Source: Chlorophyllum brunneum (lineage: Eukaryota > Basidiomycota > Agaricomycetes > Agaricales > Agaricaceae). From it: DNA of 64,000 nucleotides. Shown piece after piece: positions 1 to 64,000 of this stretch. The notes under the pieces are model-generated. The model saw nothing but the letters and a program-made list of their open reading frames with translations, was not told the origin of the DNA and ran no database searches. Numbering within the stretch: the first letter of the stretch is position 1; the number at the start of each line of letters is the position of its first letter. Both the position numbers and the translations under genes were made by a program. The stretch is from the NCBI GenBank assembly GCA_963576785.1, contig OY756149.1:434001-498000 (forward strand). The letters run 5' to 3'.

Positions 1-169
1 ACAGCACGCGTTTCGAAGCCTGCACCGCACCACCGCTCCCGTTAATCTTACCTCGCTTCGCTGCTCCAAATCTAGCGTTGGCATTACCTTTCCTTCTTTT
101 CGTGCGCCATCGTGATCCCTAAATCAGTGATCCATTCACCACGCATGGGTTACATATATGAACTCATAT

Positions 170-2945
170 TTAAGACTTCTCTGCATCGTCACCTTCGATG
201 CCCAGCAGACGTTCTTTGATCTTTTGTGCTACTGCTGGCCCATGTACAGAAATATTTGCTAAATTGTGGCTTGAGGGGGTACGAAAAAAGTGGGACAAAA
301 GTGCGGACGTACGGCTGTGGAACCCAGGGAGGAATTCAATACCCTAATAATGATCGTGGGCTTGAGTATGTGAATTTGGTGAATGGAGTAAGACCTCGTA
401 CTTCATGATATGTACCCTTCTTGTATGTAATTAAAGTATCGTTCGATGCAATATAATGCTATAGCCCCTGTTCAGAACAATCAAACCGAGAAAAAAATCG
501 GGAAAATGTACTTTGTGGCCCACGTTCCGCGCCAGAATTTCATAGTCGAAATCATACGCTGAACCGTCCCCGGGGTAAGTTACACGGCAGGGCTGTAGAG
601 GAGGCATACGCACAGCCTGGGTATACAATCTCGATAACAGTTGATCGTTCCGAGGGCGGCATCCAGAGCTGGTGCTGTTCGAAGAGCCGATCGATCGCAA
701 GGTTAGTGTTGTTGTGGATAATACCGGTAGGTACCAGGAACAAATGGAACAGGTGGCAGGAGATATGGAAAAGAAGTCGAGTTATGGTATACCGCTTGGT
801 GGGTGAAGACCGAGATTAGAATTGGACCTCAGCTGAACGCCGGTTGATCCCAAGTGGATCCAGAATGCCAAGCACGAGCCGGTGTACGGTAGAAAAAGGG
901 GAGGGGAAGGAATGATAAATCACGAGCTTAAACTCACCGTTAGTCCATTGCCATGCACACCAACAATGATCTACAAATATGCGAGAACGTCAGCATCCCC
1001 ACTCATACTAATGCACTACTGCACCGTCATCATCACCAAGAGTAAGAAGCAAGAGTCAAAAAGACCTGAGAGTCTAAAACCGAGAACTCGAACCGAAGAG
1101 AGTGTGCGTAAAAAGTCAGTCCGATGAAAAGGAGTCATGGTCGTGGGTAACCACTGGTTGTAACGAACGAGTGTTACGGCGAAACATCCCCAGTTGTAAA
1201 CAATCTTGAGGTTATCACAGAGTAACTAAGCTCTTTTTCATTTCCAAGAACGCCGCATGTGCCAGCAGCAGATGCATGGGACGGGTTTGCGCCCCTGGGA
1301 ATTTCGTCGGGATTTCTATGTATCCAAAGTTCACTGCAGCAACTCCTGGACGTCGATGTTCCGAGACTCCAAACTCGCCAGACGAACGAAACATTAGAAG
1401 GATCAATAAAATAAAATAACTCACTGCGCTCCTAGCAACAAGTCTAACTTGTTCTCTCAAATCGGCATTCTCCATCCTGACGATCTGAACTTCACACACT
1501 CCTTCCTCTTCCAACGCCCGCAACGCATCAACCAGACTCCTATGACCTTCCTCGGTCAATCTCCGTCCAGTCCCTTGTCTATCGACGTACGTCACGACTG
1601 GCTTATCTGACTTATCCGAAGGTGGAGAGACGACAATACGGTTCGCCAGAGATTCAAATGTAGGAATATATCCAAGGAGGTTGAGGGTCAACACTTTGCG
1701 AAGAGGGGACCAGAAGCCTTCGTGTTCTGGGGAAGGAGAGACGGGGTTGAATAAAGCAACTTCGAGCTCTTGAGTACCTGAGATCATCTTGCCCCAACGA
1801 CCACCCCAAGGACTGTTGGTTTGAAGGAAGTTGGAGCGTGTCAGAACAGGAACAAAGACCAATCCGGATAGCTTACTGGCGATGAGCGGCTTCCCGATTC
1901 GTGATCAATGCTCTATCGAAGACGACCGTAGAATTAAGACGGATAAAATCTAACCATTGGTCCCTCTCTTCAATTGCTGCATGGGGGAATGCTGCTCGCA
2001 TGAAGGGACCAACTACGCGTGCTCTGTCTCGCCATTTTCCATCTGCCACGATCTAGTTACACGCAGTGAGTAGGACGTTCATGATTGTATGCTTGCTTAC
2101 GGGCAGTAGGAATCGTTTCGGAAATTCGAGTCTCTCTGGATGAAATGATCCGTCGTTGTCAAGCCCCACGCGCGAATATACTCGCCAGCCGCCAAGAATG
2201 ATTTCACCCCACCAGTGATAATAGTGCTTTTGAAGGTCGTTAAATGCTATGTCCACAAAAGGCGATTGCTTACTCCCATAAACTGAGGCACCCCATACAT
2301 GATCCAACTAAAGCCTTCCATCCGCACGGCAGAATCACCCAACATGGGTACAAGTTCGTCAGGAGTTATAAACTGAATATCCTATAATGCAGCATGAGTT
2401 TACGAAATAGGTTGTGCGTTGAACCAATGACATACCTCTTCGTGCGGATCCTTCTCCACTTGTCCCTCCTTCCAAGGTCTCGAAACGAGGTATTCCTTCT
2501 TCTCCAGGAATGCGCTCCGGTTATGCGTGACGATATAAAATATTCCATTGTGCACGACGAGATTATCCAGTACTGAGAACCCGTGAACAATTGCACCATT
2601 TGGGACGGTAGTTTCGAAAGAAGACGTGAGTTGTATGCTGGTCGTTTGATGTGATGAGTCTGGGTAGACAATGGGAGTTTCGGATGGAGGGGCGGTCTCG
2701 AGTACGGGCTCAATCTCATCATCGAACACGGTAGGTGGTTCACCTATGGGTAAAATACGAAATTCGTGCTCATCTTCCTGCATAGGTCCTGACCCGGAAA
2801 CAGACTTCAACTTGCGCGATCCCGCAAGTTTGAACCCATGGAATTCAGCGGGCAAGTCAACATCCAGGAAAAGTAAGCCCACGAAGCTAAGCGTGAGCAC
2901 TGAAACTAATGCCCCGAAAAAGATGAGGCGACGGATGGAACGCAT
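170..2945 (-). CDS. GT61 family glycosyltransferase, copy A
   Basis: Predicted type II Golgi membrane glycosyltransferase of family GT61 (DUF563); the sugar transferred cannot be told from sequence. I resolve 11 exons: 2945-2436, 2381-2274, 2226-2101, 2052-1877, 1812-1425, 970-938, 674-614, 558-512, 458-402, 343-313, 258-170, giving 541 codons with consistent phases. An N-terminal hydrophobic anchor (about residues 5-25) is followed by a Ser/Pro-rich stem. The family core is visible as FMGHYYHWWGEI, VTYVDRQGTGRRL, VGVHGNGLTHQLWMPP, YDFDYEILARNVGHK and the end motif VHGPAVAQKIKERL. The start is the ATG opening the hydrophobic anchor; an upstream in-frame ATG at 3005 would put 20 residues before it. 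It lies head to tail with a near copy (3217-5883). A TAG at 344-346 is a splice acceptor, not a lesion. Confidence 0.85.
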
Positions 2946-3216
2946 TGTCAGCGGCCTGGCATAAGGACAGTCGTGGACGAGCAATCTCAAACATCTTGAA
3001 AACAACTCGTGGGAATTCTCTGACTTTCTGCTATAATTTTTCTTTACTCATTCCATGTTTGTTGTATTTCGGTACCCCCGTCCTCCAGTAGTCGGCGAGG
3101 TGTACATAACCTGCGTGCCACCCTGAGCTCTGTCACAACGTCATTGGCGGAATAGATGCAATTGTCATTCACCATGCACGGGTACATACGCGACTTGGTG
3201 TAATATGAACCCATAA

Positions 3217-5883
3217 TTATGACTTCTCCGTATCATCACCTTCAATACCCAACAGACGTTCTTTAATCTTTTGTGCTACTGCCGGCCCATGCACATAAAT
3301 AGTTGCTACATTGTTGATTGAGTGATTACGAGGAAAGTGAAAAAGAAAAAACACAAATATACCGGTATGAAACCCAGGTAGGACTTGAATTCCCTGATAA
3401 TGACCACTGGGTTGAATATGTGGATTTGGTGAATGGAGTAAGACCGCGTACTTCATGATATGTACCCTTCTTGTATGTGATTAACGTATCATTCGATGCA
3501 ATATAATGCTATAGCCCCTGTTCAGAACAATCAAAACCGGACGAAAAAATCGGGATAATGTACTTTGTGGCCCACGTTCCGCGCTAACATCTCATAGTCG
3601 AAGTCATACGCTAAAAGCTCCCCGAGGTAAGTTACACGGCAGGGCTGTAGAGGAGGCATACGCACAGCCTGGGTATACAATCTCGATAACAGTTGATCGT
3701 TCCGAGGGCGGCATCCAGAGCTGGTGCTGTTCGAAGAGCCGATCGATCGCAAAGTTAGTGTTGCTGTGGGCATTCCGGTAGGTACCAGGAACAAATGGAA
3801 CAGGTGGCAAGAGGTATGGAAGAGAAGTCGGGTTGTGGTATACCGCTTGGTGGGTGAGGGCCGAGATTAGAACTGGACCTCAACTGAACGCCGGTTGATC
3901 CTAAGTGGATCCAAATGCCAAGCGCGAACCGGTGTAAGGTAGAAAAAGGGGAGGGGAAGGAATGATAAATCACGAGCTTAAACTCACCGTTAGTCCATTA
4001 CCATGCACACCAACGATGATCTACGAATATGCGAGAATATCAGCATCCCCACTCATACTAATGCACTACTGCATCACGAAGCATAAGAAGTAAGAGTCAA
4101 AAAGACCTGAGTCTAAAACCAAGAACTCGAACCGAAGAGTGTGTGTCAAAGTCAGTCCGATGAAAGGAGTCATGGTCGTGGGTAACCGCTGGTTGTAACG
4201 AACGAGTGTTACGGCGAAACATCCCCAGTTGTAAACAATCTTGAGGTTATCACAGAGCAACTAAGCTCTTTGTCTTTTTCATTTCCAACACCTCGGCATA
4301 TGCCAGCACCAGATAGGCCAGACAAACCGAACGTTAGAGGATCGAGGAAAATAACTCACCGCACTCCTAGCAGCAATTCTAACCTGTTCCCTCAACCCAA
4401 CATTCTCCATCCTAACTATCTGAACTTCACACACTCCTTCCTCTTCCAACGCCCGCAACGCATCAACCAGACTCTTATGACTTTCCTCGGTCAACCTCCG
4501 TCCAGTCCCTTGTCTATCGACGTACGTCACGACCGGCCTATCTGACTTATCCGAAGGTGGAGAGACGACAATACGATTCGACAGAGATTCGAATGTAGGA
4601 ATATATCCGAGGAGGTTGAGGGTCAACACTTTGCGAAGAGGGGACCAGAAGCCTTCGTATTCCGGGGAGGGAGACCCAGGACTGAATGAGGCAACTTCGA
4701 GTTCTTGAGTACCTGCGATCATCTTCCCCCAACGACCACCCCAACGACTGTTAAGTTGGAGTGTGTCAGAACAGTGGAAGAGACCAATCCGGATAGCTTA
4801 CTGGCGATGGGCGGCTTCACGATTCGTGATCAACGCTCTATCGAAGACGAAAGTAGAATTGAGGCGGATGAGGTCTAACCACTGGTCCCTCTCTTCAATT
4901 GCTGCATGGGGAAATGCTGCTCGCATAAGGGGACCAACTACGCGTGCTCTGTCTCGCCATTTTCCATCTGCCACGATCTAGTTACACGCAGTGAGTAGGA
5001 CGTCGATGGTTGTGGGTTTGCTTACGGGTAGTAGGAATCGTTTCGGAAATTCGAGTCTCTCTGGATGAAATGATCCGTCTTTGTCAAGCCCCACGCGCGA
5101 ATATACTCGCCAGCCGCCGAGAATGATTTCACCCCACCAGTGATAATAGTGCTTTTTAAAGTCGGTAAATGCTCTGTCCCCAATCAAAAGGGGATTACTT
5201 ACTCCCATAAACTGAGGTATGTCATACATGATCCAACTAAAGTCTTCCATCCGGATGGCAGAATCACCCAACATGGGTACAAGTTCATCAGGAGTTATAA
5301 ACTGAAGATCCTATTATCGTAGGGTGAGTTTAGAAAGTCTCAATAGCGTGTTGAATCAATGACATACCTCTTCGTTCGGTTCCCTCTCCACCTCTCCTGG
5401 CTTGTAAGGTCTAGCAATGAAGTATTCCTTCTTCTCCAGGAATGCACTCCGGTTATGCGTGACGATGTAGATTGTTCCATTGTGCACGACGAGGTTATCT
5501 AGTACTGAGAACCCGTGAATAGTTGCACCATTTGGAACGGTAGTTTCAAACGAAGACGTGAGTTGTATGCTGGTCGTTTGATGTGATGAACCTGAGTAGA
5601 CATTGGGAGTTTCGGATGGAGGTGCAGGGAGAGTCTCGAATATGGGCTCGATCTCATCATCGAACACGGTAGATGGTTCACCTATGGGTAAGATATGAAA
5701 TTCGCCCTTGGCTTCTTCCATAGATCCTGACCCAGAAACAGACTTCAGCTTGCGCAGTGCAGCAAGCTTGAATGCATGCAGTTCCGTGGGTAAGTCAAGG
5801 TCTAGGAAAAGTAAGCCGAGGAAGATCAGCGTGAGCACCGAAGCCAACACCCCGAAAACGATAAAGCGGCGGACGGAAAGCAT
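3217..5883 (-). CDS. GT61 family glycosyltransferase, copy B
   Basis: Tandem paralogue of copy A with the same 11-exon structure: 5883-5368, 5310-5203, 5151-5026, 4977-4802, 4747-4360, 4020-3988, 3726-3666, 3610-3564, 3508-3452, 3393-3363, 3305-3217, encoding 543 residues. The type II anchor (about residues 5-25), the HYYHWWGE block, the 33-nt micro-exon for IIVGVHGNGLT and the C-terminal IYVHGPAVAQKIKERL are all present. It differs from copy A by scattered substitutions and two extra codons in exon 1. An internal intron is 51 nt here and 47 nt in copy A; because the indel is intronic, both genes stay in frame. A retained-intron reading (MGVSNPLLIG...) is open in copy B but not in copy A, which favours splicing. 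Substrate unknown; Golgi location is inferred from the anchor. Confidence 0.86.
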
Positions 5884-6403
5884 TGTCACCGGCCTGGGAT
5901 CAGTAGGAGCAATATGTGGAGGAGGGGTTCAACGAAAAGGCTTTGAACAGCCGTGGCGCTGCATGACAGGAAGCGCTCTATGATGAATTCCACGCCGTCC
6001 CAGATGGTATCACCCCTCTAGAACCGCGATAAAGAGCTAACAATAGGTCTAGAATTATGCCCAAAGTGACAGAACTGTGATTCTGAGTAGGATTTCTGGC
6101 CGTAATCAGGTTCCGAAGTAGTCCCAGGAACGAATAATAGTTATCGGGGAGAAGAGTGGCCAAGATCACGTGGATACAAGGGTGAAGGGACTCCTGTCCG
6201 CCCAGGAGCGGCTTTGGGTCGAGAAAACGAGGGCCATGGCCGGGTCCATTTAATCGTCCGATTGCCGCATACCTGGCCGCTGTGTCTCCAAGAACCCGCA
6301 TGCACCACAACGCGAGCCGTCACGGTGTGACTGGCTCCAATTAAACAGTCACGCGCATTATTAACGTTGATTACTCTCCCACCCATTCGTCCATTAGACA
6401 ATC
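5884..6403. promoter_or_regulatory. Divergent intergenic region
   Basis: This 520 bp stretch separates the start of GT61 copy B (leftward) from the start of the next gene (rightward), so it should hold both promoters. I see no convincing gene, RNA or repeat in it. Short open frames on the minus strand (5978-6401) have no recognisable content. Confidence 0.4.
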
Positions 6404-7422
6404 ATGACTTCCAGTCCATCCACCCCAATATCTCGCTATCCTCTCCAACAGACATACAGACCTCTGAACTCCTCGCCCCTCGCATCTCCTTCACCTCGTT
6501 CCTCCCCCTCCTCGTCCACTTTCCGAAAACAAGGGCAAGTACCCGAGCGCAGGCGTTTACAATTCAGATCTCAGACGCCTACTACGTCTTCCGTCACCCG
6601 CAGTCCTACTTTTCCCTCTTCATCTACGCGTCGCGGTCATGTGCATTCATCGCGGACGCGGAATATATCGTCCCCTGGAAGTGCAAACACAATATTATCA
6701 CCCAGCTCTTCCTCGCGACACGTGACACATTCATCCTTCTTCAATCATCCAGAAGACCCACAGAAACAATTCTTGCGCGAACGACTGCAAGCAAAATGCT
6801 TTGACCGCGCACAGAAAGCAAGAGCGCGTGCTGTCAAGAAGCGGAGATATACAGGTTACAGCGACCGGAGTAGCGACGGTTTCGAGGTCGATGATGAAGG
6901 CGGAGGAGGTAATGGAATGGATTTTGACGATGAAGATGAGGAAGAGGGTGATGATGCGATTATGGGAGACGAAGTATGGTCCTCATCCGATGTCTCATTT
7001 CCTTGCTTTTCCTGACGAAGTTATCACATCACAGCTCTTTCGCCGGATTATGGCACAAACAACCCGGAAAATGGATCATTCCTACCGACTCTCCTACGCG
7101 CAAGAAGTTGGTTCCTCCTTTGATCCAGATATGGAGGACGTCGCAGAATGGGAACACCTCGTGCAAGGTACGCTTTTTCCATTCTACCCTCTCTCCTTCA
7201 TATACTGAATTCCCCCCAGGTAATTCACAACTACACCAAGACTTCTCACCCGCAGATCTAGATGATGAAGACCCTGAAGACTATGCCGAGGAATGCGCTC
7301 GGCAGGCTGCCTTGGACGAATGGGCCGATCTACCTGAAGAGGAACTCTTCCAATTACCAAGTGACCTCGATGAGATTCTCGAACAAAATCCAAAGCAAGT
7401 TGATAACATGGACGTTTCGTAA
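6404..7422 (+). CDS. Unrecognised Ser-rich, acidic protein
   Basis: Three exons, 6404-6973, 7035-7167 and 7220-7422, join in phase to a 301-residue protein. Donors are GTATGG and GTACGC, with acceptors CACAG and CCCAG. Residues 1-115 are Ser/Pro/Thr/Arg-rich and look disordered. A basic helix follows (about 120-150, QKQFLRERLQAKCFDRAQKA), then an acidic tract (about 165-190, rich in D, E and G). The C-terminal half, FRRIMAQTTRKMDHSYRLSY to ELFQLPSDLDEILEQ, looks helical and acidic and is probably the conserved part. No signal peptide or membrane segment is seen. I do not recognise the family; a nuclear protein is only a guess from composition. Confidence 0.7.
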
Positions 7423-8110
7423 TTATCGCGAATATATGACACCTACTTCCGAAATTTAATTTGATATTCTCTCCCTCGAACCACAATGGGGGGTATCCCT
7501 ATTCCAAAAAGCTCCAAAAGTCTTGGGTGATATATCTGCGTCAATTTGATGACTCGCGCGACGTTGATCCTCCAATTAATTAAAGCAGACTCTCTGGAAG
7601 TGAAGTTTTTCTTGACACAGATCCGAGCCAGGGTATCGGTACTCCCTCAAACCACCTACCATCCACTCAATAAATTTCTCAACGTGGATATCGAGACTTG
7701 GTCAACAGCCACTAATTGTTGACTTGCCATACAATTTCGAGAGTGACCGTCGGAGAGGAAGTTCGAGGGGACAAATTAATGGTAAGATGGGAACCGAAAC
7801 GCAGGTGGTAGACGCTACGGCTCACCTGAACAATCACAGACCTTACTGATAGCGTTGTACTCTGCACGGGTTGAATGAGTCGCGGTGGCACCAGCAACGA
7901 AGCGCGCTCAGGCTGGTGATTGAGGATGGCAGTGCAAAGACATGTATGTACTAGACAGCGGACCAGTGACATCTGCGACCTGATCTTCGCTGACCCGTTG
8001 AATCATCATGAGGTACAATCAGTCCACCAAAGTGCTGGGTATTTTCTATTTACACGGATTGAAATCGCATCGCTATTAGGTCCAGCCTTTAATGATACCA
8101 TCGGCTCTCT
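7423..8110. other. Convergent intergenic region, nothing recognised
   Basis: This 690 bp stretch lies between two convergent gene ends and should contain both 3' UTRs. Short open frames on either strand show no family resemblance. Confidence 0.4.
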
Positions 8111-9865
8111 TTAAACCTCAGGATCCCAACGAGTACCCCATGAATTACTCAACATCATACTCAAGTCTCCGCCCACAGTGGTCATTACACCATATCCCTC
8201 ATGCGATCCACCCCCATTGGTTGTTGATGCATCATAATCGGACCCAGCCTCAGATCCATTCTTGTGTAATTTCGGGTCGCGCAGATTAAACATCAAGCGA
8301 GATATCATCACAGACGACAACCTATTTTGGGGATGATTGGGGCGAAATGAGATGAGATGACAACTCGACATACACGTTTGTGAACATGGTTACGGATCCG
8401 CGGCTTAATGGCTGCGCAAGAGAGAGAAAATCTATCAATGTCGGGTCAGTATCCCCATAGGAAAGAACGCACACCACCGAGCTATAATACTTTTCAATCG
8501 ATGCAATGGTGAGGTTGGTGTGGAAAGCTAGACGTACGAGGAAAGATATGATATTTCCGATGTTCACGACAACCATTGCGCTTGAGGGAGAACAGGATCG
8601 TTACCATAGACCTATATGGACGTTTATACACATCCGTACTTACCCAAAATAAATCGTGCCTGTAACATTGTCAGAATGATTTGAAGTCAGATTAAGAGGG
8701 GTACGCACCATCCCGTACGAGCATTGTCAGTAATTTAATACCACTCCCCCGGGAAAGCGTTAATGACTTGTAGAGCGTCATTCCGAATATCAGAGCATCA
8801 AATACAAGTTCACCGGACCATGCTGCCGCCAAGTCTATTGACTGTGAGTCCTGCTTTCAAAATTCCTAGATCGCAAGGGACATACAACGAGCCCTAGGGT
8901 TGTCAGTATCAACAGTTGCTGCTGAGAAATGTGCACAACGTACTTTTCTGCAGCTAACGTAACCCCACAACCATATGGTATAGGCACCACAGCATGGTCC
9001 TCACTTTTGTCGCTAATGATGATCGCCCACTGCCCAGTGAAATCAGGCAAAGTCAATTCTCAGAGACTCGGGATGACCCACAGTTCCTAACCCAATAACG
9101 ACGAAAGCTATAGCGCTATAGAGTATCGCAATCCATTTCCTACGTCCATAGAGCGCATACGTGCGCATTACCATCGTACCTAGAAATGTCGGCGTCACAC
9201 ACACATGAATCAGAAGCTGTGCGAGAGGAGGAACGTACATGCTATTACGGATTGTATTACCAGCACCAGGAACTGGTGATACTTTCGGAGGCACCCGCAT
9301 CTGGTTATCCCAGTTGTCAGTGGAAGAGAGACGAACAAAGGTAAATTACACACAGCTAGAAGATCGCGGCCTCAATGTAAAAATCGGAAAGGTGGTATAA
9401 TGAACTTACGTGTTCTCTGAGTCCCTGCTCATCAAATCTCCAGAAGTATTCTACCATTACCGGGATGTGTCCGAGGAGGCCCAAGTAACGATTCAAGAAG
9501 AAGAATAGCGATACCCATGTGAAGCCACACATTCCGTTGTCACTGGTATCGTGTCCTCGACCATGATCGGCTTTGGAATCGCTAGTGTACTTGTAGAAGC
9601 TCGATTCGAAGGGTTTCCTTAGCCAAGTTGGCCAGAATCTTTCAACTTCGTAATGGAATGTGAGGATGTATTCGTACACCAGGAGGGCTGATTGTGATCT
9701 TAAGTGTGACCGCGGGGACAGAGGAAGGTAGGCGTACTGAAAGATATGACAGCTAGCGTCCAATTGATCTGTCTATCATTGCATCACGTCAGTTTCAGTT
9801 TGATAATGACAACGACCTAGACGCGGGTCCGTAGCAGAAAACATCGTCCACGGTGGACAAGACAT
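8111..9865 (-). CDS. DUF6533 domain multipass membrane protein
   Basis: Agaricomycete membrane protein with an N-terminal DUF6533 signature: SALLVYEYILTFHYEVERFW, then the exon-final FFLNRYLGLLGHIPVMVEYFW. Further exons follow in order: LRKYHQFLVLVIQSVIA spliced by GTACGT...CTAG to CTMVMRTYALYGRRKW; DLAAAWSGELVFDALIFGMTLYKS; a short TIYFG exon; then RGSVTMFTNV spliced to LSSVMISRLMFNLRDPK and a soluble tail ending at 8111. About seven hydrophobic segments are expected, as is usual for the family, whose biochemical role is unknown. The 5' end is uncertain: the first recognisable exon opens near 9745 and no ATG lies in it, so I extend to the nearest upstream ATG (9865), which may be wrong. A 7TM receptor role is sometimes suggested for such proteins but is not shown here. 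Confidence 0.7.
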
Positions 9866-11188
9866 GGAAGCACGAGGAACCACGTCACTGTTCCCTCCGT
9901 CTACAGTTCATGAGGAAAAAGGAAGGACTCACGACGACTCGTAGTCGGCGACCGTGATCTGCATAGATAGTATTCGTGCGGGATTTCGTCAAGTAAGGAA
10001 CGTTTGAACCCAAGCACGCAGTGCACTGGGACCTGACCGTTGTTCAGTCGAGAGTCGGGAAACCTAACTGAGGAAAGATGAGGGAGGCTGACCAGGAGTA
10101 TTAATATAGCGGTCAACTGGATCCATATACGTATGGGGCAACGAGGTGATGGATATGATTGGCATGTCATAGTTTGATACTTTGCAACCGAACCACAGAA
10201 GCTGTGACGGTTACAACCCTTTCCCCTCAACCCCCACCGCCCCCTAGCATCAGCGGTCAACCTGCGTTGTGGGCGCGTGTTATGCCATTGAAACCTTTCT
10301 TTTTAGATCGCATCAGCAACAGAAAGCCCCGCCCGCGTGTTGATCAGAGTGCTTGTTCAAAATACGTTAAATCTCACCTCGCCTCTGGCAAATGCAGTAC
10401 CATCCAGCCTTCTTGTTTTCCGAATACATAGTCTACATGCATCAGCTCTCAGGATCTAGAGACTACGCCAACAAACACCACCAGGTCCCGAGTCAACACT
10501 TACATAGATCCACAATCTGGCAAGGTAGGTTGGTCCCTTCGAGATTTGTTGAGTGGGTAGCAGGCGGTTTGAGCCAATAAACATACTCTCATTCGGATCA
10601 GGTTTGAAACCTGTTTTTCGAGAGTCTTTGCTAATTAAAATTATGTGGCACCAAAACGCATGTGGATGTTTGAGACTTTGGAACGGAGGTGGATGGTGAT
10701 TAGATTGGGGAGCCGCCAAATGGGATTTACGATGACGAGACATTTAGTTCATGTGAAGATGAGGATGAGGATGAAAGTGTTGATGTTGATCAGGTCGAGG
10801 CCAATGTGGATTTGGATGTTGTGATGGTATACAAAGCTGTATTGTGAACTGAAGAGAGGAGTAGATTGATGTAAACTCGACGAGGGAGTGTATCGTCAGG
10901 AGAGTCACCACAGATTCCTACAAACCGAACTGAATTCGGCTATGTGCAAGTCGTCCCTGAGCAGATATACTCCCCGTCTTTACCACCGGACGTCCTTTTT
11001 CTACATCGGCGCGTGAATACAATTGTCCAACATATCTACTCAGCTTCGACACACTCCTGGGCGCCTACAACGCGAGAGTTATTTGCGTAAGCTTCCATTT
11101 GCTGTGCGGTCGTCTTTCCACAGCTATGCCTGTCTCTGTCTTTTCAACCGTCCCCAGCTAACTGTCACATGCACTGAGTAGCTTTACC
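9866..11188. other. Intergenic region, nothing recognised
   Basis: This 1.3 kb stretch separates two divergent genes. Open frames at 10159-10431 (+) and 10456-10743 (-) have no recognisable content and no coherent splice partners. It presumably carries the promoters of the DUF6533 gene and of the NLR gene that begins at 11189. Confidence 0.35.
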
Positions 11189-11317
11189 ATGGGTAATTGC
11201 ACTTCCCGTCGACAGCGCCCTTCATTCCATCTCGGCCCCCAATTACCACTTCACACTGTACCAGGCGCCTTTACAGCTAATCCAAGACGGTCTTCCGATT
11301 GTCAACTGCGGGCTGCG
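11189..11317 (+). pseudogene. 5' fragment of a NACHT NLR gene, cut by a LINE
   Basis: The ATG lies in a good context (ACCATGG) and opens a frame beginning MGNCTSRRQ. The frame reaches AACTGCGGGCTGCG at 11304-11317, the left copy of the LINE target duplication. The same 14 bases reappear at 25391-25404, and the frame resumes there in the same phase, so 11189-11317 and 25405 onward were once one exon. MGNCTS fits an N-myristoylation signal (Gly2, Ser/Thr6) with an adjacent Cys4 that could be acylated; membrane attachment of the ancestral protein is an inference. Transcripts from this start would now run into transposon sequence. Confidence 0.7.
11304..11317. repeat. LINE target site duplication, left copy
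   Basis: AACTGCGGGCTGCG flanks the non-LTR element here and at 25391-25404. The first two A bases cannot be separated from the poly(A) tail on the right, so the true length is 12-14 bp. Confidence 0.85.
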
Positions 11318-11402
11318 CGTCCCTTCTTTGACTCTTACCACCATCATCGATTTGTTAAAAAGTCGATTACACGGTTGAGAGTACAAGTACTAGGATAATA
11401 TC

Positions 11403-13524
11403 ATGCCTGCTTTGCGCTCCGATCTCTCTCGCAGAGATCCTGCGTCTGATAGTGAGGAGGATGTCTTCGGGTACTCACCACGTGTCCCCGCCCCCTCCCT
11501 CTTCGCGGCCTCTACGGCTCCGCCCCCCCCTGGCATCCTGCTCACCAGGACGTCAGCCGCTGCTGGTCCTTGCCCCTTAGGTGGCTCGACCGCTACCACC
11601 CCTGTGGCCCCCCCGACCACTCCGCCCTCCCCCGTGGTTCCCCCGGCTGGCACCACGGCGAAGACCCCACACAGGTCCTCCAAGCGCCCAAGGAAGGAGG
11701 GCAATCACTACTACTCCGGCGAAGCTGGAAAGGACAAGGACTGGGCTGAGCAGGTGGAGGAGGAACTGGCCCCAAAAAAGGCGGATGACGACAACGATGA
11801 CCGGGAGAACCCCGAGGAATTCTACGACGCGGCTGTTCTGGAGGTCAGCAAGATCTCTGAGTGGGTCAAGGCCTGCAGCACATTCAATATGAGCGGCGAC
11901 GATGGGCTCGCTTTCGGGCACGCCTTCGTCGAACTTACGGATACCTTGATGAAGGCGGGATGGCTCAAGGTGGCCATTGACGAAGAGAAAAACGATCTCC
12001 ACGGTTGGCTTGGCATCAACTTCGGTAAGATCATCGTCCGTGCTGAGGAAACCCCCCAGCCCGACCTCTCCCCCCTGCGACGGGGCCCCGTGGGACCCGC
12101 GCGTAAACCTGGCGACGTCCGCATGGACGTTATCGAACAGATCATCACACCGGGCATCGCCGAAGATGTCAAGACCAAATTAGACGTCCCTGATGAGGAT
12201 GTCCAGATGATCACCAAGGCAGAGTTCCAAACTGTCTCAAGAAAGAAGCCGTCCAAGGCACGACGTGCCAAGGCCGCCCGGCCTGAAGCTCTAAAAGCCC
12301 CAGACACCACTCCTCCCGCTGGCCCGCCCAAGACCGCGCCAGCCCCCAAAACCACTCTGACCCCCAAGGCCTTGGCCCCCCAGGCCAAGTCCTCCTACGC
12401 TGCTGCTGCAGCCAGGGGTAAGAAACCCCCTCCTGCTGTCACTGGGCGGGACCCCCTCAAGCTCCTGGAACTCGCCAGCAAGTTCCCGGAACTCGCCAGC
12501 AAGTTCCCGGAACTGTCGCACGAGAAGGTTGTGGCTATGTATGACGCTGCCTTCTCCCCCTCCCCCCCCCGCGGACAAAAGGCTGACCAGAAAGGCAGCC
12601 ACCATCCGCTCGACACTCAATAGTCCCTCGCGCAAGCAGGTGATCATCCCCCTCCTAACTGGCCCGACGTCTCCCAACTTCGGCACCATCATTGACTCCC
12701 TCAACACCTGCCTCATTGCGGGAAAGTCAAAAGCCCGGGTCATTGCCGCTTCGCAGGGTAAGTTGGGCCTCATGGTCCACACCTCGGAGGTCTTGACCCC
12801 GACTGAGCTAGATGCCGTCAAGGCCTGGCTCAAAGACAAATTCGAGGGAACCACCATGGGCGAAGCCTCCCTCCCAAAGTCGAAGTCATTCGTGAAGATC
12901 ACGGACGTATCTTACGTCATCCCCTGCGGCCAGGTCCTGACGGCCGACGACGTCACCACCAGCATCCGCAGTTCGATCCACTCGGATGCCATCCAGCTCG
13001 TGTCACCCCCAAGGGTGCGACGAAACTCCAAACACTCGGACACCTACACGGTCTGGTTCGAGATATGGGACTCTAAGGCGGGGTCCAACGTCAACAAGAT
13101 TGAGGACAAGTTCCTCAACATCTACGGCAGACTCTTCCATATCAGGAAGGCCAACGCCAACCCAGGCGTCCCATTCTGCGGCAAGTACTGCAGGTGGGAC
13201 CACCCCCTCATTCGATGCCGGGCGAGGCTCTTCACGTGCGTGCACTGTAAGGGCCCCCACTCCACCGTCAACCACCGCTCCTTTGCCAGCTGCTGCAAGG
13301 GCAACGACAAGGCTGACCCGCCAATCGCGGCCACCCCCACCGGGGAACCTTGCCCTCACAAGGCATTATGTCCCAACTGTGGCAAGGAGCACCTCACCAC
13401 TGACTGCAAGTACCTGTTCTGGAAGAAGCAATTCGACCACGACTGGCACGCCAACAAAGCCCTCGAGCTTAGGGCCAACAAGGGAGTCCCGCTTGCCCCT
13501 CCCTCCTCTTCCCCGGCTGGTTGA
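11403..13524 (+). pseudogene. LINE ORF1 (gag-like nucleic acid binding protein), frameshifted
   Basis: Frame 1 runs 11403-12623 and frame 2 takes over before 12623 and ends at 13524. The switch is at a C-run (about 12561-12570), where the alanine/proline-rich frame 1 text gives way to a long open frame with conserved content; one added or two lost C bases would explain it. The N-terminal part is Pro/Ala-rich with an acidic patch. The C-terminal part ends in zinc knuckles: CVHCKGPHSTVNH and CPNCGKEHLTTDC fit the C-x2-C-x4-H-x4-H/C pattern, with a partial one before them. ORF1 proteins of such LINEs bind element RNA. The frameshift could be a real slip mutation, a sequencing error in the C-run, or less likely a recoding site. 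Confidence 0.75.
12467..12508 (+). repeat. Two tandem 21-bp units in LINE ORF1
   Basis: GGAACTCGCCAGCAAGTTCCC occurs twice back to back, encoding ELASKFP twice, followed by a partial third unit. The period is a multiple of three, so the frame is kept. Confidence 0.85.
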
Positions 13525-16111
13525 AGCCAGACCAACCCCCCCAAATGAATTACACACCCAATGCACAAGACGGGCCTCCTCGCTCACTACTGAGGGAGTT
13601 GAAGGTCTGCTCGCATAACGTTGGAAGATCGTACGGAGTGATGGAGACAGTCCTCGCACGCAGAGGTGATGTCGACCTCCTCCTCATACAAGAACCCCCG
13701 TAGAGATATCTCCGCAACATCCCTTCCCCCGTCTCCAGTGACGGAGTCCCACTCGTAGGAGGCCCAGTCCATCCCGACTGGATACTCCTCTCTTATCCCT
13801 CCCCTGCCGAAGAAGTCCTCCAAGTTGGACGCCGGCGGTTCCCCGAATGCACGGTCGACCTCAACCACCGAACTATACCACGAGTCTTGGCCTTTGCCCA
13901 TAAAAGGCTCGCAAAACTCCGACCATCCGTTCGATGGGACATCGTTGAACATTGAGACCTCCTGTGTATATCCTTGTACGTGGGAGGAGAAGAACTGCTT
14001 CTGCTCAACATCTACAATGACAGTCGCAACACTACGCTCCATTTCCTTGAGGAGCGGCTTTTCGATCTGCCGCCATTTGTACTGATGGGTGGTGACATCA
14101 ACATAAGATCTGAGCTATGGGACCCTTCGACGGTGCAACACCCACCAAGTGCGGACCGGCTGCTCATGATCGCTGAAGCCCTCAACCTTGTGAGGACAAC
14201 TCCGACCGTGGCCATTCCGACGCGCTACGCCGCGGATCCCAACCTCCCAGATACAGTCATCGACCTCCTCTTTGTCTCGGCGATGCTACCTTACATCCCC
14301 TCCCACACCATCCAAGCGGGTGACCGGTACAACTCAGACCATGCCCCCTTGCTTATCAACATCCCGATCCCGCATATGGATGTCGTCATAGAAAGGCTGA
14401 CGATGCCCAAGGGGTCAGATGAAGAAACCAGGTTCTTGACGGAGATTACGGAAGGAATCATCAACAGAGACTGGCCGACAGATGACGCGGAGGAGCTAGA
14501 GAGATCCGTCGATGAACTCGGAGGCTTATTTCACAGATCCTGGGACTACCATGCGAAGAAGACCAAGATCACCACCAGATCCAAGACCTGGTGGAATGAA
14601 GAGTGCGCCACGGTGCTTGCGACACACCGAGTGGACCGGAAGAACAGGCGCAAGTGGGCTGCCTTTCGCAAAACCACGAGGAAGGTGAAGAGGGAGTACT
14701 TCGACAAGAAGATACAGGAGATCTCAGTCGACAACAAACGGCCATGGGACTTAATGCCATGGGTCAAGGATTGGGCCCTCCCGGCCACGGAAGCCATCCG
14801 TCAGAATGGGCGACTATGTCTCACTACAGACAGCCTGTGGAGAGCCCTCGACGAACATTACAATGCGGTGCATGATCGACCGGTCGACGCAGCGGTACTA
14901 CAGGAACTTCCCCCTCCAACTGGGGAGGAGAGTAGGACTTGGGTCGACTTCTCTCTCTTAGAGATGATGGAGGTGCTCAAGGATACCTCGAACTCTTCTG
15001 CCCCCGGCCCCGACCACGTTTCCTGGTCCCACCTCAAACAGATCACTGCCACGGATGCCTGTGCCGCACTCTTCCTCCGGATCGGTAGTACGTGCCTGGC
15101 CCTCAGCCATTGGCCCTCACACTTCAAAAAGTCAACGTCGGTCGTCATTCCCAAGCCGAACAAGGCCGACTATTCCACCCCTAAGGCGTTCCGACCGATT
15201 GTCTTACTCAACACTCTTGGCAAGCTCATTGAGAAAATGCTAGCCAAGCAACTGCAATTCGAGGCGGTGAAGTTCAAGGTCCTTCACCCCCACCAACTGG
15301 GGGCGATATGCCAGCGATCCACCGAGGACGCAGGCCTCTTTCTCACCCACATCATCCGGGGAGCCTGGACGAAGAAGAAGAAGACGTCGGTGCTTGCATT
15401 CGACGTTGCCCAATTCTTCCCCTCCCTCAACCACGCACTCCTCGCCAACATACTCGAACGACAGGGGTTCCCTCATCAAATTGCAGCTTTCTTCGGCGAC
15501 TACCTCGAAGGACGATGCACCTCTTACCGATGGAATAATGAGACTTCCCCGGAATTCGATGCTGTGGTGGAGGTGGGACAGGGCTCTGCCCTTAGCCCCA
15601 TCCTCTCCGCACTGTACCTAGCACCCCTCCTCTATGTCTTTGAAGCGCAAATGGAAGAGCACCGCCTCCACTGGGATTTTGACATCCTCTCCTTCGTCGA
15701 TGACGGCACACTTGTCACCCAGTCCCCCTCCCTCGAACACAACGTCGAGATACTTCAGCACATGTACCGCAAAATGGAGCGGCTCATGGGCCAGTTCGGC
15801 CTCGCAATTGAACACAGCAAGTCCGAGGTCTTTCACTTCACACGTGCAAGACGGGACACCAAACCCTCAATCGACCTGGGTTCACCACCATTCACGGGTC
15901 GCTCCCCACTCAAGCCGAAGGCGCACTGGAGGTACCTCGGATTCTACTTCGACCGGATGCTCACGTTCAAGGAGCATGTACGGTACTACTCCACCAAGGC
16001 CATCTCGACAGTCAAGGCATTAAAAATGCTAGGGAACTCGGCTAGAGAGCTGTCCCCTAACAACAAGAGACTCCTGTACCGCTCGTGTGTCGTACCTGTT
16101 GCAACCTATGG

Positions 16112-16116
16112 GTACC
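16112..16116. repeat. Copia target site duplication, left copy (GTACC)
   Basis: GTACC lies directly before the TG of the left LTR and again at 23472-23476 after the CA of the right LTR, the 5-bp duplication usual for Ty1/copia integration. Confidence 0.92.
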
Positions 16117-16688
16117 TGTTGAAGTTTCGGACATATTCTAGAAATAGACTATGAAGTCATTATGATAATAATAGACTGATCCGTTACTTTCCAGTAACTT
16201 CATTCCGTAGTAACTTCCTATGAGTTGCTCTGCATACGATAAGAGTCATAAGTACTTGATAGATTATTCTACATAGTACCAATGACTAGATACTACGTTC
16301 TGCAGTACTCCGCAGGCACTACGCCGCAGTTAAAGAGAGTCATAAGGAACAATCCATGCAATGCTAGTATTTTATGTAGTATGACTCGCATATGTTACAA
16401 TATGTATATAAACCCCATGTAGCAGACCTAAGTTCTGCATCTTGTTCAATCGAACAACTTCTTCATCATTGCCTATCTCTTTGAGTACAACACCTCAATC
16501 GATCTTATCGACTTTGACCTCTACTTGACTGACGTCAACCGCTTTATCAATAATATCTGTCTATCCGAACTACCTTACTACAGGTATCAGATAGAAGCTT
16601 ATTATCTCGGTGAGTAGACCCTACATTCTCTCCCACTGCGTTTACTGCTGCCCCCAGCAAACAACTCGTTACGGTCGTTTCCTCAACA
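16117..16688 (+). repeat. Copia 5' LTR
   Basis: 572 bp direct repeat starting TGTTGAAG and ending CTCAACA, matching 22900-23471 except for three transitions. It holds a TATATAAA box about 290 bp in. Confidence 0.95.
16405..16412 (+). promoter_or_regulatory. TATA box in the copia 5' LTR
   Basis: TATATAAA in the middle of the LTR, in the position expected of the U3 promoter. The same box lies in the right LTR at 23188-23195 and could start transcripts into the LINE 3' half. Confidence 0.5.
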
Positions 16689-16700
16689 GGTTATGGGCCC
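16689..16700 (+). other. Copia primer binding site (initiator tRNA-Met half type)
   Basis: GGTTATGGGCCC begins at the base after the left LTR. It does not start with TGG, as a site for a tRNA 3' CCA end would. It is complementary to the anticodon stem-loop of eukaryotic initiator tRNA-Met (GGGCCCAUAACC), as in Drosophila copia, which is primed by a cleaved tRNA half. Confidence 0.75.
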
Positions 16701-16847
16701 CGGTAGCCTTACCGATGGTTAAACCATTATCATCTCCTCTAAATGAGATAGGATGATAGGGCTTTACCTGACAGAGTTATCCTTGCATTTGATCATTGCT
16801 GATACGAGAATTTTCTTCTAGAAAGAAATACACTCGACGAAGATATT

Positions 16848-17981
16848 ATGTCTACTAATAATATCGTCGCTGGTTTACCTAAGCTTAATGGGCCAAAGAA
16901 CTATGCGTTCTGGTCTAGAAGGCTTCAGGATGCCCTAACCCTCATTTCTGTCACTGGTTCTGACCAGTCCGGATGGACTGTGACAGACCAGGATCTCTCC
17001 CCTAAAAATCCTGCCGCTTTAACAGAGGAGGATAGAAGGAGAGAACAATTGAGAGGTCAGGCATTGGCTGTTATTAATGGCACCTTACCTGATTCCCTGT
17101 TACTCCATGGGCATGACGCTCCTGGATTCCTCTGGACTGATTTGAAAACCCGCTTTGGGACACCTTCTCCTGCCGCGGTGTATTCAATTCTCCAAAGAAT
17201 GTTGCGAAAGCGCATTACAGGGAATCAAGATCCAGCAATAGATCTAGCTGAATTGAGGACAATGGCTTCTCAATTAGAAACAGCTAAGGTAAAATTACCA
17301 GAAGTTCTTGGCGCGATGATCGCTTTGAATGCATTACCACCGGATTGGAATGCAGTGGCCCAAACAACATTGGCGAATAATCACGATGTTGTAGATATGA
17401 CCTGGGAGGTAGTCCAGCAGGCTATAAATGCGGAGTGGTCAAGACATGAAGGGTCAAGACCTAACATGTCTAACCAACAAGCCTCCTTCGCAGCCACTGC
17501 CAACTACCAAACTCGCCCTCAGGGCAATATCCCCAGGACTCGCCCTGGACCACCTTGGAACTGCTTCCACCCTGGAGGCGATACCAGGACCCAGCCTGCG
17601 AGAGGTCCACGCCACCCTGCCAATCCGAGTGGGCAGCCTCCTCAGCCTTCTCCCTCTTCTCCTACCTGGATTAATGTCCAGAAAAAGAAGAAGAAGCCCA
17701 AAAAGCGCCAGGGTAAACCCCAGGCCCACATGGCGGAAGCCATGGCGGGCTTCGCCGCTGCCACGGAACCAGCGGTCCATCGTTTCACTGGTCCGGGGAT
17801 GACCCCCTTCGACCTAATGAGGCGCATGGACGCGCCTCGACCCATTCCCGCTCCTCCGACCACTCGTGTACTTGTGAGTGAGAGACCAAAACCGCTTACT
17901 TGGGTTAATCCCAAGAAGGTCCAGAAGGCACGAGAAAACACTCGTGCTGAGCTCGAGAAAAAGGTGCGTGCTGGGGCATGA
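16848..17981 (+). CDS. gag: Copia gag-like polyprotein region
   Basis: A 377-residue open frame starting MSTNNIVAGLPKLNGPKNY, the usual start of Ty1/copia gag (DUF4219/UBN2 type). FWSRRLQDAL, LLHGHDAPGFLWTDLKTRF and LNALPPDWN are family-like positions. The C-terminal third is Pro/Lys-rich. I see no intact CCHC knuckle; NCFHPGGDT near residue 240 could be a decayed one. It ends at TGA 17979-17981, and the pol region follows in the same frame, so the stop either is a mutated CGA or is read through to make gag-pol. Confidence 0.8.
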   Translation: MSTNNIVAGLPKLNGPKNYAFWSRRLQDALTLISVTGSDQSGWTVTDQDLSPKNPAALTEEDRRREQLRGQALAVINGTLPDSLLLHGHDAPGFLWTDLKTRFGTPSPAAVYSILQRMLRKRITGNQDPAIDLAELRTMASQLETAKVKLPEVLGAMIALNALPPDWNAVAQTTLANNHDVVDMTWEVVQQAINAEWSRHEGSRPNMSNQQASFAATANYQTRPQGNIPRTRPGPPWNCFHPGGDTRTQPARGPRHPANPSGQPPQPSPSSPTWINVQKKKKKPKKRQGKPQAHMAEAMAGFAAATEPAVHRFTGPGMTPFDLMRRMDAPRPIPAPPTTRVLVSERPKPLTWVNPKKVQKARENTRAELEKKVRAGA

Positions 17982-20900
17982 AACTTATGTTTCACCGCCC
18001 TCCTCGAAAACTCACTGCGGATCCAACAGGTGACCACCTGGCGCGACCGCATCACTGGTCCTTCGCCCATGCAAATGGCAAAGAAACATGCCCTCGATCG
18101 TTACGATCGACGGATGCACGAGGTCTCTCACCCCCGCGCTCCGAAAGGACGATCGGTGACACCGCCCGGTGCACCTTCGGTTCCTTCTGGTCACCCCCCA
18201 GGTTGTACCTGTGAGGGACACACGAGAGTAAGCAAATGGTTCACTAAAAATAGTAACCCCGATATTAACGCGACTCGCGTCCGTTTTGCTTTTCTCTTAC
18301 CTCATGGTTCGCCATATGCCTTATTGATTTCTCCCAAATTTGGGAATAAACTCAATTTGGTTATGCATCATGTGGTAAAGATCCCAAGCATGGACTCCAT
18401 CGCCCGGGGCGACTCGCTTGAACCTGGAGAGATTCGGCCGTACTACCTTCCTCCTCCGGAGGAAATAGTAGCTCTGGTTGTCAGAACCTACGAAGAGGAG
18501 TTCCCTCCTCTTCCTAGGGCCTCCCCTCCAACGGAGCAATTCCAGAGTAAGAGATACTCTCTTACTCAGAAGAACAAGACCACTGATAGGCGTCCTGCCA
18601 TACTTTCAGTGTTGGTAGACGAAGCCTTCAAACGGCTTGAGAGCGAGAAAGAGGTCGATGACCTCATGGTGCCGGCTCAGGATGTTGCCTACAACATCTG
18701 CGACCCCAGGAATCCTGCAAACGTTGCAGGACCCTCTTCTGGGCCTCTCCCGAAGTCTCTGAAGTCCGAACCCTTTGCTTTGGCACCTCAATCTGAGGTG
18801 TCTCTCGGACTTTCGTTGACCAACTATGGAAGTGACTTCAAGAAGAAGGGAGGAGCTGGGTACGTGATCAATCCGATCTCAGATACTCTTACTAACCCTA
18901 ATACACAGTCCTGTCACCAATATGCCGACCGGCCGTCTTCGCAAGAAGAAGGGCAAGGGCAAGGGGAAAGGTTGTCGGGGGCCGGGCATATAAATACGCT
19001 ATCGGGATCTTTAGGATCCCATAATAATGTATTTTCATGCGGATCGATGAATGAGAAGTGTTTTAACACTTCTCAATTTTCTTGTTTCTCCACACGCATG
19101 CCCGATCAGTATTTAAGAGTACTGGATCAAATTAGATCTCGATCGCTAAGCAATGATCAAATTATAATGCCACTAGAAGAATATAGTGACGTATGGTTAT
19201 TAGACTTAGGGGCATCATGTCATTACACCCCTTATGCGGAAGACTTCATCAACTTTGAAGAACTCGAAGTTTTGATCCCAATTAAGACTGTAGGAGCACA
19301 AGGCCCCTACCTTAATGCGGTTGGTCTTGGTGCAGTTATACTTAAGCATAGAGTCTATAACGGGAAGACTGACAGCGTTCAACCAACGCAGATATTAATA
19401 TATCCAGTCTTCCTTCTAAAAGGAACCTCTGAACGACTAATGTCAGTGGGACAGTTATGCCAGGATGGCAAAACTGTTAGAACAGATGCCAACAAATCAG
19501 TAGTAGTTGATAGCGAAGGAAATGCTATTCTTCAAGCATATCCTTCAGCAAGTCGCAATACTACTTTACATTTTGTTAACACAAAAATTGTACATTCGGA
19601 ACAAGCAGCTATGACTGCAGATCCGATCATTGGCTACAAAGTTGTACATGTGAGATTAGGACATCCCTCTAATTGTATCCTCAATCATTTTGAGAAAAAT
19701 ACGATTGGGTTTACTCCGGTGCGGATTCCCGAGCAAAAGCCAGTCTGTGACGGTTGTGCCAAGGGAAAGATGCACCAAAAACCCTTTAGAGAGAACCCTA
19801 CACGCGCAAAGTGTCCATTCGAAAGAATACACTCGGATTTAGTTGAACTTCCGATTCTTTCTTACCATAAATTTAAATGGGTCATGACCATAATGGACGA
19901 CTTTTCCTCTCATGGATAGATTCGCTTCCTCCATAAGAAATCAGAAGCAGCAGAAGAAATGAAAAATTTCATTGCCTTAATTCAGACTCAATACGAGACT
20001 AAATTAAAATATCTCTGCACTGATAGAGGAGGAGAGTATGCAACTGACGAGTTGCAATCTCATTTGCACTCATTAGGGATTATACATGAGACTAGTGCAC
20101 CGCACATACACCAACAAAATGGTCGAGTGGAACACTTGAACTGAACTCTAATGGATAAAGCAGAAGCCATGCGGCATCATGCTTGTATTCCTGATGGTTG
20201 ATGGGAGTTTTCTATAGATCATGCGATACATATCTATAATAAAACACTGGTATCACGGCTTATGTGGAAAACACCTTATGAAGTGTTGAATCAGAAGATT
20301 CCAGACATCTCCAAAGAGAGAGTCTTTGACTGCGGTGCTTATGTCTTTCTCCCAAAAGAGATAAGAGACAATAAACTGACAGCGAAGTCAGAACTCATGA
20401 TTTTCCTTGGTTGGACATCAGATAGGAAAAATTATCGTTTCATGAGGTACCTAAATGGAAATGTAATCTATACATCTCCAACAGCCATATTCAGCGAAGA
20501 ACACTTCCCTAAATGTGTTGGGAAGAAGTGAGAAGAACAGATGAACCAACCATTATCTTCTACTTCTCGAAGTACACCTTCGGAAGTTATTGTCTTCCAT
20601 GCTCCAGATCCATCTACTGGTTTACCTATTGATAAACCACCAAGCCCTATTCCCCGAACTTCTACCGGAAGTTCTCCGGAAGAAAGGACTTATAGATCTG
20701 TACATGGATGGATTCCAACTCCTTTCCCTGAACCTAAAAAGAATAAAGGAAAGGGAAAAGCACCTAATATTGATACTGATGTTCAGGAGGAGTGGAATGG
20801 TATTGTGCAAAACATTCTCTTTCCACCAAGAGAAGCACAAACACCAGAAGACGATGACAGTGATGGATTATCTTATGCTGATCCACCTAATCACTCTGAA

Positions 20901-22865
20901 GGTTCGAACCATCCGCCTTCTCAAAGAGATGATCCGGATGTACAACCATTCATACCCTATACCCCTGTCGAAGATGATCGGGATGCTGGTCCTTCTGTAC
21001 CACAAGGTCACTCGGATCAAATACCGGTTCCTGAAATACTTCAGAGACCGCAAAGAACCAGAAAAGTACCTGAACATCCAGGAAACTTCTATGGTTCTAC
21101 AAAGCATCCGACCAAAATACTCCAGGACTATGAGATGTTCCAACCTCCTAAGTCGAAGTTGACAAGTTCCACAAGTAGACTTGTTAGACAAATTCGATCA
21201 GAGGCTTCCAAACCTGGAATAATCGATAGACGTTCTCAGCATGAAGCTTCTACATTAGAAGACTTATGCAGAGAAGGAGGAGTAGGGATGATCGATTATC
21301 TGTGCGCTCAAAAAGTCGAATCTCCATTAGTTCCTATTTCTTTTAAGGATCTAAATTGACTACCATCAGAAGAGAAATCTAAATGGTGGAAAGTGTGCTT
21401 AGAAGAGTTAAATTCACTCAAAGAAAGACATGTTTATGACTTAGCTAAACTTCCGCCTGGAAGAAAAGCTGTCAAAAATAGATGGATCTTTACACCCAAG
21501 TCAGACGGTCGATACCGTGCTCGACTAGTAGCAAAAGGATTCTCTCAGATAGAGGGAATCGATTACGATGAACTATTTTCACCAGTAGTCCGTTATGAGA
21601 CAGCACGACTCATATTTGCAGTCGCTGCCCTCAACGATTGGGAGATGCTCAGTTTAGATGTTAAAACTGCTTATCTCTACGGAAAACTGGATGAAGAACT
21701 CTATATGGAACTTCCAGAAGGTTTCAATACAAGTCGTGGTAATTTGGTTTGGAAATTAAACCGAGCCATTTATGGATTAAAGCAATCTGGACGACAATGG
21801 TGGAAGGAATTGACTAAGTCAATGACCGACCTAGGATTTGTCCGATCCAAACTAGATGCTGGAGTCTATTATTACTATGACCCTGAAACCAAAGAGCTTA
21901 TTATAGCTCTGGTCTATGTAGACGACTCAATGTTTGTCGGAATTAGAGGCTCTAGACTTCTATATGAGAAGCGAGCACTCTTTATGAAGAAATGGGAATG
22001 CCGAGACCTTGGTCCAACCAAAGAGTTTCTTGGTATGAAAATTTTGCGAAATCCTATAAACCGATCAATCACCCTAGACCAAATGGATTATCTAGGAAAA
22101 GTTCTTGATCGATTTAATATAATTGGAAAGGAAGAAATACCATTACCAAATGGATTTATCTTCGAATCCAATACAGGAAAAGCGACACCTGACTTCATAA
22201 AGAGGTATCAACAATTAGTAGGATCGGTTATGTATCTGATGATAGGCAGTCGGCCTGACATAGCTTTCGCCACTGTCAAATTGTCACAACATATGACCAA
22301 CCCAACTAAAGCGCATTATAATGCAGGCTTACATTTGCTAAAGTATCTTAATGCTACTCGCAAATATAGAATTACCTATAATGGAAGTTCTATGCAAGGC
22401 CTGAATGCCTTTTCCAACTCTGATTGGGCTGGTGATCCAATTAGTCGTAAATCTGTAACTGGGTATTTCTGTTTATTAGCCAGCGGAGCTATCGCTTGGT
22501 TAAGTAGGAAACAGAAAACTGTTGCATTATCTTCCACCGAAGCTGAGTATATGGCTTTGTCAGATTGCAGTCGACAACTTGTTTGGACTGTCAATTTGTT
22601 GGAAGAAATTGGTATCCAATCATTGGCCCCTTATCTCTTCGGTGATAATGAGGGTTCAATATTTTGGGCCAAAAATCCAGTAATAGAAAAACGATCAAAA
22701 CACGTCGACGTCAAATACCATTACATACGTGATTTGGTAGAAGATGGAAAGATTGAAATATTCTCTGTGAAAGGCACTGAAAATCCTGCCGATATTCTCA
22801 CAAAGAATTTAGACAAAATTAAATTCAATCTATTCCGACCTCGCCTTGGCTTGACGTTTGAGTGA
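17982..22865 (+). pseudogene. pol: Copia pol region: protease, integrase, RT, RNase H, with stops
   Basis: One frame continues from gag. Protease: DVWLLDLGASCHYTP, where the catalytic D-S/T-G is D-L-G (Leu codon 19206-19208). Pre-integrase zinc finger: HVRLGHPS and CDGCAKGKMHQKPF. Integrase: HSDL, CTDRGGEY, NGRVEH. Reverse transcriptase: RWIFTPKSDG..., LVYVDDSMF. RNase H: FSNSDWAGD (usually an Asp in place of this Asn, codon 22416-22418), STEAEYMAL, HVDVKYHYIRD. In-frame stops lie at 19917-19919, 20142-20144, 20199-20201, 20529-20531 and 21357-21359. Each is one transition away from Trp or Arg, and Trp or Arg is common at most of these places in the family. The element is coding-dead. Confidence 0.9.
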
Positions 22866-22890
22866 TTAAAATTCTATATCAATACAGAGC

Positions 22891-22899
22891 AAGGAGGAG
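22891..22899 (+). other. Copia polypurine tract
   Basis: AAGGAGGAG lies directly before the right LTR, where plus-strand synthesis is primed. Confidence 0.8.
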
Positions 22900-23471
22900 T
22901 GTTGAAGTTTCGGACATATTCTAGAAATAGACTATGAAGTCATTATGATAATAATAGACTGATCCGTTACTTTCCAGTAACTTCATTCCGTAGTAACTTC
23001 CTATGAGTTGCTCTACATACGATAAGAGTCATAAGTACTTGATAGATTATTCTACATAGTACCAATGACTAGATACTACGTTCTGCAGTACTCCGCAGGC
23101 ACTACGCCGCAGTTAAAGAGAGTCATAAGGAACAATCCATGCAATGCTAGTATTTTATGTAGTATGACTCGCATATGTTACAATATGTATATAAACCCCA
23201 TGTAGCAGACCTAAGTTCTGCATCTTGTTCAATCGAACAACTTCTTCATCATTGCCTATCTCTTTGAGTACAACACCTCAATCGATCTTATCGACTTTGA
23301 CCTCTACTTGACTGACGTCAACCGCTTTATCAATAATATCTGTCTATCCGAACTACCTTACTACAGGTATCAGATAGAAGCTTATTATCTCGGTGAGTAG
23401 ACCCTACGTTCTCTCCCACTGCGTTTACTGCTGCCCCCAGCAAACAACTTGTTACGGTCGTTTCCTCAACA
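22900..23471 (+). repeat. Copia 3' LTR
   Basis: 572 bp, equal in length to the left LTR with three substitutions (positions 23015, 23408 and 23450), all transitions. Confidence 0.95.
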
Positions 23472-23476
23472 GTACC
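23472..23476. repeat. Copia target site duplication, right copy (GTACC)
   Basis: GTACC follows the terminal CA of the right LTR and matches 16112-16116. Confidence 0.92.
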
Positions 23477-24957
23477 GGCTCTGGTTCCACGACAAGTCCC
23501 AGATGAAGGGGACCTGCAACATCCTTAACAAAATGCAGCGTTGCACTGCCCTCTGGATCACCGGAGCCTTCCGAACATCCCCCTCTGGCGGCGTTGAGTC
23601 CCTCACGGGGCTCATGCCTGTTAAACTCCACCTCCGAAAGCTTGCCGAACAACAAACGTCGAGGCTACACACTTTGGATAATGGACACACACTGGCAAGA
23701 CTGATAAAAGAGTATCATTCTTCCTCACATCGACTTCACATCAAGAATTTCACGGAGATTCAGAAGAAGAAGACACTTGGAGCAGTGATGGATGTTTCCC
23801 GCCCCACCCCCGAGACCCGTTATGTAGAATCTTTCAACTCTGTTTCAAAGACTCTCTGGCCTGGACGTAGGTTACTTGACCGGTTCCCTACTAATGTTTC
23901 TTTCATAGGGTTCAACCGAGACAAACCCCACCTCTCGAAGACCCTCTGGGATGACGTGACGATGAACACGACGACGGACCCTGGGTCCATCATCATCGGT
24001 ACGGACGGCTCAGTCCACCCCAACCCTAATCCGCTCGCCAGCCAGTTCACGGCGGCAGCCACCATACGACATCTGGATGGAGGAGCGTCTGTCATGAAGA
24101 GGCTCGGAGGCACCACCTCCACCGACACAGAACTGGTCGCGCAGTACCTAGGCATCACCAAGGTCCTCGCGTCCGCCAATTACGACCAGGTCGAACACAT
24201 CCATGTGTTCACCGACTCCCTCATAGCCTCCCGACTACTGCTCGACTGTTCGCCGCACTCCTGCCAGCAACAGTCTATTCTCACCTCGAAGGCGCTCCTG
24301 GCCTGGTTCAATGGATCTGACCAGCGCAGCCTTTCATTTTACCACACTCCGTCCAAGTGCAAGTATGGGTTGCAAAAAGCCACTCACGACTGGATCCAAA
24401 CAGTTGCCTGGCCGAACCAAGGTCGTAACCACCGGGTCCCCAACTCGATCGACTACCTCCGAAAGAAGTCCACCGAACGTGCCATTCACACATGGCAAGC
24501 CATGTTCGGGTTCAAGTCTTACAGCAGAAGCTCCTTCCTCCACCTCCCGGTGCGAGCGAATGGAGCCCCTGCTCTACCGTCGCACATCAAATCCGGTCCC
24601 TGGATACGAGAATGCAGATACCAGCCACAGCTCTTTGCAAGAGCTTGTCGCGCCATACTCTGCCATGCCCCGATCGGGGAGTACTGTCTACGGTTCTTTC
24701 CCACCGAGGATCTGGCCTGCCACCACTGTGACAACCAGATGGTTCAAACCAGGTCGCACATCTTATATCGGTGCCAGAATTTCGATCACCACCTCGGCAT
24801 CGGCACAATCAAGGAGTTTACCAACTTCTTGCGCTGCAATCATTCCGCGTTCACCTTTCCCCCGGAAGGGGAACACCCTCGTATCTGCGCCGGGTCAATT
24901 CCCCCGCCACGTTGTCCTCATCAAGTTGGTCAGAGGTTCGGGTCGGCTCTGGTCTGA

Positions 24958-25349
24958 TTCCTTTCTCTCTTTCTTTTTCTTGTGCTTCCACGGCTATGGA
25001 GTTCACCTCATTTCTCTGTTTCCCCCTCCTTCGCTAGTATACTATTTATATAGTCTTCCTTTCCTATCCATCACTCCCATGGTGCGGGGCCAATAACCCC
25101 CCCACACGCTAGTACCATTTGCTGTTCTCCCTTGTGACTGCGAGTAGATAGTTCTTCTTCTATCTGTTTCTCTCTCTCTCACTCTCTTCTCAGGACAATG
25201 TTGGTGCCAAACCTCTCTCTAGTGTACGCACTAGACGGCGTCGAGTCTCGCGGGGTTAGTTTACTCTCCCTTCTCCGAACAATTTGTACGAGTATGCATT
25301 TGTATGTATGTACACGCGGACTGCGATCGAGCACCACTATATAAATTGA

Positions 25350-25390
<41 letters not shown>
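24958..25390 (+). other. LINE 3' UTR and poly(A) tail
   Basis: About 400 bp of pyrimidine-rich, non-coding sequence after the ORF2 stop ends in an A-run from 25356 to 25390 (two further A bases belong to either the tail or the target duplication). The tail marks target-primed reverse transcription. Confidence 0.85.
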
Positions 25391-25394
<4 letters not shown>

Positions 25395-25404
25395 GCGGGC
25401 TGCG
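25391..25404. repeat. LINE target site duplication, right copy
   Basis: AACTGCGGGCTGCG, identical to 11304-11317. The NLR reading frame resumes directly after it in the phase left at 11317. Confidence 0.85.
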
Positions 25405-28221
25405 AGTGCTTCATCTCAACTTGGGACGCAACAGTTGTACAACGGGCATGGCACCGAGATACCATCCCAAGTCTCTATGTAATACCCACATTCAACAGCA
25501 GAACCCCTCACCTATCAACCTCCTTCCTCGGCACCTCAACAGAACCCACAACTTTAAGTGAACTTTGCTTCGCATCCAATGCAATCTTCCTCGAGTGTCT
25601 CAATACCCAATCGGCTGGGCAGCAACCAGATCCCCAGGCAGATACCTCACCATTACTTGATTGAAGAATATTCGACACCCGCTCAACACCCCTCTATACC
25701 CCAATCTCCTCCAGATGAGCAGGCTGAATATCCCGAGGCCCAATCACCACCTCGTGGCACACCAAGTACCTCTATGGTAGATTCAAGACAGGATCCTGAC
25801 CACCAACCACCGATTGTGAGTACTTCGTTTCCGTTTTGCAGGGGTATCCGAAGTGCCATTATTGACGTTGTGACCGGCGGTCCCAGCGCCCCCACAGAAA
25901 TGGTGGTTTCTTCGGTGGCGCCCACCATTTTACCATCGAGAAAGCGGTAATGAACGATAGGAGAAACTCTGATAATTGTGAGATTTTACACAATTTCCCA
26001 ATCATCTTTACCCACTGATCGTCCCTTACCCAAGTCATGTCAGTGTTTCTGAAGGAAGTGATATCCGGAGCGGCATTCGATGACTCTGAGCGTGATCCTC
26101 CTCCCCGGTGTCATCCTGGAACCCGGTTGGCCATCGTCAACGAGGCACAGTACTTTATCGCCAACTGTGTCGGTGAGAGGAAGATGCTCTGGATCGTGGG
26201 CCCAGCTGGAGTCGGAAAGTCTGCAATCATGCAGACCATCGCTGAGACTACATCCACCGGTATCACTAATGACATTCTAGGTGCTTCTATTTTCTTCTCC
26301 ATCAGAGGGCGCAGCGATGGATCAAAGGCCATCACAACGCTCGCCTATCAGCTCGCAGTCATACACCCCCCTTATCCCCAGTTCGTCCAAAATGAGGTGA
26401 CGAACGATCCATCACTGCTGCACAAATCGGTGACCGTGCAGTTCAACAAGTTCATTGTTGAACCCTTCACTCACCCATTAAGGGATCCTCACCGTTTCTT
26501 GATCCTGATCGATGGCCTGGATGAATGCAACGGTCACCATGCCCAATGCGAGCTCCTCGAACTCATCTCAGATTTTTGCATCACATACCCCTCCTCACCC
26601 ATCGTATGGGTTATTGCCAGTCGTCCCGAACCTCATATCACGTCATTCTTCACTCATGTGGAAGTTATCCCAGTATATCGCAAAGAAGAGGTCAAGGTCG
26701 ATTCAAACGAAGCCTGCGAAGACGTTGAGCGTTTCCTTCGCAGCAAGCTGAAGAAGGTCCAACTGAAATCATTCACGCTCAAAGACCTTCCGCAGTGGCC
26801 CACCGAAAGCGATTTTCTGAAGATTGCTGACGCTTCGAAAGGGTTATTTGCCTACGCCTCCACGGTGGTCAAGTTCGTTGATGATCCAGGCTACGGTGAT
26901 CCGGCTTTACAACTTGAGCAGGTGCTGGAGGTCATTGACACCAGTTCAAAGTGGCTCACGAAAGGCAAATCTCATCCAATGGCGCACCTGGATGCACTGT
27001 ACTGGCGCATCCTTTCCAGAGTTCCTGCTGATGTTATGGTTAACACCAGAAAATTGCTGCTTCTAATGATTGATAACTTCTGGTCTGGCCGGAGCTCGGT
27101 CCGTATGTGCAATTGGTTGGGGATGACGAAGAACGCTGCTTATGGTGCTACTTATCATCTCCGCTCGGTCCTTGACGTTCCTGAACCAGACAAGGCCAGA
27201 TACTATGGACTCCAATGCTTCCATAAATCATTCACCTCGTGGACTTCAATCGGTCAAGTTTCTGTCCAGATGTGGAGAGCACGACCAGACAGCTTCATTC
27301 TTCGTGCACGCGCAGGATTCTCGAGGATGTACTAATTGGTAGAAGTATCTTGCCTTACGTCTAGAAGTGTTATCTGAAGATGTGTGCGTACAGGTCCTGT
27401 GAAAGAGGGTCGTGCCACCACTGCCAATATACCACTCTCATGGCCATGTCAAGACTGGCTAGACAATGACTCTACGAGGTCCTGGATATATAGATTGGCA
27501 GCTACCCAGACCGTCAAGGGGCTCACTGAAAAAAAATCGGAATTTCAGAGCTCGTTCTTCATTCGCGCATTAACTGCATTTGATGAATCAATCACTCTTG
27601 GACACCGCTGACAAGTTCCGTCTGCTTCTGTTCGTAAGTCTTCTTTGACCATATCCTCCTTCTTTTGTTGAAAATACGCCTCAGGATGAATCTCGACGAC
27701 CTGAATTCATGGAGCGCAACGTACTCAAACAAATACCGATTCGAGCATTCAACTCCTGTGATATTCAAAACCTCGAGGGGTGGGTTAGCTTTCGATTCAA
27801 GTGTCCTCCCACAACCATGGCTGCAATACCAGATCCATGGGACTGCCACGTGAGTATGGCTTCCCCTATGTCCCCCTCTCGCTCATTGATTGAGCTCGGG
27901 TAGCATGTCCATGAAGGATGTTACGAAAAAGGTCAAAACCAGGATTGGACAAGTCGCTTTTGGTTGGAGGACCAATGTAACTGCCGGAAACGCCTCTTCC
28001 ACCAATTTGAGAGTGGGAAAATACGGTTTCCGGATAATCTTGTGACGGTTTTCATATCCATAACCCTCCTCGGCTATGTTGAGTATCGCTTTGTGGACCC
28101 GGAGGATGGCGTTTCCGAGTGGACGTATATCATCCCTTATGATTTCCCATCACTCACAGGAACGTACCATGACACGATATACCAGCTATCACTCCGGTTA
28201 TCTCAAACTAGAGCAGTATAA
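25405..28221 (+). pseudogene. NACHT-domain NLR, body of the interrupted gene
   Basis: The linker frame (25405-25950) is Pro/Gln/Ser-rich with two in-frame TAA codons, 25480-25482 and 25555-25557, each one C-to-T step from CAA. The main exon (to 27335) begins at or before 26037 and holds a NACHT ATPase: DDSERDPPPRCHPGTR, Walker A GPAGVGKSA (about 26199), Walker B LILIDGLDECNG (about 26500), then VWVIASRPEP and the winged-helix-like GLFAYASTVVKFV. Near 27235-27250 the open frame departs from the family pattern and a neighbouring frame (DFNRSSFCPDV) fits better, suggesting a one-base shift. Later pieces (IPLSWPCQDW near 27440, KSEFQSSFF, and 27964-28221) look like the C-terminal part. How 25950 joins 26037 is unresolved. 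Fungal NLRs act in non-self recognition and cell death. This copy is probably null, but a shorter product from the NACHT exon cannot be excluded. Confidence 0.75.
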
Positions 28222-28602
28222 TTAGCTGAGCTGATTATGAATACTCAAAGTTGCAGTGACGACGGCCAGGACCAGCCGTCCGTCCTCCCACTGGATCCTT
28301 GCTGATACGACCTGCACCACTGTACCAAACTCATAGCCATTCCACCATATTCTCCAACAATAAAACAACTAATGAAACACTTTTTTCCCTGGTTCTGATC
28401 GGAACAAAAATCGGAGTCGTGATGTTACTCGCTCCTTCCACTCCTCATGCCCCTACCATACTTCAAAGATGTTACCAAGAGCAGACAAAACCGGCTGATG
28501 TATCCTTTGAAACTCCTAGAACCAAGGAGGGGGACTGCGACATCGACCGGCAGGTCGAACTCAAAACCAAAGAAGAAAAACGGAACGAGTCCACTCAAAC
28601 GT
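28222..28602. other. Convergent intergenic region, nothing recognised
   Basis: 380 bp between two convergent gene ends; it probably holds both 3' UTRs. Confidence 0.35.
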
Positions 28603-30457
28603 CTATGCCGCACTCGCCACCTCATCCTCACTAAGCTTGACATCCTCCCCAGACTCGTCATCTTTCACCTCCTTTTCACCCTCCTCACCCCCTTCTTTTC
28701 CCTCACTCGACACTTCATCACTCAATTCTTCACCACCTTCACCACCCTCTTCCACCTTTGTCTCTTCTTCCTTCTCATGTTGCTCCTCGCTCGTCGGTAA
28801 AACCTCAGTTTCGCCCACAGATTGAACACTTATTCCTTCCTCGGCAATATCAACATCAACCGGAACGTCCACATCGGCTTTGGATGGAACATCCTCCTCC
28901 TCCTGCGTCTCAGGCACTCCCGTTTTCACTTCCTCCGTAGATGGTTCATCCGCAGGAGATAGTTCAACCACAGTTTCGTGAACGTCTTGAATTAGTACGG
29001 GTTCTGTCTCTGCTTCCACGACCTCTGCTTCCACGGCCTGTTCGACTTGTGGCGTTACCTCAATCTCTGCTTCGGACGCCGTCGCCTCCAACTCCACTTT
29101 TTCCGTGACTTGCACCTCTTGTGCTCTCTCCTGCTCCTCCTCGCGTTCCTTCCTTTGTTTCTCTTCCTCGGCCTTCGCAGCAGCAGCTTTTGCAAGGTCA
29201 TCTACCACACCAACAGTTTCACTAAGCACCATCGTATGCGTCCTATTCCTTCCCACTTTTTTCGGACTCTCCGTACCCGATCCAGGCTGCACCTGCTGTA
29301 CCTGTGTCTGTATCTCTTCAGGTTGCTGCTGCTGGTGTTGCTGATACTGCTGATGCAAGTGTTGTAAAGGTAACCGACGGGCTCTGGGCACATCAGGAAA
29401 GTCATCCTGAAACGAACTCGGAAGTTGATGTTGAATGGAAGCATGGCCTTGTCTGCGTTGAGGGTCATACGATGTACCCCGTCCCACTCCTCTTAAACCA
29501 AACCCGGAATCCCTACTATGAGCATCTTCATCCTGATCGTCATCTGCTATGGAGGGTATGACCAAGAATTCACTTGGTACAAGATCGAATTTGCTCGTGA
29601 GCGCGAGGAAACGCGCGTATAGTGATGATTCAGCTTCGGCTTGTTCGAAAGCTTCGCGATGGTGGAAGTATGCATGCGCGAATATGCGCCCTAGACGACG
29701 GGCAAGAGAGGAAAAATGGCGGTGGGATGATGTAGGGATTTGTAGACTTGGGGAGCGGTGTGTTAGTGTTAAAAGTTGTGTATGGGAAATGTCAGCTTGG
29801 ACGTACCGAGAAGGGAAAGCTCTGGGTGAGTTCAATAGCGCTGTTGCGCTGTCCAGCGTATGCAGGATATAGTCGATAGCACAACATTGCTAGCAGAATA
29901 TCAGAAAAACACGAATTCATGACGCCTCTTGCCACTCACTTCCATAGCGCCCTCGTTACCGTGAGCGACACATAGATACAGCCATTCACCGGCTTTCATT
30001 TCGGGACACGTCGTGCGCGAACACTCCTGTTGCAGAGTGGTAATGAGAGGATGGGTGAGGTCCTGAGCTAGGCGTCTACCGCGTCATATTGAGCCCAGGA
30101 TTCTCGAGGCACAGAAAAAGAGACGGACCTGAGTTGCTCGTATATCCAGCATGCCTCGTCAACAGTGATGTCCCTCTCCTTCTCTCCTTCCCCATCCCTG
30201 CCCTCCTCGCTGCTCTCCTTGTCACCGCCCTCCGCTGACTCCCTCTCCTTGGCCTCCTTGCCCGCACCGGGTAGAGAAGTGATAGTCTCTACATCATGCA
30301 CATCAAGTCTTATCAGCAACGAAATGTATTCCTGGAGTTGAAACGCGCTGTCGAGTGATGACAGTGTAGGAAGTGACTTGACTGGGTAGAAGGTGGATAT
30401 CCGTGAACCACGTAAAGGTCTGTGGGGGAGCAGCTGAGTCTGTGTTTCTGTCGCCAT
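28603..30457 (-). CDS. mob3: MOB4/phocein-type Mob protein (fungal MOB3) with acidic tail
   Basis: Mob-family adaptor of the phocein class, a subunit of the STRIPAK complex (striatin, PP2A, GCK kinases) that in fungi governs hyphal fusion and fruiting. Four exons, 30457-30129, 30075-29940, 29889-29807 and 29746-28603, give 563 residues in phase. Motifs: ISTFYPVKSLPTL, WIYEQLRRLAQDL, ECSRTTCPEM (zinc Cys), GEWLYLCVAHG, CCAIDYILHTLD, SSLARRLGRIFAHAYFHHRE (zinc His) and LTSKFDLVPSEFLVIP. The start is the ATG of MATETQTQLLPHRPLRGS; an upstream in-frame ATG at 30532 would add 25 residues and is less family-like. After about residue 215 the protein carries a long tail, first Gln-rich, then strongly Glu/Val-rich and acidic. 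Vertebrate MOB4 has no such tail. Confidence 0.92.
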
Positions 30458-30556
30458 TAAAACAGGCTGGTCGTCGTGAACGGTGGCCCAGGCGTCGCGC
30501 GTTCGCTGTCGATGCTTATGTAATCGAAACATCAGTTACAAGTCTACAAGTACGTG

Positions 30557-31328
30557 TTAAGCCTCTGTGGTCACATCTGCACCCTTCTCGGCTTCCCCTT
30601 GTGCCACATCTTCCATTGGTGCCTCTTCCGCCGTACCTTCTCCAGGCGCAGACTCCTTAGCTGCGGCGGCAGCCCCTTTCTTGGACCTCGTAGACACCCG
30701 ACGGGCCCCAGTAGTAGCAGTAGTCGTCGCGGCTTTACCCCGACCACGACCTCTGCCCCGTTTACTAGGTTTGGAGGGTTCAGCTCCTTCAGGCTTTTCT
30801 TCACCTTTGGTTTCTTCAGCTGCCTTCTTGGCCTTCTTTGCGTGTGCTTTCTTTCCTTTCTTTTGGGTCGGTTCTTGGGCGGCTGCATCTCCCGACTTTT
30901 CCCCGCCATCCATGTGCTCCTTGGGTTCGGCCTCTGGTGCTTGTTGCGGGGATTCTCTAGCTCGTTTCTCACCCGTCACAGGTTCCTGCTCTTCCTCGCT
31001 CTTCGGATCATCATCATCTCCCACCTTTGCCAGCTCACTCATTCTCTTAACAACATCAACACCATTACCCTCTCCTTTCCTCTCAACACGCACACCAGGG
31101 TTTCCTTCGTCCGCATTTCGGCTCACAATGTTACCCTTCTTCGATACGATTTGCACCTTTTCACCCGGCTGAGTCTTGATTTCGGCTGCTGTGCCTTGGG
31201 GATGACCAGAGCCGTAATTCCACTGAACTATGTTTATCAAACGCTCGTTCAGAACAAAAAGGGAATCCGAATGAGATCCAGATTGGATACTTGCCTTTAT
31301 CCCCTACTTCGATGTGTTCACTGGCCAT
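30557..31328 (-). CDS. Hypervirulence-associated TUDOR (DUF2945) domain protein
   Basis: Two exons, 31328-31295 and 31227-30557, give 234 residues. The intron has a GC-AG border (AAAG/GCAAGT...CATAG), which is required to build the family motif GDKVQWNYGSGHPQGTAAEI. The DUF2945/HVA1 TUDOR domain fills residues 1-75 and ends VDVVKRMSELAKVG. The rest is Ala/Glu/Lys-rich with RGRGRGRGK and KKGKKAHAKKAKK patches, consistent with a nuclear or nucleic acid binding protein (inference). Its stop lies only 99 bp upstream of the MOB3 start on the same strand, so the MOB3 promoter must overlap this gene's 3' end or lie within it. Confidence 0.82.
31228..31294 (-). other. GC-AG intron
   Basis: 67 nt intron with donor GCAAGT and acceptor CATAG in the TUDOR-protein gene. 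No GT donor restores the domain motif as well. Confidence 0.75.
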
Positions 31329-32436
31329 GATACCGAATTCGTGATGATTAGAAAGAGACGATAGCGAGGTAACAGAAGGCTCCCAAGTCAAAGGCGCAGA
31401 GGCTGAATAATAGCTGCGACTGAGACATTGCGCACTGATTCAGTACACACGACTTGTGTCATAATCAGACAAAACATGGAGCAATAAATGTCATTTCCCA
31501 GCCCCAATCAGGAGTCCTAGGTCGTGTGTATGAGTATGAAAGTGGTGGTATGGATACCGTAGTTCTATACGATCTCCTGATCAGTCTGGACGGTTTACGC
31601 TATACGCCCCACGATGAATTGGACGGACTGGTTTGGTTAGGGTCCTCTCAGTCCAAGTCCTCTCAATCCGAGCCGCGCGATAAACTCAAAACCCGAATAC
31701 CCACACACGATCTTTTTCACTCAAGAACAGAAGATCGTCGCTGTTATTCACTTCCATGTGGTATAAAATACGTAAAACACATCTGGTCCCTTTCCCCCCT
31801 GGTCCCACTCCAACATCTACATAAACTAAATCTCTTACCCCCTCTGGCTGTTCACCTGGCCATACCAAAAACAAAACCCCAATTCATTCTACAAAAAAAA
31901 AAAGATGACATTTTGGGAACCTGCAGGCCCATTTCCACCTCAACGACCAAAAAAAACTGATCTCTACCACATCTGCATTGTTAACTAGTACTTATATGTA
32001 GAAGTGTTAAAGAATGATTTTGGAGCTGAGATGGTGGTTGCCATAACGTTTTTTTACATAAACATCACACTCAGGTGGCGTACTAGAGCTGATGTGTATC
32101 CATGTATGTACTCCTTTTTCCCCATATTTCAAACCGGTTTTTCGAGACCCAAATGTCCACGCGACCGATGTACCTGACAAATTCAATTGTGCCTTGATCT
32201 AAACTAAAACTCGATCGCCAACTATGCGTCTCGGAAGAGAGTCGAATTCGCTTGCCAATCTCAAGCCATCAACTTGCCAATACTATACCTCGAAAAAAAT
32301 CCCAAGACCAGCCCATATTCAAGACCTTAGAGTAAGGGCACAATGAGAAGATAATGAACAGGATGCAGATTTAGATAAAGATATGTACAGGAAGATATTG
32401 TATTTTTACAGCGTACGCCTATCAGCGACCGCAGAT
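31329..32436. other. Intergenic region, nothing recognised
   Basis: 1.1 kb between the TUDOR-protein gene start and the 3' end of the cellobiohydrolase gene, both leftward. It should hold the promoter of the former and the 3' UTR of the latter. The open frame at 31454-31960 (+) has no recognisable content. Confidence 0.35.
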
Positions 32437-34077
32437 TTACAAGCACTGGCTGTAGAAGGGGTTGATGACAGTACAGGTAAGGCCGCTGACACATGAAGTG
32501 GGACCGGTCCAGCCTTGGCCACCGCTACAAACACAATGTTAGCAATGGTTCAAAGACGCGTCAAGTCGAAACTCACCATTGACCCCAGTGGGTCTGGGCA
32601 CCGCCAGCAGCAGTGGTGGTGGTTGTTCCAGGGGGAGGGTTACCGCCAGTGGTGGTGCCTCCAGTAGCAGAGCCAGTGTAAGTCGAGTCGATGTCACCGA
32701 ACCTGATGTTGGAGTAGGTAACAGAGGCGTTGGGGCTTTGGGACTCAACGTCGGTGGGAGCACCAGAGCTGGTGGAGCAAGTGCCACGAGCGATACCGGG
32801 CTTGCTTGGGTCAGCGTCGGTGGGGTAGTCGGAGTCGAGCCAGAGCATGTTGACGGCGTGGTCATCCCAGACGGAAAGGACGAGAACCATACCACGGGCC
32901 ATGGCAGCGCCCATCTTGGACATGCCACCCTTGTTCTGGAAGCTGGTGACGTCTCCGAAAGCGCTCTTCTGGGCGTCACAGAAGTCGGTGGTAACAGAGT
33001 CAAAGGCGTCCATGCCGGCGACGTTGGTCTTGGAGTTCTGGATGACCTTGCCATCCTGAACGTAGAGACGGCGGATCTCGGAGAGAGAAGAGCCAGAGCC
33101 GATGAACTGGGTGACGACGGTGAACTTGCGAGAAGTGTCGACGGTCATGCCGGGACCGTAGAAGGTCTTGTCACCCATACGGAAGGAGTTGAAGTCACAA
33201 CCGTCGGGATCACAGACGGTGGCGTAGCGGTCGGTAACAGAGCAGGTATCGCCTTCGCAGCGGCTGAGACCAGTGCTCTCGCAAGGGTGAGGAGTGTAGG
33301 CAGCGGACATGGAGTTGGCCTCCCAGACGTCCATTTCGCTACAGCAGGCACCGAAGTTACCGGTTCCGGCGTTGGGGTCGCTTGGGGAGCCGACCCAACC
33401 CTCTGAGTTAGCCTAAGTGGAAGCATCTTCAGCCGGGCAGTTCTTCATTCAGAAAAATGCCAACTCACCTCGCCGTTAATGAACTTGATGTCACGGGGGC
33501 ACTGCGAGTCACAGTAACCAGTACCGTACTTCGCACCAGCCGTGTTGGTGGGGAACTGAGACTTACCACCATCGGCAGCCATCTCGGAGAAGTAGAGAGC
33601 GCCGTTGAGACCGCAAGGAAGGTTGGAAACGTCGACGTCGAAGGTGAACTCTTGGTTGATGGGCTTGAAAATCTCATAGTTGGACTCGTCAGCCATGAGA
33701 TAAAGGCGAGAGCCGACGTTCTTTTGCTGGCTCTGGGTAACGAACTTGAGAGTAAGGGCGTTGCCGCTGGTGGTGACACCGTAGGTGCCGGAGTAGTCGG
33801 CGCCGTCGATAGCGCAGTTCTTGGCACAGGTGGCGCCATCGGGACAGAGGGTGTTGTCCCAAGTGTTGCCGGTGTAGCAGTTGGTGAAACCGCCAACGTT
33901 GTGGGTCCAACGCCAGTTGGCATCGAGGGTGACCTGGCCGGCAACATTCGTGCAACCAGAGCTGGTACACTTCTGCCAGGAGAGAGAAGGGTGGTTTTCG
34001 GCGGTGTTGGTACCGACTTGCTGGCCGAAAGCAACAGCAGCGAAGGAGAGGGCGAGGAGAGCGACCTTGGGGAACAT
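32437..34077 (-). CDS. cbh1: GH7 cellobiohydrolase (CBH I) with C-terminal CBM1
   Basis: Secreted reducing-end cellobiohydrolase that releases cellobiose from crystalline cellulose. Three exons, 34077-33469, 33412-32577 and 32524-32437, give 510 residues. A signal peptide ([18 protein letters not shown]) precedes [19 protein letters not shown], the classic GH7 start. The catalytic triad is in [14 protein letters not shown] (E-x-D-x-x-E: nucleophile, Asp, acid/base). Tunnel-loop motifs include [16 protein letters not shown] and [16 protein letters not shown]. Near residue 440 a Gly/Thr/Pro linker leads to the carbohydrate-binding module [20 protein letters not shown]...NPFYSQCL, completed by the third exon. 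All cysteines expected of the module are present. Codon use is GC-rich and biased, suggesting high expression. A TATA box lies about 75 bp before the ATG. Confidence 0.97.
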
Positions 34078-35312
34078 TTTGGAATTCCTGATGAGAGGAT
34101 GTGAATACCAGAAGAACTGATGAAAATTCCTGGTCGTCTGGGTTCAAGTTTTATACTCGAAAGTGAGCGGATAAATGCCGGGCGTCCAAGCAATGCATGC
34201 GAGTGAGCTGGCGACTCGAACTTGTTGAATGCATTGGAGACGCCATAGGTTGCTGGAACCTCTTCGGAATGAAAGTCCTCCTTTCCTATGTTGGCAGGTG
34301 ATCGGGGAAATTGAGTCGCCTCTGTTATTGTCGCCGTAAGCGTAACTGGTTTCGCCGGTCGAGAAACATTGTGGGGCAAGTGCCAAGTAGAGATTCCCCG
34401 AAGACGAGAACCGAGAACTGAGATAAATTGATGCCATCAATGCCGTGTGAAAGCAGACCAGCCCTCGGTGGAGCCTGCCAAGTTGAGAATTCGATACAGA
34501 GCTCCAACTTCTTCTTGGAGCCCATGTAGCCTTCCAGCGTCGTAGTTTGGTGGAGACTAAACACCCTCGGAATATTAATAGTATACATCCAGGACGTGGT
34601 CTCTAGCTCTCCGCAAATTCACTGGTTTCGAATCGCCCCCGGCTTTACTGCTCAGAGAATCATCCTGAGCTTTGATGCTCGGGAAAATCTTGTCACAGAA
34701 AGCCATGCTGCTGAGGACGCGACAATACTCTTCGATTGGTACAGCAATTACTCCTATATATTTGCCGAGGACACATGACAAGACGCAGGGCAAACGCTTG
34801 ACATCATAAGAGGTAGTCATGGCACAGAATTCATGCCGACAACGACAGATATCGAGTAAAGTTCGCAAGTACTAAACCAACTCAAACCACTGGGAACGAT
34901 CTACTCACGCCTTTCTTCCGTTTTCGGCATTTGCCCAGGTTGGAGGCACGTGGTCATCGATGATGAATTGTGCCCCGTCTCTCATATCGTAGCCGAGAAA
35001 TCAGGCTAGCCCATAACTAACTTCTTGACAGGGACCGGATTTAATGTCATTTATGATTACCGTGCAAGGCCGTCGTCAAGCCTGCCTCAACTACGGGGCG
35101 TCCAAAATCGAACAACGTGCCTACCCCTCCTGGTTGTGAAAGCCACACCAAGCCCAAACCATATTGTCTCGGTGAGAGCGCCCCGGTGCTTGCAGAAGTG
35201 TGGAACGAAAATAGGGGGCACCGATTGTAACGATCCACGGGGTACGGCACCTGACATCACTCGCTTGCGAAGCGGAAAATAGGCAGTCCATTTGCTCTAT
35301 CCCCATTACGTT
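34078..35312. promoter_or_regulatory. Intergenic region upstream of cbh1
   Basis: 1.2 kb holding the cellobiohydrolase promoter on the left and the 3' UTR of the PL26 gene on the right. Apart from the TATA box I identify no specific element, and I see no gene. Confidence 0.4.
34149..34155 (-). promoter_or_regulatory. TATA box of the cellobiohydrolase gene
   Basis: TATAAAA on the minus strand, about 72-78 bp upstream of the ATG at 34077, a usual spacing for a strongly induced fungal gene with a short 5' UTR. Confidence 0.6.
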
Positions 35313-38300
35313 CTACAGGCAAAATAACTTTTTCCATGTCCTACCGGACTGATACTTGTCCAACCTCACCGAGGACAGTGATAGCTTTTCGGAACCAGCT
35401 ACAGTCGTTTCATCATGGTCCTCGATATTCACCAGGTCGTTTGGTGCTAGCTCAGGTGCGATAGCGAGCACAGCGTATTGGGAAAGAGAAAGTTGGGCAG
35501 CGTCATTCGTCGCCAAGTTTACGATCTAAATTTCGGCAACATCTCGCACTCAGCTCCTCGGTAATATCTGAATGTGAGAGCTTCGTACCTCCATGACAGG
35601 ATTTAGCACATCTGTACCACCGACGGAGACTGCGGGTGGGTATACACCAGTGGTATTTTTATTCAAAAAGCCCCATGCCGCTTGCTCAAGTGCTGGTTGG
35701 CTCAAGCGCTGACCAGCGTAGGCTTGAAGCTTTGCATAAAGCTGCTCAACCATACTGTATGAGAACATGCCATGGGACAGATACGACGAGAACCACACCT
35801 GTTGAAATCCGCCGCTTGAAAATGTTTTCCCATACCTGGCAATCTTTCTGAGATCCGAGCATCAATAGACGTATATGTACCCGATTGAATTTTCCGATGC
35901 TCACTCCGCGTCTGAGGCATTGAAGAGCCGACAGAAGTCCAGCCAAGCTGCGTCAAACTCAGGGACATCGTCGCGAATAACGGACATATCCATGGCTTCC
36001 ATTAAGAACTCTCCACCTCCGAAAAGCATCTCCAAATGATAGCTTTGGGAAAAATGATTAACATTTGCACCCGCTCTAGCACACTCTTGAACTTACGAGC
36101 CAAGTCCTTCCCCACCCTCATCCACCATATGTGCTGTATCCGCATTCCAACCTACGGCACCGCCATTCCCCGTGAACAACCCAAATTTGAAGCTTCCTAT
36201 ATCTCTCTGAACCCACGTTAAATGACAAACCGGGAGTATAGGCGGATAAACGTCACCATGCCAATCTTCATTCGCTCCAACCATTGATTATCCATCTATG
36301 CGCAGGCCCAAGTCAGTACAAGTCTTCATTATATAGTGCCAGAGCGATGACGGACACTTCTCTCCCATTTAGTGAACCAGTTACTGGCCAACGTAGTCCA
36401 ATCAGGTCCAATCCTTAACCGACCGGGTCCCTCAGGCGGTGGTGGGGGTAAAACCTTGCGTAATGGGTCCCATACCATGATTGTCTGGTCAGCTTGAAGC
36501 ATTAAATCCATTATATCACCCATTAACTCGTCCGCTGCATGAATCATAAACATTACCATCCAACCCTTTCAGAGGAAAGAACATACTGGTGAGATAGTAG
36601 AACGGTCTCCTCAGCCAACTCCCAGCAACTCGTACTTCCTTGGCGCCATCTCCCCAATGATTGACATTATGCCTCCCACCAAGTCCAGCAAATGGTCCAG
36701 TGTGATGTGTATCCGTTTCAGAGAGGTGACGTGTGAGTGCGGATGCGATATGGAATATGTCAGCACGACCTGTACGAAAGAAGGAGAGCCACAGCCAGAG
36801 ATCCGTTCCTAGAGAACGGTTGAGTTCATGAACGTGCTCACAAAGACAATAGCACACACACCCAGTTCACCATTGTCCCAGGCGTACCCCCCAACGTCGT
36901 ATCGCCATTCGTGTCTCGTTTGGTCATAGGTATGCATAACATCGCCATAATGCCAGAAACCATAGAATTGCCTCTGGTCAATATCCTATAACTAGGTCAG
37001 AGCTCACGCTTCTCGCAGTAGATGTATTTGGCTTCACCTTAACATAAAAGTCCAGAAGGTGGCTTTTTTCTTTCTCAATTGTCGCGCCTCCACTCCTTGT
37101 TGTGTCAGGTACATTCCAGCGACCACCAAACAGGTTTTTCGATACGTAGAACTCAGGTGTGGAGACGAGTTGAGGAGCACGCGCCTGTGAACCATCAACT
37201 TTGGTATAGTGTGCATAGGACCAAATTCTTACATGAACATCCGCGAGTTTTGCTAAATCAGAGCGACTAGGTGTGGCCGGAAAAAGCTGCAACGTAATTT
37301 CATATGACCTTCCAATCCCGATTGGTGTAGGGTCTGGGTCGCCCACATCTTCATATGCGAGATCGAGCTAGACACGGCATTCAATTTTGGTGGGGGATGC
37401 CTTAAACGCACTCAAACTTACACCGTGAGGGACTGTATCATAGTGTCGCATATCCATAGCTGGCGCCTGAAAAGACGTGAGGACCACTGTCGAGAAACTA
37501 TCCTTCGCATACCTGGGGACTCCAAGCCCAAAGCGTCACATTTGCATTATCGCTCCCAGCGTTTCGTATATCCAGGCTCCTTGGTGCGCCTTGCCAGAAA
37601 TCTGATATTCATCGTGTTGGCCTGTCCAAAGTTATTGAGCCTGCATATTTCTCACCTCGCAATCCGAAGACCACTCCACCGCTGGTAGCGCCTCCCAAAT
37701 ATCCTAACCCAGCAGCCCTCGTTCCATGCCCAGCGTGACCGATCCAATTTGCCTTCGTGCTTGCATTAGTGCGTTTGCTGATGGAGAAGTAGGATGGGGA
37801 GAGCTGGTCAAGGGAATAATCTGACCATACCTACAAGGAAGACCTTCTGAGTCAAATCAGCGTCTGTGGGAGGATGCGCACACATACAGCTAGGTCATCC
37901 AATCCTGCAGTGACGGTTGATGGCCACGTATTCAGAGGTGGAGTTGGCGTTCCGTTGAATTGAGCGTCGAGGACTGGCGCGGTCGCGTCTCGACGAAGAC
38001 CAGAGACGACCCGTATAGGCTCTCCCCAAACACCTATAATTATTGTCAGTCAAAACTCCGCTCCAGAATGAGGGCTTGCATACCAGCTGTTCCAGCATTA
38101 GGCGTATCTGGCTTAGAAGCCGACGCGTTAGGGAAGGGGGAGGATAGGAATCGAACATGTCGGTCATGGAGTTGGTCTGACATCGGTGTAGTGAAAACTA
38201 ATCCAAGGCCCTTGATAAAGTCCTTCGTTTGGTCACCATCGTATATGAAAAAGTGGACCATGCGTAACGTAGTAGCACCCGCAGAGACGTAGAACCGCAG

Positions 38301-39075
38301 AGTGAATGGAAGGAAATCTACATGGTCACTGCCAGCGGTTGCAGTGTATTTCCCTGTCACCTGCTGCATCGTCAGAAAAGCTCGTAAGATAGTTTTGCGA
38401 TCCGCCTACCTTGATTACGGCACGCACAGGACCTTGTTGTTCAACTTGAACGGTGTCAGTTTTGCCAACCATTGCCTGGACTTGGGGTAATTGTGTAGTG
38501 CCATTTTGAGCGAGTGTCAGATCAGGATCTGGGGCATTTTGTACATGAAGAACGAGTGACGCATTTTGCGCCAGGGGTTTCCCGTCTAGGGTGACTGAAG
38601 ACAATAAAGTGGTAGAACCGGGTGCATTGAAATGGACTGCATCGAGGCTCCATGGGTAAGGGTCGTGTAGTCAACAAGAAACAAGTCACCTGAGAATTTG
38701 CCTGTCGATACCGTTACAGTGTCCCCATCATGTGTTACTGAGACAGGTGAAGCTGGTTCAGCCGGGGTCCCAGGAAGGATGGTGAAGTTTTCGGAGTTCG
38801 TCGCAGTGTTTGCCGGTAGCGCATGTCCAGACCATTTAAGACTACCGTCGGGCCAGCTAAGCAACCCTTAGATTCAGCAATGAACGAGGACGATCCGGTA
38901 CTTGCTATGCAAGGGGCCAGCTTTGTACAGGGATACCTGTGGAGGACGCTTGTACCTTCAATGGTGTTGTACGATCGACCTGTCCCTGAGACCAAGGGAT
39001 ACCGAAGGCTGTCCCTGAAGGAGTGAAAGGGGGTGATCCATCAAGCCAATGAATGCTGGCACTTGGTGAAGTCAT
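35313..39075 (-). CDS. PL26-type exo-rhamnogalacturonan lyase (PcRGLX/YetA-like)
   Basis: Many-exon gene for a large carbohydrate-active protein of the PcRGLX/YetA-like fold (N-terminal RIFT barrel, beta-sandwich, alpha/alpha toroid), the fold of family PL26, which cleaves rhamnogalacturonan I from the end. Exons in order show SIHWLDGSPPFTPSGTAFGI, LAYWPDGSLKWSGHALP, HVDFLPFTLRFYVSAGATTL, FIYDGDQTKDFIKGLGL, FGIGRSYEITLQLF-like text, the toroid signature GRADIFHIASALTRHLSETD and HTGPFAGLGGRHNVNHWGDG, and ALEQAAWGFLNKN. The last exon (from about 35523) ends at 35313. The first intron (38857-38905) is GC-AG. I see no signal peptide after the ATG at 39075, so the enzyme may act inside the cell on imported fragments, or a first exon was missed. 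A short out-of-frame upstream ORF starts at 39103 and overlaps the start codon. Confidence 0.8.
38857..38905 (-). other. GC-AG intron
   Basis: 49 nt intron with donor GCAAGT and acceptor CTTAG in the PL26 gene. It joins exon 1 (170 nt) in phase to restore WPLAYWPDGSLKW. Confidence 0.8.
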
Positions 39076-40078
39076 TTCGGCGCTTGAAGGAGCTGAGTAC
39101 CATCCTCGTCGCCGGATATAAAATCCTTTCGTTGAGGATCATGTGTTCTTACGCGGGTGTATCCTTGCATGATAAGAAGGCGTCAATGCTAAATGGCTAG
39201 CGGTCCGTTCAGTGTGAAAACCATATGATTTCCCGACGTGTGGAGCTATGGGTGAGAACCGAGCAAAGCTTCTAAAATCACCCAAACAGCCGCGCAGTGA
39301 GAAACGTATAAGCCTCAGAAGCTCGAAAATGGGCACCGGGTGATATATACAGGGAAATTAAATCAGGAGTAACGAGTGAATGAAACCAGGGTAGAATAGC
39401 ACAAGATCAACAAGCGGGAGTTTTGCAAGGGATTTTCAACGGAGAAGTCTGTCGACGTACTCGGCCCGGCACTCCCACAAATTTGAACGCTCAGCTGCTT
39501 TGGATTTTTCAGCTGCTCTTGGTCGCCCGAACATTGCATAGAGAGGAGGAATCAGAGCAAAATGACTGTCGTAAGCCAAAGTCATCAGTTATTGATCATT
39601 ATGGGTATCAAACACTTCCTCGTGGCTTTCTGCCGGAATTTGTGTCCTGGAACCCCGCGCCTCAGGCCTCGTCGAACAGAAGGATGAAATTTCCTTAAGC
39701 CAGAACCTTTTCTAATGCGGAGGTAGAATCACTGGTCAGAGCAATAAAGACCAAGAACCCGCAGACACACGCGTCCCCAGACATAGCCAACGCGATACAA
39801 AGATCTCAACATGGGGAAGGGAAGGACTAGAAAGGGACCAAAGAACCGGAGGGCTGAGTAACTCGAGGGAAAGTGAACTTCAGCAGGCTAAATACGAAAA
39901 TAGACCCATTTCAAATGACCCAAAAATACACCGGTATGTACTGTGACCAAACGCCGAATCGGGCCGTCGCAGCCTGATGAGGCACACGGGCCGCCCGATC
40001 TGCAGATCCCCGGCAGGCTTTCTCCAAGAGATAACACTTCAGCGACCGTGAGCACATACTTCCATCACTACGCTGGCT
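39076..40078. other. Divergent intergenic region, nothing recognised
   Basis: 1 kb between the PL26 start (leftward) and the Atg27-like start (rightward). The open frame 39423-39698 has no recognisable content. Confidence 0.35.
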
Positions 40079-41150
40079 ATGGGATGCTCTCTCGACTTCC
40101 ATTACACCTACTCTAATGCTTCCCATAACTTGATCTATGACTTATGTCCACTATTCTCCCAGCACCAATCCCTCAGGCATGAAGTAGCTGAAGAGACGCC
40201 ACCAACCCACACAACATATGCCTACGAAATAGCACTAGGGAATGGTATCAAAAAGGACGGAACATTACCCGCGGCCCTCCAGGTGCGTTTAATGACCTCC
40301 ATCTTTTCAGAGGTGCTTACCTTCGGTTCAGTGCCCTTCTGGATCTCTTATCTGCATGACGGTCATCAATCAACGCCCAGATCATCCTTCCGAACCAGCC
40401 AGAATTCTTCAGGTTGTTCCCGCCGCATCAGAAGGTGCCAGGCCAAAATTCCGTATCACGAATACGACCACTGGAGTAGATATCAAGGAACCTCACCTCC
40501 AACTCACCGTGCAAGGATCAAGATACATGACGCAGAAACAAAAAACCGTATTTCATGTTTTCTGCGACAAGGTAGAGCGTCTTGTGTTGAAACATTACGG
40601 TATCAAATCCTTACATCCAGGGATTTAGGACGTAGAGGAAACATCAACACCAAAGCTCGAGCACCTCTACAGATGGAACGGGTCTCATGTCTTCAGCTGG
40701 AAATCTATCTATGGTTGCCCAAAAATCACCATTCTCGACGAACCATCAGAGGCGCCAGATGATGCTGGTAGCCCAGACGAAGCACTACCGCCAGCCGATA
40801 CTGAACCGGAGGAAGAACAACTTGTACCAACCCCTCCCAGAAGCCCCCTCTGGTATTCCACTGCATTGCTACTGTTCCTATTATTGCTGTTTGTCCTCCT
40901 GTCTGTGTGCCAACCCACATCAGCTGACTTCAGAATCTCCACCAGCTTTATTACTGCGTTTCAAGCTTTCCTCCCAACTAGATATAAGCACTATATTCGT
41001 CACCTGAAGATTAAACTCTCTAATAGGCTCTCATATCGATCCGGAGAATACGATTTTCTGCTGGAGGATATCGGAGCAGAAGGCTCGACTACTCATGATC
41101 CTGACGCTCCCATTGATGCACCGTCTCGATACAGAAAATATACATTTTGA
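40079..41150 (+). CDS. Atg27-like type I membrane protein
   Basis: Resembles Atg27 and the mannose-6-phosphate-receptor-homology fold, involved in Atg9 vesicle traffic and autophagy. Visible order: CSLDFHYTYSNASHNLIYDL (lumenal start); an exon ending TLPAALQ with donor GTGCGT; CPSGSLICMTVINQRPDHP; FHVFCDK with donor GTAGAG; HVFSWKSIYGCP; an acidic stalk; one membrane segment near 40845-40910 (STALLLFLLLLFVLLSVC); and a cytosolic tail ending at 41150. The paired cysteines before the stalk fit the family. The 5' end is unsure: no clear signal peptide follows the ATG at 40079, so an upstream exon may be missing. It is convergent with the kinase gene, with only 57 bp between stops. Confidence 0.65.
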
Positions 41151-41207
41151 ATTGTGCTGCCGATATGCAGCCACGCCAAGTCCGATCAAAACGTCGGGTT
41201 ATGTTCG

Positions 41208-43189
41208 TCAACTATGATCCAATAGAAACCCCGTGCTGATTTCCAACAGCCTCAATAGCTCTTTCCTTCTCAGCTGATCCCCCAAATCCGCTGCTTGTGA
41301 AAATGAAGCCCGAAACGAAAGCGGAGATAACAATAGCTTTTCTTGAGCCTCAGACGCCGAGATTTTCCCTGGACCACTGGGTGTGCTTCTCCCAGAATTA
41401 GGAGCTCGGCGAGTAGGAACTCTGGATCTCCCATTTCGTTTGTAAGCCTGTGTCAATCGAATGAGGATGTCGGAAGCAGTCGGCCTGTCATCTGGATCCG
41501 TGAGCCAACAGTCCTGCATCAACTGCCATATCAGCTCCGTCAATCCGCTTTTTGAGAAGGTTGACTGGTCGGGACGGGAGGGTCGTTCCCCTCGGTTGAC
41601 CTTTAAGATAACGGTCTGTTCGCGAAAGACCTCATAGTAAGGTACGTGACCCGTGAAAATCTACGTTCATCACGGTTAATAAGGTGAAACCATGTCGAGT
41701 GACCAAGTAGCTTAACCTCATAACTAACGCCGGCGAAAGCGTAAACATCACTCTCCTTGGTGCTGAAGGGTTCGTTGTAGTCGTCAGGGCTCAGAAGCTC
41801 AGGTGACATCCACCGTATCGTGCCCCCACTCCCACCGCCTGAGTTGGTGGTGGTGAGGGCCAACACTTCGGGGTCACGTATTGTTGATAAGCCGAAGTCG
41901 GCAAGACAAGCTCGCTTGGATGAGTTTACAAGAACGTTAGCCTATCGAGGACAGTCAATCAGTACAACCTGTCATGTCACCCGAAGGGTACGCACGCCCT
42001 TGAGATCTCCGTGCACTACGTTATGCGCATGTAAATACTTGAGGCCTGCTGCAATGTTAATTATCTGATCATTGATGAGTGAAGACACAGGCGAGGTAAG
42101 CACCGAGGCCACTCACCAACGCAGCGCGATCAGCTTCAGGTTCATTTGATAGAAACTCGTCAATATTCCCGTTGCTCATCCAGGGTGATACTAAGCAGAT
42201 CCTGTTATGCGAAGGATGTTGGAGTCGGTATACTCCGTAGAACGGAAGAACATTAGCATGTTGCAAGTGACTCCAGAGTACCGCTTCACAAGAGAACGCC
42301 TATACAATAGGTTTAAACATTCGGGATTCTGGGATCAAGAGTTTCTCACTTTCAATAGTTCGTGTATCTTCGAGTTTCGATACACTCGCATCACCTTAAG
42401 ACATACATCCTGCCCTCCTTTATTACCTCTCCACACTTCTCCAAATTTGCCTGAAGAATACGCGTGTATCGAGCCGTCTGTGTTTTTTTCAATACTGATA
42501 TCCTTCAACACGAAACACTCGGGGTAAAGAGCAGACTTCTTGGACAATCGCTGGACAGCGACTACAAGCTCTTTCTTGAGCCTCGAGCTCCTAACTTGAG
42601 GAGAGTCTAGGAGCTTTCGAGCACGTTACGAGGAATGGGTTGATCCGAAGTAATGAGAAACGTACATTTTGGAGCAAGTCAAGTATGGCTTGTGCCTCGA
42701 GGTCCCGGTATCCGAGTAGCAGTTTATATCGTGACCGGTCCTGAAAGATCTCCAGTAACCTATTGCATACTATCTCGAGGTCCGCGTTTGGCCGATCGTT
42801 GACAGCGTCTGGTTCGGAAGGCTGATGGAGATCGACGTGCAATGTGTCAACTGGGCTGGGCAAGGGCGATTCGTCTTCTGAACTTGATTCGTCCCATTCA
42901 TCACAACTTATACTACTGTCACTCCAATCGCCATCCATGGCGTTGGGAATTTGCCATCTCTGTCCCGCTTGATTTGCTTTCACTCCCTTATTGTCAGGAA
43001 TCGAAAATCTCTAAAATGTCACGTCAGAACAGCCCCAGACCTGGGACGAATAGTCACCGGCACCTCCCGCCCATCCATATTATTTAGAGCTTTTTGATCC
43101 TCTTCAGGAGACAAGTACCGTCGTCTGATCTCATGACAAACCTCATAACACAAAATCTCGAACGTATTGAGGGGAAGTGTTTGCAACAT
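41208..43189 (-). CDS. TKL-like protein kinase
   Basis: Agaricomycete protein kinase of the type expanded in mushrooms. Order: an N-terminal helix MLQTLPLNTFEILCYEVCHE (exon from 43189); an intron with GTGCCG...TTTAG; an acidic Ser/Asp region (SSISCDEWDESSSEDES); a helical linker (LEIVCNRLLEIFQDRSRYKL); a glycine loop SSGKFGEVWRG; the VAIK-like Lys in DVCLKVMRVY; YGVYRLQHPSHNRICLVSPW; the catalytic loop HGDLK (usually HRDLK); the magnesium motif DFGLS; GTIRWMSPELL; ESDVYAFAGVSYE; and DCWLTDPDDRPTASDIL. A Ser/Arg-rich tail follows to 41208. All core catalytic residues appear present. The HGD rather than HRD loop removes the Arg that reads activation-loop phosphorylation. The N-terminal exon could be extended further upstream. 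Confidence 0.8.
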
Positions 43190-45278
43190 TTCTCGGCGCC
43201 TCGCTGCATTAGGTCCCGTATCTACACTGCAACATTATACATGGAGTTACCAAAACACAAACAGCGTACCGAGATCAGGCGTCCTGCCTTTAAACGTAGG
43301 CCCAGTGCAGGGGTCGGGTGGTCTCCGTCTCTCCATTTCATCTGCAACGTCTGAGATAAGGTTGCGTAGTCCCAGTTCTGATAGCTTTGGCAAACTAGGG
43401 GATGGTCCCCTTGCTTTACTGACTCGTTCTGCAGCTAGTAGGCTTGATGTGGGCTGCATGACTAAGGTAATGCACAGACGTACATGGAGGTGTGTGCCCC
43501 AGCAGGTAAGTGCTGACTGCTTCCAGCTCTCTAACATCCATGATTCGGACGTGTTCCCGTACACTAGATTGAATAAAATCCACGGATGGTCTTCATCCCA
43601 GGTCGATGCAGGACAGCTAGATGACTGTGCGATCGTACCAGCGCTAGTTGCTTTCGGTGTGGGTACACTTCCAGGGCCATACTTCGGCAACGTCCGTATC
43701 CATGTCAGTGTCCCAACAAGCATGGATATGCTGAAGCAACAAAAGTTTTTTGGGACAGAGGGCTCTATGGCTGGTCTGTTCGAAACATGGGGGATGGGTC
43801 ACCGCAAGCCATTGCTATTTCTATCCGTACAAAATCTAAGAAGTTGTTCATCAATGATACCTTGTTAAATGGTATGTGCATCGTGGTCCAAAGGGTATGG
43901 GTGAGTTTTGTTCAAAAGGTATTACACATTCAAGCCTTGTCGAGGATTTCTTACTACTACCCCGTACCTACGTCTCCCACGGCCCGCTCCAAACGGAGTA
44001 ACACAGACACACCTCTGGTATTACACATTGTATCCCGCCTTAGCTCTCGAAAGGTAAAAGTTGACCTCTCCCCGCAGAAGTAACTCTTCTGTCTTCATTC
44101 GTGCACCGCTAGTGAATACATAGGAGCTCCGCCAGGAGGTGCGGGTGCCTTGCACTAGCCCTTATGCTCGAGTTGGGGACGCCACAATCCGTCCAGCTAC
44201 CTTACATGAGATTGGACTTGTCCGGACACGTTAGGCGTTGTTTGGGCACAGGTACGGAACAGTGCCATTGGTGGAAAGTGGTTTGAGAAGCCTAGGACAC
44301 CGCCGTGAGAGGTAGATGAAATCGTGATTGCCCAGACTCTGATGTGATATATGGGTACTAATATGGAACAACAAAGATCCCACCGTCGCGAGGATCTCAT
44401 TGATCGTGTTGAGTCACTGTCCCCCTGTATACTCCACTGATGGATCGAACTCATGCATCAGGGCTTCTACTCTAGTGCAATCCCAAGCTGGTGTGATGAA
44501 GATGCTCAACCATGTAACCGAGATGAGCCGGCCGGCATTATCACTCACTTCTCAGTCAGTGCTCTTAGTTTCGGCCTCTTAGACGTCCACACCCCGATCC
44601 CTCGCTTCTGGCCCCTTTACAAGAAATAGGCTGGCTTCGTCTATATGAACTGGCGTCAATATCCAGGGGCTTGAGAGACTTGGTTCTACGGTGCTCCAGA
44701 ATCACGACAGACGAGAGCTTCCATTCGGAAAACATCACAATGTTCTCATCACACTAGGCGCTTTTCCGTGATCAGAAATATCAAGACGTGATTTTGCAGC
44801 CAAGGGTGATATGTGTTGCGCCTTGGTTGTGCCTCATGAAATGGTATAGTATCCAATGGGGAAGGTCCTTGGAAACTGAATGAAGTTCACCCCATGGCGA
44901 ATTAACAGATGGACGGAACCCAACCCGATGAAATTGGGGCGTAGATGTAGCGTCATAAATTTACTTCAAAACCCGAGGGACATGTTAGTGCCGCTCTCTG
45001 GAAATACTACATGTCAAGCGAGAACAATCAAGCTTTATCTGTCGCCCCTCGGCGCGTTAGGGTGGCCTATTCTAGCTCGCTGGAACCTTTCCATCTTTCC
45101 TGGATCGGACATGATCAAACTTCCGCAGTGTTTCACTGCACAGGAAATCTTTGATCCCCATGTCGAAATCGGATATTTCCACCCTATTCTGGCACTAAAT
45201 TCTAGCACTAAGTAATCTCCCACTGATATATATAAATGTCCCGGAGCGGCGAGGATCTATCCTCAATATACCCTCTCC
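43190..45278. other. Intergenic region with unassigned open frames
   Basis: 2.1 kb without a recognised gene. Frames open on both strands overlap at 43167-43868 (+, 233 codons) and 43247-43723 (-, 158 codons). Neither shows a known motif or splice partners, though this is the most gene-like part. The remainder (44.1-45.2 kb) looks non-coding. Confidence 0.35.
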
Positions 45279-46677
45279 ATGTCTACCCCGGTACAACCAA
45301 CGCCTTGTCAGGTGCCATTCCGTAAGCCCAGCAAGCCAAATATCTTCAATTTGCTAATGGTTCTCTACAGTGGCACAGGCATCAACTGCACCGGGGGGTA
45401 GTGTTGTTCTTGCTTTCGACTTACTACAACTCATAGGGGCCGGGAGCCTCGCCTTCATTGTCATGCTGGCTTGGGTCAACCAACGTATCACTCGACTCTC
45501 GACGTGGTACAGCTTCTGTCTTTCCTGGGTCATTTATTCTTTTAGCTACTGTCTTTTATACCTCACCGGACAACAAACCGGTCCGGCGCCTGAGCATACC
45601 CTTTGTGTCGCTCAAAGTGCACTTGTGTATGGGGCCCCTATTTTGTGAGTGTGTGGAGGCTTTTCTTAAATATAGTCAATGGTTTTGATACATCCACCGA
45701 AAGGGTTGCTGGAACAACCCTTTCGTTCGTCATTCACGTAAGAACACCACGATTCTCTCATTCTTGCAGTGGTTTGACATTTTCACATTAGATCTATTTC
45801 AGCATGAGATCCAAGTACTCTTCAAAGCCGCAACCACTCATGAACACCATGGTCAGCAGTTTAAAGTTCTATATGAAAGTAGCTGACTCTTAGCCTAGTT
45901 GCAAATATGCCCTTACGTCGTCTGGGGGGTCACTGTTGGAGCATTCTTCGCTGTAGGTCACGATTTTTTAAAGATTTGATTGAGTATACTCAAAGGACCT
46001 AAACAGTCTTTGATGAGAGATCCTGAAGATTTGACCAGTCGCCGGAATGGAATCTACTGTAGTGCTCATTCCGACCTTTTGTAAGTACCCGTATACCCAG
46101 CCTTTCCAAGGTATTTTATCTCAAGTCCTGGACTTGCAGTCCACGTACGACTGCAACGGTAGTGCTTGTAGTATTAATTATAACCATCGTTTTACAAGGT
46201 ATGTTCCCTGATTATAATCTAAATTCATCTTCCTCATCGTATCTCGAACAGCAATGACATTTTACAACTTAACGGGGAACATGATTATTAGGGATGATCC
46301 ACAAGTATTGATCATGCTCTTCCGTTTATTTCTCTTCAATCTGGGTACTATGATGGGACTGGGGTACGTTACTACCATCGAGTACAAAAATACAACTGAT
46401 AACCGAATACCAGTGTTTGTATTGGAGTTCTATTCCTTACTGATGATGATTCCGTGTTCGAAATTCTCCTGGCTTCATGTAAGTCTTTTACAACCCCTTG
46501 TTGTCATTACGACTGACCAATTCGTCTGAACAGTCCCTGTCATGGTTTTAGCCATCTTTGGGCTACAAGCTGTGAGTAGAGTCTCAAGACGAAATCGTGT
46601 GTTTTAAACTAATTCCATGCGATATATTTTATTAGGATCTTTTTAGTGGTATGTTTAGAGGAAAATATTATCGTTAG
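45279..46677 (+). CDS. Multipass membrane protein, local 7TM-like family, member 1
   Basis: Many-exon gene. Exon 1 (45279-45321, MSTPVQPTPCQVPF) joins by GTAAGC...TACAG to exon 2 (45371-45644), which carries the family block AFDLLQLIGAG, STWYSFCLSWVIYSFSYCLL, YLTGQQTGPAP and LCVAQSALVYGAPIL. Short later exons give AGTTLSFVIH, CPYVVWGVTVGAFFA, SLMRDPEDLTSRRNGIYCSA, TTATVVLVVLIITIVLQ, MLFRLFLFNLGTMMGLG, PVMVLAIFGLQA and the tail DLFSGMFRGKYYR. Seven or so hydrophobic segments are expected, with a conserved cysteine in the outer loop. A receptor-like function is plausible, but I know of no demonstrated role. Three relatives lie within 14 kb. Confidence 0.75.
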
Positions 46678-47082
46678 GTGAAGGAAACGCGAGCAGTTAT
46701 GTCCAAAAAAAAAACTCCAATCCTGTCCTTCAAAATACATTCTGCATTTTGTAAACAGGATATTCTATTGGCGCTATATAGACGTATTCGTTCTTCACAC
46801 GTTCTTCACCTAATGTTATTATTATACCAATACTCCATAATTCTCTTCTCCACGGGTGATTTCTCACCGCTTTGCTCTTTCATTCCTGCTACCGTTCTAA
46901 TCTCTTCACGATTCAGACAAAAAAGGGGTATCACTAAAACAGACAATATATACATCTCATAACCCGAACCCCCCAAAAAAATACACGAAAGATAAAATAC
47001 ACACCCACCACCCAAGGGCACGCCCATTCCCCCCCCCCCCAAAAAAAAAAACGGTAAATATGTACATCATCAAGAAATCTTC
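46678..47082. other. Convergent intergenic region
   Basis: 405 bp between convergent stops, pyrimidine- and A-rich, holding 3' UTRs and a C12-A11 homopolymer pair. Confidence 0.4.
47029..47051. repeat. C-run followed by A-run (C12A11)
   Basis: Twelve C then eleven A on the plus strand. It lies between convergent gene ends, so it may sit in the 3' UTR of either; it is also a place where assembly may be unreliable. Confidence 0.85.
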
Positions 47083-49993
47083 TCACACGGCACGTCCCCA
47101 TCCAAACCACTTCCACCACCACCACTTTGACAAATCCTCACCCACCTCATCTTCATATTGAACCCTCACCTTCCCTTTCCCAATCAAAATATCAATCTTA
47201 TCACCAACCCATTCATTTCGTCTTCCACAAACACATCCACATCGATTTCCACTTTCACTCCTGCTCCCATTTCCACTTTTACCAACACCTGCACTAGGGG
47301 TATTGCTTGAACCAGGATTTGATTCCTTTTCCTCTCCCGCACTACCACCGTTACTACTATTATTATCCTCCAACGACGAATTCAATAAAGTCGCAGCGGC
47401 TTGCCAACCAAGCGTAGGCGAAAACACTTTTCTTTCAATCGAAACTCTTCTCACTCTCGGAATCCCTACTTCTTCCAAACTTTGATGACTTTGAGTACCA
47501 GGTCCAGGTGAAGAAGGAGAGGAAGGAGGTAATACAGACGATGAAGGAAACGAAGGTGACATCGGTGGAGATGCTGACACCGGGGTGGTGGTGGATATTG
47601 TTGATGAACGTGATATGGGAGATACAGAATTTCGTAAAGGCGAAGATAACGATGGTTGATGTTCTGATACAACTCGTGCACGACCATTCACGTTTTGAGT
47701 TTTGGTAAGTTTCCAACCTAAGTGTAGGGGTTGGTTATTAGGGATTTTGGTGGATAGAGTTTCGGGATCGGTGTCGAGGAAAGTTGGACGTGGGATGAAT
47801 ATCTCGGTATTGTCAGTTATATGTCCTCGTGTTGATGTTGTGGATTCAGGTGAAGGAGAAGAAGGCGATAATGATAAGGTACTATCTAGACTTGTCATCT
47901 TCGTAGTCGAAATGTCGAAAGACAATTTTACAGGCTTTCGTTTGACTTTTTGAGGTGTTAGTGGTGTTGGTGGAAGACCGATTGGATTAGGGAAAGTGGC
48001 GTTTTGAGGGGTAACGATGATATCGTTTGAGGTATGAGGAATGGTGAGAGTGTTGAGTGAAGGGGGAAAAGGGTATCGTTGATTCCTATCGGCACCCTCA
48101 TCACGACATTCCTTCTTATCCTCAACCTTGACGCGTCCACCATTACAACCACCACATATACATCTTCCGCCATCACGGTTTTCACCAAATCCAGATCCAA
48201 CAAACACACCTCTCGCAAAACTTCCTTCACGAAGTACAACACATCTCTCCTTCACATCCTTCGAAAACAAGATATGCGCATCTAAATTCCCGGCGGCAAC
48301 ACGTATCGTAATCGGTCCATGAAACGTTCGAGGAATATATAACACCATGTTTGAATTATCCATTCCCAACCCGCTTGTCTTGGGAGGGCTGTTATGTGTG
48401 GATGAAAGCGAAAGAGTCGACATGGATGCGGATGGAAGTGAGGAGGGAGTGGAAAATCGGACTTTGGAATGCTGTGGTTGTTTTTTGAGAGTTGTGGTCC
48501 TTGATGGGAGTTTTTGAGGGGAGAGTGATGGAGAGGTGAGTAAGGGAGTTTGAGCTGGTGTTGAATCGGCGGGTATGGTAGGGGTGTAAGTCCGCGCGAT
48601 TAGATGGAATGGCGGACGTGGTTCGGGTGCATGCTACAATGTGAACATGGTAAGTTACGAAGAATATACGATGACGATAACTTACAATACGAGCGACTAA
48701 CGGATGGTTCGTCCACCTCTCTTGGTCAGGTGTCGAGAGTAATCCCAATTCGATCGTCGTCCGTTTGGAACTTGGATTCGAAGAAGAAACGAGATGAACA
48801 TGAACATCAATCCCACCATTCTCAACTTCCAGTTTCAAATTCTGCTTCTTCTCTCCTCCCCCAATCAACGCACTATCCCTCCCAGCACCATTCCCAGAAC
48901 CACTAAAAGTCCTACTCCGTTTCAGCGAAACAACATGTTCCTCATCATTAGGTGAATCCAACTGATCATTTCCTCCTAATCCAATAAAATTATCATCAAA
49001 AGCTCGGAATAAGCCTCGTGGAAGGATTAATTCAGGGTCGATAACGAATACACCGGTGATATCGGAGATTTCGGACTGACGACGTTTGATGGAGTTGGGG
49101 AAGAGTTTGTTGAGGAAAGAGACCGGTGTGGCGTATGTTTTGCGAGAGAGGTGGACGTGGTTGGTCGGGGTTGGGAGTATGACGGGTGTGGTAATAGTTG
49201 GAGGGGAGGTAAGAGTAGCTTTGGGTTTGGGTTCCGTGATTGGGTTGTGCTTATCGTTAACGTTGTGCGCGACTTTGGGGGCGGCTGCGGTCGGTGTTGA
49301 AGTTGCAAGAGGACTAGACCTGATCTCGAGCGACGACGAATCAGATTTCGTGATTTCGATAGCCTTTCTCAACCGTGCGGAATCAACTTTGATCACAGGC
49401 GGCGAAGTACGAGGAAGTGGAGGCTGAGCGGAGTTGATTAATTTCGATTTTGTTATTTTTGCTTTTGGGGTTGGTTTGAATTTCGTTTCGGGTTTGGGTA
49501 TTGGGTTGACGGCTGAGGGGTCTCTCCGAGCTGCGTTTTCGTCAATGAGAAAGTCGAGAGTGCGACGACGTGGAGTCAAGTCCTGCGCAGACCGGCTAGC
49601 AGGCGGGTAATTCAAGATGGAGCTAGGGGTGGCGTTGGTTGGAGGACTGATGATGGCAGATGATATTGTGTTACGCCTGCTACGGGATGGAGGAGCTGGT
49701 ACACGCGGCGTGGGCGTGTTGTTACGCATGGTGGTGCTGGTGCCACTTGAGGATGCGCCTCCTGCAGCACGCCTGGCGCGGGGTTCGGCTACCAGGTGTT
49801 GTGCCTCGGGGGGGTTGACGGCTGTGGTGCACGTCTCGGATGTCGAGTTGGATGCCGTCCCCGAGCCCGAGTCAACACCAGAAGAGAAAGAATAGGTGGC
49901 AATGTAGTGCTGGAACTGAGGGCTGGCAAGGCAGCACTGGCGTTGAGAGTGCACAGAACAGAAGCCGGGATTGAGTGCGTCCATAGGTGCCAC
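47083..49993 (-). CDS. DUF7330-like domain protein
   Basis: Two exons, 49993-48686 and 48633-47083 (GTAAGT...TTGTAG), give 952 residues. The first 330 residues are Ser/Pro/Thr-rich and disordered with basic patches. The conserved part spans the exon junction: FVIDPELILPRGLF, IDVHVHLVSSS, IELGLLST, then MVLYIPRTFHGPITIRVAAG and DAHILFSKDVKERCV. This reads as the DUF7330 pattern of two related beta-rich stretches, with the LP-x-F-x-GP element. The second half is again low complexity, with a CXCGXCXGGRVK cysteine cluster (near residue 555) and a C-terminal GNRCGCVCGRRNEWVGDKIDILIGK-like end. No membrane segment is seen. Function is unknown, as for the family. Confidence 0.75.
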
Positions 49994-50226
49994 GTCAAGG
50001 AAGAGACGAGCAAAATGAACTTCCTTTTAACACATCCATTGGAGTTACGTCCCAGAAGCCAATAACCTCTGTCTTCCGTTTCTGATCCGCAATGAGCCTC
50101 AGCTGTTGACCTGCGATGACATGCGGTCCCCATGTTTTTTTCGGGTGACCGTGCTCCGGTGACCGAGTGCACGTGACAAGGATGTGACCAGCCGGGCTGC
50201 TCTGCTCTGCTCTCGTCCACACCGAC
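49994..50226. promoter_or_regulatory. Shared divergent promoter of the DUF7330 gene and PEX13
   Basis: Only 232 bp separates the two ATGs, so the promoters overlap. No clear TATA box is visible in either direction. Confidence 0.5.
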
Positions 50227-51438
50227 ATGGTCTCCCCGCCAAAGCCCTGGGAACGCAACGGTGCTGCAGTCGCTGCATCGGCACCATCGCCATCGACAAC
50301 GACGACCCCAGGACCGCCACCACCACCACCGGCGACGAGCACAACCCCCGCTCAACCTCCCCTCCCATCCACTGCTTCCCTCGCATCTTCAGCACCGAGT
50401 ATCCCAGACCGCCCCACCTCTTTCACCTCACCAACCAGCCCGATGGCAAACCAAGTCTCACCATACTCTTCATACAACACCTCCCCGTACTCGCGATTCG
50501 GATCCTACGGTGGGATAGGCTCCTATGGGGGCTTGAGTGGCTACGGATACGGTGGCATGGGTTCCTACGGAGGTATGGGTTCCTATGGTGGCATGGGGTA
50601 CGGCGGCATGGGGTACGGCATGGGGGGAATGGGTATGGGTATGGGTATGGGTCCAATGGGTGGTGGCGGTATGGGTCTCGACGCACATGGTAACCCAATC
50701 CCCACCCTCACGCAAACTCTTGAATCAACCACCCAACATACCTTCACCCTCCTCCATTCCATCGTTCAAACCTTTTCCGGCGTCGCTCAGATGCTCGAAA
50801 GCACTTTCATGGCTACACATTCATCCTTCTTCGCTATGGTCGGCGTCATCGATCAGTTTAGTCAGCTACGAAATGCACTTGGGAGTGTCCTGGGTCTGTT
50901 TGGACTTGTTCGGTGGATGAAAGAGTTGATTACTGGTCGTCAAGGATCCCCCGCCCACATGCAACACGAATTCAAAGATTTCGTTCAAGGCAGACCTATC
51001 GGGCCCTCCAACGCCCAGCCAAATCAGCCAAAAGCAAGCAAAAAACCCCTCATCTTCTTCCTCCTCGCTATCTTTGGCATTCCCTACGCCATGACAAGAC
51101 TAATCAAAATCCTCCAAGAACGCGCGAAAGCACAAAATGGCGCCCTCTTACCCGGACAACCATTATCTCCCTTGGACCCATCACAATTAACATTTGCGAG
51201 AGCGCTTTATCCATTCCAGGCCAGCAATCCGACGGAATTGGGATTAAAGGAGAATGAGATTGTTGCGATCATGGGTAAATTGGATTCGAGAACTGGGACG
51301 GAGGTAGATCCGAGATTGGAAGTTGAGGGTGAATGGTGGAAGGGACGGACGAGAGAAGGAAGAGAAGGATGGTTCCCGAAGAAATGGGTTGAGGTGCTTG
51401 AGAGAAAAACACCGGAGGAGCCTAAGAAGGTGGATTGA
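50227..51438 (+). CDS. pex13: Peroxisomal membrane docking protein PEX13
   Basis: Component of the peroxisomal import pore and docking complex that receives cargo-loaded PEX5. It is a single exon of 403 residues. Residues 1-75 are Pro/Ala/Ser/Thr-rich. Residues 85-155 are a Gly/Tyr/Met-rich tract of SYGG and GMGYGGMG-like repeats, the YG-rich region that is known to phase-separate in PEX13 orthologues. The PEX13 core follows (FTLLHSIVQTFSGVAQMLES, FGLVRWMKEL). A membrane segment lies near residues 272-293 (PLIFFLLAIFGIPYAM), and an SH3 domain at about 323-392 (ARALYPFQAS, EWWKGRTREGREGWFPKKWV) that binds PEX14/PEX5. The lack of introns is unusual beside its neighbours. Confidence 0.95.
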   Translation: MVSPPKPWERNGAAVAASAPSPSTTTTPGPPPPPPATSTTPAQPPLPSTASLASSAPSIPDRPTSFTSPTSPMANQVSPYSSYNTSPYSRFGSYGGIGSYGGLSGYGYGGMGSYGGMGSYGGMGYGGMGYGMGGMGMGMGMGPMGGGGMGLDAHGNPIPTLTQTLESTTQHTFTLLHSIVQTFSGVAQMLESTFMATHSSFFAMVGVIDQFSQLRNALGSVLGLFGLVRWMKELITGRQGSPAHMQHEFKDFVQGRPIGPSNAQPNQPKASKKPLIFFLLAIFGIPYAMTRLIKILQERAKAQNGALLPGQPLSPLDPSQLTFARALYPFQASNPTELGLKENEIVAIMGKLDSRTGTEVDPRLEVEGEWWKGRTREGREGWFPKKWVEVLERKTPEEPKKVD

Positions 51439-51869
51439 ACCATCCAATCCCCCCCTGATTTTCGTTTGCATAGCTTTCCGCTCGTTTAGCCTTTTTGTAT
51501 TTTGCTTTCCAGATGACTCTGTATTAGTTGTCGGCTGATATTCATCGTGTTAGTTCGGCCTCAGTTCCAAGGATAATCTGGTATTCACATGCGCAATGAT
51601 GGACAGATGTGTCCTCTGTATAGGGGCCAGCGCCCCAACGTCAATCTATCCATCACACACACAGGACCTGACGGAAGCTCCTTAAGTAGTCAGCGCAGCA
51701 ATATGAGTTCTCCAATATTCAAGAACAGAGGTTTCTACCAGGAATAATATTGCGCTGAATACGCCGACTTGTTGCCAATGAGCAAAAAAAGCAAAAAGAA
51801 CAACAGCGATAACAACAAGACTCGTCAATTCCTATCCGCATTCGCCCAAGCTGTCAAATAATACTTGGG
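51439..51869. other. Tandem intergenic region
   Basis: 430 bp between two rightward genes: the PEX13 3' UTR and the promoter of the next membrane protein. Nothing else is recognised. Confidence 0.35.
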
Positions 51870-53622
51870 ATGGTTATCAGCACAGGAGAGGAACTGTTGA
51901 CGTTCCTAGGGCAGTTCAACAAGGTACATATACCATATGCGCACCTTTTAATTCCCCAACAATCCAACCCATTCCGTCTTTCGTTCGTTGCTGGCAATGC
52001 TCGTAAGTGTACAAAAAAATAACCTCCTTCACCCAACCCAACCTTATTTCCACAAAATCAGAATCATATACTATCAGTAGATACCCCCGACGACGACCGT
52101 TCACCATTATCAATTTACACTTTTATATCACTTCACCTTATCGGTTCATCCATCTTCATTCTAATCCTTCTCCTAACCGAATTCAACCAATTGCCCAATT
52201 GGTTGAAAAATGTTACTAGGAGGAGGAGGAAAGGTGATGGTGGTGGTGAAAGGTCAAATCGACGACATCATGCTTGGAGAAGTTTTTGTGTTTCGTGGAT
52301 TGTGTTTGGATTTTCGTATACGATTGGGACTTGTGTGAGTTTGGTTAGGTATGGTGTGGATGGTATGGATAGGATTAGTTTTGGTGGTGTAGAGAGGGTG
52401 TTGTGTGGGGTTCAGGCTGGGATGATTTATGCTGCGCCGGTGTTGGTTGCTAATACGACTTTGGGATTGATTATTCAAGTGAGTGGATTTCGGCTTTTTT
52501 TGTTGGAGTTGTGGTTGATGAAAAATTCTGGGGGGTAGTTGAGATCGGTGATGTTGTATGGGATGCAGAGGATTAGAGAACCAATGTCAAGTGTTAATAG
52601 AGTCAGTCAAATTCTCTCTCACCTGCCTTATGACATCTTTCTGTAATAACACCCATCTTATAGATACTCATCGCAATCATCCCATGGATACTCTGGGTAA
52701 TCAATCTCAGCGGAATACTCATAGTAAGCATTATTCCAATACTTATATCCGCAGAGTATGATCTAACTCTCTTAATGCACAAGTACACATTCAAGAATCC
52801 ATCCCTACTCGAGATGAACGAGTCAGGAACATATTGTCATCTCACAACACCAATCATGTACGATCTCTCTTCTTTCTCTTACACCTGAACTGAATCAATG
52901 TAAAAAGATCAAGAGTGATGGCTTCCTGGCTTGCAGTCGTCGCATCAATCGCAGTCGGTATCGAAGGTAAGCAAGCACTTGAATCTAATTCTCATCCAAA
53001 CCAACAAAACTGACCCCATTTCCTTGTTTTTTTCACCGTTCCTTTTTGATAGTCTATCTAGTAGTGTTGATGTATAAACGGGGATTCCGCTTAGCCGAAA
53101 AGTGTGATGCGTCGAGAACTGCGATGAGAGTGGCAGTGTTTATGCTTCAAGCTATCGCTATGGTCGGGTACGTACCTCTGCCTTTTTTTATTCTTCAAGA
53201 TGATTTTTTTCACCTTCTAATAGTGTTGCGCTTGTATTCATTTTCACAAAAACTAGAGGGGCAGCGTTAGATATCATAATCTCAGCTCGTGAGTTTTTTA
53301 TTGAAGCTTTTCAAGTTGTATTGGACTCATTACTTGGTTAGAAACACCTTTCTGCGCGATTTTGTTCGGTATGCGAACTGTACGTTTTTTCTTTTTGACT
53401 TATTTTCTCCGTGAGCGTCATCTGACCGCTTTCCAGAGCATTCTATGTTGTTCCACGCGCCGGGAGGAAGAACAGCTCGTGAAGGACGTAGAGCCTATAC
53501 GGCCTTCCTCGATAAATCATACCACCAGCAGCCAGCACCATGCGGATGACAGTATCGGGAGCGTTATTGTTATTGCCAGGTCCAATGAAGAGAACAAGAG
53601 TGGATGGGAAACAATACACTAG
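51870..53622 (+). CDS. Multipass membrane protein, local 7TM-like family, member 2 (divergent)
   Basis: Exon 1 (from ATG 51870) reads MVISTGEELLTFLGQFNKVH... to AGNA with donor GTAAGT near 51994. The next exon (from about 52080) gives SIYTFISLHLIGSSIFILIL, a basic loop RRRRKGDGGG, then SFCVSWIVFGFSY, the cysteine-containing VLCGVQAGMIYAAPVLVANT and GLIIQ. Later exons hold IPWILWVINLSGILI, SGTYCHLTTPIM, VYLVVLMYKRGFR, VFMLQAIAM and a soluble Ser/His-rich tail to 53622. The order of motifs matches member 1, but GQQTG is absent and the loop after the first helix is longer, so this is the most diverged of the four. Function unknown. Confidence 0.7.
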
Positions 53623-53754
53623 TAATACATAGAATGGTTTCGGGTATCATACATAATATAATAGGTCCTGTTCGGTTGTACCTGGATCATCACTGTTCAT
53701 AGGGTGTTAACAAATAATCTTATATGGCATAATGTCGCTGAATTATTGGCCAGA

Positions 53755-55227
53755 TTATGTGGAGCGCTCAGGGCTCAGGGCCATAATTGTCTCGTGGGTT
53801 ATCATACAGCCGTCCGGGTTGGTTTTTCCAGAAACCTTCCGTAAAGAAAGGTGTAAAGAATGTCCTGGTAAAACGCACTCAATGAAAATGTCGACTACGA
53901 GTTTGGACGAGATACGAACCCGTTGAAGTCCAAAAATTAATGCAACTAACAGTGGGACTAGGCAAAAAACTGTCAGAGCCGAGGATTTGTTAACTACCAA
54001 AGTGATACTTACACGAAGCCAAAAGCAAATTAAACACAGTGTCATAGTCTCGTGAAATAACCAAAAGAGAAACTGATACTCTGAGAGTAAAAGAATGTCA
54101 ATCTCGGGTTCATCGTTCAGGGGTTCAATCTTACCCTAGGCCCGTGAATGCTGCGAGATTGAATAGGAACAACCGGAATAACATGGCTAGTACATATGTA
54201 TCCTCAGCAGCTTGGGCAATCTTCGCTTTGGCAGCAACCTGGTGGAATATTATTGCTGGGTCCTGGTCAGAATTTGGACGAAAGACGATCGGTGAAGGAT
54301 AATAGCACCTTGGATCACTACGACCGCCAGAAGGGCTGCAAGCACGATAAGGGCAGTGACTCGGGGTCTATTTGATGCTATTCATCAGCAGGAGTCGTAT
54401 CAAGGCCCAGTGTAAACTCACGGAATCTCGGACGTTGAGCTACAGTAGAGGCCATTCACTCGACGGACCGAATCAGGATCTCCGATCTCACACTACCGCG
54501 CACTTGTCAGGATTTTTATCCCTTGAATGCGTTCAATTGATTGCGCTTACCACAACTATCACCACAGTGAAGATCAGCCAGAGTGTGTAAGGGGTGAACT
54601 GAAGCTGAACCAGAGAAAGCTGAGTGAGTGACTTGATGGTCGTAATGAAATGAGAAATTCAGACTGACAAGATACTCTGTATGTGGCTTGAGTGGAGAAC
54701 GTGCGGGCATCTTGAGGTAAATCTAATATAATTGGCTTGAGCGCTTGGATCTACCACGATTCTGTCGAGAGGCCCACTTGAAGGACAAAGGAGAGGGTCG
54801 TCCCAACGGTCCTTTGTGAGCTCAATAGTCAATGCATTGGCGCCCGCGGAATGTAATCTGGAACTTACAACACAGGAGCTGCGTATATCAGACCACTTTG
54901 GAGGACACATAACCCAAGTTGGGGCTCAGCTCCAGTTTGTTGACCGGAGAGGTACAGGAGGCAATAGCTCAAGGAAGAGATAATCCATGACAGACAAAAG
55001 CTGTACCACGTCGAGACACGAGAGAGTCGTGGATTGAGCGCGACGATGGCGAGGACTAGGGCAAGAACTGCAGCTCCGGAGAGTTGCAGCCAGTTGAAGG
55101 CGAGCACAGCTCCTGGGGGTAGTACTTGAAATATTTTTCCCATGTAAGGTCCCTCGCCTTTACGAAACATCAGAAAGGGCCACTCACCGTAAGGCATTGG
55201 TGCGTTCAGTTCCGCTGGATCTGCCAT
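53755..55227 (-). CDS. Multipass membrane protein, local 7TM-like family, member 3
   Basis: Exon 1 (MADPAELNAPMPY, from 55227; an in-frame ATG also lies at 55266) is spliced by GTGAGT...TTCAAG to PPGAVLAFNWLQLSGAAVLA, then STWYSFCLSWIISSLSYCLL, YLSGQQTGAEPQ and LCVLQSGLIYAAPVL. Downstream exons give ANALTIEL, TPYTLWLIFTVVIVV, TALIVLAALLAVVVIQ, MLFRLFLFNLAAFTGL, FWLFHETMTLCLICFW and PLLVALIFGLQ, matching member 1 segment by segment. The last exon ends at 53755. It is the only one of the four on the minus strand and is convergent with member 2 (131 bp between stops), so an inversion accompanied the family expansion. Internal exon edges between 54.5 and 54.9 kb are uncertain. Confidence 0.7.
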
Positions 55228-57172
55228 GGTCCCAAGCTGCAGAGGCACCCATTGTGTGTCCGCCAATTTATAGGACTTGGTCGAACAAAAAGGAGAAGCA
55301 CATGCTAAAGCTCCCCCGACAGCTTTCGGTCTTTGTTGTCAATTTGGTAATACTTGATTCGATCGCGGACTGGTGAAGCTATTCTGGGGTGTAGCTCCTC
55401 CGTATGAAATTCCGACACAATGATTGCACAGCCCTGGAAGCACCTAGCTTGATGTGACGGATTTAGTACTCATTTCCCAGTATAGCTCTGGGCTGCTCGG
55501 AGAGGTCGTGCTGTACGTATGTTCGTAACTTGCCTTCTCGTCATGAGCTAAACTTCATGCTATAGCTCAGGAGGGAAGACTTCATATATCAGTTGTACGC
55601 TTTGGAGGAAGAGGCGGTATACTATATCCAAACCCAGTATCTAATAAAGTAACAACACCTCTTCTACATCATACCTGCTTGATCAGCTTCTAATTGCTGT
55701 GTATAAACACAGCCAGGCAACGTGGACTGGAAAGTTTGGGTTTTTCTGCTTGAGAAGACATTTGTTTATAGGGTACTCGACATGTTGAGTCAGGGGGCAC
55801 CTAGTGTCCGGCGAACGGCCATGCTTCGTACACGCCTTAGACCGACCGGGTGCATTTTCGGGCATCAGGGAGCAACAGCTTGACGAAGCACTGGTTGACT
55901 TCTGGCCTATATGGAGTGGAAATGAAAATTTCCTGAAGGCAGAGTATTCTGCCATCCACACGGCGCTTGGGGGAAGTTGAGATCGTGGGAGCTGAATCCG
56001 TGAGGCAGACTTGGGTCCAGCAGTTGAGTATATCCAAAGTACTTGCGATCTTGCGTTGTCGTAAAACTCAGTTGGAGGGAGGGAAAGGCCACGGCCACGG
56101 CTCACATTTCCCATCGCCCACATAAACCAGCGGAGGTGGGATCATGATGCAACCTTCATCTCTGTTCGAGGTCCCCTTGATTTTCAACCACTGAGGTGCT
56201 CTGTGCGCAAAGGCTACCCAATCACCAAAGCAGCACTACGGGTGGTCCGTTGAAGATCGCTAGGTGCGGGCTTTATTTACCCTGCAGATCGGTTTGCACA
56301 GCGCTTGCGTTAATTATGATTTTGATTGCAACATGACCAGCCACTTTCGCCTGGTTATACTACACCCCTCACCTCTAGCGTCTTTTACTCCTTGGAACGA
56401 CCCATATCTGCGCGATTCAGTTTATTGCACTAAATCATGTACCAGTGAGGTTGCTATAAGCCTGCTCAACATGTCGAAGCAGGCCTTCTTTCCCCACATA
56501 TAAAACCCTACCCCACATCAAGCCCAAATCATTCTTTTATTTGATTGTCCCACTTATTTTGTTTTCATCCCTTGGAATTCTCCCGGACAGATGGCTGTTT
56601 GGGTTTTTTCTTCTAGGTAGAAGCTAGCTTGGGGACACCTGTTGATGGTCTCCGATGTCCCGTATGAGAGAATTGGTTGTGGAGTTGTCTCCACATAGCC
56701 CTGTGGAAGAATGAAGTACATCAGAACTCGATGGCATCGCACCTTCTATGTCTAGGCGGCCTTCCAGCAGCAGCAGTGTTTCCATCCTTCAATCAATGTC
56801 CACTTTAAGACTGTCACGACCTCACAGCTTTTTCATACCAGTCATCTTGACGCAATCCGCCTATTTCAAGATTCTGTGGTCCATGCTAGAAGCCTAGGGA
56901 AAGATCTCGGCTCACGTTGAATGACAAGTAGTAGGGGACCGAGTCATTAGAGTCACTGATCTATATTTCAGTCCACAATTTTTTCATCGTACGGTTGAAT
57001 GTGTCGCAGTTGGGCGGAAGTGCGTCCCCGCGACAGCAGGAGAAAAAGCCAGACATTTTTTTCCCTCCCTGCCAACCTGCCCTTCAGCGTATATTTGAAC
57101 TCTACAGTTCGACCGTTAATGCTTGGCTCATCATAACCTACCTGGAGACGTGCGCGAGAGGGAACATCCCTC
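55228..57172. other. Intergenic region, nothing recognised
   Basis: 1.9 kb between divergent family members 3 and 4. The open frame 55683-56123 (-) has no recognisable content. I see no remnant of a further family member and no transposon ends. Confidence 0.4.
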
Positions 57173-58658
57173 ATGTATATGTTATGGAGTAAGAGTAAGT
57201 ATCCTTGTTCTTTATCGCATTCCTCCGCTGACCCCTAATGATTTCAAGGGTCCGATGACCTGACGAACGACACAACACACAATCATTTCATCCTTGCATT
57301 CATCATCATGCAACTCGTTGGCGCTGCTTTATTGATGCTCATACTGCTCACTGCATTGATCAGTAAACACGTGAAACGTGACTCGACGTGGTATAGCTTC
57401 ATTGCATCGTGGATGTTCTCAAGCATATGCTATTGTTTATTATTTTTCGCCGGGCAACAAACTGGAAAACCTCCAAACGCTGCCTTGTGTACAGTTCAAG
57501 GAGCATTAATTTACGCGGCCCCCGCTTTGTGAGTCCTTCCGAACACTTGCAGATGTAACATTTCTGAATCCTTGATTCGTAGGACGCCTTGTACCACTCT
57601 CTCGTTGGTGATACACGTGAGTCACTGGAAATATCATCTCAAACAAATATGACTAGATGCACCCGGTTAGATGTACCTCAAGTTTCGTGCATATCTTCAT
57701 ACCTCCGACTTCACTATAAGGCTATCAACAGAATTGGTGGTATGTGACATACATATCTTCCATCCAGGAGGAGGAACCGAATTTCTGCCATGTCCTAGCT
57801 CATTAGCATGCCTTATCTCGTATGGGCGGTTGTTTTCACTGGAATCCTTGTGGTACGTTGTGACTCGCGGTAAATTGATCACACTGGCCTCTCTGATTCC
57901 ACCCAAGTTTGAGCTGCAGAACCCTGAAACTGTTCGCCGCTCACCCAGAGGCACTTACTGTGATTCCACCTTTCTAAGTATGTAAGTGGGAAATCATTCT
58001 TTGGTCTTCCCAGGGAATATCACTGATATTTTTTCCTTTTATATTCTCAAGTGCTCACATTACATCGGGTGTAGCGCTAGTGGCGACTGTTTTGATTCTT
58101 CTGTTACTGTGTGAGCACCCGGACGTTGCGCTTCTCATTTTCTACCATTGGCTGAACGATCCTTATCCAAGGCTTTGGTGGATACCGAATGTTTTGGAGT
58201 CGGCGGCACCTCTTGCGGGAAGGGGCGATCCTCCCGCTGCTCGTACGGGTTTTCGCTTTCGTCACCGTTGGAATCCTGGCTATAGGGTACATTTCCTATT
58301 TTTTTTCATCAGTGTTTCTACGTTTACTCAAGCACAACCAGGTTAGCTTTGGCGTTCGTTGTTACTGATGACCATGGTGGAATCTTTGACTTGCTCATCG
58401 CTTCTAGTATGTTCCAGACCCCTAGTTGTTCAGTGAGGTGTGAATGCTGATAGTCGTTATAGTACCCCTTTCCGCCGTTCTGATATTTGGCACTCAACAG
58501 GTAAGCGTATTTTATCATCCATTCCATCAGCATATTCACAGCCTCAGGACTTAATTAGAGTCTGGGTCTGTCATCGCAGCCGAAATAAGGTGACACCGGA
58601 GGTTCAACATCTCAGACCTGTGGAGTATCCCCTTCCCCCTGAGCCGGGTCAAACATGA
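57173..58658 (+). CDS. Multipass membrane protein, local 7TM-like family, member 4
   Basis: Exon 1 (MYMLWSK, ATG 57173) joins by GTAAGT...TTCAAG to HNHFILAFIIMQLVGAALLM, then STWYSFIASWMFSSICYCLL, FFAGQQTGKPP and LCTVQGALIYAAPAL with donor GTGAGT near 57531. Later exons include TLSLVIH, a long middle exon, SAHITSGVALVATVLILLLL, PLSAVLIFGTQQ with donor GTAAGC, and a last exon DLIRVWVCHRSRNK... to 58658. The motif order is that of members 1 and 3. The start is chosen because its phase fits the splice; the second ATG at 57179 is equally possible. Function unknown. Confidence 0.7.
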
Positions 58659-58927
58659 TCATTCGCCTTCCTTTCACCTCCTTCCACTCTCTTTTACCTG
58701 TACAGTTCACCACTTTCTCCCCACCTTGTTTTCTCTCCTCGACAGTGTACTTATATGTGTATTTTATGTGTAAAATTAGCCGCAGTTATGTATATATAGT
58801 CATTGATGTTTTAAGTAGCAGTCGACCCTGAGGGACACTGGATTGTAGTACCGATTGATGTTAAACATGGTACCGTTTGGGGTTCCTGGGAGCAACAGAC
58901 GACCGCCAAACCACATGCATTAAGCTA

Positions 58928-59677
58928 TTATGACTGCGCGTTCAGCCTATGTAAACATTCCATTACAATTCCTATGCCCTGTCTAACGTTCTCCGTATGT
59001 TCCGAGTGTATTTGTCCAAGGATTTTACCTAACTTGTCAGGATGCCACCGTAACAGCGAGCTCCTCACCCTGTCTTTCTTCGTGATCCTCACTCCTCGAA
59101 CAGTCAACACTTCCAATAAGAATTCTTCCACCCCTTTGACCGTCACGTCTCCGACCCTAACAGGATTTCCCTTGACCGGCCAGGGTATGTCTTCGAACTT
59201 CAGAGACCCGCTTTCTCTCTTCACCCTTGACAGTAGATTTCTCCAACCTTCTTCGTATCTGTCCCAGCGGTCAAGTATTTGTTTCTCGAGTTCGCGTAGT
59301 TCGAGTTCTTCTCTGATGGCTTGCGTCCGGGCCCGGTCTCTTCGACCCTCTGCATCCCGCAAGACGCCACCACTACGAACCCAATCCTCCTCTCCTTTAC
59401 GCGCTTCTTCGGCTTCTAATTCGCGACGCCGCCTTGCAGGGCTATCAAGGTGATCTTTTTCGGCTCTTCCTCGGGTTTCGTCATCCACATCCCCCTCTAG
59501 ACTCTCCTCGTTGTTTGGGGAGGACAATGGACTCTCTATGGCATCATGGATGCTGGGCAGACTATCGGGGTATGTGCTTGGTGAGGGAAATAGGATGTAT
59601 CCAAGGCCAGGGATACGTGCAGGTAAGTGTTGCTGGGAAGTTGGAGGTCGGAAAGGAGAGTTAGCGAAAAGGGACAT
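58928..59677 (-). CDS. NFKBIL1-like protein
   Basis: Single exon of 249 residues. A charged coiled-coil middle (RRRRELEAEEARKGEEDW to RELEKQILDRWDRYEEGW) precedes the conserved C-terminal part: LKFEDIPWPVKGNP, KGVEEFLLEV and SSLLRWHPDKLGKIL, ending VMECLHRLN. This FEDIPWP ... RWHPDKF pattern is that of the fungal relatives of NF-kappa-B inhibitor-like protein 1, a J-domain-like end without the HPD tripeptide in the usual loop context. The vertebrate protein binds RNA and has been linked to splicing; the fungal role is not known. The start is the first ATG of the open frame. Confidence 0.72.
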   Translation of the reverse strand: MSLFANSPFRPPTSQQHLPARIPGLGYILFPSPSTYPDSLPSIHDAIESPLSSPNNEESLEGDVDDETRGRAEKDHLDSPARRRRELEAEEARKGEEDWVRSGGVLRDAEGRRDRARTQAIREELELRELEKQILDRWDRYEEGWRNLLSRVKRESGSLKFEDIPWPVKGNPVRVGDVTVKGVEEFLLEVLTVRGVRITKKDRVRSSLLRWHPDKLGKILGQIHSEHTENVRQGIGIVMECLHRLNAQS

Positions 59678-60159
59678 TCACCTCTTGCCACTTGGTCCAC
59701 CAACAGAGAGCATGTCGTCAATTTACGGTCACGTGTGACATCTATAGCCTTCAGGGTAGGCTGACACGCGCCTGAAGCACCACTTCAATGGTGTGTCGGA
59801 AGCCTGCAATTCATTGTGGATAGACTCAGGATTTCAAACCGTTCAAGTACTACTGAGATGCATGATCCTAAGTCAATAAACATAGCATCCCTATAAAGAT
59901 CACATATTATAATTGGAGTCCGGGACGGTATCCCGGCTGAAACCTCCGCACCCCGACCTTGGAAGACACGAAGACGAGTCGTTGTGAGTGCCGTCAAAAC
60001 AAGGTCAGAAGTGAATCGGGACCGAGCTGGGAGCACAAGGAGGGCGGGCAACAGTCTGATAGTAAGAACAATCCCACAGAGGAGACCATTTCGTTGGGCG
60101 TATTCCTTAATGGTAGGTGGCCGACCAAAGTAATAACGACCGGCGGTAATGGTAGCTAA
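59678..60159. other. Intergenic region, nothing recognised
   Basis: 480 bp that should hold the promoter of the NFKBIL1-like gene and the 3' UTR of the F-box gene. Both are leftward. Confidence 0.35.
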
Positions 60160-61362
60160 TTATAACAGATATATTTGTTGAGCAAAGGCCATAATAACCG
60201 CGTCCAGTAACACTGTCGGGACCTCGAGGAGGCGCCCGCTTACCCCAGATGATAGAGTAGTAAGGGACGACGAAGTTTCAAACTTGTTCTGAGTCCAAGG
60301 CGTGAGCACTTTGTTTCCGAGTCCAATATGGAATCTACCATCGACAGGCGAAATAGGTGAGATTTTCTCTCCAATAGAATAAACCATCATGACGACCCGA
60401 GCTGGTGAGAGGATAGAATTATCGAGGCCAGAAGAGAAGATTGGAAAGCACTCGAGGCTTTCACAGGGAAAGAAACGAGGTGTGATGGTGAACGTTGAAC
60501 CTCGGCAGGGGTTCGTGTACTTTGAAAACCCTAGCACATGTTGTAAGGGAGTGTCCAAGCGGTAGTTGGCACAAGCACTGTGCACTTCCCCCAGGTTAGT
60601 GAATATCATCAAGGGTGCGAGAGTTCGTGCGCGATCAATGCGTGGTCTCAAATAAAAATTTGGTCAAACTTGGACTGTCCTGCATAGCCACATCAACACA
60701 GAATATAGTGGGACATCATGTATCTCACAGGCTCGGTAGACGCATGGGACTAATCTGTCCAACCCCATTTCTCCTCCATGAATTGCCCAGGAAATCAAGT
60801 CGAATGGGGGACAAGTCCAGCCTGTGATTCGTAGCATGGGGTGAGATTGGTACATCAACGTCTCTGATCACAAGTCTTCGCAGGCTTGGGCCACCAAGAA
60901 ACAGCTCCGTCGGAAAGATCTCCATGTTCAAGAAGTGGAGAGAGTGGACTATTGGTTGGCCCATGACTTCTATCAAGCCATCCATGACATTTGTGGAATT
61001 CTGGCCCAATCCAGGTGTAGAGAATCAAATCCTACTGTCTCGAGGGCAGAGAGCTGGTGCAGGAAGTTGGCAAACCGCATGGAGGACCAGATGCTTGGTC
61101 TGGAGACATCACTGAGCTGGGTGATATAGAATGTTTTGACGTAGGCTCCAATGTGGGTGTGCGGCGGGGCGTGGGTATCGTAGATACTGTTGTCTTCCAG
61201 CAAATCAACAACGACAACAACAAAAAGCCGACGCTGGCTGAGTTCTCGCCATCTGGAGCAGACGAGAGAAATGGTGTGCAAAGAGGGCCGGTCGCTTTGG
61301 AGAATGAATTCATCCAATATCTTTGGAGGGATGCTGCCCCCGAGCGAGGTGGGGAGTGCCAT
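60160..61362 (-). pseudogene. F-box protein gene, probably frameshifted
   Basis: From the ATG at 61362 the frame gives an F-box-like start (PPKILDEFILQSDRPSLHTISLVCSRWRELSQRRLF), then SIWSSMRFANFLHQLSALETVGFDSLHLDW. Near 61010 that frame ends (SWMA then stop), while a second frame continues leucine-repeat-like text (LHFLNMEIFPTELFLGG, SLRRLVIRDVDVP). Around 60725-60660 a third frame takes over, and 60651-60160 encodes a plausible C-terminal region. The frame changes are not at evident GT-AG introns, so I favour two indels, but undetected short introns are possible. F-box proteins bring substrates to SCF ubiquitin ligases; mushroom genomes carry many variable ones. Confidence 0.5.
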
Positions 61363-62069
61363 TGAGGGAGTGGTAGGCAGAAAAAAAAGCAAGTTGCACC
61401 ATGTCGCAACCAAGTATCAATTTCAGCGCTTCTTGCGAACCCGAAGGGGCGAATATAATTTACATAAATTACCATCCGCAACGTGGACATTATGTCGTGA
61501 AATCGAGGCAAGTACCATTTCACATAAAAAGACCGCTATACCTCACACTCCAAAGATGAACTGTGGTGCAAATTTGAGCAAATTAGCTTATTCCGATGGA
61601 AAGCACAGTGTATTTCAGACCGGCGCCTGTGCCAGAGATGCAGCAGAATTTTCACAGATTTGTCAAGTCTTTCGCTCTTCATTGGATGCGAAGTTTGATT
61701 ACAACTCCCCGCAGGGCTTCCCAGGTTCCCTACAAAAGAAGAGATTAAATTTTTATCATAAAACCATCAACTCTTCTTTCATGCATGTTTGGTGGGTGTT
61801 CGGTCATCCTTAACATTGCCAGGCACTGAGTCCAGGATTGACCGAGTTTTACGTCGCGTTTATCTAGTCCCCCAAACAGTACGATGATGTTGAGAAACAA
61901 AGTGGACCGGGCCATGGAAGAGAAGATTACAAGATACGCCAGGAGTCAGAACCCGGAATGCATATGATACAATGAAAGATAATTTAATCGACTGTCCCTG
62001 ATTGATGATCGCTGATCGTCATAGTCCCTTGCTGATACAAGACAAACAAAACAGCACTACTAGCCCCGG
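61363..62069. other. Intergenic region, nothing recognised
   Basis: 700 bp between two leftward genes. No convincing gene or repeat. Confidence 0.35.
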
Positions 62070-62931
62070 TTAAACAGCTTTCTCCCCAGTTTCTCGGTGC
62101 AGTGAAAGTACAGAACATTTGCGCGGAAGTTTACGAATCGGAGTTACCATGGTCCCAGCCCATGATACTCTCCAGAATCCAGCGCCGTAAACTATGATTT
62201 GAAGGATTGTGACGAACCCGTATATGAGTATTGCGTAGATACGGTCTTCAAACATTTGCCAAATGGTGTATAACATAGCTGGTCCGAAGAGGGCTTGGCC
62301 AAATCCTTGAACCCATTCAGATACTTTGAGGCAACGACCAAAGGCTTCAAGTTGTTTCTGATATTCTTCGATTGTTGGACGATCTGCTACGGGAAGACGA
62401 GAATAACGATAGGCAAGGATGCAGGCTCGGCCGGCGACAAGGACAATGGAGAGATGGCAGGTCACGGTGAGGAAGCAAAGCAACATGGCGACTTGAAATT
62501 CTGTGCTTGCCCTGTTCTGGATGATGTTATGGGCGAGTGTGAGGAAAGCGATGGCTATGGTGGCAATGAAGGTGGACTGTGTTGTGTTGAGGTATTGTCA
62601 AGTGTGGATGGTTCACATATGTCCCAATACTCACGAGCAGAACTGATGTTCCTAGATACCTTGCAAGGTCGTTCAGACTCTTTTCGATCCCACTGAATTC
62701 TGAGTCTATGTGCATGGTGAGAAAGCTGTTAGGTGGTCTAAACGTAGAAGGGGGCGTACCATGGTCCAGGCTCGCATTTGAGGACCTGGGGGATGACACC
62801 GGGGATGAGGGAAGGGGGAGGAGCGTTGGGTCGGTACTGACTTCACTCGCGAAGCATGTGTGTTTCGAATCTTTTAAGCTTGAGCTCGGTGATTGAGGGT
62901 TGGCCCCGTTATGAGAAACGGGGGATGACAT
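62070..62931 (-). CDS. Small multipass membrane protein, unrecognised
   Basis: Two exons, 62931-62635 and 62576-62070 (GTGAGT...ACACAG), give 267 residues. The first 75 residues are Ser/Pro-rich and cytosolic-like. They are followed by an amphipathic stretch (EFSGIEKSLNDLARYLG) and hydrophobic segments STFIATIAIAFLTLAH, AMLLCFLTVTCHLSIVLVAG, a basic tail-like loop with EEYQKQLEAFGRC, ALFGPAMLYTIWQM and AILIYGFVTILQIIVYG. Three to five membrane spans are likely. I do not recognise the family. Confidence 0.65.
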
Positions 62932-63442
62932 GCTAGGGAGCACGATTTTGGAATATATTCGAGGCAAAGTCAGTTATATATACGCGTAAATGCCTCCTGG
63001 GTTAACAATGGGCTCCGGATAATTGGTACACGAGGCGTTGTGCATGGTGTTTCATGGGAGATAAAGTATGATTTTGGGCTGAGCATAAGTGTGCCAACGT
63101 CACTGTGTGTAGACATGAAGCCAGAACATGAGGCCTCGGGTTGATCCAACGTGTTAGGGAGGCAGTGATTATCGAATCAAGATAGACGCTGGGTGAAGCA
63201 ATTAATCCAATTTAGAACCGCGATGAATGCGAGGGTCGTTTACTTCATAAAGTCCGAAACTTACTCGATCCGAGTCATAACTGATGCTGTGGGAACTGGC
63301 GGCTGGAAGAGATTTGTGCTAGCGTCGGTGTATTGAGAGTTGAGTCAGAAGGTATACTTAACCCGAGCCGGTGGCGGTGCAGCTGACATATAAAGTGTTA
63401 CAGCAGGTGTCTGTATACAACCATCTTGTTGCCCAATCTTGC
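62932..63442. promoter_or_regulatory. Divergent intergenic region
   Basis: 510 bp between the start of the membrane protein (leftward) and the start of the last gene (rightward). It should hold both promoters; no specific element is identified. Confidence 0.35.
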
Positions 63443-64000
63443 ATGGAATCCCCTATACCACCTGGCTCGGCATCTGCAAATACTTCTACAGCACGTCAGC
63501 CTGGCCAGAACACCCGGAACGATAGATTTCCCGGACGTCGAAAACCACGAGCCCAAAATGAAGCACGCGCTGCTACCTCTGAGGTAGCGAATTCCGAATC
63601 ACAGCAACGCCACCATCCATCTAGCCCAGTCGCCCAGGAACCAGCTAGTAATACGCAACAACAGCCTCGCCGACGAGCAACCAAACCTCGAAGGCCTATA
63701 CCGGATGGCCAATCATCCACCCAAGGCGTCCCGACAGATGCCTCACCAGCCGAGGCTTCGTCTACAGGTGGCCCTAATCCTGGTCGTCGACGTCGTCCTC
63801 AGAAGCCACGCAGCGTTCCTCCGCCGGGAACAGACGACAAAACAGCTTCGGATCGAGCCCACGTTCCCATTCACTCTGGCCAACCTAGTCGACGCGCGAA
63901 ATTTCGAGGAAAGCTTACGGAGAACGAAGAATCCTCCAAAGCGCCTCTCCCCTTACATCCTTCGCAGAAATACCATACCAAGGCCGAAAGCTCTGTCACG
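63443..64000 (+). CDS. 5' part of an Arg/Pro-rich protein, cut by the window end
   Basis: An open frame from ATG 63443 (MESPIPPGSASANTSTARQP) runs to the window end without a stop, 186 codons. It is rich in Pro, Arg, Ser and Gln with RRRRPQKPRSVPPPG and RRAKFRGKLTENEE. The latter resembles the stretch ahead of the RING and zinc-finger repeats in fungal NF-X1/FAP1-type proteins, but that is a weak match and the diagnostic domains would lie beyond 64000. No membrane segment. Confidence 0.5.
   Translation, partial: MESPIPPGSASANTSTARQPGQNTRNDRFPGRRKPRAQNEARAATSEVANSESQQRHHPSSPVAQEPASNTQQQPRRRATKPRRPIPDGQSSTQGVPTDASPAEASSTGGPNPGRRRRPQKPRSVPPPGTDDKTASDRAHVPIHSGQPSRRAKFRGKLTENEESSKAPLPLHPSQKYHTKAESSVT

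Follow-up and report, generated by a model that had tools for sequence, protein, structure and literature searches.

NLR-like proteins with NACHT/NPHP3_N domains are recorded in Agaricus bisporus, Macrolepiota fuliginosa, Leucocoprinus and Leucoagaricus, all of which we take to be members of the Agaricaceae, and among the matches listed they are 44–60% identical to the NACHT exon of the gene described here. This gene lies in the window, by which we mean the whole 64,000-nucleotide stretch of DNA analysed (C11:434001-498000; the genome searched comprises 38.9 Mb on 14 contigs). For the Pex13 gene the best named matches come from the Agaricales; among the best 120 of 1,104 matches listed, those with a species name are at most 78% identical and one record without such a name is at 91%. 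The Agaricaceae proteins share with it a motif exon placed before NACHT, and relatives of this exon-2 motif directly precede the NACHT domain in records from Leucocoprinus, Leucoagaricus and Macrolepiota and in some from Agaricus. They differ from it in that the MGN N-terminus of our gene is absent among the records compared, in that the copy in the window is pseudogenized and carries a nested transposable element, and in that no C-terminal repeats were detected in its intact paralogue, L018.

In agaricomycetes, N-terminal amyloid-like motifs (NLR05, NLR08, NLR22, NLR29 and NLR44) have been described in dozens of NLRs per strain (PMC9815663, in the portion of that paper used here). The N-termini of basidiomycete NLR-like receptors are annotated in 13–15% of cases, as given in the portion of PMC4986451 relied on here, and several plant NLRs require N-terminal acylation sites (PMC11467418, in excerpt). 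The term "myristoyl" occurs nowhere in the main text of PMC9815663, PMC4986451 or PMC12258605, "pseudogene" nowhere in that of PMC4986451 and "pseudogen" nowhere in that of PMC12258605; among the matches on NLRs and myristoylation in fungi listed from a mostly non-subscription literature, no paper dealt by its title with fungal NLRs. Literature of the same scope yielded no match for insertions of transposable elements or retrotransposons in NLR or het genes, and for basidiomycete NACHT NLRs combined with transposable elements it yielded titles only on Starships, a Rigidoporus genome and Mucoromycotina.

The overall account that we consider very probable for our locus is that of a once-working NACHT receptor gene which was broken in exon 1 by a full-length LINE, with a copia element arriving later and further decay probably following. 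The starting point would have been a working six-exon NACHT receptor gene, a dispersed member (on C11) of a family clustered on C9. The LINE entered exon 1 by target-primed insertion in the same orientation as the gene, as the target-site duplication (TSD), the poly(A) tail and the ends of sibling copies show, and the nesting shows a later entry of the copia element into the LINE. The insertion cuts the MGNC start off from what remains of exon 1, from the exon-2 motif and from the NACHT ATPase. Reading from the ATG at 11189 gives 69 codons before a stop inside the LINE at 11396, and a transcript from the old promoter would be predicted to encode just this 69-aa peptide. The gene is now also disabled by two premature stops, by the loss of 7 bp and by the gain of 4 bp, all recognised by comparison with paralogues. 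The dN/dS values point to purifying selection on the gene for nearly all its history and the LINE is young; the four other lesions may for the most part have followed the insertion as decay.

A TSD and a poly(A) tail are the marks of target-primed insertion, and an LTR element nested inside another element is nothing unusual as an event. The same three marks, TSD, poly(A) and nested LTR element, are common to our locus and to other LINE or nested copia insertions in host genes, with no unusual difference here; the insertion is a new case of a known kind and the event is ordinary. The LINE, 6,713 bp long without the copia element, has EN and RT domains, a poly(A) 3' end and a TSD. Its termini were fixed from sibling copies in the genome, independently of the 14-bp repeat: ten of the 11 listed 5' ends, the window included, begin within about 6 bases of TCCCTTCTTTGACTC, the remaining row (on C5) being not at an end, and all 12 listed 3' ends, the window again included, read TATATAAATTGATGATTT and then A's. 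The two copies of the 14-mer are exactly identical and sit at these sibling-defined ends, which is where the original prediction had placed a LINE target duplication; the first two A's of the 3' copy fuse with the poly(A) run at 25356-25392. Among the nine LINE copies with both ends available, six (window included) show a repeat of 13–16 nt that starts no more than 3 nt from the 5' end and abuts the poly(A), one, on C10, has the repeat 13 nt off, and those on C3 and C8 have no terminal repeat at their ends. The closest siblings, 95–96% identical, are on C7, C5 and C12, more distant copies occur elsewhere in the genome, and the 5' flank of the insertion is single copy in this one genome. The first ORF of the LINE also contains a 21-bp tandem duplication (12458-12499), probably a 21-bp insertion private to the window copy.

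The copia element is 7,355 bp long and displays the features of Ty1/copia elements: gag, RVT_2, LTRs of 572 bp each (16117-16688 and 22900-23471) with TG..CA ends and 3 differences between them, and a 5-bp TSD, GTACC, at 16112-16116 and 23472-23476. A nested retrotransposon of about 14 kb had been predicted, and this stretch does consist of a LINE with a copia element, bearing its own LTRs and TSD, inside it.

Table. Features of the interrupted NACHT gene and of the inserted elements (positions in the window)
Feature	Coordinates	Strand	Basis
Exon 1, 5' part (start ATG, MGNCTSRRQR...), severed by the LINE	11189..11317	+	codons 1-12 match MGNR starts; in phase with donor
Target-site duplication, copy 1 (AACTGCGGGCTGCG)	11304..11317	+	exact repeat at LINE ends
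LINE, complete at its 5' end and with a poly(A) tail, split by copia	11318..25390	+	EN and RT domains; siblings share both ends
Copia-type LTR retrotransposon inside the LINE	16117..23471	+	Retrotran_gag_2, RVT_2, LTRs, TSD
Target-site duplication, copy 2 (AACTGCGGGCTGCG)	25391..25404	+	exact repeat at LINE ends
Exon 1, 3' part, rich in Pro, Ser and Gln; TAA codons in frame at 25480-25482 and 25555-25557	25405..25815	+	alignment and frame
Intron 1, GT..AG	25816..25886	+	ends placed from paralogue alignment
Exon 2 (RPHRNGGFFGGAHHFTIEKAVMNDRRNSDN), short exon for a motif that has relatives in NLR-like proteins of Agaricaceae	25887..25977	+	paralogue alignment
Intron 2	25978..26034	+	paralogue alignment
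Exon 3, NACHT ATPase, 7-bp deletion after 27233	26035..27338	+	domain matches, paralogue alignment
Exon 4, 4-bp insertion near 27585-27601	27394..27633	+	paralogue alignment
Exon 5	27685..27849	+	paralogue alignment
Exon 6, open to TAA 28220-28222	27904..28222	+	paralogue alignment

The NACHT exon matches the domain profiles NPHP3_N (3.5e-19) and NACHT (7.5e-11) and contains both Walker A (26199-26222) and Walker B (26499-26525), in agreement with the prediction of a NACHT ATPase exon with the two motifs; the predicted end at 28221 falls in the stop codon of exon 6, but this codon extends one base further. At E 1e-10 the exon has 97 matches in the genome, its own match included and some genes counted twice, and its closest genomic relatives, 63–75% identical, are the family on C9. 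Exons 2-6 of the window were aligned exon by exon with seven of the 16 loci of this family (L016-L030 and L037), the other nine being left out of the count. The window copy retains all eight splice dinucleotides that bound introns 2-5, and the single splice-dinucleotide difference in the seven paralogues is the acceptor of intron 2 in L028. The frame is open from exon 2 to exon 6 in five of them (L017-L021) and broken in L027 and L028; L018 forms one protein of 925 aa, from MGNRLSRR to the stop. A NACHT gene beginning at the ATG at 26037 was also considered and is ruled out by the presence upstream of exon 2, with splice sites conserved in the aligned paralogues, and of exon 1 in L018. In a tree of exon 3 with 17 rows (the window, L016-L029, L031 and L033) the position of the window copy inside the C9 family is not resolved. 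L018 (MGN) and L020 (ME) form a pair with support of 93/88, and the two MGN loci L022 and L027 form another with 94/99; start type and exon 3 tree may disagree, weakly.

Duplicated NACHT exons occur elsewhere in the genome. L016 and L017 (C9:325105-326352, minus strand, and 329604-330851, plus strand) are near-identical, face opposite ways at a spacing of about 3 kb and have a tree distance of 0.017, a recent duplication. L043 and L044 (C3:764923-766116 and 802793-803986), which agree in score and in frame length and lie some 38 kb from each other, are probably a segmental duplication.

The interrupted frame had been said to resume in the same phase after the second TSD copy and to lead on to the NACHT exon. 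It is in phase and the reading reaches the exon-1 donor in phase 0, but only 25 codons follow the second TSD copy before the first of the two in-frame TAA codons listed in the table, and both stops fall within 51 codons. The connection to the NACHT exon does not hold, because these two stops intervene and exons 3 and 4 carry frameshifts of their own. The 7 bases missing from exon 3 are present in all seven aligned paralogues, and the 4 extra bases of exon 4, at about 27590, are absent from all seven. At least five lesions are thus present in the gene, the LINE counted, four of them beyond those in the original prediction. Since the two stops and the frameshifts of exons 3 and 4 are also present, the null state does not rest on the LINE alone, and to speak of a null allele due to the LINE would go too far. 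The copy is better described as a pseudogene of recent origin with several lesions, among which the LINE may have come first or later.

The dN/dS of the NACHT exon is 0.148–0.189 between the window copy and five intact paralogues, as compared with 0.116–0.213 for the ten pairs among these five; because the former values match the latter, we conclude that the gene stayed under constraint until a recent date. At 4,068 sites where the siblings agree on the state, the LINE shows 85 private changes, a count that gives an upper bound on its age at this site, as some of the changes may be older than the insertion. C-to-T or G-to-A changes make up most of them (71/85), and 32 of 314 CpG sites are affected as against 0.4–1.4% elsewhere, a bias that is as expected from methylation of repeats. 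Purifying selection nearly throughout, as indicated by dN/dS, together with the young LINE, places the loss in the recent past.

These data bear on the alternative that the gene had already been killed by stops or frameshifts when the LINE arrived, so that the LINE struck a pseudogene. The nonsense changes expected later than the LINE in exons 1-3 up to the deletion number 1.16, two being seen (P(≥2) 0.32), a rough estimate that rests on 50 C-to-T type changes placed by neighbour base versus the 71 of 85 counted. Both stops are in exon 1, for which 0.47 are expected (P(≥2) 0.08), and this concentration leaves room for prior death. The total of four lesions beside the LINE, against about 1.8 expected since its arrival (1.16 nonsense and 0.60 frameshift, the two frameshifts in the coding sequence having P(≥2) 0.12), speaks for such a death. 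It is also favoured by the frame-broken state of two of the seven aligned paralogues (L027 and L028), which have no LINE in the stretches aligned. However, at least four lesions at a mean of 1.77 have a Poisson P of 0.10, which is compatible with decay after the insertion, and dN/dS not above that of intact pairs implies that any earlier dead phase was short. We therefore consider an earlier death to be a serious but distinctly less probable course of events; under the preferred account, in which the LINE broke a working gene, most of the extra damage can be attributed to later decay, though the order of events is not proven.

The second question is whether the ATG at 11189, which lies with its frame as predicted, belongs to the NACHT gene at all. 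The MGNC ORF might have arisen by chance or form a small gene of its own; the LINE would then have struck the 5' flank or promoter of the NACHT gene. The left flank taken alone lends this some weight, for its protein score is weak, being reached by 8, 11 and 5 of 500 shuffles in the comparisons with L018, L022 and L027, respectively (the right flank alone: 0, 2 and 84 of 500). It is also in favour of a separate ORF that six paralogues on C9 (L019, L020, L021, L023, L024 and L025) appear, as judged by eye, to begin with peptides of the M(E/D) type in exon 1, a donor of the searched pattern being in phase 0 with the start in five and absent in L020, and that none of the 21 proteins with at least 60 residues before the NACHT mark (from 133 records, including the best 120 of 3,797 matches) begins with MG.

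Against this, MGNR starts (MGNRLSR) occur in three paralogues (L018:591, L022:923 and L027:874), all in phase 0 with an exon-1 donor and with no intervening stops, and on their account we reject a chance ORF. The window frame read over the joined flanks gives an exon 1 of 540 nt that likewise arrives in phase 0 at the donor at 25816. In L018 a second candidate donor at 729, nearer to the start, is also in phase 0; the donor used, at 1305, is the one aligned with that of the window. Over codons 1-12 the window is identical to L018, L022 and L027 at 24, 26 and 27 of 36 nt, as compared with 13–17 of the 30 bases upstream of the ATG in ungapped comparison. The joined exon 1 scores 136 against L018, where the best of 300 shuffles reaches 90; the score is weaker against L022 (72, best shuffle 70) and against L027 it lacks significance (58, where 95% of the shuffles are at or below 62). 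The exon evolves fast: as a genome query, exon 1 of L018 matched only itself. The remaining C9 loci have no start within 1.5 kb. A NACHT gene without an MGN-type exon describes only the part of the family with the six M(E/D) starts. The best 120 of 3,797 matches listed include neither an orthologue nor an empty site; near-full-length matches in this set are at most 65% identical and one fragment 69%. We take these comparisons as firm support for the MGN start and for an L018-like exon 1, with fast drift elsewhere in it, and the rival in which MGNC is a separate ORF is close to refuted and very improbable. Because the MGNR starts of the paralogues are in phase with the donor and exons 2-6 are backed by paralogues, the insertion did sever the beginning of exon 1 from the remainder, in line with the original prediction that it lies in a 5' coding exon of a fungal NACHT/NLR-like gene.

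It is also highly unlikely that the remnant works as a decoy or inhibitor in the form of a NACHT-only protein of 432 aa (ATG 26037, stop at 27333), expressed from a cryptic promoter or one within the LINE. This ORF of 432 codons does keep both Walker motifs and is free of stops as far as the deletion, but with about 0.69 nonsense changes expected in exons 2-3 since the insertion its openness is no surprise, and the 7-bp deletion swaps a conserved C-terminal stretch for unrelated residues.

Within the severed part of exon 1, the Gly2-led start is conserved above the codons that follow it in all four MGN copies: in the six pairs of these copies 24–31 of 36 nt are identical over codons 1-12, as against 22–36 of 93 over codons 13-43. 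The conservation of the first 12 codons (MGN[RC][LT]SR..) and the drift of the next 31 suggest a candidate N-acylation anchor. The motif MGN[RC][LT]SR fits the N-myristoylation consensus, and Cys4 of the window copy is a candidate site that would allow palmitoylation. In acylated plant CNLs such as RPS5, a Gly2 with nearby Cys or basic residues would similarly allow N-myristoylation or S-acylation (PMC11467418, in excerpt); these, however, are an unrelated class of receptors, acylation is a prediction in our family, and the likeness would be convergence at most. We put forward only tentatively, and with more doubt than conviction, that part of the family bears an N-myristoylation-type anchor before the amyloid-like motif and NACHT, that the M(E/D) sisters are soluble, that the family switches between membrane-bound and soluble forms by its first codons, in parallel to acylated plant NLRs, and that the LINE severed exactly the anchor in this copy. 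Since no MG start occurs among the 21 proteins mentioned above, the MGN trait is possibly local to this lineage. If acylated, the conserved MGN start would represent a testable membrane-targeting step for basidiomycete NLR-like receptors, the N-termini of which are mostly unannotated.

The peptide of exon 2 is GGFFGGAHHFTIEKAVMNDRRNSDN in the window and FSGAHNFVMYNPVLSDNSNS in L018. It is like the NLR05, NLR08, NLR22, NLR29 and NLR44 motifs in being a short N-terminal stretch before NACHT (PMC9815663, in the portion used), which is a resemblance only. In the paralogues exons 1-2 precede the NOD, and L018 shows no Pfam effector domain. C-terminal WD40, ANK or TPR repeats were not found in intact L018, the one paralogue searched, with Pfam at E up to 1. 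Many fungal NLR-like proteins are without annotated repeats. By homology the intact gene would encode a NACHT receptor-like protein, and as the C-terminal exons of L018 match no Pfam repeat, it is best called NLR-like, i.e. an NLR in the wide sense and not a strict one, with no detected sensor. With its clear insertion ends, paralogue-based gene model and LINE clock, the locus offers a well-bounded recent loss in a fast-evolving family of fungal receptors.

Two neighbouring features of the window may be added. An ORF with a Mob1/phocein match (28603-29889, minus strand) adjoins the NACHT pseudogene tail to tail, and further along, at 47083-50026 on the minus strand, DUF7330 matches lie in two overlapping frames, which are probably one gene with an intron or a frameshift.
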